A DNA stretch of 64,000 nt from Aliamphritea spongicola (GTDB taxonomy: Bacteria > Pseudomonadota > Gammaproteobacteria > Pseudomonadales > Balneatricaceae): NCBI GenBank assembly GCA_024347235.1, contig AP025283.1:1736001-1800000 (forward strand). Direction: 5' to 3'. Positions 1 through 64,000 of the stretch are shown in pieces (position 1 is the first letter of the stretch; each line of letters begins with the position of its first letter). Made by a program: the position numbers and the translations under genes. The notes under the pieces were generated by a model that saw nothing but the letters and a program-made list of their open reading frames with translations, had not been told where the DNA came from and made no database searches.

Positions 1-130
1 GTTCAGCTTAGGGACTTTTTGAAAGCAGGTTAGCTATATTTGTGAGCTTGCAAACTACTGACTGTTTGATGGGAGTTGTCAGTGAGGGAGAGATCTCTTG
101 CTGCTAAATTAGATCAAAGGAATGTTATCG

Positions 131-621
131 ATGTTATCAAACATGATGTTCTCTTCTGCTGCTGTGAAAGTAAATCTGGCTTTTGCCGTTGCCTTTGTGT
201 TTCCTGTATTTATGTATCTTCCGTATGGGAATTACATAGAAATTACGGGTTTAACACATATAGTAATCTCTTTTTTTCTGTGTTAGCGACAACAGGAGCT
301 TGCTGGTTCTCTTTGCATTGCCTGTCGAAGCGTGTTGACTACAGATTCTCAAATTTCTTTTTATTATTTTTAATAGGAAATATTTTGGCGTCAATACATT
401 TGCTAAAACAAACCTATGATGTGATTTTTCCAAAAGAGACGGAGTTTAGCTCTATGGAAAATATCATGGGAAGTATTGGTACAGAGACGCATACTATTGA
501 AATTCTGATGAGTTCAGTATTACAGCATAGTAAGTCAATGCTGTTGCTGGGTTTGCTTTTCACTTTAATTCAAAACTGTTGGTACCTGGGTAAGAAATTG
601 CGTGCTAGTTTTGTTAACTAA
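131..621 (+). CDS. small multi-pass membrane protein, function unknown
   Basis: I do not recognise the family. Read from ATG 131 the product starts MLSNMMFSSAAVKVNL and hits a stop after about 50 codons. The frame that continues to 621 joins it if one T is added to the T run at 271-277, giving about 163 aa with four hydrophobic segments (roughly residues 12-30, 42-62, 72-92 and 135-152) and a Lys/Arg-rich C-terminus. A TTG-started frame from 76 also exists, but its N-terminus is Cys-rich and not membrane-like, so I prefer 131. A terminator follows at 670. Inner-membrane location is inferred from hydrophobicity only. Confidence 0.55.
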
Positions 622-669
622 GTTCTTAAGGCATTTTTATTCTGCTTAATCGGATTTAGATTCATTTTT

Positions 670-700
670 AAGGCACTCAGTTTTGAGTGCCTTTCTTGTT
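670..700 (+). terminator. rho-independent terminator after the membrane protein
   Basis: A perfect 10-bp stem AAGGCACTCA / TGAGTGCCTT (670-679 and 684-693) encloses a GTTT loop and is followed by TCTTGTTTTT. It separates the 131-621 gene from the cupredoxin. Confidence 0.8.
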
Positions 701-743
701 TTTGGTCAAGGCAACGTTTTATCCGCGCGTGAATAATAGGCGT

Positions 744-1087
744 ATGAAAAGATTACTCCTACCTCTGTGTGTGTTGGCGCTGAACCTGCAGCTGGTGATG
801 GCTGAAACCGTTCAGGTTGATATCGTAAAATTTAAGTTTTCTCCGCAGCAGTTAACAATCAACGCTGGTGATACCGTTGTCTGGACTAACAGGGAGAAGC
901 GTCAGTATCACAATGTCTGGTTTCAGGATTTAGTCAGTGAAGAGCCGGATATCTTTTTCCTGATGAAACCTACCAACGTACCTTTCCTGATGCAGGTACC
1001 TTCAATTATATCTGCGGGCCGCACCCTAAGATGACAGGCAGCATCATTGTTCAGAGTAATTCTAAGGAAGTTAGCAGTCATGAATAA
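744..1087 (+). CDS. periplasmic cupredoxin (plastocyanin/azurin-like copper protein)
   Basis: ATG 744 opens a Sec signal peptide (MKRLLLPLCVLALNLQLVMA, cut before ETVQVDIV). The mature part has the cupredoxin pattern: KFKFSPQQLTINAGDTVVWTN, then Y-H-N with the first copper His, and near the end CGPHPKMTG carrying the Cys, His and Met ligands. The Cys-His-Met part is in another frame and is joined by adding one T to the run at about 956-961 (FF-PDETYQRTFPDAGTF). The joined protein is 114 aa, normal for a small one-domain cupredoxin. It likely carries electrons or copper in the periplasm. Its last codons overlap the start of the lipoprotein gene by 8 bases, so the two are probably co-transcribed. 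Confidence 0.7.
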
Positions 1088-1457
1088 ATGTATCCGCGTG
1101 TTAGCAGCATCGTCTGCTGTAGCTGTCAGTCTGTTGCTCAGCGGTTGTGGACCTCACCCCAGCTCCGGTAGCTGGGTAAGTGGCGCATCCGTAAACGAAT
1201 CTGTTTTCAGTTCGGCTAAATTAGAGTTCGACGGGACGGGGAGTTTATTTCCGAACACAGCTGTTGCCGGGCAGGAAAACAGCACGGGATTGCGTTGTGT
1301 GTGGCAGGCAAAATCAGCAAATGCTGCGGACCTGGAGTGCCGCGGTGATACCGATGCCAGGATTCGATTTGAGCTTGTGGTTGCTGAAGATGGTGATCAG
1401 AACCAGGCCGATTTATTAAAGGACGGTAAGCGGATTGCACGTTTCGTTCGGGGCTAA
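1080..1457 (+). CDS. outer-membrane or periplasmic lipoprotein, unknown function
   Basis: The start ATG 1080 overlaps the end of the cupredoxin gene. The N-terminus MNKCIRVLAASSAVAVSLLL is a signal peptide followed by the lipobox LLSGC, so the mature protein is lipid-modified at Cys (residue 25). The remaining roughly 100 residues contain two further Cys (RCVWQ and LECRG) that could form a disulfide and a predicted beta-rich fold, but no family is recognised. The reading frame is intact at 125 aa. Function could relate to the copper protein upstream, but that is inferred only from position. Confidence 0.65.
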   Translation: MNKCIRVLAASSAVAVSLLLSGCGPHPSSGSWVSGASVNESVFSSAKLEFDGTGSLFPNTAVAGQENSTGLRCVWQAKSANAADLECRGDTDARIRFELVVAEDGDQNQADLLKDGKRIARFVRG

Positions 1458-1942
1458 GCTTTTAGGGCTAATCTTTAAAGATTAATTTTCAGGAATAAGT
1501 TTTCAGGGAAATGAATTCAGACTGACCTGCCAGCTGGCCGCTGGCAGTTTTTATCTTGGCAGCACCAGTATCATTGCTGCACAAAAATGACGAGTCCTAT
1601 AAAGAAAGCCGGAAAGCTGATGCCTTTCCATTTTCTTTCGCTGGGCGGATAGGGATGTGCATTTAGGGCACATTTTTACGTCACTCTTACCCGGGTCTGG
1701 CAATTTCCACAGATTTTTCGTCGCTGTTTGCTTCAGTGTTCATCGTATTCAGGTTTTGTCACTGTTGTTCAGAATTACCTGAGCAGTCTGCCACAAATTA
1801 TGTGTGAGAGGTGTGATAACCGCTGAAAAGCTGATGCGCATCAAGGGCATTTGTAATCGTAAAAAGTATTGGTGAGCCGATTATATTCCTGATGGGTCGG
1901 GTAAAGGAGAGGACCTGTCATCCTCCCTCTGAACGGGATAGA
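1458..1942. other. intergenic region with one terminator
   Basis: This 485-base gap between converging genes holds a clear terminator (1527-1552) and no convincing reading frame. I see no repeat or RNA gene in the rest. Confidence 0.5.
1527..1552 (+). terminator. rho-independent terminator
   Basis: An 8-bp perfect stem CTGCCAGC / GCTGGCAG (1527-1534 and 1540-1547) with loop TGGCC is followed by TTTTTA. It ends the cupredoxin-lipoprotein unit. Confidence 0.8.
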
Positions 1943-2375
1943 TCAGTTTTCCGATTGATCTTGCAGGCTGACCAAAAGGTCGTGTATTTCAGCTTTCAAC
2001 TCTTTGTCTTCAATTTTCTTTGAGCTGATTTTGGCGTCCTGCAGGTTTTTAATGGCCGCGTCAGTCTGGCCCAGTTCAGCCTGCATGCGTGCCATAGAGA
2101 AGGCAATGGAAGACATATGGTCTTTGGAATCGATGGCGATGGCTTTTGCAGGGCTTTTTCGTAGCCGGCGATAGCATCTTCCAGTTCTTCGGTGAAATCA
2201 GCCAGGGTTTCCCACTGCTCCGGTGGTCTTTATCGGTGCCCTCGTTGTCGGTGCAGATGGCTTTCAGCTCTGCGTAGAGTGCTTCGAAGGTGTCTCTGTC
2301 GTCATGGTTGGCTGCTTCCATCAGTTGCTCAGACAGGCTGTAAACGGCTTTGTAAATCTTGGTATTAATTTTCAT
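1943..2375 (-). CDS. small helical TPR-like protein, unknown function
   Basis: The start MKINTKIYKAVYSLSEQL is at 2375. The frame breaks near 2222 (one G missing) and near 2148 (one A missing in AAAA). Joined, the protein has 144 aa and ends VSLQDQSEN. It is all-helical with tetratricopeptide-like spacing, for example residues 60-80 (EELEDAIAGYEKALQKAIAI) followed by AELGQTDAAIKNLQDAK. This suggests a small TPR adaptor in the cytoplasm. No known family name can be given. It lies 64 bases downstream of srkA on the same strand and may be in its transcription unit. Confidence 0.55.
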
Positions 2376-2439
2376 GCTGTATGTCTTGTTGGCCCGGGGA
2401 TAACACCGGTTATCTGCGGGCTGAATTATGTATGTTTAC

Positions 2440-3420
2440 TCAGAACAGTTCGATGGCCGGGGCCTGCAGGGCTGCCAGCTGTTCCCGCAGTTCCAGAATG
2501 TGATCGCTCCAGTAACGTACCGTGTTAAACCACGGGAAGCTGTGAGGAAACGCTGGGTCTTCCCAACGGCGGGCAAGCCAGGCGCTGTAGTACATCATCC
2601 GCAGGGTACGCAGTGGTTCAATTAACGCCAGTTCCCGCGGATGAAAGTCATAGAATTCGTTATAGCCGTCGACAATTTCAGAGAGCTGCCGGCGCTGTCT
2701 GTCGGTGTCACCGGAGAGCAGCATCCAGATATCCTGAATGGCGGGTGCCATGCGGGAGTCGTCGAAATCAACGAAATGCGGTGCATCATCCCGCCATAGC
2801 AGGTTACCGCCGTGACAGTCGCCGTGTACCCGGATCGGGGTAATGTCTCCGGCATTGGCGAAGGCTTTGTCGATGAGGGTAACAGATCAGCGGTGAGGCT
2901 GTCGTAGGCCGGTTTCAGTTCCGCCGGAATGAAGTGGTTGCTGATCAGTTCAACGCTGTCGTGGCCAAATGTCTGTGGGTTAATTGATGGGCGGTGCTGA
3001 TAAGGTTTGCTGGCACCAATCAGATGCATACGGCCCAGCAGCCGGCCCATGGTGAATAGGTTGTCCAGATCGTCCAGCTCCGGGCCCCGTCCGCCTTTAC
3101 GTTCAAATACTGACATCATGAACGGGCCATACTCGAACAGGCTGTCACCGTTGTCGTTGCGGGTGGGGCTACCACCGGCAGTTCATGTTCAGCCAGTTCA
3201 TAGCTGTAGCTGTGTTCTTCCAGTATCTGCTCACGGCTCCAGCGCTCCGGGCGGTAGAACTTGACGATAAGCGGTTGCTGGTCTTCGATGCCTACCTGAT
3301 ACACCCGGTTTTCATAACTGTTCAGGGCGAGGTTACGACCATCACACAGGTAGCCCAGGCTTTCCACCGCATCCATAATGAAGCTGGGGTCAGGGTTTCG
3401 AACGGATGTGTATTGCTCAT
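2440..3420 (-). CDS. srkA: stress response kinase A, serine/threonine protein kinase (YihE/RdoA)
   Basis: SrkA is a cytoplasmic kinase of the choline-kinase/APH fold, known in E. coli to protect against envelope stress. Visible signature parts are LNSYENRVYQVG (N-lobe), VKFYRPERWSREQILEEH (Lys of the ATP site), GRLLGRMH, the catalytic loop VHGDCHGGNLLWRD with its Asp and Asn, and FVDFDDSRMAPAIQDIWM with the metal-binding Asp. The frame breaks near 3375, 3172 and 2878, one base missing each time. Adding three bases gives 327 aa, matching the 328 aa of E. coli SrkA. The ATG at 3420 gives MSNTHPFETLTPAS, close to the family start. Confidence 0.9.
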
Positions 3421-3472
3421 TGGCACTTACTCATAAATATTTCTCACAGTACAGACAGGCAGCGTTCCAGGG

Positions 3473-3936
3473 TTACCAATTGGAATAGGGGTGGCTGATC
3501 AGGCTTGAGTTGTAGTAACGGGGATCTCCCGTGACTTCTTCCCGGATCCAGTCCGGCAGAACAACGCTTTCGTCTTCGCTGTTCAGTTCAACTTCCGCAA
3601 CGACCAGTCCCTGATTGTTGCCGCTGAAAATATCCACTTCCCAGGTATGGCCTGCGTGGTCAATCAGATAACGGACTTTATCCACTGACTGCCCATTACA
3701 GAGTTCTGCCAGCATGGCGTCGGCATCATCAACCGGAATCGGATATTCAAATTCGCTGCGTACGGCACCACGGTTCTCACCTTTAATGGTCAGAAAAGCC
3801 TGCTCCCCTTAAGGCGGATGCGCACGGCTGTTTTTCCCTGAGTAGGAATATAGCCCTGCAGGATACGGATGCCCTGAGGTAACGGGCCGAGGCTGTTGAG
3901 GTCGATCAGAAATTTACGTTCTATTTCCTGTGCCAT
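3473..3936 (-). CDS. CYTH-domain protein (triphosphate-binding tunnel enzyme)
   Basis: The N-terminus MAQEIERKFLI contains the ExExK signature (EIERK) of the CYTH superfamily, which includes class IV adenylate cyclases, thiamine triphosphatases and inorganic triphosphatases. Further conserved parts are the basic TAVRIRLKG strand, AFLTIKGENRGAVRSEFEYPIP, and near the C-terminus WEVDIFSG and LVVAEVEL acidic strands. The frame breaks near 3809 (G5 read as G4). Joined, the protein has 154 aa, the usual length of the short bacterial form. It probably hydrolyses a triphosphate such as tripolyphosphate with a divalent metal, but substrate cannot be told from sequence. Confidence 0.8.
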
Positions 3937-3964
3937 TTTATTTCCTGTGCTGGTCTGTAAAGAC

Positions 3965-3996
3965 AAAAAGGGCAACTCCGTAAGAGGTGCCCTTAT
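3965..3996 (-). terminator. terminator downstream of metG
   Basis: On the minus strand an AAGGGCA / TGCCCTT stem (3968-3974 with 3988-3994) is followed by TTTTTG. It ends metG just before the start of the CYTH gene. Confidence 0.75.
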
Positions 3997-4019
3997 CAGT
4001 GTTAACCATTCAGGCCGGA

Positions 4020-6061
4020 TTACATAATCCGCATGCCAGGCTGTGCGCCTTCATGGGGTTCCAGAATCCACAGATCCTTACCGCCCGGGCCTGCTGCCAG
4101 CACCATGCCTTCAGACATGCCGAACTTCATCTTACGCGGTGCGAGGTTAGCAACCATCACCGTCAGTTTACCTTCCAGATCTTCCGGAGCGTAGGCAGAC
4201 TTGATGCCGGCAAACACGTTACGGGTTTCGCCGCCCAGATCCAGTGTCAGTTGCAACTTGTCAGCACCTTTGACGTGTTCTGCCTTGGCGATCAGCGCTA
4301 CACGCAGATCCACTTTGGCAAAATCATCAAAGGTGATTTCATCGGCAATTGGCGTTTCGGACAGCGGTGTCTTTTCTGCTTTTACCGCAGCAGGCTGTGC
4401 AGCGGCGGCAGCGGCCAGTGTTTGCTTGCTGTCTTCCAGCATCGCTGTCACCTGATCTTCTTCAACCCGCTGCATCAGCGGTTTGAATTTGTTGATCTTA
4501 TGATCCAGCAGTGGGGTTTTAACGGAATCCCACGCCAGAGAGTCCAGATTCAGGAATTTAGCAGCTTCTTCCGCGACCTGAGGCAGTACCGGTGCCAGAT
4601 AGGTAATGATGGCGCGGAACAGGTTAATACCCATGGTGCAGCAGTCCTGCACGTCCTGTTCTTTACCTTCCTGCTTAGCCAGTACCCATGGCTCAGCGGC
4701 GTCGATGTACTGGTTGGCTTTGTCAGCCAGCGCCATAATTTCACGCATCGCTTTGCCGTATTCACGAGCTTCGTAGGCTGCAGCGACAGTTTCGCCGGCT
4801 GCTACAGCAGTGTTATACAGTTCAGCTTCCACCAACTGGCTGCCTAACTGACCGTCAAACTTCTTCTTAATGAAGCCGGCACAGCGGGACGCGATGTTGA
4901 TGACCTTGTTCACCAGATCGGCATTTACCCGCATGCGGAAATCGTCCATGTTCAGATCGATATCATCAATGCCGGAGCCCAGTTTGGCAGCGAAGTAATA
5001 GCGCAGGTATTCCGGGCGCAGGTGCTTCAGGTAAGTATCTGCCATGATGAAGGTGCCGCGGGATTTGGACATCTTCTGGCCGTTCACCGTCAGGAAGCCG
5101 TGACAGAATACGCCGTTTGGCTTACGGAAACCTGCGCCTTCCAGCATGGCCGGCCAGAACAAGGTGTGGAAGTAAGCGATGTCTTTACCGATGAAGTGAT
5201 ATAACTCAGCATCGGAATCGGCTTTCCAGTACTCGTCGAAGTCTACGCCGTTCTTGTCAGCCCAGTTTTTGAAGCTGGCCATGTAACCGATAGGTGCATC
5301 TAGCCATACGTAGAAGTATTTGCCCGGCGCATCGGGAATTTCAAAGCCCCAGTACGGTGCATCACGGGAGATATCCCAGTTTTGCAGACCTGACTCAAAC
5401 CATTCGTTCAGCTTGTGAATCATCTGTTCCTGAACGTGGTTGTCTACCCAGTTGCGCAGGAAGTTTTCAAAATCACCCAGCTTGAAGAAGTAGTGCTCTG
5501 ACTCTTTTTCAATCGGCTTGGCACCGGATACAGCAGAGTAGGCATTTTTCATTTCTACCGGGCTGTAGGTGGCACCGCATTTTTCACAGGAGTCGCCGTA
5601 CTGATCTGGTTCGTTACATTTCGGGCAGTCGCCTTTTACGAAACGGTCCGGCAGGAACATTTCTTTTCTGGGTCATATGCCTGAGTGATGGTTTTGCGGG
5701 CAATGTGGCCGGCATCACGCAGACGGGTGTACACTAGTGAGGAAAACGCTTTGTTTTCTTCTGAGTGGGTGGAGTAGTAGTTGTCGAAGCCAACCATGAA
5801 ACCGGCGAAATCACGCTGATGTTCTTCGCTTACCTGATCAATCAGCTGTTGTGGGCTGATGCCCATCTGGTCTGCCTTGAGCATGATCGGGGTGCCGTGT
5901 GCATCGTCGGCGCAGACGTAAGTACAGTTGTTGCCGCGCTGGTTCTGAAAACGGACCCAGATATCGGTTTGAATATATTCCACCAGATGGCCAAGGTGGA
6001 TCGGACCGTTCGCATAAGGCAAAGCGCTGGTCACAAGAATTTTGCGTTGTTTTTCGGTCAT
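4020..6061 (-). CDS. metG: methionyl-tRNA synthetase
   Basis: Charges tRNA-Met with methionine in the cytoplasm. The class I signature HLGH appears in [12 protein letters not shown] and the KMSKS loop in [11 protein letters not shown]. The zinc-binding Cys cluster [18 protein letters not shown] lies in the connective domain. The C-terminal part carries the EMAP/Trbp111-like tRNA-binding dimerisation domain ([13 protein letters not shown] to the end). One frame break near 5660, where AAAA reads AAA, splits the gene; joined length is 680 aa against 677 in E. coli. The start [19 protein letters not shown] at 6061 fits the family. Confidence 0.95.
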
Positions 6062-6331
6062 GGCTCTCAACTGATTCAAAGTTGGCAAATAAGCCGGCAA
6101 TTTTACCTTTAAAGGCAGGTTAATGCAGCCTGATTTAAAGGGAATTCTGCTTAGCGGGGCATTTTCTGCGGGAATTCTGAAGGCTGTGAAGAGGGAATGA
6201 TCAGATCCTGTGCGGTGAGTGGTCATGAGGATCGTTAATCCGGCGCTTCCGCAGATGGTCACTGGCCTGATCTGCTGGTAGAATGCGCGCCTCATTCATA
6301 TCTATCTGTACTTCCCGTTGCCGAGGTAATC

Positions 6332-7425
6332 ATGGCGCTGCCAAATGTCGATCCATCAATTTACGACGCCCAGTTAAGCGAAAAGCAGGCGCAGATTGCG
6401 CAGCAGTTTGCCGAATTTACCCTGCCTGAAATTGAGGTGTTCGAGTCGGCACGTACGGCATACCGTCAGCGGGCTGAGTTTCGTGTCTGGCATGAGGGTG
6501 ATGATCTTTACTATGTGATGTTCACGCCGGGGAGCAAACATGAGCATCAGCGACTGACCAGTTGCCCGATGGTGTCTGAGCGTATTCAGGCAGTCATGTT
6601 TGAATTGCTGGAAGCTATTCGTCCTAACGAGTTATTGCGCCGGCGTTTATTCCAGGTGGATTTTCTCAGCACCCTTAGCGGCGAGCTGGTGGTCAGTATG
6701 CTGTACCACAAAGCGCTGGATGAAAGCTGGCTGGAAGAAGCCGCGTTCCTGCGGGAGAAGTTCAACATTAACCTGATTGGCCGCAGCCGCAAAACCAAGC
6801 TGGTGCTGGGCGATGATTTTGTTATCGAAAAGATGCAGGTTAATGACCGTGAGCTGCTTTATAAACAGGTAGAAAACAGCTTTACCCAGCCAAACGGCGG
6901 GGTGTGTCAGCACATGCTGGAGTGGGCAATCGATATCACCAAAGACGCCGGTGGTGATCTGGTGGAGCTGTACTGCGGTAACGGCAACTTCACGCTGGCG
7001 CTGGCGCAGAATTTCTGTTCGGTGGTGGCAACTGAGATTGCCAAGGTATCGGTGCGGGCTGCTGAATATAATATTGATGTGAATAATATTGATAATGTTC
7101 AGGTACTGCGGATGTCCAGCGAAGAGTTTTCTCAGGCGTTGCAGGGGTACGTGAGTTCCGTCGCCTGAAGGAAAAGAATATTGACCTGAGCAGCTTTGAT
7201 TTCAGTACAGTGCTGGTGGATCCGCCGCGCAGTGGCCTGGATGATGAAACCGTTAAACAGGTAACGGCTTACGATAATATTGTCTACGTCTCCTGTAACC
7301 CGGATACCCTGGTGGATAATCTGCATGAACTGACGAAAACACACCGTATTGATCGCTTCGCAATCTTTGATCAGTTCCCGTATACCCATCACTTAGAATG
7401 CGGCGTGTATCTGACCCGCATCTGA
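6332..7425 (+). CDS. trmA: tRNA (uracil-5-)-methyltransferase
   Basis: TrmA forms 5-methyluridine at position 54 of tRNA using S-adenosylmethionine. The SAM-binding motif [15 protein letters not shown], the DPPRSGLD motif, the catalytic Cys in [10 protein letters not shown] and the general-base Glu near [12 protein letters not shown] are all present. The frame breaks near 7147 (one G missing in CAGGGGTACG). Adding it gives 364 aa, against 366 in E. coli. The gene is divergent from metG with a 270-base space between start codons, which must hold both promoters. Confidence 0.93.
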
Positions 7426-7441
7426 TGTTGTATCTGTTCTG

Positions 7442-7468
7442 AAAAATGCCGCTGATAGCGGCATTTTT
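7442..7468 (+). terminator. terminator after trmA
   Basis: The stem AAAAATGCCGC / GCGGCATTTTT with loop TGATA is perfect and ends in five T. It isolates trmA from the TetR-aas unit. Confidence 0.88.
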
Positions 7469-7509
7469 GTGCCTGTCTGATAATTATTTTTAACGTCACA
7501 CTTGCGTAA

Positions 7510-7558
7510 TTAAACAGTGTTTACTAAACTCCTGAAAAATTAATTAAACAGTGTTTAA
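7510..7558. promoter_or_regulatory. two copies of a palindromic operator, probable TetR-family binding sites
   Basis: The sequence TTAAACAGTGTTTA occurs at 7510-7523 and the perfect 15-bp palindrome TTAAACAGTGTTTAA at 7544-7558, with centres 34 bp apart. They lie 18 to 66 bp upstream of the TetR-family start codon. Size, symmetry and place fit autoregulation of the TetR-aas operon; binding is inferred. Confidence 0.7.
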
Positions 7559-7575
7559 TATAATTAGAAATCATC

Positions 7576-8176
7576 ATGGCCCGACGTAATGATCACTCCC
7601 GAGAGGAGCTTCACGAAATGGCGCTGAGTGCGGCACAGGCGCTGCTGGATGAGGAGGAGTTGCTGCACTGAGTACCCGCAAGGTTGCAGCAGCAATCGGC
7701 TATTCAGTAGGCAGCCTGTATCAGCTTTTCAAAAATCTCGATGATCTGTGCTGGCAACTGAATGCCCGCACGCTGGATCAGTTTCAGGCTGAGCTGAATG
7801 CAATTTCAGCGCAGCAGCCCCGGAGATCATTCTTGGCTATGGGCAGGCATATCTTGAATTTGCTCACCGCTGGCCACACCGCTGGCATTTACTGTTCGAG
7901 CATAAAAGCCAGGCCAGTGAAATTCCTGATGCGTTGCAGGGCAAGATAGCCGGCATGTTTGAGTATCTGGAAGCGGCGCTGGCGCAGTTATTCCCACAGT
8001 CTGACGCTGACAGTTTGCAACGTTCAGCGCGGACTTTGTGGGCGTCAGTACACGGCATTGCGGTTCTGGCATCGCTGGATAAGCTGTTTCTTAACCAACC
8101 GGCACTGGAACAGCAAATGTTGAATGAAGTGATCAGCCGCTATCTGAACGGCTGGCAGCAGGAGATAATGGTATGA
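7576..8176 (+). CDS. TetR/AcrR-family transcriptional regulator
   Basis: About 200 aa. The N-terminus MARRNDHSREELHEMALSAA leads to the helix-turn-helix TRKVAAAIGYSVGSLYQLFKN, typical of TetR-family DNA-binding domains. The C-terminal ligand and dimerisation part is helical, with RWHLLFEHK and a WASVHGIAVLA stretch like the WHG-containing TetR C-terminal domain. The frame breaks near 7665 (one G missing) and near 7823 (C5 read as C4). The stop overlaps the next start in ATGA, so translation of the acyltransferase gene is coupled to this gene. It most likely represses the operon in response to a fatty-acid-related ligand; the ligand is not known. Confidence 0.85.
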
Positions 8177-11100
8177 AAGCGTTACTCAGTATCCGTGGCT
8201 TTCTGGCGTTTATCAGCGTGGCATTTATTAATGCTTTCGTCGATCTGGGCCATAAAATCATCATTCAGAATACCCTGTTCAAAAGTTATGACGGTGATTT
8301 ACAGATCATTCTGACCGCTGTGATTAACGGTCTGATTCTGCTGCCGTTTATTATGTTGTTTACGCCGTCCGGTTTTGTGTCGGATAAGTTTCCCAAGCAC
8401 CGGGTGATGCAGCTCTCGGCGGTGGCGGCTGTGGCAATCACTCTGCTGATTACTCTGAGTTACTATCAGGGCTGGTTTATTACCGCATTTGCCCTGACCT
8501 TTGTACTTGCGCTGCAGAGTGCATTTTATTCACCCTCAAAGTACGGCTATATCAAGGAGCTGGTAGGGGTTGATAACATCAGCGAAGGTAACGGCTGGAT
8601 TCAGGCGGTAACCATGATCGCTATTCTGTCCGGCATTGTGGTGTTTTCACTGCTGTATGAAACCCGGGTAGCGGAGCTGGTAGCGATCACACCTGAGCTG
8701 AGCCTGACATCTGTCGCGCCGCTGGGATGGTTACTGGTGGCCGGATCGGTGATTGAACTTATACTGGCGATGCGTTTGCCTGAAACCCGAAAACTGGATG
8801 AGAATGCCCAGTTTGACTGGAAGGCTTACCGTACCGGCAAAACCCTGATGTCGAATCTTGGCCTGATTTACCGCAGCCGGACAATCTGGCTGTCGATCAT
8901 CGGCATCGGTATTTTCTGGTCTATCTGTCAGATGATGCTGGCTGTGTTTCCAGCCTTTGCGGAAGACCGTCTGGGGCAGACTAATACCTTTGTCATTCAG
9001 GGCACCATGGCAATGTCCGGTATCGGTATTATGGTCGGTGCAATGCTGGCGGGCCGTTTGTCCAGTCATTACATCAACACCGGTCTGATCCCTCTGGGCG
9101 CCGCCGGTGTGACATTAGGGCTGTTTCTGTTACCTCAGCTGGATACGATGACGGCTCAGGCCATGGCCTTCTTCCTGATCGGTGTGTGTGGTTCTTTACT
9201 GAATGTGCCTCTGAACGCGCTGGTGCAGTTTCATGCCCGGATGGAAGATACCGGTAAGGTGCTGGCGGGCAATAATTTCATCCAAAATCTGATGATGCTG
9301 AGCTTTCTGGCCCTGACGGCGGTATTTGCATACCTGAGCCTGGATGCTATCTGGCTGATGTGGTTCCTGGTGATTCTGGCATTTGCCGGTGCGGTGTTTG
9401 CGATTACTACTTTGCCGGAAGCGCTGATTCGGGTGTTGGCGGCGATTCTTATGCGCCGTAAATACAATTTGCAGGTATTGGGCTTCGAGAACATGCCCCG
9501 TGCAGGCACCGGTGTACTGATGCTGGGTAACCATATCAGTTGGCTGGACTGGGCAATGATTCAGATGGCTTGTCCGCGCCATATTCATTTTGTGATGGAA
9601 AAACGATTTATGAGCGCTGGTACCTTAAGTGGTTCCTGTCACTGTATAAGGTTGTGCCGATTTCTGCTGGCAGTAACCGCACGGCGCTGAACAAGGTACG
9701 GGATTTGCTGAATGATGGTCAGGTGGTGTGCCTGTTCCCTGAGGGTGCTATCAGCCATACCGGGCAGATCGGTGAGTTTAAGCGTGGTTTTGAACGGGCC
9801 TGTGAAGATGCAAATGGCGTGATCCTGCCGTTCTACCTGCGTGGCCTGTGGGGCAGCCGTTTTTCCCGCTCGACCGATAAGATGAAGAGCTTGCGTCGCA
9901 GTGGTCTGAAACGTGACGTGATTGTGGCTTACGGTAAGCCATTGCCGATTAACAGCACGGCTATTACAGTGAAAAAGAAGGTCACTGAGCTGTCTATTCA
10001 TGCCTGGGATGAGCACACCAATGGCCTGGAAGCACTGCCACAGAGTTTTATCCGTACTGCTAAGCAGGGTATGTCTGATATGGCGATTGCTGATGTGCAG
10101 GGGATCCGCTCAGCTACCGCCGGTTGCTAACCGCCTGTACGATTTTCAGCCGTCGGCTTAACCGGGCTGAAGGGCAGCGTCTGGGGATTCTGATGCCGAC
10201 TTCCAGTGCTGGCGCTATTGCGAATATGGCGGCGCTGTTTGCCGGTAAAACCCTGGTGAACCTGAACTTCACTGCATCTGAACAGGCATTGCTGTCTGCG
10301 ATGGAGCAGGCAGAAGTGAAAACTATTCTGACTGCCCACAAATTCATTACCAAGCTGAATGCCCGGGAATTGATACCGCACCGCTGTTAGCCGGAAAAGA
10401 CGTTATATACATGGAAGATGTAAAGGCCGGTGTGTCGAAAGCAGAAGGCTTGCTGACGATGCTGATGGTCAGTGTGTTGCCTGCGGGTATTTTAAGCCGC
10501 TGGTACGGTCGCCACAGCCGTTTGCATGATACGGCAGCTATTCTGTTCTCGTCCGGCAGTGAAGGTGCTCCGAAGGGGGTCATGCTGAGCCACCGGAATA
10601 TTCTGGCAAACCTTAAGCAGATAGCAGACGTGCTGAATGTCAGGGATGAAGACTGCATCATGGCAACCTTGCCGCTGTTCCATGCGTTTGGTTTAACCGT
10701 GACCTGCTTTATGCCACTGCTGGAGGGCATTCCTGTTGTTTGTCATCCGGATCCGACAGATGCGCAGAATATCGGTAAAGGTGTCGCCCGGTATAAAGCC
10801 ACAATGATGTGCGCCACTTCTACGTTCCTGCGCCTGTATACCCGCAATAAACGCCTGCATCCGCTGATGTTCAGCAGCCTGCGAATTGCAGTTGCCGGTG
10901 CTGAACGGCTGGACCCTAAAATCCAGCAGGATTTTGAACAGCGCTTTAAAGTGCCGATTGTGGAAGGTTATGGCTGTACTGAAACCACGCCGGTTGCCGG
11001 GGTAAACCTGCCTGATCATCTGTCGCCTGAAGGTTGGTTTGTTCAGGAAGGTACCCGCGCCGGTACCGTAGGGCTGGCGTTACCGGGCTCTACATTCCGT

Positions 11101-11638
11101 ATCGTCGATCCGGTAAGCCTCGAGGAGTTGCCGACCGGTGAGGAAGGGCTGATTCTGATCGGAGGTACCCAGATAATGCAGGGCTACCTGAATAATCCGG
11201 AAAAACCGCTGATGTAGTAGTCGAGATGGATGGCTTACGTTGGTACAAGAGTGGCGATAAGGGGCGGGTGGATGAAGATGGCTTCCTGACCATTGTCGAT
11301 CGCTATTCACGTTTTGCCAAGCTGGGGGCGAGATGGTCAGCCTGGGAGCGGTTGAAACGGAGATTCGTCAGATCATACAGCGGGATGAAGCCCATGATGA
11401 TGTCCGGCTGGTGGCGGTTAATCTGCCGGATGAAAAGAAAGGAGAAAAGGTTGTCTTGCTGATTGAAGCTCTGGCCAACCTGACACCGGATCTGTTGCGT
11501 AACCTGCTGGTTGAAAGTGGACTACAGCCGCTGATGTTGCCCGCTAAGATCTTTACGGTTGACGAAGTGCCGGTGCTGGGAAGCGGTAAAACGGATTATC
11601 CGGCGGCCAAGATTCTGGCCGAAACCGCTGTTAGCTGA
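8173..11638 (+). CDS. aas: LplT-PlsC-Aas fusion: lysophospholipid transporter / acyl-[ACP]-phospholipid O-acyltransferase
   Basis: One large protein of about 1155 aa. Residues 1-430 are a 12-helix MFS domain of the LplT type, which flips lysophospholipid across the inner membrane. Residues 440-640 are a PlsC-type acyltransferase with NHISWLDW (HX4D motif) and LFPEGAIS. The rest is an AMP-forming acyl-ACP synthetase with SSGSEGAPKGVMLSH, EGYGCTETTP and YKSGDKG. Together they re-acylate lysophosphatidylethanolamine. E. coli splits this into lplT and aas; the fused form is common in marine bacteria. The frame breaks near 9613, 10107, 10372, 11205 and 11325. Downstream of and coupled to the TetR gene. 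Confidence 0.9.
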
Positions 11639-11656
11639 TCTCTGTTCAGGCAGGGT

Positions 11657-11693
11657 ACGGAGAAATCATCAATAATAAAGGTGATTTCTCCGT
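11657..11693 (+). terminator. hairpin after aas, probable terminator
   Basis: A perfect 12-bp stem ACGGAGAAATCA / TGATTTCTCCGT (11657-11668 and 11682-11693) with a 13-base AT-rich loop follows aas by 18 bases. Only a weak T tract follows, so it may stabilise the mRNA end and not act as a strong terminator. Confidence 0.5.
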
Positions 11694-11727
11694 TATACAG
11701 CTTGGGGCAGAACAGGGATTAGCGATC

Positions 11728-12142
11728 ATGCATACAGTACACGGAACCATACGTTTAAGTGTCGAAGGCCGAATATTAACCATTGAAGGTCAGGGACCAT
11801 GGAATCTGGAATCCATTGATCTGAGTGTTGATTCTATCGGAGATGATTTGCGTGCGCTGTATGGTGCCCCTGGGGAGCGCTGGTGCTGGTTGAAGGGGAT
11901 TCTATTCTGGTGCCGGATGCGGAAGCCAGGCTCATAGAGGTGGTTCGCGATGACCGTGTTAAAGGGCGTCTGGCTACTGCGCTGGTGTTGGGGAATGCTC
12001 AGTGCCCGGGCTGGTGACCCAGCATCTGCAGGAGGTCTATACCGCCGCCGGAGATGTTTTTCAGGCGTTCAGTAATGCAGATGATGCCCGGCGCTGGCTC
12101 AATGCGCAGATTAAAGCTGCAGGCCAGACCCACTTACAGTAA
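11728..12142 (+). CDS. small cytoplasmic protein, possibly STAS/SpoIIAA-like, unknown function
   Basis: The start is MHTVHGTIRLSVEGRILTIE. The frame breaks near 11872 (one base missing in the G run) and near 12008 (one G missing). Joined, the protein has 138 aa with alternating strands and helices: GALVLVEGDSILVPDAEARL, then DARRWLNAQI near the end. This pattern, with a strand-rich start and a helix carrying ARRWL near the C-terminus, resembles SpoIIAA/STAS-like proteins of unknown role. I hold that assignment weakly. Its last 32 bases overlap the 3' end of the glycosyltransferase on the other strand. Confidence 0.5.
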
Positions 12143-13160
12143 CGTCCATTTCAGACCATAACTGCTTGCTAAGAGATGTCACCGGTCTCTGGCAGTTATC
12201 GGCAATCCAGCAGGCTAGTGCGCCAGCAACGTCGGGATATTTCTGGGCTGTAGGCGCAGGTTTATCCAGCCATGAATCAAATATATCCGCTGAGAAGGTT
12301 TCAAAACTGTCTGCCAGTTGAAGATGCTCCAGAATAGCGGCGTTGGAGCGTTGTTCAGGTTGACCGTTCAGCGGTTTTGTCAGCAGTTTCTTGCCGGTCT
12401 GTAAGACTTCACTGGCCAGCCCAAATCCACTGTTGGCGATAACTCCCGAGCTGCTTTGCATATCCAGAGGAAGTGATCCCGGGAAAAGGGGCATAGCCGG
12501 ATATGTTCACGTTGCTGTACCTGCGGTGTATCACAGTAAACATAGAAGCGGTGATTTTTCAGAGGCTGTAACCACTGCAGTATTTGCTCTAATGGCTCAA
12601 ACGGAAGATACACCAGGATCTTATCCTGCTCGACAGGCTGGTTCGGTGGCGGAGGACTGATCAGCGGTGGCAGTATAGGTGCATCAAAGTGGTGCCAGTG
12701 TAAGCCTATAGCCTGACTGACCGGTGCGAACAGGCGGGTGCCGGGTAGCATTGCGTACTTAATATCAGGCCCCGGAAGGTTGTATTCGAAGGCATACTGA
12801 TGGGCGATTCCGACAGAGGTTTTACCCTGTAGCCGGGCCGCCCAGGCTGTCACGGGTTCAAAATCGCTGATGATGAGGTCGTAGCCACTCAGATCCAGAT
12901 TTCTGATGTCCCGGTAAAAGCGAGTAAGGTTGTTACTGAGGCAGGTTTTCAGTTTTCTGACCTGTCCCTGTTCGACGATGAATGTCAGCCCTTGTCTGAC
13001 TTTGTATTCTCCGAAAGGCTGCATGTCGAAGAGTTTGTCTGCCGGTCGTCCAGAGAATAGATAGTCGACCTTAATACCGTGTTGTTGCAGTTTGCTGGCC
13101 ATTACGGGCCCGGGTTATATGCCCGTTGCCGGTTGCCTGAACACCGTAGAGTATTTTCAT
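12111..13160 (-). CDS. glycosyltransferase of the MJ1255/VC2487 type (GT-B fold)
   Basis: The N-terminus MKILYGVQATGNGHITRA, with a glycine-rich loop and GHITRA, is characteristic of GT28-like enzymes of the MJ1255 group. Later parts are YDLIISDFEPVTAWAA, the PLSRDHF-like segment and VIANSGFGLASEVLQTGKKL followed by PLNGQPEQ, which form the nucleotide-sugar site. The frame breaks near 13107 and near 12488, and perhaps once more. About 350 aa when joined. It acts in the cytoplasm or at the inner membrane; sugar and acceptor are unknown. It is 38 bases downstream of the PAP2 phosphatase gene on the same strand, so a lipid-linked or envelope glycan role is plausible. Confidence 0.75.
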
Positions 13161-13198
13161 GCTGTCACCTGCTGGTGGTGTGTCAGTAAATGTTTGCG

Positions 13199-13717
13199 TC
13201 ACATCAGATAAAGGTTGTAGCCAAGCATTGCACTGGTAATGCCGAGTAGTGCACCGGCGAGAATGTCTGTTGGGTAATGAACCCCCAGTAATACCCGGAC
13301 AGGCCTATCAGCCCGGCGACAGCGAGGCCGCCTCTGACAAGCCCGGGTAATAAATACTCAGCACCGAAGCAAACGCAAAGGCTGCTGCCGCATGACCGGA
13401 AGGGAAGCTGAAGCGATCTGCAGGCTGAATGGCAGGGGTAATATCACTGAGGTAATCACAGGGCCGGTTACGTTTGATCAGTTGCTTTAGAGACAGAAAA
13501 AGGGGACTTCGATAGCAAAAGTGATCAGGCCGGCCTGAAGGAAATCCGGGCCACTGACCGGTTCGAGCCAGAATAACAGTAAGCCTGCGAGCAGGTAGGC
13601 CACACCGTCTCCCAGCCGGGATGTCCAGCGGCTGAGCCAGGCAATATGAGGCTGTTCATAACAGTTAAAAATCCAGAAATAGAGCCGGGTATCTAAGAGC
13701 TGAAGTTGTTGCAGCAT
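13199..13717 (-). CDS. PAP2-family membrane phosphatase
   Basis: The three motifs of the PAP2 superfamily are visible: KQLIKRNRP (KX6RP), FSFPSGHAAAAF (PSGH) and, after a frame change, a VLLGVHYPTDILAGALLG motif with the catalytic His and Asp. Hydrophobic stretches lie between them, as in integral membrane phosphatases that act on undecaprenyl pyrophosphate or phosphatidylglycerophosphate. The frame breaks near 13488, 13345 and 13285. About 173 aa, short but complete. The start MLQQLQLLDTRLYFWIFN is at 13717. It sits upstream of the glycosyltransferase in one likely operon. Confidence 0.8.
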
Positions 13718-13816
13718 ATGATCGTCTCACTTGAGTGATTCAATATGTGCATTGTTGAAAGAAAGCGTGACAACGATGTGAAAGTGAAATGACAGTTAAG
13801 TGAAGCGGGGATGGGG

Positions 13817-13845
13817 GGCAGCAGACCCAGAACAGGTCTGCTGCC
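13817..13845. terminator. perfect hairpin between rdgC and the PAP2 gene
   Basis: The stem GGCAGCAGACC / GGTCTGCTGCC (11 bp, loop CAGAACA) lies just past the end of rdgC. There is no T tract on the minus strand side, so it is either a weak terminator for rdgC or an mRNA-stabilising structure. Confidence 0.5.
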
Positions 13846-13875
13846 GATGTTTTGCTATCGTTTTGCTATTTTTTA

Positions 13876-14789
13876 CTATGGACGGACCGCTTCGCCGCCA
13901 AATGCTTCCAGCAGCATCGGGATCAGGCGGGTCAGTTCCAGTGACATTGCGATAAATTCTGAATCGAACCGTTCCATTGCCTCTTCAGGGCTGTCCTGAT
14001 CGAGTTTTTCTTTCAGTGAGTCTGACAGCTTCAGGCGTTTCAGACACAGGTCTTCCTGAATGATAAAGTTGAGGCTTTCCTGCCAGTCGACCGCCAGTTT
14101 GGCGATGCGTTTGCCTGCTTCAAGATGCTGGCGGATTTCATCGCTTTCCAGATCCTGACCTTTACAGCGAATCACGCCATTTTCAACACTGGTGTCACGC
14201 AGTTCACATTCATCAAGAATAACGAAGTCCTGCGGACGGGTATCAGCACTTTCCAGCCACTGAGACATAATGGCTGACGGTGAGTGGTTCACATCCGGCA
14301 GTACCACAGGCAGTGAGCCCAATTCAGTTCGCAGGTGACTAAGAAGTTCTTCTGCACGCTTGTGGCTGCTGGCATCAACGATGAGCAATCCTTGCTGCGG
14401 TGCAATCAGTGCGTGGGTAGTTTGAAATTTACTGAAAGCCCGGGGCAGCAGATCAATGACGATTTCATCTTTTAGCTGATCGCGTTCTTTACGGTAAACC
14501 TTGCGGGCCTGCTCGTGTTCAATCTGCTTAACTTTGGCTTCCAGCTTCTGCTTAATAACAGAGGAAGGCAGGATTTTTCTTCCTTCTGGGCTGCAATCAG
14601 CATAAAGCCCTGGCCGGCATGGACTAACATGTCCGACAAGCCATGGCTGGGGCTGATCCAGCCAAAGCGGCTCAGTTCCTGGCTGCTGCAAGGGGTAAAG
14701 GCTTTGTCTTCCAGCTTGGCTTCCAGTGTTTCTACGGTGTGTTCGAAAGGTTGAGAGAAACGGTAAAAGATTGCGTTTTTAAACCACAT
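13876..14789 (-). CDS. rdgC: recombination-associated protein RdgC
   Basis: RdgC is a ring-forming dsDNA-binding protein of the nucleoid that limits RecA activity. The start MWFKNAIFYRFSQPF, the segments SRFGWISPSHG, KVYRKERDQLKDEIVIDLLPRAF and the C-terminal DSEFIAMSLELTRLIPMLLEAFGGEA match the family along its full length. One frame break near 14577 splits the gene. Joined length is 304 aa against 303 in E. coli. It is a single-gene unit with a terminator on each side. Confidence 0.92.
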
Positions 14790-14822
14790 AACTTGCCTTG
14801 ATTTCTGAAACTGTAAATCGAT

Positions 14823-14860
14823 AAAAAGCCCCCTTTACCCGTTTGTCAGGTAAAGGGGCT
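14823..14860 (-). terminator. terminator of the thioredoxin-fold gene
   Basis: On the minus strand a GCCCCTTTACC / GGGTAAAGGGG stem with an 8-base loop is followed by CTTTTTAT. It ends the gene at 14899-15453. Confidence 0.85.
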
Positions 14861-14898
14861 GATGAAGTCGGACATTACCGGCGGGTGGCTTGCCGGGA

Positions 14899-15453
14899 TT
14901 AATTGGATGCCAGTAACTTATAGCGTAATGCTTTACGTGCCTTGTTGACGGCTCTGTCTACATAGAATCCATACAGGTCAACGGTGTTGATGCCAACCAT
15001 CTTGTCGGTCAGCACCTTACCGTCATTAGGGTCAACAAACAACAGGGTAGGTGTAAATGCTGAGTTGTAACGGCTAGCAAAAGCTGTCGCATCAACCGGA
15101 TCGCCGTTAAAGTCGATAATGGTCTTGCTGCCGTCAAAAATAGTCAGTTTGCGGAACAGCAGCTTTTTGTCATATTTGCCGCTCAGTTGCATAGGCTGAA
15201 GAATTTCACGGGTGATGAGTTCGCAGTACTGGCAGTCAGGCTGGCTGACCAGAATGAGTGCGAAGCGGTCACCGGCGATCTGCGCATCCTGCTGCAGGTT
15301 AAGTTCCGGCAGTGCATTTTCGGCTGTTGCTGTTGCTTCAGTGGACTGGCCGATTGGAGACAGGGCCAGTTTCTGGGCAGGCTGTGCCCAGCTAAGAAGG
15401 CTGATCATGGTGCCCGTCAACAGGGTAATAAGGGGTAGCAGTCTCAGTTTCAT
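14899..15453 (-). CDS. periplasmic thioredoxin-fold protein (SoxW/DsbE-like)
   Basis: The signal peptide MKLRLLPLITLLTGTMISLLSWA directs export. The mature protein has a redox pair CQYC in LVSQPDCQYCELITREIL, and the cis-proline region SAFTPTLLFVDPNDGKVL typical of thioredoxin folds. The frame is intact, 184 aa. The CXXC with a preceding P-D and the insert after it match the thioredoxin_2/SoxW group. It probably reduces disulfides in the periplasm; its partner is not apparent from neighbours, though the cytochrome-rich region nearby makes a role in cytochrome maturation conceivable. Confidence 0.8.
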   Translation of the reverse strand: MKLRLLPLITLLTGTMISLLSWAQPAQKLALSPIGQSTEATATAENALPELNLQQDAQIAGDRFALILVSQPDCQYCELITREILQPMQLSGKYDKKLLFRKLTIFDGSKTIIDFNGDPVDATAFASRYNSAFTPTLLFVDPNDGKVLTDKMVGINTVDLYGFYVDRAVNKARKALRYKLLASN

Positions 15454-15684
15454 TTTTATTATTAACTCAAGGCTGTTTTGTCCATGCAGTGGTCTCTCGC
15501 ATGGCGGATTCAGGTGCAGGCTGACAGTAAATTTTTGTGTTTTGTACCGTCAATGCACCAACGACGTTGACCGATTGTAAGCGATTTTTAAGACAGTTTG
15601 CTACGTTTCTGAGCAGAATGGTGAGAGTAACGGTTTTTGGGCGGTTAAGTTGTTGTTTTATCGGTGGGCATTTTTAGGGGAGAA

Positions 15685-15714
15685 ACAAAACAGCCCTGTA
15701 AAAACAGGGCTGTT
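15685..15714 (-). terminator. terminator after apt
   Basis: The stem AACAGCCCTG / CAGGGCTGTT (15689-15698 and 15705-15714) is read on the minus strand as a hairpin followed by TTGTTT, 17 bases past the apt stop. Confidence 0.85.
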
Positions 15715-15730
15715 GATTAAAGCAGAGTGC

Positions 15731-16272
15731 TCAGAGGCCTTCGTAAGACATCAGGCTGTAAACAGGGATGCCTGCTTCCTGAATCTTGCGGGAGCCCTGC
15801 AGGTCCGGCAGGTTAATCAGCGTGGCTACTTCAGCAACGCTGGCGCCGAGTTCTTTAACGATAGTGCTGGCGGCCAGCACGGTACCACCGGTGGCAATAA
15901 GGTCATCAAAGATCAGTACTTTGTCGCCTTCTGCTACTGCATCGGACTGCATTTCAACAGTGGCACTGCCATATTCCAGTTTGTATTCCTGTGACACGGT
16001 TTCCCCAGGCAGCTTGCCTTTTTACGTACCAGTACCAGTGGGATGTTCAACTGGTAAGCCATGATGGAGCCGATCAGGAAGCCGCGGGCATCGATGCTGG
16101 CAATGTGCGTGATGTCTGAATCAATATAACGCTGAATGAAGGCGTCGCTGATCATACGCAGGGCTTTGGGATCTTTGAACAGCGGAGTGATGTCGCGGAA
16201 CATAATACCCGGTTCCGGCCAGTCCGGAATCGTGCGCATAACTGATTTTATATAACATTCATCAAAAGACAT
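15731..16272 (-). CDS. apt: adenine phosphoribosyltransferase
   Basis: Converts adenine and PRPP to AMP in purine salvage. Key parts: [20 protein letters not shown], the ARGFLIG loop that binds base and pyrophosphate, and the PRPP signature [13 protein letters not shown]. The frame breaks near 16018, one G missing in RKKGKLPGE. Joined length is 180 aa, close to 183 in E. coli. The gene follows the fnr-type regulator in the same direction, an order often seen in Pseudomonas relatives. Confidence 0.95.
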
Positions 16273-16339
16273 GAAGAGTCCTTACAACGGGGTAATTCTA
16301 AAAAGTGTACAGATACATATTGATTTCCCGACGGGGAAA

Positions 16340-17118
16340 TTAGTCCATCTGGCTGGTGCTGATGCGATCGTCGTCTTCACCAACACAGTCACCGGACAGA
16401 CGCTGAATTTCTTCCAGCTGAACCAGTTCTATTTCTTTGCCTTCAACTGTAATCAGACCGTTTTTCTGGAAACGGGTAAAGATACGGCTGACGGTTTCAA
16501 CAGCCAGACCCAGGAAGTTACCGATCTCGTTACGGGACATAGATAAACGGAATTGGGTAGCGGAGTAACCACGTGCTTTATAACGGGAAGACAGCTTGAA
16601 CAGGAAGGTCGCAATACGCTGCTCGGCATTTTTCTTGCTGAGTAACAGCATCATTTGCTGATCTTCACGTACTTCTTTACTCAGGGTACGCAGTACCTGC
16701 CGGCGCAGTTCCGGTAACTGCCCGGAAAGTTCGTCCAGTCGTGGAAACGGAATTTCACAAACAGTGGTTGTTTCCAGTACTTTGGCAGAAATCGGGTATT
16801 CATTGCCATCAAAGCCGCTGAAGCCGACCAGCTCGCCCGGGAAATAAAACCCGGTAATCTGTTCTTCGCCTTCGTTTGTCAGGCTGTAGCTCTTAATGCT
16901 GCCGGCACGGATTGCATAAATTGATGAAAACGAATCGCCCTGATGGAACAGGTGTTCACCTTTTTCAGAGGACGGCTTTTCTCAATAATATTATCGAGAC
17001 GATCCATCTCTGTCAGATTCAGTGATACCGGAAGGCACAGTGAACTCAGGCTACAGGTGCTGCAATGTACCTGAGATATACTGTGTACTTTGCGGTCGGT
17101 TGCCTTTGTGTCACTCAT
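16340..17118 (-). CDS. fnr: FNR/Anr-type oxygen-sensing transcription regulator
   Basis: Crp/Fnr-family activator. The N-terminus has HCSTCSLSSLC, and the fourth ligand Cys is in TTTVCEIPF, so all four Cys of a [4Fe-4S] oxygen sensor are there. A cyclic-nucleotide-like fold follows, then the helix-turn-helix MSRNEIGNFLGLAVETVSRIF with the ETVSR recognition helix that reads TTGAT half-sites. The frame breaks near 16968 (A run short by one). Joined length is 259 aa. ATG 17118 gives MSDTKATDRKV. It likely controls the neighbouring hemN and cbb3 operons, both of which carry candidate boxes. Confidence 0.92.
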
Positions 17119-17274
17119 TATCAAGTCCTGTGATTAGTTCATATATCGGTGTAGATATTCGATTATGAAGTAATTTTAGTACGGGTTGAAGCAATTTAGA
17201 CCGCAACACGTTACTTTTGTCGCACAAAGCCGCAAAAAGTAACTGTTTTGTTAAGTCTGTTGCTCGCTGCTGCT

Positions 17275-17300
17275 GTCCTGAGCGGTGATTTGCTCAGGAC
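17275..17300 (-). terminator. hairpin downstream of hemN
   Basis: The stem GTCCTGAGC / GCTCAGGAC (9 bp) lies 15 bases past the hemN stop. No clear T tract follows on the minus strand, so terminator function is tentative. A second imperfect inverted repeat (GTTACTTTT..AAAAAGTAAC) is at 17210-17243. Confidence 0.45.
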
Positions 17301-17315
17301 TTACAGTGTTACCGG

Positions 17316-18711
17316 TCAGATAATTCGGGAGAATCCCTGAGTGGCCGTTCGCTTTGGAATGTAGGCATCAAATGTCATGCAGATCCGGCGAATAAGCAGC
17401 CGGCCAGTGCCGGTTACCAGAAGCTCCCGCCCCTGTTTTTCGACGCTGACGAGACCGTCCTGAGCAAACTGACCAATTTCTTCGAGTTCATCGGCAAAGT
17501 AATCGTCAAAGACGATATCAAAGTCTGCTTCAATGCGGTCTTTGTCCAGTTCAAAGTGACAAATCAGCTGAGTGATAACTGCCCGGCGGATACGGTCATC
17601 ACGGCTCAGGGTGACGCCCCGGTTAATCGCATGAACATCGCTTTCGACTGCATCTGTATAGAGACGCATGTCGTGCTGGTTCTGATAATAAACATCACCG
17701 ATCTGGCTGATTGAGGAAACGCCCATTGCAACCAGGTCACATTCTTTATGAGTGGTATAGCCCTGGAAGTTACGGTGCAGCTGGTTATTGCGCTGGGCGA
17801 TGGCGAGTTCGTCATCGGGCTTGGCAAAATGATCCATACCTATATACACGTAGCCTGCGTCGGTCAGTATGGCGATGGTCGTTTCAAGAATAGCCAGTTT
17901 GGTTTCCGGGCTTGGCAGGTCTTCAGCATGAATGTGTTTCTGGGAACGGAAACGGTCAGGCATATGCGCATAGTTAAATACGCTCAGGCGATCCGGACTC
18001 AGTTCAATGATTGTTGAGAGGGTTTTCTTGAAGCTCTCAAGTGTCTGATGAGGCAGCCCGTAGATCAGGTCCATATTGATGGAACGGAAACCAAGACGGC
18101 GTGCTTCGGTCAGAACTGCTGCCACTTCTTCAACCGGTTGTACCCGGTTAACGGCTTCCTGAACTTTCAGTTCAACGTCCTGCACACCCAGGCTTATACG
18201 GTTAAAACCGATGTTACGTAGTACCTGAAGGGTTTCGTTATCCACTTCGCGGGGTCAATTTCAATCGAGTAATCGCCGCTGTCATCATCCAGCAGATTAA
18301 AGTTGTCACGCAGTGCCTGCATCAGCTCGGTCATTTGTTCATTGCTGATGAAGGTCGGGGTACCGCCGCCCCAGTGCAGTTGCTCAACGACCCGGTCTTT
18401 GGAATACCATTTAGAAAGCTGTGCCATTTCCTGATACAGGGTGTCGAGATAAGGCTGGGCTTTTTGCGGTTACGGGTGATAACTTTGTTACAGGCGCAGT
18501 AATAGCACACGTGAGCACAGAACGGGATGTGCACGTAAAGCGATAGTGGTGTGCTGGTATCCGCGGTGTTTTGCCCACAGTCAACCAGGTCGCTGGCCTG
18601 CAGAGTAGGATCAAACTGGATGGCGGTAGGGTAAGAAGTGTAACGGGGGCCTGACAGATCGTAACGTCGGATCAGATCCAGATCCCATTCAATTAGATTT
18701 GGTTGAGTCAC
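17316..18711 (-). CDS. hemN: oxygen-independent coproporphyrinogen III oxidase
   Basis: Radical-SAM enzyme that decarboxylates coproporphyrinogen III during heme synthesis without oxygen. The cluster motif [10 protein letters not shown] (CX3CX2CXC, as in true HemN) lies near residue 62 and HWGGGTPTF follows. [15 protein letters not shown] and the C-terminal HemN domain (residues 370-450) are present. The frame breaks near 18467 (A run) and near 18255 (C run). Joined length is 465 aa, against 457 in E. coli. It lies between the regulator and the TauE-like gene, with a candidate FNR/Anr box 94 bases upstream of its start. Confidence 0.94.
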
Positions 18712-18804
18712 TGCGTAAGTCTCTTGCTAAAACTGTATAGGGGCCGGTCTGTGCCGACTTATTTTGGTATGAGGATATTTTATGCGTGCTATAGGGCAGT
18801 CGCA

Positions 18805-18818
18805 TTGACCCTGGTCAA
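18805..18818 (-). promoter_or_regulatory. candidate Anr/FNR box upstream of hemN
   Basis: TTGACCCTGGTCAA is a perfect 14-bp palindrome that differs from the FNR consensus TTGATNNNNATCAA by one symmetric change in each half. It is centred about 100 bases upstream of the hemN start and overlaps the stop codon of the TauE-like gene. Confidence 0.55.
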
Positions 18819-19487
18819 GCGCTGAAGAATTGCAGTAAACCGGAAGTTGGCAGGGTGTATATTCCAAAGCCGATAATGCACAGGCCGGCCATCGCCTGAG
18901 TGAGCTTATGTTGTAAGAATTCCTGTAGTTGCCGGGCCAGCAGTCCGGTGACCAACATGGCCGGGATCGTTCAATGCCAAAGCCTGCCATTAGCATGGCG
19001 GATGTTTGCCAGTCAGCGGCACTGGCGCTCCAGATAAGGGTTGAGTAAACAAGCCCGCAGGGAAGCCAGCCCCACAAGCTGCCCAGCAACAGGGCGTTGG
19101 GCACTGAACTGACCGGCAGCAACTGTTTGCTGAATGGTTGTATATGTTTCCAGAGGTGCTTGCCCAGGCGTTCTATATAGGTGACTGCCTGCCACCATCT
19201 GGCGATATACAGGCCGAGCAGGATAAGCATCAGACCTGCGACAGTACGCATAATCAGGCCGGTAGTGGGGATTCAATGAGCCATCCCAGTCCGCCGAGTA
19301 TGCCACCGGCAAGTGCGTAGCTCAGGACTCGGCCAGTATTGAAGCTGAACAGGAGTAACAGAGGGTGATTATTCTGCCGGTTGATCCCCATCGCAATTGC
19401 GCTGGAAATGCCTCCGCACATACCGAGACAGTGAGCGCTGCCAAGCAGCCCCAGCAGCATGGCATAAAAGATACTGAGTTCAGTCAT
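18815..19487 (-). CDS. TauE/SafE-like membrane protein of the cbb3 cluster (DsbD_2-like)
   Basis: Six hydrophobic segments in about 224 aa, starting MTELSIFYAMLLGLLGSAHCLGMCGG. The GSAHCLGMCGG and SLWGWLPCGLVYS segments, each with conserved Cys and Gly, are typical of the sulfite-exporter-like protein that follows ccoS in many proteobacteria and is thought to help metal supply or assembly of the oxidase. The frame breaks near 19263 and near 18968. The start overlaps the end of ccoS by 8 bases, so it belongs to the ccoGHIS unit. Exact substrate unknown. Confidence 0.8.
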
Positions 19488-19674
19488 CCTGTTTATCAGC
19501 AGGTTTCTGTTTGGCGTCGTCGGGAATCAGATGCTCGTCGTCATCATAGAGGATACTGTGGGCTGGGGATTCCATATCGTCATACTGGCCGCTGTTAACG
19601 CACCAGAAAAATCCCCAGATACCCAGCCCCGCCAGGATCATCGCGATTGGGATTAGCAGGTAGATGATGTCCAT
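19480..19674 (-). CDS. ccoS: cbb3-type oxidase assembly protein CcoS
   Basis: Small protein of 64 aa, intact. One membrane helix (IYLLIPIAMILAGLGIWGFFW) followed by the conserved WCVNSGQYDDMESPAHSIL segment and an acidic tail DDDEHLIPDD. CcoS is needed to insert heme b and copper into CcoN. It lies 18 bases after ccoI and overlaps the next gene. Confidence 0.93.
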   Translation of the reverse strand: MDIIYLLIPIAMILAGLGIWGFFWCVNSGQYDDMESPAHSILYDDDEHLIPDDAKQKPADKQDD

Positions 19675-19692
19675 TAGATATCCGTAGCCTGA

Positions 19693-22209
19693 TTAACTTT
19701 GTGATTTGACTGCTGTCACATCTGGCGGTGAAACCGGTTGCCTGGCAGCTTTAAGGGGCTGTTTCAGGCGCGATAGCCGCAGGGCATTTCCTACAACCAC
19801 CAGTGAGCTTGCAGACATGCCAATAGCAGCCATGTAAGGGGCAATTAGCCCGCTGGCAGCCAGCGGCAGGGCGATAATATTATACACCAGCGCCCAGGCC
19901 AAATTCTGGCGGATAATTCGCTGTGTTTTTCGCGTGGTTAAGTGCCTGTGGAAGGCGTTGCAGGTCACTGGAAATCAGCACCGCATCAGCGTTGGTCTTG
20001 GCAAGGTCTGTGGCTGCTCCCATGGCAATGGAAATCTGAGCGCCGGCCAGAACCGGGATATCGTTGATACCGTCACCGACCATGATGACCCGGGCACCGT
20101 CAGCCTGTAATTGCTGGACGTGCTGTAACTTTTCTTCCGGAGATACACCGGAGATGACCTGGTCGATATTCAGTTGCTGGGAGACGGCGCCGACAGCCGC
20201 GGAATTGTCACCTGTCAGCATGGTAACGGTCAGGCCTTGCTGTTGTAGCTTCTCAACAGACTGCGCAGCATATTTGCGAAGCGGATCGTTGAGACAGAAC
20301 CATGCCAGCGGTGTCTGTTCAGTAACGAGCAGGAGCCACTGACCATTATTATCCGGTGCATCCTGATAACTCAGCACCTGTGGGCAGTGAGCACTGGCAA
20401 ATTCTGGTTTACCAATTCTGTAAGTTACACCGTTGATATTACCTTCAAGGCCTTCGCCAATATGGTTCTGGAGGTCAGTGGCAGGAGTGATCTGAAATTC
20501 TTCCAGGTGACCATGGAAGGCTTTAGCGATCGGATGCTCGGAGTGAGCTTCCAGTGCTGCAGCAATATCAAGACATTCACTGTTATTCATCTCTCCCAGG
20601 CTGATGGTTTGCTGCAGGGACAGGTTCCCTTCAGTGAGCGTGCCGGTTTTATCAAACACTATATGGGTAGCGTTTGAGAGGCTTTCCAGAACATGCCCCG
20701 GGTAATAAGGATACCGTTTTCCCGCAGGGCACCGGTGGCGGCTGTCAGCGCAGTAGGGGTCGCCAGTGACAGTGCACAGGGGCAGGTAACAACCAGTACT
20801 GAGAGGGTGATCCAGAGTGCGTGTTCCGGGGCAATGTTCCACCAGATCAGCGCTACAGTGATGGCCGTAATTAATACGGCAGCAACAAAGTAACCGGCGA
20901 TCTTGTCAGCGGTTTTTGCCACGGCAGGTTTTTCCTGGTGGGCACGATCCAGCAACCGGACCACGGAAGACAGCTTAGATTCTGCGCCGACGTCAGTGAC
21001 TTCTATTTCCAGTGGGTTTTCAACATTAATGGTACCGCCAACAACTTTATCACCGGGTTGTTTGTTCAGCGGCAGGTATTCACCGGTGAGGGCTGATTCA
21101 TCGATGCTGCTGTTACCGGCAATAATAATGCCGTCGGCAGATACTGTATGTCCCGGTTTAACGATGACCCGGTCACCTGTTTTAAGGTCGGTGGCGGGAA
21201 TCAGTATTTCCTGTCCGTTACGGATGACCGTTGCGCTTGCCGGCAGCAGGTTGAGCAACGAGTTGCCTGCACGGCCGGTGCGGTGGCGGGCTTTCATTTC
21301 GAGGTAGCGGCCAACCAGCAGGAAGAAGGTGAACATGCTTACCGAGTCAAAATATACTTCACCGGTGGCGGTGGCTGTTGCCCATACACTGGCAGTGTAA
21401 GCACCGCCTATCGCTATAGAGACCGGCACATCCATGGTTAGGCTGCGGGTTTTCAGATCCCGCCATGCAGCATCAAAGAAAGGTCTTGCGGCATAAAACA
21501 CCACTGGCGTGGCAAGGACAAAGCTTGCCCAGCGAATGAAGGTGATAAATTGTTGTTCAAGCTGGTTGCTGCTGTCTGCATAAATGGCTGCGGCCAGCAT
21601 CATGATTTGCATGGTGAAGATGCCGGCAACGCCCAGGCGCCGGGTGGCGCGGCGGGTTTCTGCTGCCAGCAGCTGTTCTTCTTTATTGGGGTGGTACGGG
21701 TGACCCTGATAGCCAATCGAGTATATTGCGCCGAGAATTTTACTCAGGTCAATCTGATCAGGATTCCAGCTGATCTGAGCCCGGTGGTTGGTCATGTTGA
21801 CCGATGCCTGGGTAACCCCTTCCAGTGCGGAAAGGTGATGTTCCAGTAGCCATACACAGGCGGCGCAGGTAATGCCCTCAATGACCAGTGCCGCCTGTTT
21901 GCTGCCGTCACTTAGAGTATTGACGAAGCTTTGCTGGACTGAAGCTTCATCATATAGCTTTAGTTCCGCCAGGCGTTGCTGGGATTGGTTGCGGTCAGCA
22001 GTATTCGGTGACTGGGCATCACTGGTGCGGTGCTTGTAGTAGTTCTCAAGCCCGCCGGCAGCAATTGCTTCGGCAACTGCCTGACAACCCGGGCAGCACA
22101 TAGGCTGTAACTTGCCGTTTATTTCAGCGGCGTATCCGGAGTTGGCAGGTACGTCCAGGCCGCAGTGGAAACACAGCTGCGGCTGGTTAGCAGAAGATCT
22201 TTCAGACAT
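19693..22209 (-). CDS. ccoI: copper-transporting P1B-type ATPase CcoI
   Basis: Delivers copper for cbb3 oxidase assembly across the inner membrane. N-terminal metal site CFHCG..MCCPGCQAV, heavy-metal-associated domain with GITCAACVWLLEH near residue 111, TM helices, the phosphatase TGE (SALTGEYLP), the CPC ion site in VVTCPCALSLA, the phosphorylation site FDKTGTLTEG and MVGDGINDIPVL. Two frame breaks: near 20692 one G is missing, and near 19935 two bases are missing. Joined length is 839 aa. The start overlaps the ccoH stop by one base. Confidence 0.94.
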
Positions 22210-22727
22210 TAATTGGTCTTAAGCGGAATCAGTTCGAATGGGGTATCGTCATAAGGAGGGAATATGGACTGGCGAATCTGCCAGCTGCCGTCTTCTGGCT
22301 GCAGGATGACGTATTGTTTACCCAGAGGTTTGTGGTCGATACTGCCCAGATAGAGGCCATCACGGACCCGGCGCAGACTGACGGCAATGTCCCGGTCAGC
22401 CAGGGTTGCATGTACCAGATCCAGCGTCATGTTTTCTGGTTTCTGGGTGCCGCCGTCGCTGCTGAGTTCTACGCTGATATCACCCGTCAGAGAATCAATC
22501 TTAAGGATTGCTTTAACACCCAGGTCCGCTGCGGCCTGAATTTTGGAGTTGTCCTGTTTAATTTCTTTCGCATGTTTGACGTAGTCATCCCGTACCAGTG
22601 TGTCACGGGTAAAAATAGCGGCGGAAATATATACTGTGGAATACAGAAACGTTGCAATCAGAGGTGCAAGAATAAACCAAAGCCACGGCTGCTTATACCA
22701 TGGGGCGGCAGAATTAGGTTGGGACAT
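22209..22727 (-). CDS. ccoH: cbb3-type oxidase assembly protein CcoH (FixH)
   Basis: 172 aa, intact. One N-terminal membrane helix (WLWFILAPLIATFLYSTVYISA) anchors a periplasmic FixH domain with strands such as LDLVHATLADRDIAVSLRRV and DGSWQIRQSIF. CcoH stabilises the oxidase during assembly. It lies between ccoG and ccoI; a terminator-like hairpin stands before it. Confidence 0.9.
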   Translation of the reverse strand: MSQPNSAAPWYKQPWLWFILAPLIATFLYSTVYISAAIFTRDTLVRDDYVKHAKEIKQDNSKIQAAADLGVKAILKIDSLTGDISVELSSDGGTQKPENMTLDLVHATLADRDIAVSLRRVRDGLYLGSIDHKPLGKQYVILQPEDGSWQIRQSIFPPYDDTPFELIPLKTN

Positions 22728-22744
22728 GATCTTCCTTCAAAAGA

Positions 22745-22772
22745 TAAAAGCCGTCTCGGGCGAAACGGCTAT
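22745..22772 (-). terminator. hairpin between ccoG and ccoH, terminator or attenuator
   Basis: Read on the minus strand, AGCCGT..ACGGCT with TCG/CGA inside forms a stem followed by TTTTATC. It stands in the middle of ccoGHIS and could lower expression of ccoHIS relative to ccoG. Confidence 0.65.
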
Positions 22773-22803
22773 TTTAACTCACTCGGTGCTGTTAAGCATC
22801 GTT

Positions 22804-24225
22804 TTAGCGTCGATTGGTCGGTCCGATAAAGCGATTCTCTTCATCAACACTGATATCGGCATCGTCCAGCGCTTTAACATGGAACATAATGTTGTAGTTA
22901 GGGCGCTCCAGGTAGGCCGGTTTGATTTGTAGACGGACCGGGTGATCAAGAAGTTCCCTGAACGGATATTCACTTCACTGTCACTGATCATTTTCAGACC
23001 GTCGATACCGGTGACTTCAATGCTGTAGCGGTGGTCTTGCTGTGACTTGTTAGCCAGTTTCAGCATGTAGGCGTTTTCGATGGTGCCGTTGGACGCTTCA
23101 ATGTACAACTGGCCCCGGTCGCGGATGATATCGACTTCCAGCGGAACCCGGGCGTACAGGGTATAGCCGAAGGCAATGAACATTGCGCACATGGCGACAA
23201 AGTATCCCACCAGGCGAGGACGGAGGATGTGGGTTTTTCCGCCTTCAAGTGCGTGTTCAGTTGTGTAGCGAATCAGGCCGCGGTCATATCCCATGCGGTC
23301 CATAATGTCGTCACAGGCATCAACGCAGGCGCCACAGGCAACACATTCATATTGCAGGCCGTCACGGATATCGATGCCGACAGGGCAGACGTGAACGCAG
23401 TTACCGCAGTCAATACAGTCTCCCATGCCTGCCGCTTTGTAATCAAAGTTCTTTTTACGTTTGCCGCGGTTTTCACCCCGGGCTTCATCGTAGGATATAA
23501 CCAGTGTGTCCTGATCGAACATTACACTCTGGAAACGGGCGTAAGGGCACATGTAGATGCATACCTGTTCCCGTAACCAGCCGGCATTGGCGTAAGTGGC
23601 AACGATGAAGAAACCAATCCACCAGGTTTCCCATGGGCCAAGGTTAAAGGCCAGTAAGTCAGGGATCAGTTCACGGATCGGCGAAAAATATCCAACAAAG
23701 GCGATACCTGTTGCCGCAGCGATGATCAGCCAGAGGCTGTGCTTGGCAGCTTTGCGGAAGAATTTTTCTGCGCCCATCGGCTGCTTGTCACGCCGCATCC
23801 GAACGTTGCGGTCGCCTTCTGTAATCCGCTCAGCCCAGATAAAGAACCAGGTCCAGACGAATTGAGGGCAGGCGTAGCCACACCAGAGCCGGCCTGCAAA
23901 CACGGTTACGAAGAAGAGCACGAAAGCGAGAATAATTAATAGCCAGGACAGGAGGATGAAATCCTGGGGCCAGAAGGTGAAGTTAAATACGTGAAACTGA
24001 CGGTTTGGCAGATCAAAGAGTACAGCCTGCTGGCCATTCCACTGTAACCATGAGAAACCGTAGAACATAGCCAGCATGATGAAGCCGGAAATGGTGCGGA
24101 AGTTCTTAAAAACCTTTGTAGTACTTTACATAGATATGGACCCGTTTGGCGTACAGGTCATATGTTTCTGGAGCGCCGTTGTTCTTGCTCTTTGGGGTAA
24201 CATCTTTTACTGGTATTTGATTCAT
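22804..24225 (-). CDS. ccoG: cbb3 oxidase accessory ferredoxin-like protein CcoG (FixG/RdxA)
   Basis: Membrane-bound protein that reduces copper for the oxidase. Five hydrophobic segments, the CxxxP-like CGYACPQFVWT and CIYMCPYARFQS, and two [4Fe-4S] motifs CIDCGNCVHVCPVGI and CVACGACVDACDD. A FixG C-terminal Ig-like domain follows. The frame changes near 24113 (T/A run, net one base) and near 22950 (one G missing), after which the true C-terminus is DEENRFIGPTNRR. About 474 aa. The start MNQIPVKDVTPKSKNNG is at 24225. Separated from ccoP by a strong terminator, so ccoGHIS is a separate unit. Confidence 0.93.
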
Positions 24226-24390
24226 ACCAATCCTCACCATTAGTCGTCGAATACAGGCTAACACATTGGAGCATAAAGAGTTTTGGCATTTTTGTGAGCG
24301 GGGGTAAAACAGAAAAGGCTGTGCTCACAGTCCGTGTATTAGCAAACGCGAATATTATACGCCCATTCCTCTGGCTGAAAACCTCAGGCA

Positions 24391-24425
24391 AAAAAGGCGA
24401 TATGTAGTTTAACATATCGCCTTTT
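24391..24425 (-). terminator. terminator of the ccoNOQP operon
   Basis: The stem AAAAGGCGATATGT / ACATATCGCCTTTT with loop TAAACT (minus strand) continues into T6, 18 bases past the ccoP stop. It is a strong intrinsic terminator. Confidence 0.9.
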
Positions 24426-24442
24426 ATTGATCTAAGCCAGTC

Positions 24443-25330
24443 TTATTTATTTGACAGGCTGTACACGTAAGATGTGATCAGGTGGATCTTGTCGTCGCTC
24501 AGCAGGTCTTTATGAGCTGGCATTACGCCGCTGCGACCAACACGGATAGTGTGGCTGATCTGTTCGAAAGAACCGCCGTATAACCATACGTCGTCTGTCA
24601 GGTTAGGTGCACCCAGTGCCTGAACACCTTTAGCATCCTGGCCGTGACAAGCTGTACACAGAGCCTGGAACTGCTGTTCACCACGTGCAGCGGCTTCAGC
24701 ATCAGCGTTCTTGCCGCTCAGTGACATTACGTAGTTAGTCATGTCACGTACACCTTCTTCACCCAGTACTTCGCCCCATGGAGGCATTGCACCGGTACGG
24801 CCTGCAGCAATAGTAGCCTTGATGGTGTCAGCGTCGCCGCCGTACAGCCAGTCAGCGTCAGTCAGGTTAGGGAAGCCGTGTGCGCCGGAACCTGTTGTGC
24901 CGTGGCACAGAGAACAGTTGTTGGCGAACATGCGCTGGCCCATTTTCAGACCTTCAGGCTGAGACTGCAGTTCTTCAACAGACATTGCAGAATACTTGGC
25001 GAAAACCGGACGGTATGTTTCTTCCGCGTAAGCTACTTCTTCTTCATACTGGGTAATCTGTGTCCAGCCGAAGAAGCCTTTGAAGTTACCCAGACCCGGG
25101 TACAACAGCAGGTAAGCTAAACCGAAGATGATAGTGGCAACAAACATCTGTAACCACCAGCCTGGCATTGGGTTGTCATACTCTTCGATACCATCGAATG
25201 TATGACCGGTTGTTTCTTCGGTCGCCCCTTTGTGGACTTCACTCTTGCGAGTAGACCAAAGCAGGGCAGCGCAACCGCCAATTACGCCCAGCGTAATTAC
25301 ACTTACCCAGATGCTCCAAAAATCACTCAT
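24443..25330 (-). CDS. ccoP: cbb3-type cytochrome c oxidase subunit III (diheme cytochrome c)
   Basis: 295 aa, intact. Two membrane segments near residues 8-25 and 58-78, then two class I cytochrome c domains with heme sites CSLCH (about residue 138) and CTACH (about residue 224), and distal Met in GAMPPWG and GVMPAHK. CcoP passes electrons to CcoO and CcoN. Its ATG overlaps the ccoQ stop (TAATG). Last gene of the ccoNOQP unit. Confidence 0.96.
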   Translation of the reverse strand: MSDFWSIWVSVITLGVIGGCAALLWSTRKSEVHKGATEETTGHTFDGIEEYDNPMPGWWLQMFVATIIFGLAYLLLYPGLGNFKGFFGWTQITQYEEEVAYAEETYRPVFAKYSAMSVEELQSQPEGLKMGQRMFANNCSLCHGTTGSGAHGFPNLTDADWLYGGDADTIKATIAAGRTGAMPPWGEVLGEEGVRDMTNYVMSLSGKNADAEAAARGEQQFQALCTACHGQDAKGVQALGAPNLTDDVWLYGGSFEQISHTIRVGRSGVMPAHKDLLSDDKIHLITSYVYSLSNK

Positions 25331-25516
25331 TATTTGTTTCTCCCGTTACTGGCCCTTTCAGACTCATCACTTGCAGCTTTATCTTCATCGGCGAAGGGCA
25401 GTTGTGATGCATCATCAAACCTTTTTTGTTGCCGGGCAGTAATACCCAGATAAAAGGCCTATGAAGGTAATCAGCATGATTACCGGAATGAATGGGCCGT
25501 AAACTTCGTAGCTCAC
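25330..25516 (-). CDS. ccoQ: cbb3-type oxidase subunit IV
   Basis: Small CcoQ subunit that stabilises the complex. It begins with GTG at 25516 (MSYEVYGPFIPVIMLITFIGLF), five bases after the ccoO stop. Two single-base losses, T5 to T4 near 25457 and A7 to A6 near 25428, break the frame; restored, it reads 62 aa with one membrane helix followed by KKRFDDASQLPFADED, the family signature. It ends one base inside the ccoP start. Confidence 0.8.
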
Positions 25517-25521
25517 TGTAA

Positions 25522-26141
25522 TTACCGCTTGTTGTTGTAGACGGAGTGAAGCTTGCCTAGCGACTGCAGATAAGCAACAACAGCTTCAATTTCAGTCTTA
25601 CCTTTCACTTCTTCACCAGCATTAGCGATCTGCTCATCGGTGTAAGGTACGCCAAAACTCTTAAAGACTGTCAGCTTGGCTGAAGTGTCTTTCCATCCAG
25701 CTTGTTTTCAAACAACCATGGGTAGGACGGCATTTTAGATTCAGGAACTACGTCACGCGGGTTGTACAGGTGAGCACGGTGCCAGTCATCACTGTAACGG
25801 CCGCCAACACGGGCCAGATCAGGACCGGTACGCTTGGAACCCCACAGGAATGGGTGCTCCCAAACGCCTTCGTTGGCTGTTGAGTAGTGACCGTAGCGCT
25901 CAGTTTCCGCACGGAAAGGACGAATCATCTGAGAGTGACAGGTGTTACAGCCTTCACGGATGTAGATGTCACGGCCTTCCATTTCAAGAGCGGTGTACGG
26001 GCGTAAGCCTTCAATTGGCTTAGTCGTAGATTTACTAAAGAACAGGGGGACGATTTCAGCAAGGCCACCACCGCTGATCACCAGGATGATCAGCAGAACC
26101 ATTATGCCAATGTTCTTTTCAATCGTTTCGTGTTTGATCAT
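25522..26141 (-). CDS. ccoO: cbb3-type cytochrome c oxidase subunit II (monoheme cytochrome c)
   Basis: An N-terminal membrane anchor ([25 protein letters not shown]) is followed by one heme site [12 protein letters not shown] near residue 66 and the family segments [30 protein letters not shown] and [16 protein letters not shown] (axial Met). The frame breaks near 25690, one A missing in the A run. Joined length is 206 aa. It lies 18 bases after ccoN. Confidence 0.95.
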
Positions 26142-26159
26142 TTCAATCTGCTCCTGAAC

Positions 26160-27594
26160 TTACGCTGCTTGTGCTGACGCGTCGGCGGCTGGCGCCTTGC
26201 TGTCTTTACGCACTGTCTGCCAGACGTTGTATGCCATTAAGAACATACCGGTCAGGAAGAAAGCACCGCCAAGTGCACGTACGAAGTAGCCAGGGTGGCT
26301 TGCTTCCAGTGCTTCAACGAAGCTGTAGGTCAGAGTGCCGTCTTCGTTAACTGCACGCCACATCAGACCCTGCAGGATACCGTTAACCCACATCGCGCAG
26401 ATGTACAGTACAGTACCGATAGTTGCCAGCCAGAAGTGGGTGTTGATCAGTCCAACACTGTACATCTGAGCCTTGCCCCAAAGGCGCGGAATCATGTGAT
26501 AAACAGCACCGATAGAGATCATTGCTACCCAGCCCAGTGCACCGGCGTGTACGTGGCCTACAGTCCAGTCAGTGTAGTGAGACAGCGCGTTTACTGTCTT
26601 GATAGACATCATCGGACCTTCGAAGGTAGACATACCGTAGAAAGACAGAGATACAACCAGGAAGCGCAGTACCGGATCGGTGCGCAGCTTGTGCCATGCG
26701 CCGGACAGGGTCATCATACCGTTGATCATACCGCCCCAGGATGGTGCCAGCAGGATCAGGGACATAACCATTGCTACAGACTGAGTCCAGTCAGGCAGCG
26801 CTGTGTAGTGCAGGTGGTGACCACCGGCCCACATGTAAGTAGCGATCAGAGCCCAGAAGTGAACGATAGACAGACGGTAAGAGTAGATCGGACGTTCAGC
26901 CTGCTTAGGTACGAAGTAGTACATCATGCCCAGGAAGCCTGCAGTCAGGAAGAAGCCTACTGCGTTATGGCCGTACCACCACTGTACCATCGCATCAATC
27001 GCACCCGGGTAAACAGAGTAAGATTTGAAGCCGGACAGTGAAACCGGTACTGCAGCGCTGTTTACAATGTGTAATACCGCAACCGTAATAATGAAGGCCA
27101 TGTAGAACCAGTTACCCACATAGATGTGGGAGGTCTTACGGATCTTAACAGTTCCAAGGAATACGATTGCATATGCAACCCATACAATGGTGATCAGGAT
27201 ATCGATCGGCCATTCCAGTTCAGCGTATTCTTTAGAAGACGTAATACCTAAAGGTAAGGTGATAGCAGCGGCAACGATAACTAACTGCCAGCCCCAGAAT
27301 GTAAATGCGGCAAGTTTGTCTGAAATCAGACGAACCTGGCAGGTACGCTGTACCACGTAGTAAGAGGTGGCAAATAACGCGCAGCCTCAAATGCAAAGAT
27401 AACAGCATTGGTATGCAATGGACGTAAACGACCATAGGTTAACCAAGCAGTATCAAAGTTTAATGCAGGCCATACTAACTGGGAGGCAATTAAGACGCCC
27501 ACGGCCATTCAACAATGCCCCATACCACTGTCATGATGGCGAATTGACGCACCACCTTGTAATTGTAGGTTGGGTGTTCAGCTGCAGTGCTCAT
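26160..27594 (-). CDS. ccoN: cbb3-type cytochrome c oxidase catalytic subunit I
   Basis: Heme-copper oxidase core in the inner membrane, high-affinity terminal oxidase for low oxygen. Twelve membrane helices. The heme and CuB ligands lie in [13 protein letters not shown] (with the cross-linked Tyr nearby), [10 protein letters not shown] and [10 protein letters not shown]. The frame breaks near 27510 and near 27385, one G missing each, leaving [15 protein letters not shown] at 27594 as start. Joined length is 478 aa. First gene of ccoNOQP, with a perfect FNR box about 300 bases upstream. Confidence 0.96.
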
Positions 27595-28045
27595 ATCAGG
27601 CTCTCATCAACAAGCTATTAATAAGGTTTAGAAAGTAAAATTTCCGGGGCTATTATCATGAAATAGCCCTAGTATTTCAATGCGTTTACAGGATTAGTTG
27701 CGACAGTTTGTCACATTAAATATGTCGTCTTTTACTTAGATTGAGCATTTGGTAAACAACTTTTTGTTTTTATCTGTTTGATTTTAAATGATATTTTTTG
27801 GTCTTGGGCGATGGGCGAACTGGTGTGTTTGCAGGATTGGCAATAGGCTTGCTGGGGTACCTTTTATACTTAACGGGGGCTTTCTTGATGTAGATCAAGT
27901 ACATCATATGAGATTAAGTATTAGCCCAAAGTCTATAGTTCGAGTTTTCAGATGCTTACAGTGCTTTCTCGCGTGTAACCGGACTATTGCTATATAGGTA
28001 CGGGAAATCAGGCTATAATCGCCGCTTTTTGTGACAGGCAGTTTG
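27595..28045. other. divergent intergenic region between ccoN and the hydrolase gene
   Basis: About 450 bases of AT-rich DNA with the FNR box at 27885. No convincing gene: the one open frame (27788-27997, plus) has no family features and runs over the FNR box. The promoter for ccoN likely begins near 27855, giving a 5' leader of roughly 260 bases. Confidence 0.5.
27863..27898 (-). promoter_or_regulatory. FNR/Anr box and -10 element of the ccoNOQP promoter
   Basis: TTGATGTAGATCAA (27885-27898) is a perfect match to the consensus TTGATNNNNATCAA. On the minus strand TATAAA (27863-27868) follows 16 bases later as a candidate -10 box. The box centre would be near -36 to -41, the usual place for FNR class II activation. 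Confidence 0.75.
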
Positions 28046-28660
28046 ATGTTAACTGATGGAAAAGCGGGGCGGGCGCGTATTTTGTTCGCCCATGGTGCCG
28101 GGGCACCGATGGACAGCGACTTTATGGCAGATGTGGCCCACCGTCTGGCAAGCGATGATATTGAAGTGATTCGTTTTGAGTTTCCCTATATGCAGAAGCG
28201 CCGTGAAGACGGTAAACGCCGTCCGCCGGACCGGCAGCCTAAATTGCTTGAGCATTTCCAGCAGCTGATCGCGACGTATTCACAGGATAACGTCCCGTTA
28301 TATCTGGCCGGTAAATCTATGGGCGGGCGAATGGCGACGATGCTGGCAGATCTTCCGGAAGTATCCGGTTGCTTTGTTTTTGGCTATCCGTTTTATGCTC
28401 CCGGGAAGCAGGATAAGCTGAGGACTGAACATTTAGAGACCACAACAGGCTCTGTCAGTATCTTTCAGGGTACCCGTGATCCGATGGGCAAGCAGGAAGT
28501 CGTCAGTGATTACACGCTGGCTGACGGAATCAACGTCTATTGGCTGGAGGACGGCGATCATGATCTCAAGCCCCGTAAAGCCAGTGGTCTGACCCAGCAG
28601 CAACATCTCGAATACGCGGTTGCACAGTGTCAGCAGATTTGCCTCTCAACATCACTCTGA
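28046..28660 (+). CDS. alpha/beta hydrolase of the KANL3/Tex30 type
   Basis: The protein begins MLTDGKAGRARILFAHGAGAPMDSDF, with the HGAGAP oxyanion segment typical of this group. The nucleophile elbow is in YLAGKSMGGRMATML (GKSMGG), and late conserved His in LEDGDHDLKPRK. 205 aa, intact. Such small cytoplasmic hydrolases are widespread but have no proven substrate. A GTG at 28031 could be an earlier start. It is followed after 17 bases by rlmM. Confidence 0.75.
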   Translation: MLTDGKAGRARILFAHGAGAPMDSDFMADVAHRLASDDIEVIRFEFPYMQKRREDGKRRPPDRQPKLLEHFQQLIATYSQDNVPLYLAGKSMGGRMATMLADLPEVSGCFVFGYPFYAPGKQDKLRTEHLETTTGSVSIFQGTRDPMGKQEVVSDYTLADGINVYWLEDGDHDLKPRKASGLTQQQHLEYAVAQCQQICLSTSL

Positions 28661-28677
28661 AATCAGTCAGGACTTTT

Positions 28678-29728
28678 ATGAATCATTTATTACTTTATTG
28701 CCGCCCGGGTTTTGAGAAAGAGTGCGCGGCTGAAATACGGGATGTTGCTGAGGCAGAAGGTATCTACGGATATTGTAAGCTGGAAGATAACAGTGGTTAT
28801 GTACTGTATGTCACCCACGAGTCGGGTGCCGCACTGCGCCTGGTTGATGAAGCTGATTTCAGCAAACTGATTTTTGCCCGTCAGTGGGTTGCCTGTTTAC
28901 CTGTGGTTGATGAGATTTCTGCAGATGACCGTATCTCTCCGTTGCTTGAAAAGGTTGCAGAGCTGCCGCCTTGTCAGTCAGTAATGGTTGAGCCTGCAGA
29001 TACAACTGACGGACGTGAAATGCAGCGTTTCTGTAACAGCTTCAGTTCTGCGTTCAGTCAAAAACTGCGCCGCAGTAAGTTACTGGCGGATGCTAACCCG
29101 TATCGGTTGCATATTTTTGCGCTGACCGGCACATGTTTCTATCTGGGGTTGCCCCGGTTGAAAATTCTGCCCCCTGGCCAATGGGGATCATGCGGCTTAA
29201 GTTTCCGAATGCGGCACCGAGCCGTTCTACTCTGAAGTTAGAGGAAGCCTGGCACTGGTTTGTACCGCCCCATGAATGGCAGCATTACATCAGTGGTGGT
29301 CTGAAAGCGGCTGATTTAGGAGCTGCCCGGGAGGCTGGACCTGGCAGTTGGTTAAACAAAATATGTTTGTGACGGCTGTGGATAATGGTCCGATGGCTGA
29401 GTCATTGATGGAAAGTGGTCAGGTGACCCATAAGCCTGAAGATGCTTTTACCTTTCAGCCGGCTAAGAATTTGGACTGGATGGTGTGCGATATTGTGGAT
29501 AAGCCCGCCCGCGTGACAGATCTGATGATCCGGTGGCTGGTGAATGGCTGGTGTCGGGAAACCGTTTTTAATCTTAAATTGCCGATGAAACAGCGTTATA
29601 CAGAGGTGCGCAGCTGTCTGGCAATGATTGAGACGGCGTTGGAGGAGGCTGGCTTTAAGTATCGTATGGCGGCCAAGCATCTTTATCATGACCGGGAAGA
29701 AATTACCTGTCACATCAGGATTCTTTAA
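28678..29728 (+). CDS. rlmM: 23S rRNA (cytidine-2498-2'-O)-methyltransferase
   Basis: RlmM methylates C2498 of 23S rRNA. The N-terminus [20 protein letters not shown] is a THUMP-like domain. The Rossmann SAM motif [27 protein letters not shown] (Asp of the K-D-K-E set) and [11 protein letters not shown] with [11 protein letters not shown] follow. The frame breaks near 29165 and near 29328 (CCCGGGAGG, one base missing). Joined length about 350 aa, near 366 in E. coli. Confidence 0.92.
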
Positions 29729-29749
29729 TTCTTCCCGGTGTGCAGGGAT

Positions 29750-30031
29750 TTACTGTTCCAGGACGGTGATTTTCTCTTCCCGCTGAAGCATCGGTGAGAT
29801 GGTTGCCATCATGCTCTGGCGTTCAGACGAGGAATACCAGCGCTGCCAGTCCTGCACTGAGCGGTAATTCGCCAGTACGATACGGTGATTGTGATCAAAT
29901 GCATTACGCAGAGATTCGCCGGAGACAAAGCCGTGGGCCTGCATAGCCTGGGCCAGCGTGCTACAGGCTGCTTGTTCATAATGTTCTTCTAAGTCATCGG
30001 CAATGTGACGTTCGATGATAACGCGGATCAT
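29750..30031 (-). CDS. antibiotic-biosynthesis-monooxygenase-like (ABM) domain protein
   Basis: 93 aa, intact. MIRVIIERHIADDLEEHYEQ starts the typical ABM/dimeric alpha-beta barrel strand, followed by a helix and AFDHNHRIVLANYRSVQDWQRWYSSSER, where the WQRWxxSxER pattern closes the fold. Such proteins form dimers and may bind heme or quinones. The gene stands alone between rlmM and tusA on the opposite strand. Confidence 0.75.
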   Translation of the reverse strand: MIRVIIERHIADDLEEHYEQAACSTLAQAMQAHGFVSGESLRNAFDHNHRIVLANYRSVQDWQRWYSSSERQSMMATISPMLQREEKITVLEQ

Positions 30032-30149
30032 GTTAGGCTCCTTTTATAGTCCTGACTATAAGCGTAACATTTTCCGTGACCTGAATGGGTTTTGCTGGAA
30101 CAAATTATTTGCGACAATAGCGACCTGTTAATATGAGGTTGTACATAGA

Positions 30150-30401
30150 ATGGTTGAAGTGAAAGCAGACCACGTCATGGATGCCTGTGGCTTATATTGC
30201 CCGGAGCCCGTGATGCTGTTGCACAATAAAGTACGTGAGATGATCTCCGGTGAGGTGTTGCAGGTACTGGCAACAGATCCTTCGACGCAGCGGGATATTC
30301 CTAAGTTCTGTACCTTTCTGGGGCATGAGCTTATTGCGCAGGACGCGGATGACGAACGATTTTTTATTATATTCGCAAAGGCGAATAACGACTTTATTTA
30401 A
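30150..30401 (+). CDS. tusA: TusA-family sulfur carrier protein
   Basis: 83 aa, intact. MDACGLYCPEPVMLLHNKVR has the catalytic Cys in CGLYCPEPVM. TusA takes persulfide sulfur from IscS for tRNA thiolation and other uses. The rest, STQRDIPKFCTFLGHELIAQ, matches the SirA/TusA two-layer fold. No partner genes of the TusBCDE relay are next to it. Confidence 0.93.
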   Translation: MVEVKADHVMDACGLYCPEPVMLLHNKVREMISGEVLQVLATDPSTQRDIPKFCTFLGHELIAQDADDERFFIIFAKANNDFI

Positions 30402-30505
30402 AATTTAACTGTACAGCTTCGCTGATGTACGTAATATCAGCTCTCTGTATGGTAATACCAAGTTTTAGTCCGGCAACAGCCCGGTAAGTAACGAGAGAAC
30501 TCATT

Positions 30506-30948
30506 GTGACAGCTACTGATACAGCAGCAACATCTGCAGCACCGTCGAAGTCTAAGAACAAGAACCGTGCCGCGAACCAGGCCGCTCTGCAATTAATTTG
30601 CGAGTTGTACCCTCAGGTGTTTAACCGTAAAAATGTTCGCCCTCTGAAAATTGGTATTCAGGAAGATCTGATTGCTGATGAAAAACTGGCTAAGAATAAG
30701 ATCAAGCGTGCGCTGGCGTCCTATGTTCGCTCGCCGCATTACTTCCGCAGTCTGCAGGAAGGTGCCGACCGTATTGATCTGTCCGGTGAATCAGCGGGTA
30801 CTGTTACTGCATCAGAAGCAGAGCATGCAAAGGGCAGTTGAAAGAAGCCAATAAGCGTCGTCAGCAAAACCAGCAGGCGCAGCGTGCCCAGGCCCGTGAA
30901 GACCGCATCAGCAACAAGCTGGAACAGCTGGTTACCAAGCACCGTTAA
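30506..30948 (+). CDS. ProQ/FinO-domain RNA-binding protein
   Basis: The FinO-type RNA-chaperone domain is seen in AALQLICELYPQVFNRKNVRPLKIGIQEDLIA, KRALASYVRSPHYFRSLQEGADRIDLSG. N-terminal low-complexity Thr/Ala/Ser/Lys and a Lys/Arg/Gln-rich tail (ANKRRQQNQQAQRAQAR) flank it. The frame breaks near 30836 (one G missing). Joined, 148 aa. This is the short ProQ type, comparable to ProQ/Hfq-like small regulators that bind structured RNA 3' ends. A strong terminator follows. Confidence 0.88.
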
Positions 30949-30961
30949 GGTTTGCGCTTTT

Positions 30962-30991
30962 AAAAAACGCCGCTTTTCAGCGGCGTTTTTT
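30962..30991. terminator. bidirectional terminator between proQ-like gene and lapD
   Basis: AAAAAACGCCGC / GCGGCGTTTTTT with loop TTTTCA is a near-perfect bidirectional hairpin serving the plus-strand ProQ-like gene and the minus-strand lapD. Confidence 0.9.
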
Positions 30992-31015
30992 GTGTCTGGG
31001 AAAAGGTGTGGCGGA

Positions 31016-32962
31016 TTAGTCTAATACCACCGGACGTCCATGTACCCAGCCCTGGCTACCATTAATTTCCAGCTCGGCGAGAACATTCAGTTGTTCGTTA
31101 CGCTCTACGTGCTCAGCGTATGCCTGAATATCCAGGCTGTGAGCGACGGTTGACAGGCTGCGTACGAAGAAGCGGTCTTCAGCGTTATTATCAATTTCAC
31201 GGATCAGTGAGCCGTCAATCTTAATATAATCAGGATGCAGGCTATAAAGGTAAGCGAAGCCCGCAGGATGTACGCCAAAGTTATCTACACCGAAGCCAAT
31301 GCGTGAATCCTTAAGTTGCTGGCGGAAGCGCACAACCCGTTCCATGTTGTTCAGCACGGATGATTCGTTGATTTCGATCTGAAGTTGTTGTGGCACATTC
31401 AGGCCGCGTACAGCGTCAGCAAACCAGTTGTAGAAGCTGTCTTCCCGTAATGAGTCATTGCTGAGGTTGATACAGAAGGTGTTCTGGTCGCCTTTCTGTA
31501 ACCGTTCGATTGCTTTTGATGACGGTTTTATCCAGTTCTGTCATCAGGTCGAGTTGTTTGATGACGCTGATAAATTCACCGGCCATGCAGGGCTCGTTTT
31601 CCTGGTTAAGTATCCGTGCGAACAGTTCCTGCTGCAGGTGCTTCTCTGTATTGCCCACGGCATATACCGGCTGGCTCTGCAGGAAGATATCGCCGCGGCT
31701 GACTTTGTCAGAAACATGCTGGTGCCAGCTGTTCTGTTGCTGCTGTTCCTGTTCTTCTGCCTGTATGCAGTGAACGTGGTTGTTATCGGCAACTGCCTGC
31801 TCGCTGGCAATCCGGGCGTTAGCGATTAACTGGCTGGCATTGCTGTCTTCCCTGAATGGAGTGGTACCGATATAGATTGGGGCCTGTGCATCTCTGCTGT
31901 CGTGTTGCAGCTGACGGTAATAGTCATGCAGGCTGCTGATCAGGGTATTGAGTTCACGCTGCAGGTGATCAGGGTTGGTCAGGTCTGCAAGCAGAACAAA
32001 ATCTGAGCCTGTGAGACGTCCGATCACGGACTGTTCGCAGCAGGCAGCAACTTTTCCATCTGTCCGGCGGTGGCTTTAATGAAATTGTTTGATTTCTCGA
32101 CACCAAGTTTCTGGTTTAACCCCTGCAGGTCGGCAATGTGCAGGTAGATCATCGTGCCGTTACCGAAGTCTTTACGGTAATCCAGTCTTTCGACCAGTTG
32201 TGATTGTGTAGAGCGATAGTTCGCCAGCCCGGTCAGTTCGTCCTGATATGCAGTGCGGCGGATTTCTTCGATTTGTTTTGCCTGAGCATCGAACATCGCT
32301 TTTACACGCTGCACCATCATGTTCATGGCGATAACTACCCGGCGTAATTCCCGGCTTTTCGGAATGTTTTCCTGTTCTACGTAGCGGCGTTCAGACAGGG
32401 CGACGGCCTGATCTTCCACACCTTTTAACGGATTTAGAATGTAGCGCAGTAAGAAATGGATAAAGACAATGCTGAGCAGTGACAGCACTACAAACCAAAG
32501 GAAGGTTTGTTTGGTTCCGCGCCATAGCTGCTCATAAGCATAGCCTGCGCGGCTCTGCACAAATATCGAGCCGGCTTTATTCCAGGCGGAGGTGACTTCA
32601 CGGGTCATTTCCGGCGGATCAATTTTAACAATGTCCACGAACCATTGTGGCACCTGTTCACTTATCTGTGGCGGTGTGCTTTTAGAAAACAGTTCCTGTC
32701 CCTGGTTGTTAACTACCTTTATTTGCTGGTAAAAGCCGCTGTCAAAAATCGCGTTGACCGTGGTTTCAATGGTGGCTTCGTCTTCCTGCAGCATGTAAGG
32801 CGCAAGGTAAAGCCCCAGGTGGGTAGCGGTGTCCTGGCCATGGGACTCAAGCTGGTTGAGTAACATTGCTTTGGAGCTATCCGACATCAGATAGACAGAT
32901 CCGGATACCAGGCCTAGCAGGACGGCTAAAACTGCAGCCATTAACTGGTTTACGATAGACAT
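31016..32962 (-). CDS. lapD: LapD-type c-di-GMP receptor (degenerate GGDEF-EAL)
   Basis: Membrane protein that binds c-di-GMP inside and holds the LapG protease outside. N-terminal helix, a periplasmic LapD/MoxY segment with QIKVVNNQGQELF and a conserved W (AWNKAGSIFVQS), second helix, HAMP (ILNPLKGVEDQAVALSERR), GGDEF domain with degenerate site (RLTGSDF in place of GGDEF) and EAL-like domain lacking EAL (LFARIL). The catalytic motifs are missing, as expected for a receptor. The frame breaks near 32025 and near 31507. About 649 aa. Confidence 0.9.
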
Positions 32963-32987
32963 GACTCTTCCTTTTCTCTACATCCGC

Positions 32988-33708
32988 TTATTGTACGTTA
33001 ATGTCTTTATCCAGGTTCTGAATTCTTGATTTCAGTTTTACCCAGGGTTTCAGCTGATCTGATGTTCCAACAAGTGTGCTGCGGCGGCCTTTCTTTGTCA
33101 GCCATAAATTGTCGGCATTGAAACTGTATACGTGCAGCAGGTCCGGCCGGCGGTTTGCCGGTTTAATCCGTGAAATCAGGTTATCAAGAATCAGCGGGGT
33201 TGATGAAGGTTTTTCATAGTAGGTGAGCACCATATGTGCCTGGTTCAGTTCCAGGGCTTTAACATATGCGAGGCTCAGCTTTTCCACCGGCACGCCAACC
33301 TGGCGGAGGGTGTAATATTTGGCAATGGTGAAGTCTTCACAGTCACCACCGTTGGAAATCAGAAATTCAACGGGTGTCGCCCAGTAGTCTTTTTGCCCCA
33401 GTGCTTAATATCATCAATAAAGCGAACCTGGTTGAAGAACTTATTTACTTTGCGCAGTTTGATATCTTCGGGGTCGGTACCGATTTCATCGATCAGTCTT
33501 TGCCAGGCAAGTAAGCGTTTTTGGCCTGTTCGCCATACTGGCGTCCCAGTTTTTCGATTTGAGCCTGGCTCATGCGCACATCCATTTCAACCGCAGCCAT
33601 GGATGTAAGTGCCAGAGTCAGCGTTAGCAGCAGCGCATAGACAGCAATAACCGGGCTGGTCATTTTGCCAGACTGATGTTTATTTGCTGCAACGGGTCGT
33701 GCGGTCAT
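32988..33708 (-). CDS. lapG: LapG-type periplasmic cysteine protease
   Basis: Bacterial transglutaminase-like Cys proteinase that cleaves surface adhesins of the LapA type. Signal anchor near residues 14-36, then catalytic Cys in NGGDCEDFTIAKYYTLRQVG, His in QAHMVLTYY and Asp in PLILDNLI. The frame breaks near 33498 and near 33403, one base each. Joined length is 240 aa. An AGGAG ribosome site precedes ATG 33708. It is directly upstream of lapD, the usual operon order. No adhesin gene is inside this window. Confidence 0.92.
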
Positions 33709-33933
33709 CCCTGCTCCTGACGACACCCTGACTGATCCACTAGGGTGTGAGACTGTAACGGTCATTAATTTGAGCTACTGATTTTAGAGTAATCATTTCT
33801 GCTAATCATCAGGTGTAGCAGTTATGCTCTGCATAATGGGTAATAGTATTTAACTGATTGTTTTACAGAGTTTTATGACTTGGGGTTACGGCCAGTGTTC
33901 CGCCGGTTTTACCCAAAATGAGGATGTTAGGAT

Positions 33934-35068
33934 TCAGCGGGTGCCGTCCGGCATCATATCGCATTGGCCCAGAATATCCTGCCAGGCAGCGGTGTGACGC
34001 CGTAACGCCTGGCGGTATTGTTGCCATTGTCCTTTTCGTTGGACCGGTCGAGGTAGTCTTTGCGGTACTCGCGCATGGCGTCGGGCAAAGTGTTCTGTAG
34101 TGGTGTCAGAATCGCTTCGTGGGCTGCAAGCCAGACTTCACCTTGTTGATGGATGTTGGCCAGATAGGGTTGAAGCTGGCCGGCGTAATACTTCTGAAAG
34201 ACATTCATTAATATCTCGGCTTTTTGGTTGCGGTGGCCGCTGAAACAGAATGGTCTGGATTTTAGGCGCCGTTCTATCAGAATTGCACCCTGATTGAGTG
34301 TTGCCGTGGCGAGCACAAGAGAGCGCTGCCAGCGGCTGCCAAACCGGTTGCTGTAGAGGGTAAGGTAATCATCTTCTATATCGTCGATGAAGTCCGGCAG
34401 TGGCCAGTTATGGGGCTGTCCTGCAAGGCTGCTGAGTTGCTGAAAGTGTTGCAGGCTCAGTTTTACGCTGGCAAAGCGTGCCTGCTGTAAACGTTTTTCA
34501 GATATGTCTTCTGAGGGAAGATCCAGAGGCGGTTCTGACGCTGAGAAGTTAGCTTCCATCTCGTCAGTGTTATACAGGCTGTTCCAAAGTACCGCAGGCA
34601 GATTTGCCTGTTTGATTGCCCAGATGTTGAGTATCTGTTCCCGTACTTCCGGTTCCAGCTCCTGAGTGCTGATACGGTTAACACACTGGCGCATAAGCAC
34701 AATGAATTTCAGTTCATAGACCAGTTTCTGTGAGGGCTTCATGACCCTTCCCAGTGAACTGTTGCGCCGGGCAATTAAAGGCAGCAGATCGCACTGCCGA
34801 AGTTCCAGTACTTCAAGCAGGCCCTGACGTACCGGTGTTTCTTCCAGAATACGCAGGCGTCGCCGCGGCAAGGGGTGGGATGAATATCACTGAGGTCCAG
34901 TGAGGCGTCCAGATCAAGAACGTTTCCTAACCGGCTGATATAGTCTTCCAGCATATCTTCCGGGGTGCTGGGCTGGCAGCCGGACAGGATAAGGCATAAG
35001 CACAGGCTGCAGAAAAACCTGAGCCTGTTCAGAGTGATATTTATCGGGCTAAACGGAATAAACGCCAT
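33934..35068 (-). CDS. DUF3080-like lipoprotein
   Basis: The N-terminus has a hydrophobic stretch and lipobox LILSGC. The remaining 340 or so residues, with PRRRLRILEETPVRQGLLEVLELRQCDLLPLIARRNSSLGRV, match the DUF3080 lipoprotein family of gammaproteobacteria, whose role is unknown. The frame breaks near 34880 and near 34020. The final residues are DILGQCDMMPDGTR. The start MAFIPFSPI overlaps the MATE gene end by 28 bases, so the lipoprotein is likely translated from the same message. Confidence 0.75.
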
Positions 35069-36413
35069 GGTAACAGTATAGCGGCTACGGTCAGTCCGAT
35101 AACCAGGCCATACCAGAAGCCGGCGGCGCCCATGGCGGGTACCAGCAAGTCTGTCAATCCGAGTATGTAACCTGAAGGGAGGCCTATCAGCCAGTACGCA
35201 ACGAAAACTACCAGCAGTGGCACGCTGGTGTCCTTGTAGCCCCGCAGTGCTCCGGCCGCAACTACCTGGATGGCATCCGAAAACTGAAAAATAGCCGCAA
35301 TAACAATCAGGCTGCTGGCAAGTACAACCACATCCGTCAGTGGGGTGTACATTTGTGCGATGGGGGTAGCCATCAGATACATAAAGCTGCAGGAAACCAC
35401 CGAAAAGCTGCCGGTGAGCAGCAGGCCTGAGGTCGCAGTGAATCTTGCTCCTTCACGGTTTTTGCCCCAGTTGCTGGCCAACCCGGATCGTAATCGCCAT
35501 GGCAATACTCAGGGAGCATGAAAATCATCCCGGTGAAGCTGATGGTGATCTGATGGGCAGCAACAACCACCTCACCGAGTCGGGCAACCAGCAGGGCAAT
35601 AACACTGAACATGCTAACTTCAATCAGCAGCGTAAAACCTATCGGAATGCCAAGGCGGAGTATTGATCCCAGTGGTTTGCGTTGTGGGTTTTGCCACTGG
35701 TTAAAGAGCTTAATGGGTTTGAACAGTTCGCTTTTGCTGATGTACAGGCTGCTTGCTATAGCCATTATCCACATGACAATCGCACTGGCCCAGCCGCAGC
35801 CGACCCCGCCCATCGCAGGTAATCCCAGTTTTCCGTAAATGAAAATGTAATTCAGCGGGATATTACAGAGCAGGGCAAGAATACCTATCTTCATGATTGG
35901 CCGGGTTTTGCCGAAGCCCTCGCAGTAGCTGCGAATAACCTGGTAAAACAGTATGGCGGGTACACCCCAGGACAAAGCTGATAAGTATGCCTGGGTTTTT
36001 GCCAGTAAGCTGCCGTGTATATCCATGTATTCCAGCAGTGCAGTGTTGTTGTTCAGTAAAATAATCGCGATAACCGTCAGGCACAGGGCAATCCATTGTC
36101 CCTGCTGGAACTGAACCGGGTCTCTTTTTCCTCGCCGGCACCGACGTGGTGGGCAACCAAAGGGGTAGTCGCCATTAATATTCCACCCATGCTCAGAAGG
36201 ATGGGGAGCCAGAAGCTGGAGCCAAGCGCAACTGCAGCAAGATCTTCTGCACTGACCCGGGCGGCCATCAGGGTATCCACGAAACCAATGGCTGTCTGGG
36301 ATAGCTGGGCAATAATGATTGGCAGGCCAAGTATCAGGATTGTTTTGATTTCTGACAGGCGCTTTGACAGGGAGTTGGGTTCACAGGGTATCTTGCCGGA
36401 ATAAAAGGCGCAT
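35041..36413 (-). CDS. MATE-family multidrug efflux transporter (NorM-like)
   Basis: Twelve predicted membrane segments over about 455 aa. Recognisable parts: LGLPIIIAQLSQTAIGFVDTLMAARVS, the GSSFWLPILLSMGGILMATTPLVAHHVGAG repeat, GVPAILFYQVIRSYCEGFGKTRP and, in the second half, LGIPIGFTLLIEVSMFSVIALLVARLG and GALRGYKDTSVPLLVVF. This is the NorM type that exports cationic drugs in exchange for Na+ or H+. The frame breaks near 36385, 36110 and 35492. The exact start is uncertain: ATG 36413 or 36431, each needing the break at 36385. Confidence 0.85.
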
Positions 36414-36463
36414 GATACCGCTAAGTGACATGCTTAGAAACACAGCGTGTAAATATGAAGCTT

Positions 36464-36488
36464 AAAAACCGGGTTGCCCCGGTTTTTA
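36464..36488 (-). terminator. terminator of phaC
   Basis: The stem AAAAACCGGG / CCCGGTTTTT with a short loop is a bidirectional terminator located just past the phaC stop. Confidence 0.85.
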
Positions 36489-36508
36489 AAGGATGTTGCA
36501 GACGGTGA

Positions 36509-38238
36509 TTAATCTACACGCACACTGACATAGCGGCCTGGTGCCGGCTCGATTACCGGATGGCTTGCGTTGCCTGGTGTAGCTGGAGCATCAGTTTTTT
36601 ACCGGCTTTGGGTTTAATCCATTTATTCCAGTGGCTCCACCAGCTGCCTTCTTCCCGTTTGGCGCTTTCCAGCCAGTGATCCGCTCCTTTGCCCAGCTCA
36701 CCGCTGCACCAGTAGTGGCGACGGTTTTTGAAACCGGGTTGATTACCCCGGCAACATGACCGCTGGCGCCCAGCACAAATTCGATATTGCCCTGCATCAG
36801 TTCTGTACCGGCAAAGGTGCCTTTCCAGGGGGCGATGTGATCATCGATAGTGGACAGGAAGTACACCGGGATTTTGATGTCCCGCAGATCAATTTTTCAC
36901 CGCAGATAGTTAATCCGCCGGGTTCAACCAGTTTGTTGCCGATATACATATTGTTGATGTAGAAGTTGTACATGCTAGCAGGCAGGTTGGTTGAGTCGCT
37001 GTTCCAATACAGAATATCAAAAGGTGCCGGGTTCTGGCCCTTCAGGTAGTTGTTTACCACATAGGACCAAACCAGATCATTCGAACGCAGCATGTTAAAG
37101 GCAGTTGCCAGGCTGCGGCCTTTCAGTAAGCCGTCTTCATCAACTTTCTGGACAATTTGCTCAACCTGCTGTTCATCGATGAATACCCGAAGATCACCCG
37201 GGTCGGTGAAGTCTGTCAGGGTGGTCAGGAAGGTTGCAGAGGCAATCGAATCATCTTTACGTTTTGCCATGACGGCCAGTGTTGATGCCAGAATAGTCCC
37301 GCCGATACACCAGGATACGCAGTTGATTTTGTTGCTGTCGGTGATCTCTTTAATGGTGCTGACGGCTTTCAGAACGCCGTCTTCAACATAGTTATCCCAG
37401 TTCAGATCCCGTTGCTCAACGGTAGGGTTCAGCCAGGAAATCAGGAAGACAGTCTGTCCCTGATCAACACAGTATTTCACATACGAGTTATGTTCCTGCA
37501 GGTCCATTATGTAGAACTTGTTAATGCAGGGTGGAACAATCAGGGTCGGACGGGCGAAAACTTTTTCTGTGGTTGGCGCGTACTGGATGAGCTGCAGCAT
37601 TTCGTTTTCAAACACGACGCTGCCTTTGGTCGTGGCAATGTTTTCACCCAGGGTGAATGCCGACTCATCCGTCATGCTGATACGGCCTTTTTCAAAGTCG
37701 CTCAGCAGGTTTTTAAGGCCATCAACCAGGCTCTGACCGTTAGTGTCCAGTGCCTGCTGCATCACTTCCGGATTGGTGACTGCAAAGTTAGTCGGTGACA
37801 TGGCGTCAATATACTGCTGAGTATAAAACTCAAGCTTGCGCTGTTCGTTTTCACTGAGATTGGCATTCGAAGCCATTTCATTGAGCAGCTTGGAGCCAAG
37901 GAAGTAAGATTCCTTAATATAAGAAAATACCGGGTTTTGCTCCATTCCTCGGCTGCAAAGCGGCGGTCAGACTTGGCATTTTCCTGTTCACTGCTTTTGC
38001 CGGATAGCAGGTTTTGCCACAGATTTAACTGTGCTTGCTGGTAGTCTGCAATGGCTTTTACCCAGGCGGTCGGGTCTTCAAAGGATTTCGCTGCCAGTTC
38101 AGTCCATGACTGGCTGAATTGTTTAAACATGTCTTCGCTGCCAGCAGAGGAATACATGGCCAGTACTTTCTGGCTTTCCTGGTTCAGGTAATTAATGAAT
38201 TCCTGAGGGTTAGAGAAGAGATTGCTGTTGTTTTCCAT
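36509..38238 (-). CDS. phaC: class I poly(3-hydroxyalkanoate) synthase
   Basis: PhaC polymerises hydroxyacyl-CoA into storage polyester. The phaC N-terminal domain covers residues 20-190. The catalytic Cys is in NCVSWCIGGTILAS, Asp in TDFTDPGDLR and His in TIDDHIAPWKGTF. The C-terminus APGRYVSVRVD is the family signature. Four single-base losses (near 37947, 36893, 36740 and 36576) break it; joined length is 577 aa. The lipase-like box reads SWCIGG where most class I enzymes have GYCXGG or GFCXGG. No phaA, phaB or phasin gene is adjacent. Confidence 0.92.
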
Positions 38239-38355
38239 AAAGCCGCCTTTAGGTAGTTTTCCCGGTTCCAGACTGAGTTACATCCCTGACAGGGTGCATC
38301 AATGCATCATGCGATCATTGAGAATAGACAATTTGATGCAGTGCAGCAAGAGATG

Positions 38356-38376
38356 TTTCGTGGAACTTTAGTGACA
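38356..38376 (+). repeat. attL: left copy of the 21-bp direct repeat
   Basis: TTTCGTGGAACTTTAGTGAC plus one A occurs here and again, identical over 21 bases, at 54699-54719 in the same direction. Preceding and following bases differ between the copies. It lies in the space upstream of phaC, not in a tRNA. Confidence 0.8.
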
Positions 38377-38489
38377 ATGGATAAATGAGCTTTATATCAG
38401 TTCAGATGGAAGCTGATAGAAACTGATGCCCTGAGTTGGCTGTAGGTTGACGTTTTTAAGTTCAGACCGGACATCAACAGACATCTGCA

Positions 38490-38510
38490 AAGTGGAGAGA
38501 ATGTGGAAAG
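38490..38510 (+). repeat. possible integrase arm-type site, left
   Basis: AAGTGGAGAG followed by two bases and TGTGGAAAG. The same 21-base block with two central mismatches lies at 54630-54650 at the other end of the element. Both are inside the element, 114 and 48 bases from the core repeats. Confidence 0.45.
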
Positions 38511-38901
38511 AAAAAATTTACGGTTTTCGCAAGTGCAGCACAGACTTAGATTCTTTATAAATTAGGTAAATAATTGCTGTCTATAGTATTTTTTGATTTG
38601 AGACATTCTGTATATCACCATGACCTATGCACACTAATCAGAATTTTGTTTAGAGGAGTATTGAGAATTATTGTCTTTATATTCAGTGAGTTACGTGATT
38701 TATAAATTAAAACTATTATAAGTTGTATTGATTAAAGTAAAAGATAATTACAAATTGTTAATCATTATAACTTATTGAAAACTAAAAAGAATGTGCTACA
38801 GGCAGTATTTAAGTTCTCAGAACCTGATTCGTTCATTTGAGTTAAATATTTTTTGTTGTTATACTTTTCCCCTGTCGATATTAATCAGAGGGATTACTGA
38901 T

Positions 38902-39832
38902 ATGAAACGACTAATTCTTTCTTTTCCATTATTACTTCTTCCTTCTATTGCAACAAGCTCTGATCAGAATGAGTTTTATGAGGCAAATTTCCAGCTTCAG
39001 ATGTTATCTGCAAAGTCTAGAAATATCTCAGCTTCTGAAAGCTATAGTGATTTCAGGAAAAATGTTTATAAAGAACCATTCGAAAATGGTGTGTTTATTG
39101 TTAACGGTGATACTCAATACCTAGCGAAGACATGCTAGAACGTTTTTATTATCAAGAAATAAAAGCTGGATGGCCAAGCTCTGACTATGGTGTAAAATTA
39201 ATAGTACATTCACCTGGAGGAAATACAGCTAAGTGGAGTGACGCAATAAAACTAAATTTAACTTATTGTGTAAGTAAAGAGTTTAAAAGCAGGTATGAGG
39301 AAGTTGTTAATAAAATGGCTTTAGCAGCTAAAGAATGGCAAGAGTCTGCGGGAGTTATATTTATACATAAGCCGGAGCATGATTTAAATTGTACTGCTAG
39401 TAATAAATCCGTTCTTTTCGATGTTAGGCCAGTCGATGTAAATAGGCAGTACCTTGCTAGGGCGTTTTTCCAAATTATTCTCGAGAATCGAGAAATCTAT
39501 TAATAGATGAGTCATCATTTAATTTAGATAGTAATCAGAAATTAAATCTGGTTGGAATATTAAGACATGAGCTTGGCCACGTTTTAGGTTTCCGCCATGA
39601 GCATACTAGAGCAGAATCCGGTACCTGCTTTGAAGATTCTGAATGGACTCCGCTAACAAGCTACGATCCGTTTTCTGTTATGCATTATCCTCAATGTAAT
39701 GGTCAAGGAGATTGGTCATTAAGTATCACAAAACAAGATGCAAAAGGAGCTTCTTGCTTATACGGTCCTCCTGTATCTTCACTTACTTCACTGACAGCTC
39801 AATCCACATTTAATCCAAATGATTGTATCTAA
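38902..39832 (+). CDS. secreted matrixin/metzincin zinc metalloprotease
   Basis: MKRLILSFPLLLLPSIATSS is a signal peptide. The zinc site HELGHVLGFRHEH (HEXXHXXGXXH) and the downstream SVMHYPQCN Met-turn define a metzincin of the matrixin or astacin side. The frame breaks near 39128 (one G missing) and near 39466 (one T missing). Joined length is 310 aa. The N-terminal domain before the protease, with DMLERFYYQEIKAGWPSS, is unlike known ones. Codon use is AT-rich, unlike the chromosome. It sits between attL and the phage core and is followed after 23 bases by a lipoprotein gene in the same direction, so the two are cargo and may act together. Confidence 0.85.
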
Positions 39833-39855
39833 TAGCTTATATTTAGGGAAAGAAT

Positions 39856-40412
39856 ATGAAAACAGTGTATATAAAAATAATAGCTGTACTTTCTTTGATT
39901 GTATTGACGGGATGTTCTGGAAAGTTATATACAAATCAAAATTTGTCGGAAGCTTGTATTAAAGATGAGAACAAGAAATGCATGGATAAATATGAAGGTG
40001 TTTTTGTATATCCTTGGAAGTCAGTGTTGACTACATATAAGCATGATAAAGTTCTTGATAATAAAGGTAATGTGATAATGTTCGCCGGAGGCCCTGATGG
40101 TAAAGCTTGTCTTCCTGTAGATATGCAAGAAACAGTTACTTATCCAGATTATGACTCTAAGTATTTGATTCAATATGACTCTGCTTTTTTGAAAGTTCTA
40201 ACCTTACTGTCAAATTAAACCCAAATGGTACTCTCAGTTCAGTTGGTGCTCAGAGTACACCTGGAGGTAAAAACCTTGTAGATAGTTTTACAGGGCTAGC
40301 TACAACAGTTAAAGCATTAAATCATGGAGCAATGATTAAAGGCTCAATGGTTAAGGCTGCTATTCCAACTTGCACTCACGGAAAAGCAGATCTAAAAATA
40401 ATTAAACAGTAA
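39856..40412 (+). CDS. cargo lipoprotein, unknown function
   Basis: The signal peptide MKTVYIKIIAVLSLIVLTGC ends in the lipobox LTGC. Two further Cys early in the mature part (ACIKDENKKCMDK) and one later (GKACLPVD), with TCTHGKAD near the end, suggest disulfide bonds. The frame breaks near 40192 and continues with LTVKLNPNGTLSSVG to a total of 185 aa. No family recognised. It is the downstream partner of the metalloprotease and ends at a shared terminator. Confidence 0.65.
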
Positions 40413-40424
40413 GTTTTTAAAAAT

Positions 40425-40449
40425 AGCCGGTGTTAATTACCGGCTTTTT
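40425..40449. terminator. bidirectional terminator between cargo lipoprotein and rep
   Basis: AGCCGGT / ACCGGCT around GTTAATT, with A-rich and T-rich flanks, can stop the lipoprotein transcript (plus) and the phage operon transcript (minus). Confidence 0.8.
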
Positions 40450-40465
40450 ATAAAAGCTATACTAA

Positions 40466-41720
40466 TTAAGATACTTTCGTTCTTAATCTTCTATCAATTA
40501 AACCATCCTCAATATACCGGATCAAATCAGAACGATTTAAACCTCTACTCCGAAAATACCCCATTAAATCAACATATAAGCCACTTCGCTTGAGGCACTT
40601 CAACGCATAGTGAGCGGGGAATTTGTTGCGTGCGTAGATCGATAGCAGGTTACCCAGGGCGATCGTGACATTCCGCTCATTGCCAACACCTGGCTTTTGT
40701 ATTCCCTACGGTATTCAAAACCTGTCTCGAACTGATCAAAACCGGCTTCCGTCATCAGCACAGTCCATGCAGGATGGATGAATCTTGAGTTGTAGTCGTA
40801 GCGGAAGTTATTCAGACCATAGGTCCATAAGCCCCCAGGTGTTTAATCACGTCTTCATAGGTATTGATGGTGGTTTGGTTGGCCAGTGCGAACTGGTGGA
40901 TTACTGAGTGTGAGAAGCGTACTTCTGCCCGCCAGACGGTTTCTTCCGGGTTGTAGAGCGGTTTCAGGAAGTCACTGGTTTTACTGTTCCAGCGGTCTTT
41001 GAAGTAATCCAGCTTGTCAGAGTAATGGGCTTCTTTGCTTTTGTTGTACAAGGCGAACTGGAGCGTTGAGGCAGCCCCGAATAGATAAGACTGGCCATGG
41101 CCGTAAACCGTGCAGATATCTGTGTCTAACTTGAGTTCACTGATGCCGGAGCGATCTGATACTCTACGCGACCTGCAGGTGATCTTCTCTACGAAGTGTT
41201 TTGGAGGTTCCCAGCCCTGATAGTCACACGCTAAGTGGATGGCGACACCTGCAGGGCTATATAAACTGTCCACAGAGACCATATCCGCATAGCTATTCAG
41301 CACGATCTGCAGGTCTTCAGCCGTATTATCAAAGATCATCTTCGGTGAGACTTCAATCTTGAGATGGGTACCAGATGCTTCTAACTTGGCGTACCGACTT
41401 TTTAGCAGGAGCACTAAGCCCAATTCCGCGTTTTGCAGGCTAAACTGATACCCCGATGCACCACCCCGTCTCAGCATCCATTGGTACCCGGCAAAAGTAT
41501 AGACAACCTTGCCGCCTGGTATCCCTTCCAGGGCCTGCTGCATGTCTTCAATGAGGGCTTCTTTTAGTCTCAGCTTGTACAACTGGCGAACGGTATCCAC
41601 TGAACTGTACAAAATGTTCATGGATGTCATATCAATGTGACCCGGTGAGTCGATAAATTGGCGACCATGGGTAGCTTCTTCAAAATTCTGATCAAAACGC
41701 TGAAAATGTTGTTTGCTCAT
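40466..41720 (-). CDS. inovirus replication initiation protein (RstA / gene II type)
   Basis: Fits the phage/plasmid replication protein family of filamentous phages, which nicks the origin for rolling-circle replication. MSKQHFQRFDQNFEEATHGR leads to IDMTSMNILYSSVD, LKIEVSPKMIFDN, TVWRAEVRFSHSVIHQFA and, after a frame break near 40826, WTYGLNNFRYDYNSRFIHPAW, a segment typical of the group. A second break near 40694 joins NERNVTIALGNLLSIYARNKF and the C-terminal YALKCLKRSG. About 418 aa. The assignment rests on these features and on its place next to Zot and coat genes. Confidence 0.75.
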
Positions 41721-41790
41721 TAGATGCCCCTAATGTGTATCGAGTTGTTTTAGGTTGTATCGGGAATGTTGGTTAGTTTTATCAAACGTG

Positions 41791-41955
41791 CTACACAGGC
41801 CGTTTCCGCGCCCCGCGTGCTGGCCTCAGGGATGCTGCGCACCCGTCGTCCAGCCCGCAGGTCGTGTAACAGGCTGTATGGCTGCCTGGCTGCAGCTGCG
41901 CAGTCGATTGCAGATACCTCAATAGCGCCTCATCCACAGGCCGGACGTTGTTCAT
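41791..41955 (-). CDS. small open frame coupled to zot, doubtful gene
   Basis: 54 codons beginning MNNVRPVDEALLRYLQSTAQ. The ATG overlaps the zot stop in ATGA, which suggests translational coupling. The sequence is GC-rich and basic at its end (RPARGARKRPV) with no family features. The region between zot and rep is where a phage intergenic region with the replication origin is expected, so this may be chance. Confidence 0.25.
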   Translation of the reverse strand: MNNVRPVDEALLRYLQSTAQLQPGSHTACYTTCGLDDGCAASLRPARGARKRPV

Positions 41956-42834
41956 ACGGGCGGCTCAATGAAGTAACGGCGTGTGGAAGGAAACAGCATA
42001 AATACGAGATAACCGATCTCGAATATCAGGGTGATTAGTGCCCGTTCTATCCGCTTCAGAATGGGTACCCGGGGCGGCAGCTTGTAACCGACTAGATGCC
42101 ATGGGGTTAACAGGCAATGGAGTCCAGCGTTTTCATGGTGGTTAGTGGCCCATGTGGGGAGTAATCAGGACTCAGTGTTTGGGCGGTGTTGTAGATCATT
42201 TTCACGGAGCTGGCGGAGTAGTTGCGGACTTCAGGACTAAGCCGTCTGTGGAGTAGCCATCTCTGAAGGTGACCCGGTGTATCTTAGGGAAGGTCAGGGC
42301 TTTGCCTGTAATGCGCCGGAACAGACCACCAAGAATAGGGATTGGGATACGGGACATGTCTCTGCAGTATCCGGTTTCCTGTGCCAGTCCTTCCCGGATC
42401 TGCTTATCCACCATGTCGATATGCTGAACAATAAACCATGCGTCCCAACCTTTTTCCGGAGCAAGACCAGGAACTGAATCATCCGGGTGCGTTCTTTACT
42501 GGCAAAGTTACGGGTGTTCAGGAACTGCGCGAGTTCATCTAACAGCAACAGTGAGTTTTGGTTTTCATCATAATCAGGACCAGGGCGATAGGAGCCATCC
42601 GGGCCAAGTACGAGGGTAGGATTCCCCAGGGAGCATTTCCAGATCTTCCGGTGTTGGATGGTCCGGTAAGCGGTAGATCCGGGTATCTTTATTGTATTTG
42701 TTAGAGAAGTGTTCCGGATACAGGTCGACATTGGTCGCGACCATCTTTTTCTTCTTCAGGCACACAGCAGCATGGCCAACAGCCACCAGTGTTTTACCTG
42801 TACCGAGTTTGCCGGTCACGAAGCGAAATTCCAT
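41952..42834 (-). CDS. zot: Zot-like phage assembly ATPase (gene I / pI)
   Basis: The Walker A GKLGTGKT opens the protein (MEFRFVTGKLGTGKTL), followed by LLLLDELAQFLNTR (Walker B) and GWDAWFIVQHIDMVDKQIRE. It drives assembly and extrusion of the filament through the inner membrane. The frame breaks near 42632, 42445, 42247 and 42110; joined, the protein has about 295 aa and ends with a membrane segment LITLIFEIGYLVFMLF and a short outside tail. It is 2 bases downstream of the pVI-like gene. The C-terminal part past 42107 depends on the last frame correction. Confidence 0.82.
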
Positions 42835-42836
42835 GT

Positions 42837-43208
42837 TCAGCCTCCTGGAAGTTGTGGTCGGGACAGGAAGCCTGATGCGTTGGAGGGCGGACTGACAAAC
42901 ATGCCGCCGTAGATCAGCATCAGGTGGTAATCCAAAACAGAGCGAGCAATGCGGGCCGTGATCAATGCGGCAATGCAGATTGGCGCCTGCGCCGGCACGA
43001 ACCACGACATGGCGATGTCGAGGTAGTCATTGGTAAAGAAGTTCAGGGTACCGATGGCGCCCTGTACCACGACGAAGAAGGTGGATACACCGGTGATGAT
43101 AGCGGCGATAAGCATCATCTTATAGGCGATATCCATACGGTGAGCAGAGGCGGCGGACGAGAAGCCGGCTTCAAACAGGTTACGCAGCAATTCAGATAGA
43201 CGGTTCAT
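42837..43208 (-). CDS. minor coat pVI-like membrane protein
   Basis: 123 aa, intact. Three hydrophobic segments: KMMLIAAIITGVSTFFVVVQ, a middle one near residue 65 and APICIAALITARIARSVLDY with LMLIYGGMF. Size, place between pIII and Zot, and topology match the pVI analogue of inoviruses (DUF5455-like), which caps the filament end. It is 2 bases after the pIII-like gene and 2 bases before zot. Confidence 0.7.
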   Translation of the reverse strand: MNRLSELLRNLFEAGFSSAASAHRMDIAYKMMLIAAIITGVSTFFVVVQGAIGTLNFFTNDYLDIAMSWFVPAQAPICIAALITARIARSVLDYHLMLIYGGMFVSPPSNASGFLSRPQLPGG

Positions 43209-43210
43209 AA

Positions 43211-44385
43211 CTATACTCCTGGTTTACGGTTGCCCAGGATCAGCCAGGCAATGCCAAACATGGTGATAACGGAGATAAACCAGCCGGTGATTTCTTTCAT
43301 TTCACCTAACTTGCGGCACTGAGATCTGGATGGAAACAGCACGGATGCTCCTTCCCAGTCGAAGGTAATGGTTCTGCAGGATGATGAGTAAGAGAGACCA
43401 AAGTCAGGCAGGCTAAAGTCAGGCAGGTCCGGAAGTGAGCCAAAGAACAAAGTTAGCGGGTTGTAGTCTTCCGGTCGGGTGTATTTATCATCGGTAGGCG
43501 CATCTACTTTTACTTCTGTTTCATCGATCTTAATTGGATCGACAACCGTAACCTTTTGGATGTTTTCTTCTGTAGCCGATTCTCTGCCCGCTTCTTCAAC
43601 AGTAGCTGATTCCAAGCCTTCAGCGAGTTTGATGCGATCAGCTTCAGCCTGTAACGCTTCAGCCAACTCAGGCGTAATCAACGGAGATCCTGCTAAATCT
43701 TCAAAGAACTGACGCCGCTGAGCAGGGGTTAGTTGATTAAACGCTTCAATCATAAGGTCGTTTTGCACATCCAAAGGAAGCGGTTCACCAGGCACCATAG
43801 GCACTGTTTCGTCTCTGCAAACAGAGTAATTACGTGGCGGGTTAGTGCAGGAAAGTTTTACTGCCTGGACATATTTAGAATTCGTACCGCGGCTACACCA
43901 TGTTCCACCGGCAGAGGCTAGCCCATAAACAGAGCCTGCTGCACAGGCTTCAGACGCTGTTTTTCCTCTTAGAGGTGGTAAGCCATAGACTGGTGCTTCC
44001 CAGAAATATCCGGCGGTGTATCCCGGATCAGGTTGTTCTTGCTCAGTGATCTGCCCCTTAACTCATTAATGACGTACCCTGCAGCAGCGGCAGCAGCAAG
44101 TGCAGCGGCTTTTAAAGCCTGTTGGGCAGGGTTACCACGCTTGGTCATCTCAAGTAGTTTCTTAGGGTTGTAGGTCACCCGCTCAGTTTTGAAGGTTTCT
44201 TTGCCGGAAGGAAACCGGACACGACTTGTGGAGTAGTCCACCTTAATGTTACCCCGTGAGTCGACATCCACGCCGGTGACTTGCTTCGGCCGAATCGTAA
44301 CGGATGTATCCTGTGCAAATACGGATACGGGAGAAAGAAGCGAGAGCAATGAAAGCAGTAATAGTAGTTTGCGCATATCAGTCAT
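43211..44385 (-). CDS. pIII-like minor coat / attachment protein
   Basis: About 391 aa. MTDMRKLLLLLSLLSLLSPVSVFA is a signal peptide. The N-terminal half has a Cys-containing region (SEACAAGSVYGLASAGGTWCSRG, CTNPPRNYSVCRDE), then an acidic Pro/Asp-rich linker (SLPDLPDFSLPDFGL), a domain with Cys in SSSCRT and SQCRK, and a C-terminal helix WFISVITMFGIAWLILGNRK that anchors it. This is the architecture of pIII, which binds the host receptor and ends assembly. The frame breaks near 44000. It lies just upstream of the pVI-like gene. Confidence 0.75.
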
Positions 44386-44459
44386 CCCTGATCCTGATCA
44401 CGGGCCAGCCGCCAGAAGATTACGGCGATCAGAAACCCAATAATGAATAACGAACTCAT
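44382..44459 (-). CDS. 25-aa membrane peptide, possible minor coat protein
   Basis: MSSLFIIGFLIAVIFWRLAR is a single hydrophobic helix with a charged tail. Its stop overlaps the start of the pIII-like gene in ATGA. In size and place it resembles pVII or pIX of Ff phages (32-33 aa), which cap the leading filament end. Missed by gene finders because of length. Confidence 0.55.
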   Translation of the reverse strand: MSSLFIIGFLIAVIFWRLARDQDQG

Positions 44460-44483
44460 AACGACACCTCACAAAATCCAGAG

Positions 44484-44517
44484 GTAAAAAGGGGCGCGGA
44501 TAGCCCGAGCCCCTTTG
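44484..44517 (-). terminator. strong terminator after the major coat gene
   Basis: On the minus strand AAAGGGGCTCGGGC / GCGCCCCTTTTT forms a long GC-rich stem with a T tract, 20 bases past the pVIII stop. In Ff phages a terminator in the same place raises coat transcript over the genes behind it. Confidence 0.85.
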
Positions 44518-44536
44518 AAAGCCGGGCGTAACAGAT

Positions 44537-44802
44537 TTAGATCTGTGAGCCGAAGCGCTTGAACAGTTTGAAGATAACCAGCGCCCCGAAGAGCGTGATC
44601 ACTACCGGCCACACCAGATCAGCCAGATCCAGACCATCCTGTTGAATCGCAGCCAGCTGTGTACCGATCGCTGCCGGTAACGCCGCTGCAGCTTCCTGCA
44701 TCGTCATTCCCATCGCGATAAAACCAGCCACCACTGAGCGGACTTTTTGTTAGCAACCAGAGCGCTAACCGCGGCATTTTGCTTCTTCACAAAATTAGGC
44801 AT
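44537..44802 (-). CDS. major coat protein (pVIII-like)
   Basis: A long signal peptide (MPNFVKKQNAAVSALVANKK..GFIAMGMTMQEAAA) is followed by a short acidic start (IGTQLAAIQQDGLDLADL), the membrane helix VWPVVITLFGALVIF and a basic end KLFKRFGSQI, as in fd pVIII with its KLFKKF tail. One base is missing near 44735. Joined precursor is 88 aa, mature about 45-50 aa. A perfect AGGAGG stands before ATG 44802. High expression is expected from its ribosome site and terminator. Confidence 0.85.
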
Positions 44803-44813
44803 AGGAGCCTCCT

Positions 44814-44930
44814 TTACAGTTTTTCTAACCATTGTTTGAAGTACGTTATAAGGACAGCACTGCCCCAGCCGAGTCCGAACGCCCCAAGAATGTGGCCGCT
44901 GTACTCAGCGAGAAATTGATCTAACGCCAA
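44814..44930 (-). CDS. 38-aa membrane peptide upstream of the coat gene
   Basis: Reading from TTG 44930 gives LALDQFLAEYSGHILGAFGL then WGSAVLITYFKQWLEKL, one membrane helix with a basic end. A GGGAGG ribosome site lies 8 bases upstream. It ends 11 bases before the pVIII start. Probably a minor coat (pVII/pIX-like) or pVIII variant. Confidence 0.5.
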   Translation of the reverse strand: MALDQFLAEYSGHILGAFGLGWGSAVLITYFKQWLEKL

Positions 44931-44943
44931 ACCAACCTCCCAT

Positions 44944-45138
44944 TCATCTCAACGAGCCAGCCACGAAGCCTAAGCAGTACGCGAGGCCTAACGTGGATTG
45001 CACGATGATTGAATTTGTTTCCTCAGAGACTTCGGCAAAAATCTCAGCGCTTTCGGCCTGAGTGAGCGCTAAAGCGGGATCACTGAAGGCCAACACGGCA
45101 AAGATGCTGCCGAAGAAACCGAGGAGGAAATATTTCAT
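44944..45138 (-). CDS. 64-aa membrane protein, putative phage coat or assembly protein
   Basis: MKYFLLGFFGSIFAVLAFSDPALA is a signal peptide or anchor, followed by an acidic stretch (ESAEIFAEVSEETNS) and a second hydrophobic segment IIVQSTLGLAYCLGFVAGSL. The layout signal-acidic-helix is like a pVIII-type coat precursor. Intact, and in line with the phage operon. Confidence 0.55.
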   Translation of the reverse strand: MKYFLLGFFGSIFAVLAFSDPALALTQAESAEIFAEVSEETNSIIVQSTLGLAYCLGFVAGSLR

Positions 45139-45162
45139 AGGGATAACCTAAGCAACGTCTGC

Positions 45163-45474
45163 TTAAGACTGTGCAGGGCGCTGCTTAGCTGCCGCTTCAG
45201 TCTTTGGCTTGATCGACACCAGCTTGAAGGCCATCTTTTGCTGAGCGCCTGCTACGGGCTTGGCAACAATGTCGCATTCGCACGGCAGCACGTTACGCAG
45301 CTGTTCGACCACGGTGTAATCAGCGGTCATTTTCATGATCTCCAGACCGCACACGTCCGGGTTTTCACCGTCACTAGGTTGGGTCAGGAAGATGGATGCA
45401 CCCTGGTTGCCGTCCATGCTGTAACGCTTTGCCTGAATGACGGTGCCGGTAAAATTCATGTTCATAGTGTTCAC
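45163..45474 (-). CDS. probable phage ssDNA-binding protein (gene V analogue)
   Basis: 103 aa, intact. MNFTGTVIQAKRYSMDGNQGASIFLTQPS is a beta-rich OB-fold-like start, followed by ENPDVCGLEIMKMTADYTVVEQLRNVLP and a Lys/Gln-rich end. In inoviruses a protein of about 100 aa in this place, before the coat genes, coats ssDNA before packaging. The assignment rests on size, fold impression and gene order, not on a recognised motif. Confidence 0.55.
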   Translation of the reverse strand: MNTMNMNFTGTVIQAKRYSMDGNQGASIFLTQPSDGENPDVCGLEIMKMTADYTVVEQLRNVLPCECDIVAKPVAGAQQKMAFKLVSIKPKTEAAAKQRPAQS

Positions 45475-45896
45475 CTGTAAATGTTGGGTTTGCGCAGCGC
45501 AGAGCGCGGCAAGTCTTCTACGTTGAGTAATTCAGTGAAATCCCTTTGCGCAGGTTCACTGGGTTTGAAATCGTGTTTAAAGATCACGCCACAAGGGCAC
45601 GCAAGTAGGGTGGCAGTAGAGTTATAAGCACTAACCCGATCGCAACGTTTGCAATAATGAAAAACGTCTCGAACATCGCTGCCTTCAGTGACTGGGGAGT
45701 AGGTCCGAAAATCACAAAACTCACGAAATTGCTGAGCAACGTTAAGTGATAGATCAAGATCGATGTGGCCAGGAGTGTCAGCCAGTACTACAGATCGAGT
45801 TCTGCAGGTGCATTCTCCATTAGTGCCTCCACATAGCAGGCAGTAGCCACGTTCAGCAGCGGAGAGGATGTCTGAGCGTTTCATCCGTGTGTGCAT
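45471..45896 (-). CDS. Cys-rich zinc-binding protein of the phage core
   Basis: 141 aa, intact. Two Cys clusters: CLLCGGTNGECTC near residue 19 and CKRCD..CPCG near residues 84-101, the second like a zinc ribbon. Between them lies a helical acidic part (DLDLSLNVAQQFREFCDF). Unknown family. The stop overlaps the start of the ssDNA-binding protein gene by 4 bases, so the two are co-translated and perhaps work together on DNA. Confidence 0.55.
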   Translation of the reverse strand: MHTRMKRSDILSAAERGYCLLCGGTNGECTCRTRSVVLADTPGHIDLDLSLNVAQQFREFCDFRTYSPVTEGSDVRDVFHYCKRCDRVSAYNSTATLLACPCGVIFKHDFKPSEPAQRDFTELLNVEDLPRSALRKPNIYR

Positions 45897-46024
45897 GTCG
45901 ACTCCCTGTCGTTACGTTGTTCTTTATGAATGCTAATGCATTCGTGATGGCCTCTTTGCCGGCCGGGCAGGCTATCCGTCTGGAGTGGAATGCTTACGGG
46001 GCATTCAAATCCATCCAGACAGCT

Positions 46025-46243
46025 TTATACATGGCCGTGACCCATGCAGTTTTCGCAGAGGGTGGAATAGCCGGCAGCATCAGTGATATCGCCGAAGCCC
46101 TCGCATTCAGTGCATTCGTTGCCTTCTTCTGTGGCATAAGGCTTGAAAACTTGTCCGGTGCCATCGCAATACATGCAATCATTTCCGTATTCCACCGTTC
46201 CGGTGCCACTGCAGCAGCTGCAGTCACTGGCTTCCATGTTCAT
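46025..46243 (-). CDS. stand-alone DnaJ-type zinc-finger protein
   Basis: 72 aa, intact, from ATG 46243 (AAGGA ribosome site). It has four CXXCXGXG-type repeats: CSCCSGTGTV, CMYCDGTGQV, CTECEGFGDI and CENCMGHGHV. This is the zinc-binding domain of DnaJ without J or substrate domains. Such proteins bind two zinc ions and can act as thiol or folding helpers. It sits in the phage operon. A longer open frame upstream has no family features, so 46243 is preferred. Confidence 0.7.
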   Translation of the reverse strand: MNMEASDCSCCSGTGTVEYGNDCMYCDGTGQVFKPYATEEGNECTECEGFGDITDAAGYSTLCENCMGHGHV

Positions 46244-46253
46244 ATGTGTGTCC

Positions 46254-46403
46254 TTACATGCCGTAAGTAACCCGCTCATCTCCGGCATGAGTAAGTGAGC
46301 GGGGGCAGTTTTTACACGGATGCCAGCCGTTAAATTATCGTGGAGAGGGCATTCCCCACGCCCCAGCACGTAACGAACGCTTGTTACCTGCGAAGGCTTT
46401 CAT
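46254..46403 (-). other. small open frame with an in-frame stop, doubtful
   Basis: ATG 46401-46403 overlaps the stop of the preceding gene (ATGA) and gives MKAFAGNKRSLRAGAWGMPS plus two residues before TAA at 46335. The same frame continues to another stop at 46254 with WHPCKNCPRSLTHAGDERV. It could be one 50-aa Cys-containing protein with a base error, or chance. Confidence 0.25.
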
Positions 46404-46828
46404 CGTTCAGTTACCTGCATTTGCGGAGAGGGTTGATAGCTCGTGAAGAGCTTTAAATTCTGACGCACAATGTTTAGTTGTCGGTTCCATTGCTGCAGCT
46501 GCTTGTCCGTTTCTTCAAAGGTGGCTTTGCCTGAAATGATGTCTTCAAAGAACAGGTAAGAAGCCATTTGCCGGTGATGAATACGGGCAGAAGTACGTTT
46601 AATCGCTGCGAAAACAGCAAAAGTAGCAAGCTGGGTGTAATTAGAGAGCGGCCCACATATGAGTAAGCGAACTCCCTGGCCTCCGAGAAATTCAAGGTCG
46701 ATTTGTGCACCTTGTTTATTCAGGCAGAACACTTCAGCAGATAGTTCGGAGAACATAACTGCTAACTGACTGACCTGATTCGTAGACGGATGTATTTCTG
46801 GAATTGTTGGGACTGTTAACTGATCCAT
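46400..46828 (-). CDS. phage-core protein of unknown function
   Basis: 142 aa, intact, from MDQLTVPTIPEIHPSTNQV. It has a beta-rich middle (AQIDLEFLGGQGVRLLICGP) and a helical end (ATFEETDKQLQQWNRQLNIVRQNL) with coiled-coil character. No family recognised. The start overlaps the end of the HTH gene by 13 bases, so both are in the same operon. May be a DNA-binding or regulatory partner. Confidence 0.55.
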   Translation of the reverse strand: MDQLTVPTIPEIHPSTNQVSQLAVMFSELSAEVFCLNKQGAQIDLEFLGGQGVRLLICGPLSNYTQLATFAVFAAIKRTSARIHHRQMASYLFFEDIISGKATFEETDKQLQQWNRQLNIVRQNLKLFTSYQPSPQMQVTER

Positions 46829-47091
46829 GTCTTAGCCTCCCGTTCACAGTGTTGGTAGAGTGCAACCATGTTGATATAGCGGGTAGGGCGCTTTCCCGGC
46901 ATGCGGGGCGCGAGTACAACGACGGGCAGTTCACCACGGTCCATAAGGGTGGTAATGGTATTTTTAGCAATGCCGGTGAGTTCGGCGAATTTAACAGGGC
47001 GGAGTAGTGGAGAACCAACGCGTTTTAATTGCTCGAAAAGCGCATGATTCATCACGGTATCCATACCGTTTGTTTGAGATTGAGCGTCCAT
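46816..47091 (-). CDS. helix-turn-helix regulator of the phage operon
   Basis: 91 aa, intact. VKFAELTGIAKNTITTLMDRGELPVVVLAPRMPGKRPTRYINM reads as a MerR/excisionase-like winged helix: a helix-turn-helix followed by a turn and the basic PGKRPTRYI wing. First gene of the minus-strand phage operon, divergent from the repressor at 47204. It likely activates or represses the phage promoter, or serves as excisionase. Start may also be the internal ATG at 47064. Confidence 0.65.
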   Translation of the reverse strand: MDAQSQTNGMDTVMNHALFEQLKRVGSPLLRPVKFAELTGIAKNTITTLMDRGELPVVVLAPRMPGKRPTRYINMVALYQHCEREAKTWIS

Positions 47092-47136
47092 GCCTATATC
47101 CTCAACTTTAGCCAGATTGAGTCTTTATATAACGTG

Positions 47137-47175
47137 AGAATATATTGCGATAAATATTCTAGAGATACAAGTATC
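47137..47175. promoter_or_regulatory. operator-like inverted repeats in the divergent control region
   Basis: Between the HTH gene and the repressor lie GATACAAGTATC (47164-47175, perfect palindrome with two central bases) and the inverted repeat GAATAT..ATATTC near 47137-47159. Both are likely sites for the flanking regulators; this is inferred from position and symmetry. Confidence 0.5.
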
Positions 47176-47203
47176 GTAAGAATAAATCTCGATATTAATT
47201 TTT

Positions 47204-47490
47204 ATGAAACGAGAAAATTTAATAAAATTAATAGATTATGTTGGAAGCTCCCAAGAAAGAGATTTACAGAGTTTGAAGATAAAACGGGGATTAACAAGGA
47301 TACTCTAAAGCAGTTCTATCATGGTAAACAAAAACTAAACCATGAAAACATCAATCAAATACATGAAGCATTTCCTGAATATGTATATTGGTTAGCAACA
47401 GGGAAGACTATTCCAGAAGCAGGGCAAATAAGTCCGGAGCTGGACAAGATCGTAGAGACCTACGAAGACACAGGGATGGATACACAGTAG
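47204..47490 (+). CDS. phage-type repressor with helix-turn-helix
   Basis: MKRENLIKLIDYVGSSQERDLQEF joins after one base near 47268 to EDKTGINKDTLKQFYHGKQKL, an XRE-like helix-turn-helix. The second half HEAFPEYVYWLATGKTIPEAGQISPELDKIV is typical of small phage repressors that check prophage induction. 95 aa when joined. Divergent from the phage operon, with palindromes in the shared promoter. Probably the lysogeny control gene of the element. Confidence 0.7.
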
Positions 47491-47560
47491 CGCAAAGGAT
47501 ACGGGAACGCTGGCTATCCTAGCCAACGGGGCGCAACACAGGGACTCAGGGAGTGAAGTC

Positions 47561-47647
47561 ATGGTAATCGATGGTAATAATTTCTATAAGAAGCAAATAG
47601 CAAGAAAAATAGATCGATTTACAACATGGTTTATAAATAATGTCTGA
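47561..47647 (+). CDS. 28-aa small open frame, doubtful
   Basis: MVIDGNNFYKKQIARKIDRF then TTWFINNV, basic, with GGAG 8 bases upstream of the ATG. Its stop overlaps the start of the next gene by 8 bases, consistent with a leader peptide. No other support. Confidence 0.3.
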   Translation: MVIDGNNFYKKQIARKIDRFTTWFINNV

Positions 47648-48328
47648 TATAAATAATCAAAACTCTATTAGTAGAGTTATGTCAATCATTCCTTTCCTAA
47701 GTCTGTTATTTATATTTTCAAGTATTCTACACATAGTAGTATACTGGTATCACTTTAATATAACCCCTTTATCTTATATTGGAATAAGTGATGTTCTTTC
47801 TTATTCTGAAACATTTCTGCTATTTGTTTTTATTACATTAGCTTTTGTAATGGCTAATGAAGTATTTATTAGTGATAAACATAGTTCAACAATACCTAAT
47901 GGCAATATTAAAAAATAATTTTACTTTTTATTGTTGTAATTGCTGTTTGTATGCTGCTTAGTGTTAAATATAAACTATTTACAGCAGTTGTATATGCTAT
48001 AGCTTTATTACCAATTAGATATTTAATAAATTCAAATATTCTTAAAGAAATCTCAAATAAAAATATGATAAGGACATTTATCATATCATCTTTAGTTATA
48101 TTACCTACACATGCTATTAATTGGGGAATTCATTCCTCTAGACAGGTTTATGAAAGTGAAAGTGATTTTATTAAGTTTGAAAGTACAGAGTGTTATGCTG
48201 GATGTAGATTTATAGGTAAGCTTGGAGGCTATATTGGAGTGCTCAATTATAAAAATGAAACAGTGATGTATAGAGCAGATACGATTGGAAAAATTACTTT
48301 TATGGTAAATAGAATTGAGTTTGATTAA
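47640..48328 (+). CDS. cargo membrane protein, unknown function
   Basis: About 229 aa with five hydrophobic segments: SIIPFLSLLFIFSSILHIVV, TFLLFVFITLAFVMA, IILLFIVVIAVCMLL, LFTAVVYAIALLPI and IRTFIISSLVILPTHAI. A C-terminal soluble part (FESTECYAGCRFIGKLGGYI) has two Cys. The frame breaks near 47917 (A7 read as A6). Very AT-rich. No family recognised. It lies between the repressor and a minus-strand cargo gene. Confidence 0.6.
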
Positions 48329-48360
48329 ACCAGATAAAACACAGTAAGTTGTTTATATGT

Positions 48361-48934
48361 TTAATTTTTTATTTTCAATTCCTGAAAATAAGATAATAAT
48401 TCAGGATTGTCTGACTTTTCTAAAGCATACAAAACAGAAATTATTGCGAGATTATAAGATAAAGTAAGCTGTTGAATAAGTTCTTCTTCAGAAAATGATT
48501 CTTTTAGTTCATTTTCTGAAAACCTAGAATTTATTTGTTCAAAGCCTCCATGTGTATATCCATTCAACTTTTTAGAAAGAGTACCGCTTAAATTTGAATA
48601 TAAATCAGTATTACTTTTAGTATTCAAACTCTGTAACATGTCATAAAGCCTTTTTTGACTTTATAATTAGTAAATTCATATAACTCTTTTCAGTAGCGCA
48701 CTGATCAAAATAAAGAGATCTAATTAGTGCTTCATATTGGCATCTTAAAAGAGCAACAGCAGAAGCACTCATATTGTAATTGATTAAAGTGATTATCGAG
48801 CCAAAATGTTCTAGTGACAAATGAAGAAGGCCAAAAGATATTTTCGACCTTAAACCATCTGGAATAACAATTCCATTCATTCTAACGTCAATTTCTGTCA
48901 TTAAGGTCTTTGATTTTTTTAGCAAAGAAATCAT
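48361..48934 (-). CDS. helical cargo protein, DUF5677/DUF6988-like
   Basis: About 190 aa, nearly all helix. The middle HFGSIITLINYNMSASAVALLRCQYEALIRSLYFDQCAT resembles the core helix pair of DUF5677/DUF6988-type proteins (ALLRxxYEALIRxLY pattern), which are often linked to HEPN-like folds. The frame changes near 48647 (one base extra or two missing in the A run), giving DMLQSLNTKSNTDLYSNLSG after it. It lies 84 bases downstream of the TPR-HEPN gene on the same strand and may belong to the same module. Confidence 0.5.
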
Positions 48935-49017
48935 AAATAATTATCACTTATATAAATATAATTAAATCTACAGACAATACTAGAGGTAGTCTTTTTTTGT
49001 AATAATTCTAGGTATTG

Positions 49018-50572
49018 TTAAATCGTTTTCGAGCTATTTTTTTCTAAACTAGATTTCTCTCTTACAGTGAATACAAATGAAAATATTGCTGATCTTGTTA
49101 TGCTTAACAACTGCTCTAAGTGACTTATAAACTCTTCTTCACTAATAAACCTGATATTTTTAATTAAACTATATGAGTTATATATATCATCTAAGCATGA
49201 AGAGCGATAAACTACTAAAAACTTGTGTTCTAAATCATTTCTCCATGATTTATAAAAAGATAGCTCGCCGTTTTTTTATCATTTAAATCTGTTGCAATAC
49301 TATATAAAGACAATAACCCTGGAGATTTTATTTTATTAAATTTTTCTCTCCTGTTACCATTATCTAATTGCCAGAAGCTAGGAAAGTATACGAGACCATT
49401 AGGCGGGTGTATATCATATAAATCACATATAGCAGCCCCTATCCTATCTAATATCCCAAAACAAACTCTGAATGAAGTTCTTAGCTTTTCAACATCAATA
49501 CCTAAAATCTCATTATTTAATAATTCAGAAAAGCAGGATTCATGCATTTCAGAATAATTAGATTCCTTCTCAATATATTCATAATACAATTTTCTTGAAA
49601 AAGAAAACTCAGATTTTAGCCTATTTAAAACCATCTCCATAGGCACAATAAAGTCTCCTTTCAAACCGGTCTTTGAAGGAATGGTTAAGTCGTCTCTGGC
49701 ACTTGCTAAACAAGGGCAATATAATGAATGCTCAGACAAGGTTAAATTATTTTTCAAATAAAACCTTCTTGAATTAGATAAAGATTCAAACTCGTTTTTT
49801 GTTTTTATATGGTCACTATCATCAGGATCTATTTTTTACTTTTAAGTATGTCATTTAGCTTAGCGTCGTTGTACTTTAGTTTTAAATTTAATGACTCTAT
49901 CAACGTTTGATAAAGTTGTCCTGAGTTTATTGCATTTTTATACCCCAGGCTTACTTGATGCATTAACTCTATAGTAAATGTATTAGATATTTGATTGAGA
50001 AGAATCAAAGAATCTGATCGACCAATCCAAGCGTTAGGGTGCTGACTATTTAATTTTATAGCTTTGTCATAGCAGGAAATTGCTTCCGTTACTCTAAATT
50101 GTTTGTCTAAACAAATTCCTAAATTAACTAAATACTCATAAGGTAATTTCTCTTCTTCTAATGATAAAACTATAGATTTCCAAAGTAGGTTTTTGATCTC
50201 GACGAGTTTTTCAATAGATGAAAATCTAATTCAAAAGAGTTTTTGTGTTAAGTAAGTTCGACTTACCATTACTTAAGTTATAATAATATGCGTGTTCATA
50301 AGAAATTTTTAAAATATCGTCCTTAAATTTATGAAGTAACCCTACTCCAAATATTGAAGATCTTTTCTTAAACTTTGAATTAAAAGACCCGATATCTATA
50401 AATAATGCTGCTATGTTATTTATTGAAGCATAAAAATATCATTTCTTTTATTGTTTTTTATTCGCTTATATATTCTATACGTAGATTTGAATGAAGATTC
50501 AATAAATCCTCTATCTATATCTTTACTTATAAAGTCAAATTCTTCATCAATGCTTAAATAACTTTCATCCAT
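49018..50572 (-). CDS. TPR-HEPN protein (LA2681-like HEPN domain)
   Basis: About 519 aa. The N-terminal half (MDESYLSIDEEFDFISKDID onward) holds TPR units, clearest in YLVNLGICLDKQFRVTEAIS-CYDKAIKLNSQHPNAWIGRS. The C-terminal part has a HEPN domain with the RX4H motif in FYKSWRNDLEHKFLVVYRSS, the signature of HEPN ribonucleases. TPR plus this HEPN type is the LA2681-like arrangement predicted to act in defence or stress. The frame breaks near 50430, 50230, 49838 and 49250, so exact length is uncertain. Start 50572 lies 11 bases after the membrane protein gene. Confidence 0.7.
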
Positions 50573-50583
50573 GTTTTTCACTA

Positions 50584-51127
50584 TCAATGCCCGCTTGATT
50601 CTATACTTATTAATTTATCATTGTTTATAAGAATCCTAGTTTCATTTGAGAGTATTAAAGTTTTATTATTTAAGTGTCTTGTGACAACCATTCCTTTAAT
50701 ATTAATTAATTCATCCCCTTTCATAAAACTTACAGTTGATACTTTATTATTGGATATCACGTTATATGACTCGCCTTCATCTATACCTGAAATTAGAGAG
50801 ACCACAGAAAAAAACATAACCAAGAAAAACAGCTCTATAAATAGCTTTAACTTGAGTCCTTCAATTTTAGTCAATGTAACTGTTATTGATGTAACTATAA
50901 AAACATAAAGTGATAATTGGATCAACAAAAACGATTTGTAGTGCACTAATGAACCCTTGTGTAGAAATATAGTATTTATTATAAGCCATTAAATTGGCTG
51001 GTATATCTAAACCAATGAAATATCCTTTTAAATAAGACCAGCCAATTATATAAAGCGATACGGAAACCAAGGCAGTAAATAAAACCATGATTTTAAGTAG
51101 TAATATAGAGTCTGATTTTGAATTCAT
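50584..51127 (-). CDS. cargo membrane protein upstream of TPR-HEPN
   Basis: About 180 aa. Four hydrophobic segments: ILLLKIMVLFTALVSVSLYIIGWSYL, QGFISALQIVFVDPIITL, LYVFIVTSITVTL and LFIELFFLVMFFSVVSLISGI, then a soluble domain of about 60 residues with strands (VVTRHLNNKTLILSNETRIL). The frame changes near 50910. Its stop is 11 bases before the TPR-HEPN start, so the two are surely co-transcribed. It could be the membrane sensor or anchor for the HEPN protein. Family unknown. Confidence 0.6.
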
Positions 51128-51193
51128 TATTAAACAACCGTAAAATATGATGATTAATGATATATTTGCTGTTAATAAAAGCTAAATTACTAA

Positions 51194-51538
51194 TTAATAC
51201 CCAGTCGATATATATCTTGCATACGCCTTACATGCTTTAGCCATTTCAGTTTTAGATGTATCTGTTCGAAACTGATTATGTGCAACTTTCCATTCCTCAC
51301 AGGCTTTTCGTAGCTTATGTGCTGTTGATGTTTTCTTTCGCTCACTTTCTAAACGTATCTGCTGCTGACGCTGTTTTTCTGTCTGTTCAGCTATAGCTGC
51401 ATTTCTTTCTTGCTTCAGTTGATTTAAAGCCTGTGAGGCCTGATACGCCATATACTGACTGGTAGCGTAGTTTGAGAGCAGATTGCCAGCGGCAACGCCT
51501 AAGGTGATTATGAAAAATAAAGTCAGGTATTTAGTCAC
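51194..51538 (-). CDS. small coiled-coil protein with N-terminal anchor
   Basis: 114 aa, intact. MTKYLTLFFIITLGVAAGNL is a membrane anchor or signal peptide. Then a long charged helix rich in Gln, Lys, Arg and Glu (QALNQLKQERNAAIAEQTEK) and two Cys in KACEEWKVAHNQF and MAKACKAYARY. Such small anchored coiled-coil proteins are seen in phages and conjugative elements. Less AT-rich than its neighbours. Function unknown. Confidence 0.55.
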   Translation of the reverse strand: MTKYLTLFFIITLGVAAGNLLSNYATSQYMAYQASQALNQLKQERNAAIAEQTEKQRQQQIRLESERKKTSTAHKLRKACEEWKVAHNQFRTDTSKTEMAKACKAYARYISTGY

Positions 51539-51656
51539 AATGAAAGTCCTTATTTATCGTGCTGCTTAACACGTATTTTCCTTATAAATAATTCTTCACC
51601 TTTATTTACATTAATCTTTACTATATGCGGGCTGTTTTAAATGGTATCCCAAGTTA

Positions 51657-52430
51657 TTACGACACTAAATTTTCATTTGAGCCTGATTTTACCGCTGAGA
51701 ATATTGTTTCAAATACCTTGTCTATAATCGGATCAAGCTCTGAAAATGACTCTTTATATGAATCTTGGCTAGTATTTTTTATTAGCTTTTTACATTTTCG
51801 ATAAGTAAAGTAACCACAGTTTTTGGATAATAATATGACATCATCGTCAAGTTTTTAGATAGAGATGAAAGAAAATCGATATACTGTGATTTTGATAAGT
51901 CTTCCACAAGCGAGCCTACCCACTCGGGTGATTCATTATCTAATACTGTAGAAGGGATTTCATCAGTATAGCGTTTACTGACTTGTGCAATCATTTCTAA
52001 TTTTTCTTGGCCACGTAAATAGAATGCGAGTACAGGGTTATCTGTACTAAGCTCCGATAACGCTTCTTCAAATGAAGGAACTAATTTTGAATCAATATCA
52101 ATACTATTGGCTTCATAAAGGTTATCTAAGTGACCTTTAATGATTGGAGATATCATCGTAGCAATCATTTGTTTATCAAAAGGCTTGTATTTTTTTCAAT
52201 TCTTTCAAATGTATGGTCTAAATAGTCTTCAAGTATCTGATCTGTGTTAACAATTGAGTTGCTGATTGCATGTCTCATCTCTAAAAGAAGATATAATACT
52301 TTTCTAGCACTTCTTTTACTTTGAGATCTGTTTTTAGAAAGTAACCAGCACCAGCTAATATTGATGAAAAGCAAATGCCACCAAGTGCAATAAAAGCGGC
52401 TATGATTTTTGCGTCCATTCCCCAAATCAT
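51657..52430 (-). CDS. membrane-anchored helical cargo protein B
   Basis: About 258 aa. MIWGMDAKIIAAFIALGGIC with a following SSILAGAGYFL forms one membrane helix; the rest is helical: LEDYLDHTFERIEKN, SFEEALSELSTDNPVLAFYLRGQEKLEMIAQVSKRY and LIENVKKLIKNTSQD. The frame breaks near 52283, 52192 and 51786, one base each. It follows the larger coiled-coil membrane protein gene after 18 bases. The pair is next to the integrase, a usual place for variable defence genes. Family unknown. Confidence 0.55.
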
Positions 52431-52448
52431 AATTACAACTCCTTTTGT

Positions 52449-53530
52449 TTATTCTTTACTTTTCGTCTTCAGTAGTGATGTTACTGAGTTAATAATTGTA
52501 TTTGTAGTTTCGGTGTTGGATTTGGCTCTCTCTAATTCTACAGTTGTCTGTCCTTTTCAAGAACAAAATTTCTTTCAGTTTTCAATAGGCTTTCTACTGA
52601 CTTATTAATAGAGGCCAGGTTTTTAGTCAAGTAAGAAGTTTCCAAAGCTATTAACTTGGATTCGAGATTAGTTAGTTCATTTTGAAAATACTTTATTTCT
52701 GACAATCCATCTTTATAAAGTCTAAGGAAAAAGTATGCAAAAATTTCAAGAAAAATAACTAATAGGATTCTTGGTAGTAATGGTAAAAATAAATTTCTTA
52801 AGAACTTGTTATTTGACTCATTGTTTTCTGAGGCTAGTTCTTTTAAAAGTGTAGATGTATCAATAATATCTACAGTATCCCATAACAAATATAGTCCGCC
52901 AGCAGTAATTGACATTCCTATCATCAAGTTAATATTAGACCTAAGCCTTAAATCTGAAATTTCTCTGTATATTCGGTTTTTTATTCCTAGAATTGATGAT
53001 CTTAATTTTTCTTGTTCAGTATTTTTGTTAATTCATCTTTAAATGCTTTAGATTCATTGGTGAAAATGTTTTTGATTGCATCAATTGTAGCATTGTCTAC
53101 AATCCTTGATAAAATATCTTCCTTTTCTTGCGGGGTGATATTGCTAGTGTTTTTAGTTTTATTATTTCTGAGTTAAGGTTTTCAATTTTTATTTTTAAGG
53201 AAGAGGTATCATAGTCTTTTGATGAGGTGTTTGTTTTAGATTTTGAAAAAGTGCAGTTGCAACTTTTGCGGGATTGCCTGATTGTAAATAGTTTAAAAAT
53301 AGTAAAATAATAGATAGGAATGTGAATATGAAAAATAAAACCTTAGAATATCCCATCAATAACTCAAACTGTGGATCATTTAACCCAGAATTGATCCATG
53401 CTTTATAGAAAACCTTATCTGAAAATACTAAGTCATTTAGAAGAAATAAAAACAAACTGATTGTTATTGAAAGTACAGTAGCATTTCTCATTATGCTATT
53501 TCGAATAGAGTTAGACACGTGCATATCCAT
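52449..53530 (-). CDS. membrane coiled-coil cargo protein A
   Basis: About 361 aa. N-terminal helices ATVLSITISLFLFLLNDLVF and VLFFIFTFLSIILLFLNYL, a charged helical part (LKIKIENLNSEIIKL, TPQEKEDILSRIVD), a second pair of membrane helices (MIGMSITAGGLYLLWDTVDI and LFLPLLPRILLVIFLEIFAYFFL) and a long C-terminal coiled coil (FQNELTNLESKLIALETSYL onward). The frame breaks near 53228, 53155, 53020 and 52555, one base each. Its plan, membrane helices with cytoplasmic coiled coils, is seen in some phage-defence sensors, but no known family is matched. Start may be the third ATG-like codon (MHVSNSIRN). Confidence 0.55.
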
Positions 53531-53616
53531 TATTTGTAAAAGTCATATTTTGTCGTAACAGGCAGTGAGCCATTTAACACATTTTTTGGTATAAAACAGT
53601 ATCATCTTGGTATCAG

Positions 53617-54653
53617 TTGCTAGATTTGCCAGGGAAAGGCTATGACTATCAAAAGAAAGGTTCTGCCTGGTTCGTGGATGTGCGGCCAGAGGGCAGAGCA
53701 GGGAAGCGTGTTACCCGTAAATTCACTACAAAGGCTGAAGCTGTTCGGTTTGAGTCTTTTGTCATTTCACAGGCTGCTGCGAATAAAGCCTGGAATCCTT
53801 CCCAGCAAGATAAACGTCGTTTATCTGAGCTGATTGAGCTGTGGAATGAAGGGCATGCTAAAACGCTGTCTAGCGGGGCTGTTCGTTATGCTCTGCTGGT
53901 CAGGTGGTGTAAGGATCTGAATGACCCTGTGGCGGCTTCTGTGCGGCCTGAGCATTTAATTCGTTGGCGGTCTGAGCGATTGGCCGTGTTAAAGGCAACG
54001 ACGGTTAACATCGAGCTGCAGGCGGTTAAGAGTTTGTTTAACTGGTTACAGAAGGCTCAGCTGGTTGAGTTTCCTAATCCTGCTGCACATATTCAGGCGA
54101 TTAAGGTTGCTGAAGTAGAGCGGCCGTTTTTGTCTCAGGCTGAAGTGGCGCATTTTTATTCGCAACTCTCTTCGGCTCCAGGGAGGACATCGCAGTTATC
54201 GCGCAGACATGTTTGGAAACAGGGGCACGCTGGAGTGAGGTGGAAAAGATCCAGTGGGAGCATGTCCGTGAGGATCGTCTGATTTTTACGAATACCAAGA
54301 GTAAGAAGACGCGTACAGTGCCGATCCGGCCTGAGTTGTATGTGTTGCTTTGTGGTTGTGGTAACCGTTCTGCGAAGCGTTTATTCGGGAGCAGGGCAGA
54401 AACTGCCCGAAAGTGGCTAAACCGCTTATGGGACTTACCAGACGGTATTTCGACGCACATTCTTCGCCATACCTTCGCTAGTCACTTTGTGATGGCAGGG
54501 GGCAATATTCTGACGCTGCAGCGAATTCTCGGGCATAGCAAGATTGATATGACTATGCGGTATGCTCACCTGGCGCCATCTCACTTACAGGAGGTGCTTT
54601 CCCTTAACCCAGGTGTGCTACTTGAGAAAAAGTGGAGAGTTTGTGGAAAGTGA
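53617..54653 (+). CDS. int: tyrosine recombinase (integrase) of the element
   Basis: 345 aa when one base near 54186 is restored. N-terminal SAM-like core-binding domain (LSELIELWNEGHAKTLSSGA), then the catalytic set: Arg in ETGARWSEVEKI, His and Arg in HILRHTFASHF, His in LGHSKIDMTM and the nucleophile Tyr in RYAHLAP. It inserts and excises the element at the 21-bp repeats, 46 bases past its stop. The start is TTG 53617 (LLDLPGKGYDYQKKGSAWF); no ATG in frame lies near. The last codons are inside the right arm-type repeat. Confidence 0.92.
54630..54650 (+). repeat. possible integrase arm-type site, right
   Basis: Second copy of the AAGTGGAGAG-NN-TGTGGAAAG block found at 38490, with 19 of 21 bases identical. 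It overlaps the last codons of the integrase and is 48 bases from attR. Confidence 0.45.
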
Positions 54654-54698
54654 TTTTGTGAGGGATCAAATTTGATATTGGATTCAGGGGCTTAGATT

Positions 54699-54719
54699 TT
54701 TCGTGGAACTTTAGTGACA
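54699..54719 (+). repeat. attR: right copy of the 21-bp direct repeat
   Basis: Identical to the left copy (38356-38376) over 21 bases. It stands between the integrase stop and the glutaredoxin-like gene. Confidence 0.8.
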
Positions 54720-54844
54720 TTTCTATGAATGGTCATGCACAAAGAGAGATTTCAGGCAGGTGTTTCGCAACGAGTAAGGGGAGCTTGTCTGTACTTGCTG
54801 CATGACAGCCCCTAAAATGCCATTTTTTCAACAGGCAGTCGGTT

Positions 54845-55126
54845 ATGCGTAAGTTTTTATTGATGGGCACAGAGGGATGTCATCTGTGTGATGATGCTGC
54901 AGCAATTGTAGTGGCAACGCTTGATCCTGCATTGCACGAAGCAGAGCTGGTGGATATTGCTTTTGAAGATGAGTATATGACCCGCTATGCCGTGCGTATT
55001 CCGGTTCTGCTTGATGAAGCCAGTGGTAAAGAGCTGGACTGGCCTTTCGACCAGCCCGCTTTACAGGACTTCCTGCATGGGCTGGAGATCTGTGAGCAGG
55101 GAGTTAAACCCGGTTCTGCAGGTTAA
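54845..55126 (+). CDS. glutaredoxin-like protein (DUF836 type)
   Basis: 93 aa, intact. MRKFLLMGTEGCHLCDDAAAIV has the redox pair CHLC, and YMTRYAVRIPVLLDEASGKELDWPFD carries the cis-Pro and the conserved LDWPF segment. Cytoplasmic thiol-disulfide protein, common beside unrelated genes in gammaproteobacteria. Its last 23 bases overlap the 3' end of tatD on the opposite strand. Confidence 0.85.
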   Translation: MRKFLLMGTEGCHLCDDAAAIVVATLDPALHEAELVDIAFEDEYMTRYAVRIPVLLDEASGKELDWPFDQPALQDFLHGLEICEQGVKPGSAG

Positions 55127-55928
55127 AAATGTAAGGCTGGTTGCGCGGCTCTCCCGGGCGACCTGCTCAGCGGTTTTGCCGACCAGTTCAGCGACAACCT
55201 GCAGGATATGTGGCAGGTTCAGCGGGGTGTTGCGCCGGCTTTTGGGTTTTGGGCGAATGTCTCTTGGTAACAGGTATGGCGCATCTGTTTCCAGCATCAG
55301 GCGGTCTGCAGGAATGTCTTTCAGCAGAGGGTGCAGATGACTGCCGCGGCGCTCGTCGCAGATCCATCCCGTAATTCCAATATACAGATCCAGATCCAGA
55401 TAGTTGTACAGTTCTTCCCGGGTACCGGTAAAGCAGTGGGCAACCCCGCCACTGATGTGCTCACGGAAGGCGGAGAGCATTTCAAGCTGTTTCTGATGAG
55501 CATCCCGTTCGTGTAAAAACAAGGGAAGGCCTGTTTCTGCTGCCAGTTCCAGTTGTTGTTCAAACGCGTATATCTGTGCTTCCGGTGGTGAGAAGTTACG
55601 GTTGAAATCCAGGCCTGTCTCGCCAACAGCGACTACCTTGTCTTCCTTCAAAAGCTGGCGTAATTGCTCTGTTGTGTCGGCGCTGTATTCACTGGCTGAA
55701 TGAGGGTGTACACCGGCAGTAGTGAACAGCGGCACACTACTCTGCTGACACATCTCCAGGCACTGATGGTTCTCAGGCATGTTAGTGCCGGTAAGAATCA
55801 GGGGAGACGCCAGCGAGTGCTGCCTGCTCAGCCACTTCGTGCCAGTCTTTGCTAAAGCTGGAATCACTGAGGTTAACACCTATATCGATCAGCACCTGAT
55901 CGGCATTCTGTGGGGTAAATGTTCGCAT
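55104..55928 (-). CDS. tatD: TatD-family 3'-5' DNase
   Basis: Metal-dependent nuclease of the amidohydrolase fold. MRTFTPQNADQVLIDIGVNL, TTAGVHPHSASEY (metal His), AVGETGLDFNRN (Glu), LFLHERDAH (His), GVAHCFTGT (His) and LMLETDAPYLLP (Asp) supply the metal ligands. The frame changes near 55800 and near 55145; with these, the C-terminus is RRNQPYIFNLQNRV, which fits the NXXX(L/I)F end of TatD proteins. About 275 aa. It is 12 bases downstream of slt. Confidence 0.88.
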
Positions 55929-55940
55929 CAGCTGAAAATC

Positions 55941-57960
55941 TTAATAAGCACTCAGTTGCTGTTTAATCTGCTTGCGCAGGGTTTTGCTTTGCTTTGCACC
56001 GACGGCATCCTGAAGAGCCAGCTCAAAAGCCGGTTGTTCTAAGGAGTGCTTTGATTCGCCGGCAATGCTGGCATAGATAGCGTGATAAGCAATGACGTTG
56101 CGGACATACTTATTGGTTTCCCTGAAAGGGATTGTTTCTACCCAGATGTCCATCGGCAGATGTCCGCGTGCCTTCAGCCACTGATCAACCCGGTGTGGAC
56201 CGGCATTGTAGGCAGCTGTTGCCAGTATCTGGTTGCCCTTAAAGCGTTTCTGCATCTGTGCCAGGTAAGCACTGCCAAGGTTAATGTTGATTACCGGTCG
56301 GTTCAGGTCAGCGACGCCTTTGTATTTGACGTCAAACCTTTTGGCAGTTTGCTTAGCGGTTTTAGGCATCAGTTGCATCAGACCACGGGCGCCGGCGCTG
56401 GAGCGTACGGTGACCTGATAGGCACTTTCCTGACGGGCGACAGCCCGTGCCCAGTTGGTATCAATTTCCAGTTCGGCAGCCATTTTGTCGAAGATCTTGG
56501 TATAAGGGGCCGGAAAACGAATGTCGATCGCATCCCATACCCGGGCTTTTGCTGCACCGCGGATAGCCTGGTCATGCCAGCCCCACTGGTGCGCCAGAGT
56601 GGCTGCGGTATAGTAAGTGTCTGAGTCAGCATTTTGAGTGATGCGATTCCACTCTCGCCGGGCCAGATAATGTTCGTTTTGTTTATAGAGCTCAAACATG
56701 CGCTTAAAGGCAGGCGTTTCCGCCAGTTTATTCAGCTCCGTGCCGGCAGGTTTTGTCTCTGTCGGGTTGAGGCTGAAAGGACGGTTCAGAATATCCGCCG
56801 CCAGTAAACCGTAGTAACTGCGTTCTTTACTGAGGGATACAAATGCCTGTGAGGCCGCAGGTGTCAAACCCTGAGTGTGGCTCGCGGCAAGGGTGCGCCA
56901 GTACACCCATCGTTCATTGTTTTGGATATCTTCAGGAAGATTAGTGATCAGGCGGTGTACTTCCTGCCAGTCTTCTTTTACCAGTGCCGTACGAAACAGA
57001 CGGTTCTGAATAGTTTCGTCCAGGTTGTTTCCTAGCTGTTCTATCAGCTTCAGTGCGCCTTTAGGGGCCTTACTTTCCAACCGTGAAGCCAGTCTGCGAT
57101 TCAGTGATTCTTTTCGCTTAGGGGCGAGTTCCAGGGTGTCACGAACTTTCAGCCAGGTTTTGGCTGCAGCAGCGGGGTCGTTAAGGCTGAGACGGGTCAG
57201 GCCGTAGAGGTACGTTTCACGGTTGGCCAACGTATCGCCTTTCAGGGCGTTCTTTTTGTCAGCAGTTCAGGGTTCGCCTGAATTTTATAAAAACGATCGA
57301 TGACAGCTTTATCCTGTTTGTCTGTGATAAAGCGGCGTAAATACTTAGCCAGTGACATTTGTTTGGCTGCAACGCTCTTCCAGAAACGGGAGGTAGCCAG
57401 TGCGGAAGACGGGCCGCCTTTGGTTTTCTGCCAGTGTTCGAAACTGCTGTCACAGGCATCAGGACGGGAGTGGCCTATATTCCAGAAGGCTTCTATGCCA
57501 GCAATGGCTTTATCTTTATGCCCCGTCTCCATCAGTGCATGGCGGCGATAGCATTCATATTTTTCACTGCCGTTTATGCCTGACTTGGCCAGTGCCGGTA
57601 GGTAGGCTTTCCAGCGTTTCTGGCGAATCAGTTGATTTAGCCAACGTTGCTGAAGTTGTGTGGTGACGGGAACATCCGGGTATTGTTTGCCAAATGCAGT
57701 AATCTGCTTCTGGGATACGCTGGCCAGTTGCTTACTGAGCTGGGCTGCTTCGACGTAGGGGAGCAGGGGATAGTCAGCGAGTTTTGCCTTGATTGAGTCA
57801 AGTTTGCCAAACTCAGATGCTTTTATGGATTGCTTGGCGTCTTTATAAAGTTGCCGTTGCTGGTCAAGGGTTGTGGCGGAGAGTTGGCTACAAAACAGGC
57901 CTAAACTCAGACCAATGACGCTGAAAAATTATTACGATAAAACATTTGCCTGGCCAGCAT
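55941..57960 (-). CDS. slt: soluble lytic murein transglycosylase (Slt70)
   Basis: Periplasmic enzyme that cleaves peptidoglycan to anhydromuropeptides. A short signal (FYRNNFFSVIGLSLGLFCSQLSA) is followed by a long superhelical U-domain of helix repeats, the linker, and the catalytic domain with the Glu in AVARQESAYQ, GARGLMQLMPKTA, the AYLAQM and AAYNAGPHRV motifs. The frame breaks near 57927 and near 57250, one base each. Joined length is 673 aa. First gene of an slt-tatD unit; divergent from uup with 199 bases between. Confidence 0.93.
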
Positions 57961-58159
57961 GGTTAACAATCCTTGCCGATAAAATAACGATGTACCGAGT
58001 GTCTACGAAGCCCCTGTAAGATGCAAGCGACGTGTTATAGCAACACTGGATGTCCTTTTCTCTGAGGCCGGTAATATAGCAGTTTATGAGCGCGCTGCAG
58101 GGGTGTTTAATTTATTTTTCAGTAGAATAGGCGCCTGATTTTATACAGGTGGACGATTG

Positions 58160-60042
58160 ATGGCGTTAATCAGACTAGAAAAAGTTTCCGTTGCCTTTGG
58201 TGATAAACATTTACTTGATCAGGTGGATTTCCAGCTGGAAAAGGCGAGCGGGTTGCACTGGTCGGGCTGAACGGTGCCGGTAAGTCAACCTTACTGAAAG
58301 TTATCGCCCGTCATCAGGCGACCGATGACGGTGAGCTGTGGCGGGACGGTGGTGCGGTTATTGCCGAATTACCTCAAGCCTTGCCTGCGGCAGATGAACG
58401 AAAAGTCCGTGACGTGATCGCTGAAGGTCTGGGCGATGCTTATCAGTTGGTATTGCGTTACCACGAGTTGGCGGGCCAGTTTGATGATGTAGCAATGAAT
58501 GAAATGACCCGCCTGCAGCATCAGATTGAAGAAGTGGATGGCTGGCAGCTGGAGTTACGTATTGAGCAGATTCTGGAACGACTGGGGTTGGATGGCGATG
58601 TACTGATGTCTTCCCTCTCCGGAGGTTGGCGCCGCCGGGCCGCGCTGGGTGCCGCACTGGTTCAGTCGCCGGATGTACTGTTGCTGGATGAGCCTACCAA
58701 CCACCTGGACATTGAAACCATTGAGTGGCTTGAGAAACAGTTGCTTGAGTTTAAAGGCGGTGTGCTGTTTATCTCGCACGACCGTTCACTGGTCGAACGT
58801 CTGGCAACCCGGATTATTGAGCTGGACCGGGGCACCCTGACCTCTTTCCCGGGCAGTTATCAGACGTATCTGGATCAGAAAGAGAAGTTGCTGGAGGAAG
58901 AAGCCCGCAACAATGCACTGTTTGATAAAAACTGGCGGAAGAAGAAAAATGGATCCGGCAGGGAATTAAAGCGCGCCGTACCCGCAATGAAGGTCGGGTG
59001 CGGGCGTTGAAAGCATTACGGGTTGAGCGTTCTGAGCGGCGTAACCGACAGGGCAAAGCGAAGTTTAATCTGGAGCAGGCAGACCGTTCAGGTAAGCTGG
59101 TGGTTGAAGTTTCAGATGTGTGTCAGAGCTTTAAAGGCGCGCCGGTCATAAAAGATTTCTCGGTCCGGATGCAACGGGTGACCGTATTGGCCTGATCGGG
59201 CCGAACGGTGTAGGCAAGAGTACACTGCTCAAGATCCTGCTGGGCGAGTTAACACCGGACAGCGGTGAAGTGCGTCAGGGTTCAAATCTGGAAGTGGCTT
59301 ACTTTGATCAGTTACGGGGTCAGCTGAAACCTGAACAGACAATCATTGATAATATTTCTGAAGGCCGGGAGAGCATTACCATCAATGGTAAATCCCGTCA
59401 TATTATCAGTTATCTGGGTGACTTCCTGTTTACACCTGAGCGGGCCAGAACGCCGGTTAAAGCCCTTTCCGGGGAGAGTGTAACCGGGTAATGCTGGCGA
59501 AGCTGTTTTCTCAGCCAGCTAACCTTCTGGTGCTTGATGAGCCAACCAATGATCTGGACATTGAAACTCTGGAGTTGCTTGAAGAGATTCTGATGGAGTT
59601 CAGTGGTACTTTGTTGCTGGTCAGTCACGACCGTGCATTCCTGGATAACGTGGTTACTTCAACACTTGTCTTTGAAGGTAACGGGCATATTCAGGAATAT
59701 GTGGGGATATCAGGACTGGTTACGGCAGCGGCCTGATCCTGCTAAACAGCAGCCAGCTCCACAGAAAAAGGTGGCAGAAGCACCAGCCGAAGTAGCTAAG
59801 CCGGCAGCAGAGAAACAGAAAAACTCAGCTATAAGCTGCAACGCGAGCTTGATCAGTTGCCTGAACAGCTTGAACAGGCTGAGGCAGAACTGGCCCGCTT
59901 GCACGAAGTGACCAGTGCGGGTGATTTTTATAGTGGTGACAGGGATGTGGTTGCCAAAACGCTGGAGGAGTTACAGCAGCAAGAAGCTGAAGTGGAGCGT
60001 TTGATGGAGCGTTGGGTAGAGCTTGAAGCAATGCAGGGCTGA
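58160..60042 (+). CDS. uup: ABC-F family ATPase Uup
   Basis: Two ATP-binding domains on one chain: Walker [10 protein letters not shown] and GPNGVGKST, signature SLSGGWRRR and ALSGGECNRV, Walker [12 protein letters not shown] and [12 protein letters not shown] linker ([19 protein letters not shown]) joins them. The C-terminal coiled coil [18 protein letters not shown], characteristic of Uup, binds DNA or ribosome. Uup affects ribosome function and transposon excision. Six frame changes (58239, 58935, 59182, 59478, 59704, 59822). Joined length is 629 aa. Confidence 0.93.
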
Positions 60043-60057
60043 ATACAGCCCTGCTTT
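60033..60057 (+). terminator. terminator at the end of uup
   Basis: GCAGGGCTG / CAGCCCTGC around AATA, followed by TTT. The left arm overlaps the uup stop codon. Confidence 0.7.
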
Positions 60058-60065
60058 ACAGTGCG

Positions 60066-60506
60066 TTATTCTTCCTCAGTCAGACGAATGGCCAGAACGT
60101 CGCAGTTAGCGCCGTGTAATACGCCGTTTGCGGTGGAACCCAGCAGTAGCGCAAGGCCCTGGCGGCCATGGCTGCCGACAACAATCAGGTCACAGTTTGT
60201 TTCTTCGGCTATACGGTGAATTTCACTCTCTGTATGGCCGCTGACGATGTGCTGGTGCTTGATGGGGTAGTCCAGAGCGGCGCTGAATTTGCGGATTTTT
60301 TCCTGAGCGTGTTCATCCAGTTGTTCCTGGATAGCGGTGAGGTCCATGGGGACATCGCCGCCATATGCAAAACTCAGGGGTTCTATCACATGGATCAGTG
60401 ACAGATCGGATTGGCAGCTTTGCGCAATGATGCGCACTTTCTCCACCAGTTGGTGGGATGCTTCAGACAGGTCTACAGCAAGCAGAATATGGTTATAAAT
60501 GCTCAT
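60066..60506 (-). CDS. universal stress protein UspA family
   Basis: 146 aa, intact. MSIYNHILLAVDLSEASHQL with the Asp of the nucleotide site, and VVGSHGRQGLALLLGSTANGVLHGANCDVL, the GX2GX9GS/T motif that binds ATP. Single-domain Usp of the UspA/UspFG type, cytoplasmic. It may respond to starvation or oxidative stress. Convergent with uup. Confidence 0.9.
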   Translation of the reverse strand: MSIYNHILLAVDLSEASHQLVEKVRIIAQSCQSDLSLIHVIEPLSFAYGGDVPMDLTAIQEQLDEHAQEKIRKFSAALDYPIKHQHIVSGHTESEIHRIAEETNCDLIVVGSHGRQGLALLLGSTANGVLHGANCDVLAIRLTEEE

Positions 60507-60626
60507 ATGTTTTGATTCCCTGTTGTTTCCTGTATCTCAGAATAGCATAAGAGAAATATTGTAAAACATGAGAGATGTCAAATATCTAGGCGTTTTTATC
60601 TCGCGATTTTAAGGAGAGTATAGGTA

Positions 60627-61132
60627 ATGAAATGGGCGATTATTATCCTTGTCATGATGTCGCTGGTAGGCTCGATGATGTGGGTTTTGCCAAGTAAGCG
60701 GGAGCGCTTTCAGGCGCAGCTTCGGCAGTTGGCAATGCGAAAAGGTTTTAATGTTCAGCTGGCGCAGGTGAAACCACCGCGGGCCAGTGGTGAGATTGAG
60801 CAGGAAAGTTTTAATTCGCCGGTTTATCGTCTGCCACGCACAAATATTTCCCGTAAGGAACGGGAAGGCTTCATCCAGTGGCAGGTGTATAAACAAGTTG
60901 CGCTGGCCGCAGAAGGTTTACCTGAAGGTTGGTGCTGGGGGAAGGTGAACGTAAGCTCTCAGAGTCTCAGCTTGAGCAACTGTCGGTACTGATCAGTGAT
61001 TTACCGGAAGGTGCTGTTGCGATTGAATCAGACCCTGTTCATCTGAGCGTATTCTGGGATGAACGTGGTGATCTGAATGATCTGGACCGGATTCAGGATG
61101 CGATGCAATCAGTTATTGAGGAAAAATTTTAA
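60627..61132 (+). CDS. membrane-anchored protein, unknown function
   Basis: MKWAIIILVMMSLVGSMMWVLP is one membrane helix. The soluble part is about 140 aa with KRERFQAQLRQLAMRKGFNV (basic helix), a Pro-rich segment and SVLISDLPEGAVAIESDPVHLSVFWDERG. The frame breaks near 60938 (one G missing), giving 168 aa. The stop overlaps the next start in TAATG, so it is coupled to the DUF1653 gene. No family recognised. Confidence 0.65.
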
Positions 61133-61353
61133 TGTCAGATTCAGTGGAATTAAAACCGGGGAAATATCGTCACTATAAAGGTGCTGAGTATGAAGTAATC
61201 AGTGTCGCCCGGCATTCTGAAACAGAAGAATATCTGGTGGTTTATCGCCAGTGTTATGGTGATGAATTGTTATGGGTTCGTCCCTACGATATGTTTATTG
61301 AAACTGTAACCGTTGATGGCAAAACCGTACCGCGTTTTGCATTTGAAGGTTAA
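61132..61353 (+). CDS. DUF1653 protein
   Basis: 73 aa, intact. LKPGKYRHYKGAEYEVISVARHSETEEYLVVYRQCYGDELLWVRPYDMF has the complete DUF1653 pattern (GxYrHyKG, LvvYr, lWvRp). A small SH3-like cytoplasmic protein with no known task. Coupled to the preceding gene; its end overlaps the convergent gene by 4 bases. Confidence 0.88.
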   Translation: MSDSVELKPGKYRHYKGAEYEVISVARHSETEEYLVVYRQCYGDELLWVRPYDMFIETVTVDGKTVPRFAFEG

Positions 61354-62040
61354 CCGGATACTTCACTTGGGTTTTTAGTTGTTTCCGGTGGGTTGCGGGC
61401 CGCAGTGATAAGTTTGTCGAGCTTTTCCAGGCGGTCTTTTTCTTTTCTGCGGCACGCTGGTTTTGGTAATAATGGCTTTGGCATGTTTGAAGTGAGATAA
61501 GGCAATGAGGTGGTCTTCCTGCTCCAGATAGTCATTGCCCTGCTGGATGTGAGCATCCGCAAATACGCATACATGCAGCCAGTATAAGTCGTGCTGATAA
61601 TGGCGAACCTGAGTAGGGGTCAGCATCCGCATTTTTGCCATTTCAACGAATATCTGTTCAGCGTGGCTGATGAACAGCTGGGCCCGTTTCAGGGCTTTGT
61701 CACTGCTGAAGTTCCCGGGCACAACCTGAGTATTATCATTGGTATCTTTAAGGTTGCTGATTTCCGCCAGCAGGTCAGAATCCGGTGCGAGTTGGGATAT
61801 TTCTTCGATAAGGTGTGTGACGAATACGCTAAGCTTATCGATAATTTCTTTGCGGCAACTGGCTTCACGCAGTACGGTAATAGTGTTTAACGCCAGTTCA
61901 GATTTGCGGCGCAGCTCTCTCAGGCGCTTGATACGGGCTTCTTCTCGCTGTTCCCGGGATGCGATAAAGTGGTTGATACAAATGGCAATAAAACCAATTG
62001 TGGCAACGGTCAGTAAGATAATCAGGTTGTCTTGCAGCAT
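61350..62040 (-). CDS. membrane-anchored coiled-coil protein, unknown function
   Basis: About 229 aa. One membrane helix (LIILLTVATIGFIAICINHFI) followed by a basic helical stretch REQREEARIKRLRELRRKSE and a soluble helical domain with KALKRAQLFISHAEQIFVEMAKM and YLEQEDHLIALSHFKHAKAIIT, the latter TPR-like. The frame changes near 61455, after which the end is LDKLITAARNPPETTKN. No family recognised. Upstream of topA in opposite direction. Confidence 0.6.
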
Positions 62041-62165
62041 ATTCTCAGGTAGTTGTAATTATATGCGAATAAAGAGTGTCGCTATTGTACCTGCCAAATC
62101 ATGATCTGGCATATACCCTGTTGAAATAGATTTTAATAATTGAACCTGTAATTTTAATCAGAAGC

Positions 62166-62194
62166 TTGACCCTTTAGGTTTGAGACATTATATA
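62166..62194 (+). promoter_or_regulatory. sigma-70 promoter of topA
   Basis: TTGACC at 62166-62171, a 17-base spacer, then TATATA at 62189-62194. Transcription would begin near 62201, about 42 bases before ATG 62243. Confidence 0.65.
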
Positions 62195-62242
62195 TGCACG
62201 CTGATTTGAGTTGCTGATTATATCCTCTAAGGATTTTTGTAT

Positions 62243-64000
62243 ATGGGTAAGTCCCTCGTTATTGTGGAGTCTCCGGCGAAAGCCAAGACGATTAACAAAT
62301 ATTTAGGTAGCGATTTTGTCGTTAAATCCAGTGTGGGACACATACGTGATTTGCCCACCAGTGGTTCAGCGAGTGCGTCTAAATCTGATCCCAAAGAGCG
62401 CGCCAGGCAGGCCGCACTTACCCGTAAAATGTCACCTGAAGAAAAGGTGAAACATAAAGCTAAAAAGCAAAAACCCAACTGATTGCCCGTATGGGCGTGG
62501 ACCCGGAAAAGGACTGGTTGGCGCAATATGAGATTCTGCCGGGTAAAGAAAAAGTTGTTGATGAACTGAAGCGCCTGGCGAAAAACGCTGACACTATCTA
62601 TCTCGCGACCGATTTGGATAGAGAGGGTGAGGCTATTGCGTGGCACCTGCGTGAAGCGATTGGCGGGGAAGATGACCGTTACCGCCGGGTGGTATTTAAC
62701 GAGATTACCAAGAAGTCTATTCAGGAAGCGTTTAAGCAACCAAGCGAACTGGATATGAGCCGTGTGAATGCTCAGCAGGCGCGGCGTTTTCTGGACCGTG
62801 TTGTGGGCTATATGGTTTCACCACTGCTGTGGGAAAAGGTTGCCCGTGGTCTGTCTGCCGGCCGTGTGCAATCTGTAGTTGTGCGCTTGGTCGTTGAGCG
62901 TGAACAGGAGATTCGCAGTTTCATTCCGGAAGAGTTCTGGGAAATGCATCTGGATGCCAGTTCCGGGGCGAAAGAAGCACTGCGTCTGCAGGTGAACAAA
63001 TATCAGGATAAGGCTTACCGGCCGACCAGTGAAGCTGAGAGTGATCAGTATAAAGCGCTGATCAGCCAGTCGCCGTTAGAAGTTGCTCAGCGTCAGGACC
63101 GGCCGACCAGCAGTAAGCCTTCCGCACCGTTTATTACGTCAACATTGCAGCAGGCAGCAAGTACCCGGCTGAATTTTGGTGTTAAGAAGACCATGATGAT
63201 GGCCCAGCGACTGTATGAAGCGGGTTACATTACCTATATGCGTACGGACTCGACCAATCTGAGTACTGAGGCTGTCGCTGCCTGCCGTGATTACATTCAG
63301 GATAATTACGGTGATAAGTATTTGCCTGAGGCGCCGAACCGCTACAGCAGCAAAGAAGGTGCACAGGAAGCACACGAGGCAATCCGTCCGTCGGATGTTA
63401 CGGTTGAGGCAACGTCACTGAAAGGTATGGAGCGGGATGCAGAGCGTCTGTATGAGCTTATCCGTCGTCAGTTTATTGCCTGTCAGATGATGCCTGCTCT
63501 GTACACCAGTACACGTATTACCGTTAAGGCTGGAGAGTTCGAACTGTCCACTAAGGGGCGGATCCTGCGCTTTGATGGCTATACCCGGGTACTGGCCAAA
63601 GCGAAAGCGGATGATGATGTGATTTTGCCGGACGTGCAGCAGGGAGATACCCTGAAGCTGGAAAACATTGATCCCAAACAGCACTTCACCAAGCCTTCAC
63701 CACGTTATACCGAAGCGTCTCTGGTTAAGGAGCTTGAAAAGCGCGGTATAGGCCGTCCGTCAACTTATGTGCCTATTATCTCGACGATTCAGGACCGTGG
63801 TTATGTTGAGTCGCAGAATCGCCGCTTCTATGCGCAGAAGATGGGTGACATTGTTACCGAGCGTCTGGTTGAGAACTTTACTGATCTGATGGATTACGGC
63901 TTTACGGCCCGTATGGAAGAAGCGCTGGATGATATCGCTAACGGCGAAGCAGACTGGAAAGTATTGCTGAATCAGTTCTACAACGGTTTCGTAAACCGTC
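62243..64000 (+). CDS. topA: DNA topoisomerase I (partial, runs off the window)
   Basis: Type IA topoisomerase that relaxes negative supercoils. [22 protein letters not shown] is the TOPRIM start, [16 protein letters not shown] holds the DxD metal site, and the active Tyr lies in [34 protein letters not shown] follows. One frame break near 62478 (A run). About 585 codons are inside the window; the C-terminal zinc-finger region is beyond it. Confidence 0.95.

Follow-up and report, generated by a model that had tools for sequence, protein, structure and literature searches.

An inovirus prophage of Aliamphritea spongicola carries, in a cargo slot whose content changes between sister prophages, a gene for a TPR protein with a C-terminal LA2681-type HEPN domain, and we consider it fairly probable that this protein is an abortive-infection effector, predicted to cut RNA, whose partners vary. 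The family of the protein, its RX4H motif, the slot that holds the gene, the variability of this slot between sisters and the defence neighbourhoods of some relatives support this reading. Throughout, the window is the stretch of 64,000 nucleotides that was analysed, and all positions are those of the window unless stated otherwise.

Results

The TPR-HEPN gene is the middle one of three co-directional genes on the minus strand, preceded by a gene for a small membrane protein and followed by a DUF6988-like gene (Table 1). Positions 48361-51127, proposed in the initial annotation as a candidate defence module, are fitting bounds for this three-gene cluster, and the element that carries it is far bigger. 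The stop codon of the membrane gene occupies 50584-50586 and the ATG of the TPR-HEPN gene lies at 50572, leaving the 11-base gap that had been claimed, and 45 bases separate the TPR-HEPN gene from the DUF6988 gene. That the three genes stand side by side thus held, whereas intact reading frames did not, each gene being split into at least two frames in this assembly; the integrase of the prophage is likewise spread over more than one frame. An intact HEPN protein, P0110 (532 aa), is present in the protein database and comes from another contig of 1,426,136 bases; the genome holding the window is one contig of 4,991,656 bases. P0110 is identical to three of the window pieces at 131/131, 83/83 and 189/194 residues, the mismatches of the last piece sitting at its broken end. 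Given this identity, the frame breaks resemble indels of the assembly, and the completeness rating of the window's genome, 78% compared with 93-100% in 15 of 16 congeners (75% in the remaining one), is as indel errors would give; from these sequences we infer that the frame breaks arose in the assembly. A cluster truly broken in the strain and inactive would also account for three genes and an integrase each lying in more than one frame, but the intact copy on the 1,426,136-base contig and the low completeness of the assembly make such decay very improbable indeed. P0110 aligns poorly with its relatives around residues 66-86 and may therefore itself hold a fault there.

Table 1. The prophage, its attachment repeats, its inovirus genes and its cargo, in window positions.
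Feature	Position	Strand	Basis or remark
Inovirus prophage, about 16.4 kb	38356-54719		Repeats, empty sites, inovirus genes
Left attachment repeat, 21 bp	38356-38376		Identical to 54699-54719
Inovirus core gene, PHROG 1159 (function unassigned)	40815-41729	-	286 bits
pI-type morphogenesis (Zot family) gene, two frames	42297-43026	-	phrog_1675 71.6 bits, PF05707 pieces
Minor virion protein, DUF5455-like	42840-43208	-	24.9 bits (cut-off 25, just under); phrog_1944 35.5 bits
Major coat protein, Gp8 type	44537-44734	-	PF19199 39.6 bits (cut-off 24.6); phrog_1646
Cox-like excisionase/repressor	46816-47091	-	phrog_575 35 bits
Putative regulator bordering the cargo slot	47029-47490	+	No Pfam match; 3' DNA common to L047 and L048
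DUF6988 gene	48361-48934	-	Two frames: 48641-48934 and 48361-48639
TPR-HEPN (LA2681) gene	about 48980-50572	-	Broken frames
Orphan small membrane protein gene	50584-51127	-	Two frames, 3-4 predicted TM segments
Small one-TM gene	51194-51538	-	Common to sister prophage L083, 84% DNA identity over 381 bases
Further AT-rich cargo genes, broken frames, some TM segments	51782-53530	-	No assigned function
Tyrosine integrase, two frames	53617-54650	+	PF24624, PF00589
Right attachment repeat, 21 bp	54699-54719		Just outside the integrase

Profile searches, run on the separate open pieces of the broken genes, bore out what had been said of the TPR-HEPN protein from its letters. The LA2681 profile (PF18733) matched at 49233-49835 with 89.3 bits and at 49027-49275 with 37.0 bits (cut-off 27), the TPR_1 profile matched at 49832-50230 with 29.5 bits (cut-off 27.8), and the motif RNDLEH, an RX4H form of the RX4-6H class, is present in the second HEPN piece (49027-49275). 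The gene is, judged by its sequence, a plain member of the LA2681 family, for which Table 1 of PMC3710099, a source accessible in part, gives the same retained motif and TPR fusion. The arginine, asparagine, glutamate and histidine of RNDLEH are invariant in 36/36 aligned proteins, the query and 35 matches picked by hand from the best 120 of the 437 that a protein search returned at E values up to 0.001. The accessible text of PMC3710099 reports that the histidine is required in KEN, RloC and PrrC and the arginine in KEN and PrrC. In the same alignment one histidine and four cysteines of P0110 (residues 283, 287, 289, 372 and 384, including LYCxC) are invariant in 36/36 proteins, and this set is a possible metal site.

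A structure model of the full-length protein (pLDDT 87.5, pTM 0.90) places TPR helices up to about residue 246, the part that matched TPR structures (1-246), and long helices after it. RNDLEH occupies residues 446-451, at the end of the helix 441-451 and ahead of the helix 480-515; in HEPN domains the motif lies at the end of helix 3, as the accessible part of PMC3710099 describes. The matches to known structures were confined to the TPR part: the 50 Foldseek rows were mostly TPR and other repeat proteins, the VIA-align rows covered residues 1-246 of the model, and the profile matches to PDB sequences fell at positions 126-236. None of the PADLOC models matched P0110 at 0.001, and the label DinG given to a HEPN piece, at only 10.6 bits, was judged to be noise. 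Our search of the open-licence literature found neither a test nor a shown activity of an LA2681 protein.

The inovirus setting, also part of the initial annotation, was borne out by matches to coat, pI-type and other phage genes. The ends of the prophage are set by the two 21-bp repeats and by empty sites in congeners: in G001 (L072) the flanks join with an overlap of exactly the 21 bases, and in G002 (L074) they join across a diverged copy of the repeat. A third congener, G012, carries at this same site DNA related to the integrase end (91% identity over 1060 bases). A tRNA as attachment site was rejected, the window holding no tRNA. The open frame of the PHROG 1159 gene is shorter than in the sister copy, which has 421 aa. 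At the AT-rich left end of the prophage (39111-39829, plus strand) a broken metalloprotease-like gene adjoins a lipoprotein-like gene; the former matched Astacin with 28.3 bits (cut-off 22.5) and Matrixin with 24.5 bits (cut-off 24).

Comparison with sister prophages showed that the stretch between regulator and integrase is a slot that changes its content. The inovirus core has a GC content of about 50% and the stretch at 47.0-53.5 kb one of 27-37%. A second inovirus prophage in the window's own genome (G000:C1:603000-622000; L047, L053), which by eye lies beside an smpB-like gene, resembles the first in about 5 kb of core (92% identical DNA) and in the end of the regulator, and has none of its cargo. 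The sister prophage in G002 likewise has core parts (70-91% identity) and the regulator but not the cargo, and tblastn of the cargo protein pieces against L047, L048, L053 and L054 gave no match. In G012 the integrase is retained, as is the small gene at 51194-51538, among differing surrounding genes, only part of its cargo being visible as its contig starts 0.8 kb left of the small gene. Since these three sisters, one of them partly visible, differ in content, the slot is variable. A genome profile search found LA2681 nowhere else in the window's genome and in neither G002 nor G012. The cargo of the L047/L053 prophage is also AT-rich and includes a piece of a KAP NTPase (25.9 bits, cut-off 20) and that of another sister an Hcp-like gene (59.5 bits, cut-off 23.5); PADLOC at 0.001 labelled 0/7 sister cargo pieces, so that the view of a defence slot rests on the cargo described here and the one KAP NTPase piece. 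By eye, the G002 sister has a partial second integrase within its cargo (L048 2173-2430, L054 7347-8315), a hint at how the slot may get reshuffled.

Three pieces of the further cargo genes at 51782-53530 had no Pfam match and no PADLOC match at 0.001, and a PADLOC label 2TM for the piece 53198-53530 (11.5 bits) was judged noise. The cargo also holds a second membrane gene (47640-48325, plus strand, in two frames) of similar layout to the one upstream of the TPR-HEPN gene, with TM segments followed by a soluble end; kinship of the two was rejected, their pieces giving no BLAST match to each other.

LA2681 genes are rare in whole genomes. Counting the window's genome, the profile was found in 1/57 relatives, in 2/369 genomes of the class (one over the cut-off) and in 4/398 of the phylum; around Rheinheimera it was found in 8/394 genomes of the order (seven over the cut-off) and 7/325 of the family, all these samples overlapping. 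A tblastn search with P0110 gave no match among 50,697 phage records and one among 72,556 plasmid records, and two peptide patterns searched against IMG/VR returned one relative, on a viral contig. A gene similar at the DNA level to that of the IMG/VR relative is present in 23/5426 E. coli genomes.

The neighbourhoods of the relatives were read at 22 loci, five from E. coli (of 23 E. coli matches) and 17 from elsewhere. This count leaves out L004 and L012, which have weak LA2681 matches below the cut-off and with a stop, L029, whose coordinates are those of L011, and L001, L002, L005 and L013, which repeat counted loci or the window. A defence role, as initially suggested, gained support from both sets. 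Outside E. coli, six of the 17 loci lie close to a known defence or restriction gene, a raw count and not an enrichment: the HEPN gene lies beside qatABCD by annotation (L014), behind an EruA remnant (L015), beside SduA (L023), close to Gabija and to a CBASS cyclase accompanied by a Cap15-type effector (L025), no more than 5 kb from a cytosine methylase and Vsr (L030), or overlaps a type IIG enzyme (L031). At the other 11 loci no defence gene was seen on reading by eye with a profile scan of some genes. One relative (L024) lies in a P2-like prophage with GPO, Ogr and integrase matches, and, by eye, phage lysis genes seemingly adjoin L064, Tn7-type genes lie near L065 and L026 falls in an smpB-side island.

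At all five E. coli loci read, of the 23 (L016-L020), the HEPN gene starts 12 bases after eruA, a relative or a remnant. The upstream gene of L016, where the HEPN gene lies at position 10001 of the locus, encodes a NACHT antiphage protein that NCBIfam identifies as EruA (NF058535, 1127.6 bits, cut-off 1000). In L017 and L018 the EruA copies are without their N-terminus and fall under the NCBIfam cut-off; the upstream protein of L019 is 66% identical to that of L016 over its length, that of L018 is 99.9% identical to the C-terminal part of that of L019, and that of L020 has the same protein accession as that of L019, the HEPN gene of L020 being annotated in two pieces. These arrangements make an EruA-family NACHT protein and an LA2681 HEPN protein a candidate two-gene system in E. 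coli. Of the E. coli HEPN proteins, two were scanned and matched no NCBIfam model, and in the open-licence literature we found no source for antiphage EruA/HyoA, no EruA-LA2681 pair and no inovirus LA2681 gene; the EruA in the accessible text of PMC12839154 is a different protein.

We then considered whether the membrane gene, the HEPN gene and the DUF6988 gene form one membrane-coupled system. Here the membrane protein, on sensing that a phage adsorbs or DNA enters, would activate the HEPN RNase, and DUF6988 would be a third component. Their shared strand, the gaps of 11 and 45 bases and the common AT-rich cargo favour such a system, as does the E. coli HEPN gene, which sits at a like distance behind a different partner. 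The membrane protein itself was confirmed; its 'four-helix' description is uncertain, since a simple hydropathy scan predicts a pair of segments for either frame piece and two of these four are overlapping bases read in two frames, leaving 3 to 4 TM segments. Its pieces match no Pfam or NCBIfam model, and a PADLOC label PglX (15.7 bits) was judged noise. The third gene proved DUF6988-like as claimed, PF22491 matching at 48641-48934 with 45.8 bits (cut-off 27) and, under the cut-off, at 48364-48639 with 21.6 bits. Its first piece also matched PADLOC PDC-S52 with 62.3 bits, a model for which our literature search found no paper; DUF6988 has been newly implicated in defence through a tested system (PMC13092281, accessible in part).

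Neither gene accompanies LA2681 elsewhere. The membrane pieces match 0/22 LA2681 loci (tblastn, E 0.01), and by eye no small multi-TM gene stands 200 bases or less ahead of the HEPN gene at any of the 22; the survey for a conserved pair, as far as it reaches, found no homologue of the membrane gene beside other LA2681 genes, and the coupling proposed initially is not supported by it. L003 and L066, the nearest relatives whose neighbours are known (64% identical over the HEPN piece), are also without the membrane gene. A 120-aa membrane piece found no relative in the protein search, where nine candidates shared words with it and none scored, nor in the plasmids or 114 other genomes; as each of these searches used a piece of the protein, distant relatives may be missed. 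DUF6988 as a constant partner was rejected on the same comparison, its pieces matching 0/22 loci (tblastn, E 0.01), and DUF6988 genes occur in the congeners G005 and G008, which are without an LA2681 match. In G008 (L050 3863-5183) the DUF6988 gene overlaps, by eye, the end of a resolvase-like gene. We therefore hold a single membrane-coupled system to be unlikely: the membrane gene is probably not an obligatory partner of the HEPN protein. Both this gene and the DUF6988 gene probably ride separately as cargo within the transcription unit of the HEPN gene, and each may be an exclusion or defence gene of its own.

The same neighbourhoods bear on a toxin-antitoxin or addiction module, in which a HEPN toxin restrained by DUF6988 or by the membrane protein would ensure that the inovirus persists in the population. 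Many toxins are found among HEPN proteins (PMC3710099), and inoviruses carry toxin-antitoxin pairs (PMC6813254), as the accessible parts of both papers state. However, no fixed neighbour recurs across the 22 loci, many relatives look solitary, and a Pfam search of the neighbouring pieces at E 0.05 found neither a nucleotidyltransferase nor a known antitoxin, a test weakened by the fragmented genes; we regard such a module as quite improbable.

Discussion

Together, the data favour an abortive-infection effector that works with exchangeable partners. The TPR part may sense the infecting phage or bind a sensor, upon which the HEPN part would dimerise and cut RNA, as is predicted for it, and growth of the cell would stop before the rival phage multiplies; the trigger, the arrest and the benefit to the inovirus are all presumed steps. 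The partner is likely exchangeable, being a NACHT protein of the EruA family in E. coli and none evident at many loci.

A system of this kind is already known, and the filamentous carrier is what is unusual. For the LA2681 family, the accessible text of PMC3710099 describes the TPR architecture and an operon that includes TPR and gives no phage carriage, whereas the gene in the window, which has the profile match over the cut-off, the RX4H motif and the TPR fusion in common with the family, is borne by an inovirus. The HEPN proteins of the E. coli EruA loci are 56-57% identical to the HEPN piece of the window, where, however, no NACHT gene is present and the small membrane gene takes its place.

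Other mobile elements offer parallels, here drawn from the accessible parts of the papers cited. The KKP module of Pf filamentous prophages is likewise defence cargo among inovirus accessory genes and is likewise missing from a sister phage whose core is similar, but it consists of kinases and a phosphatase, whereas the window has a predicted HEPN RNase (PMC11341870). The Thermus phages IN93 and Tsatsa have a variable region by a regulator and an integrase; this region includes genes for HEPN and for membrane proteins or lipoproteins and has been proposed to serve defence; unlike the phage described here, they are not inoviruses, and their HEPN protein has 126 aa (PMC11437467). Interchangeable defence genes in a prophage slot are also found in the antiviral hotspots of P2 and P4, a tailed phage and a satellite, in contrast to the filamentous phage of the window (PMC9122126). 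Inovirus superinfection-exclusion genes block other phages, as did 2/10 of the proteins tested, but these are hypothetical proteins, and the word HEPN does not occur in the accessible text (PMC6813254).

It is doubtful, to our judgement, that this inovirus lineage has a membrane-triggered RNase unique to it, in which the orphan protein as inner-membrane sensor, the TPR-HEPN protein and DUF6988 would detect a rival's entry at the envelope and arrest the cell. If this were true, LA2681 would be a universal effector that plugs into varied sensors, a NACHT protein in E. coli and a membrane protein here.

The prediction of LA2681 HEPN proteins from genomes dates from 2013, and the E. coli eruA-HEPN pair, 12 bases apart, makes it testable. 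If the contents of the slot are defence genes, small filamentous phages would carry exchangeable defence, as P2 and P4 do.
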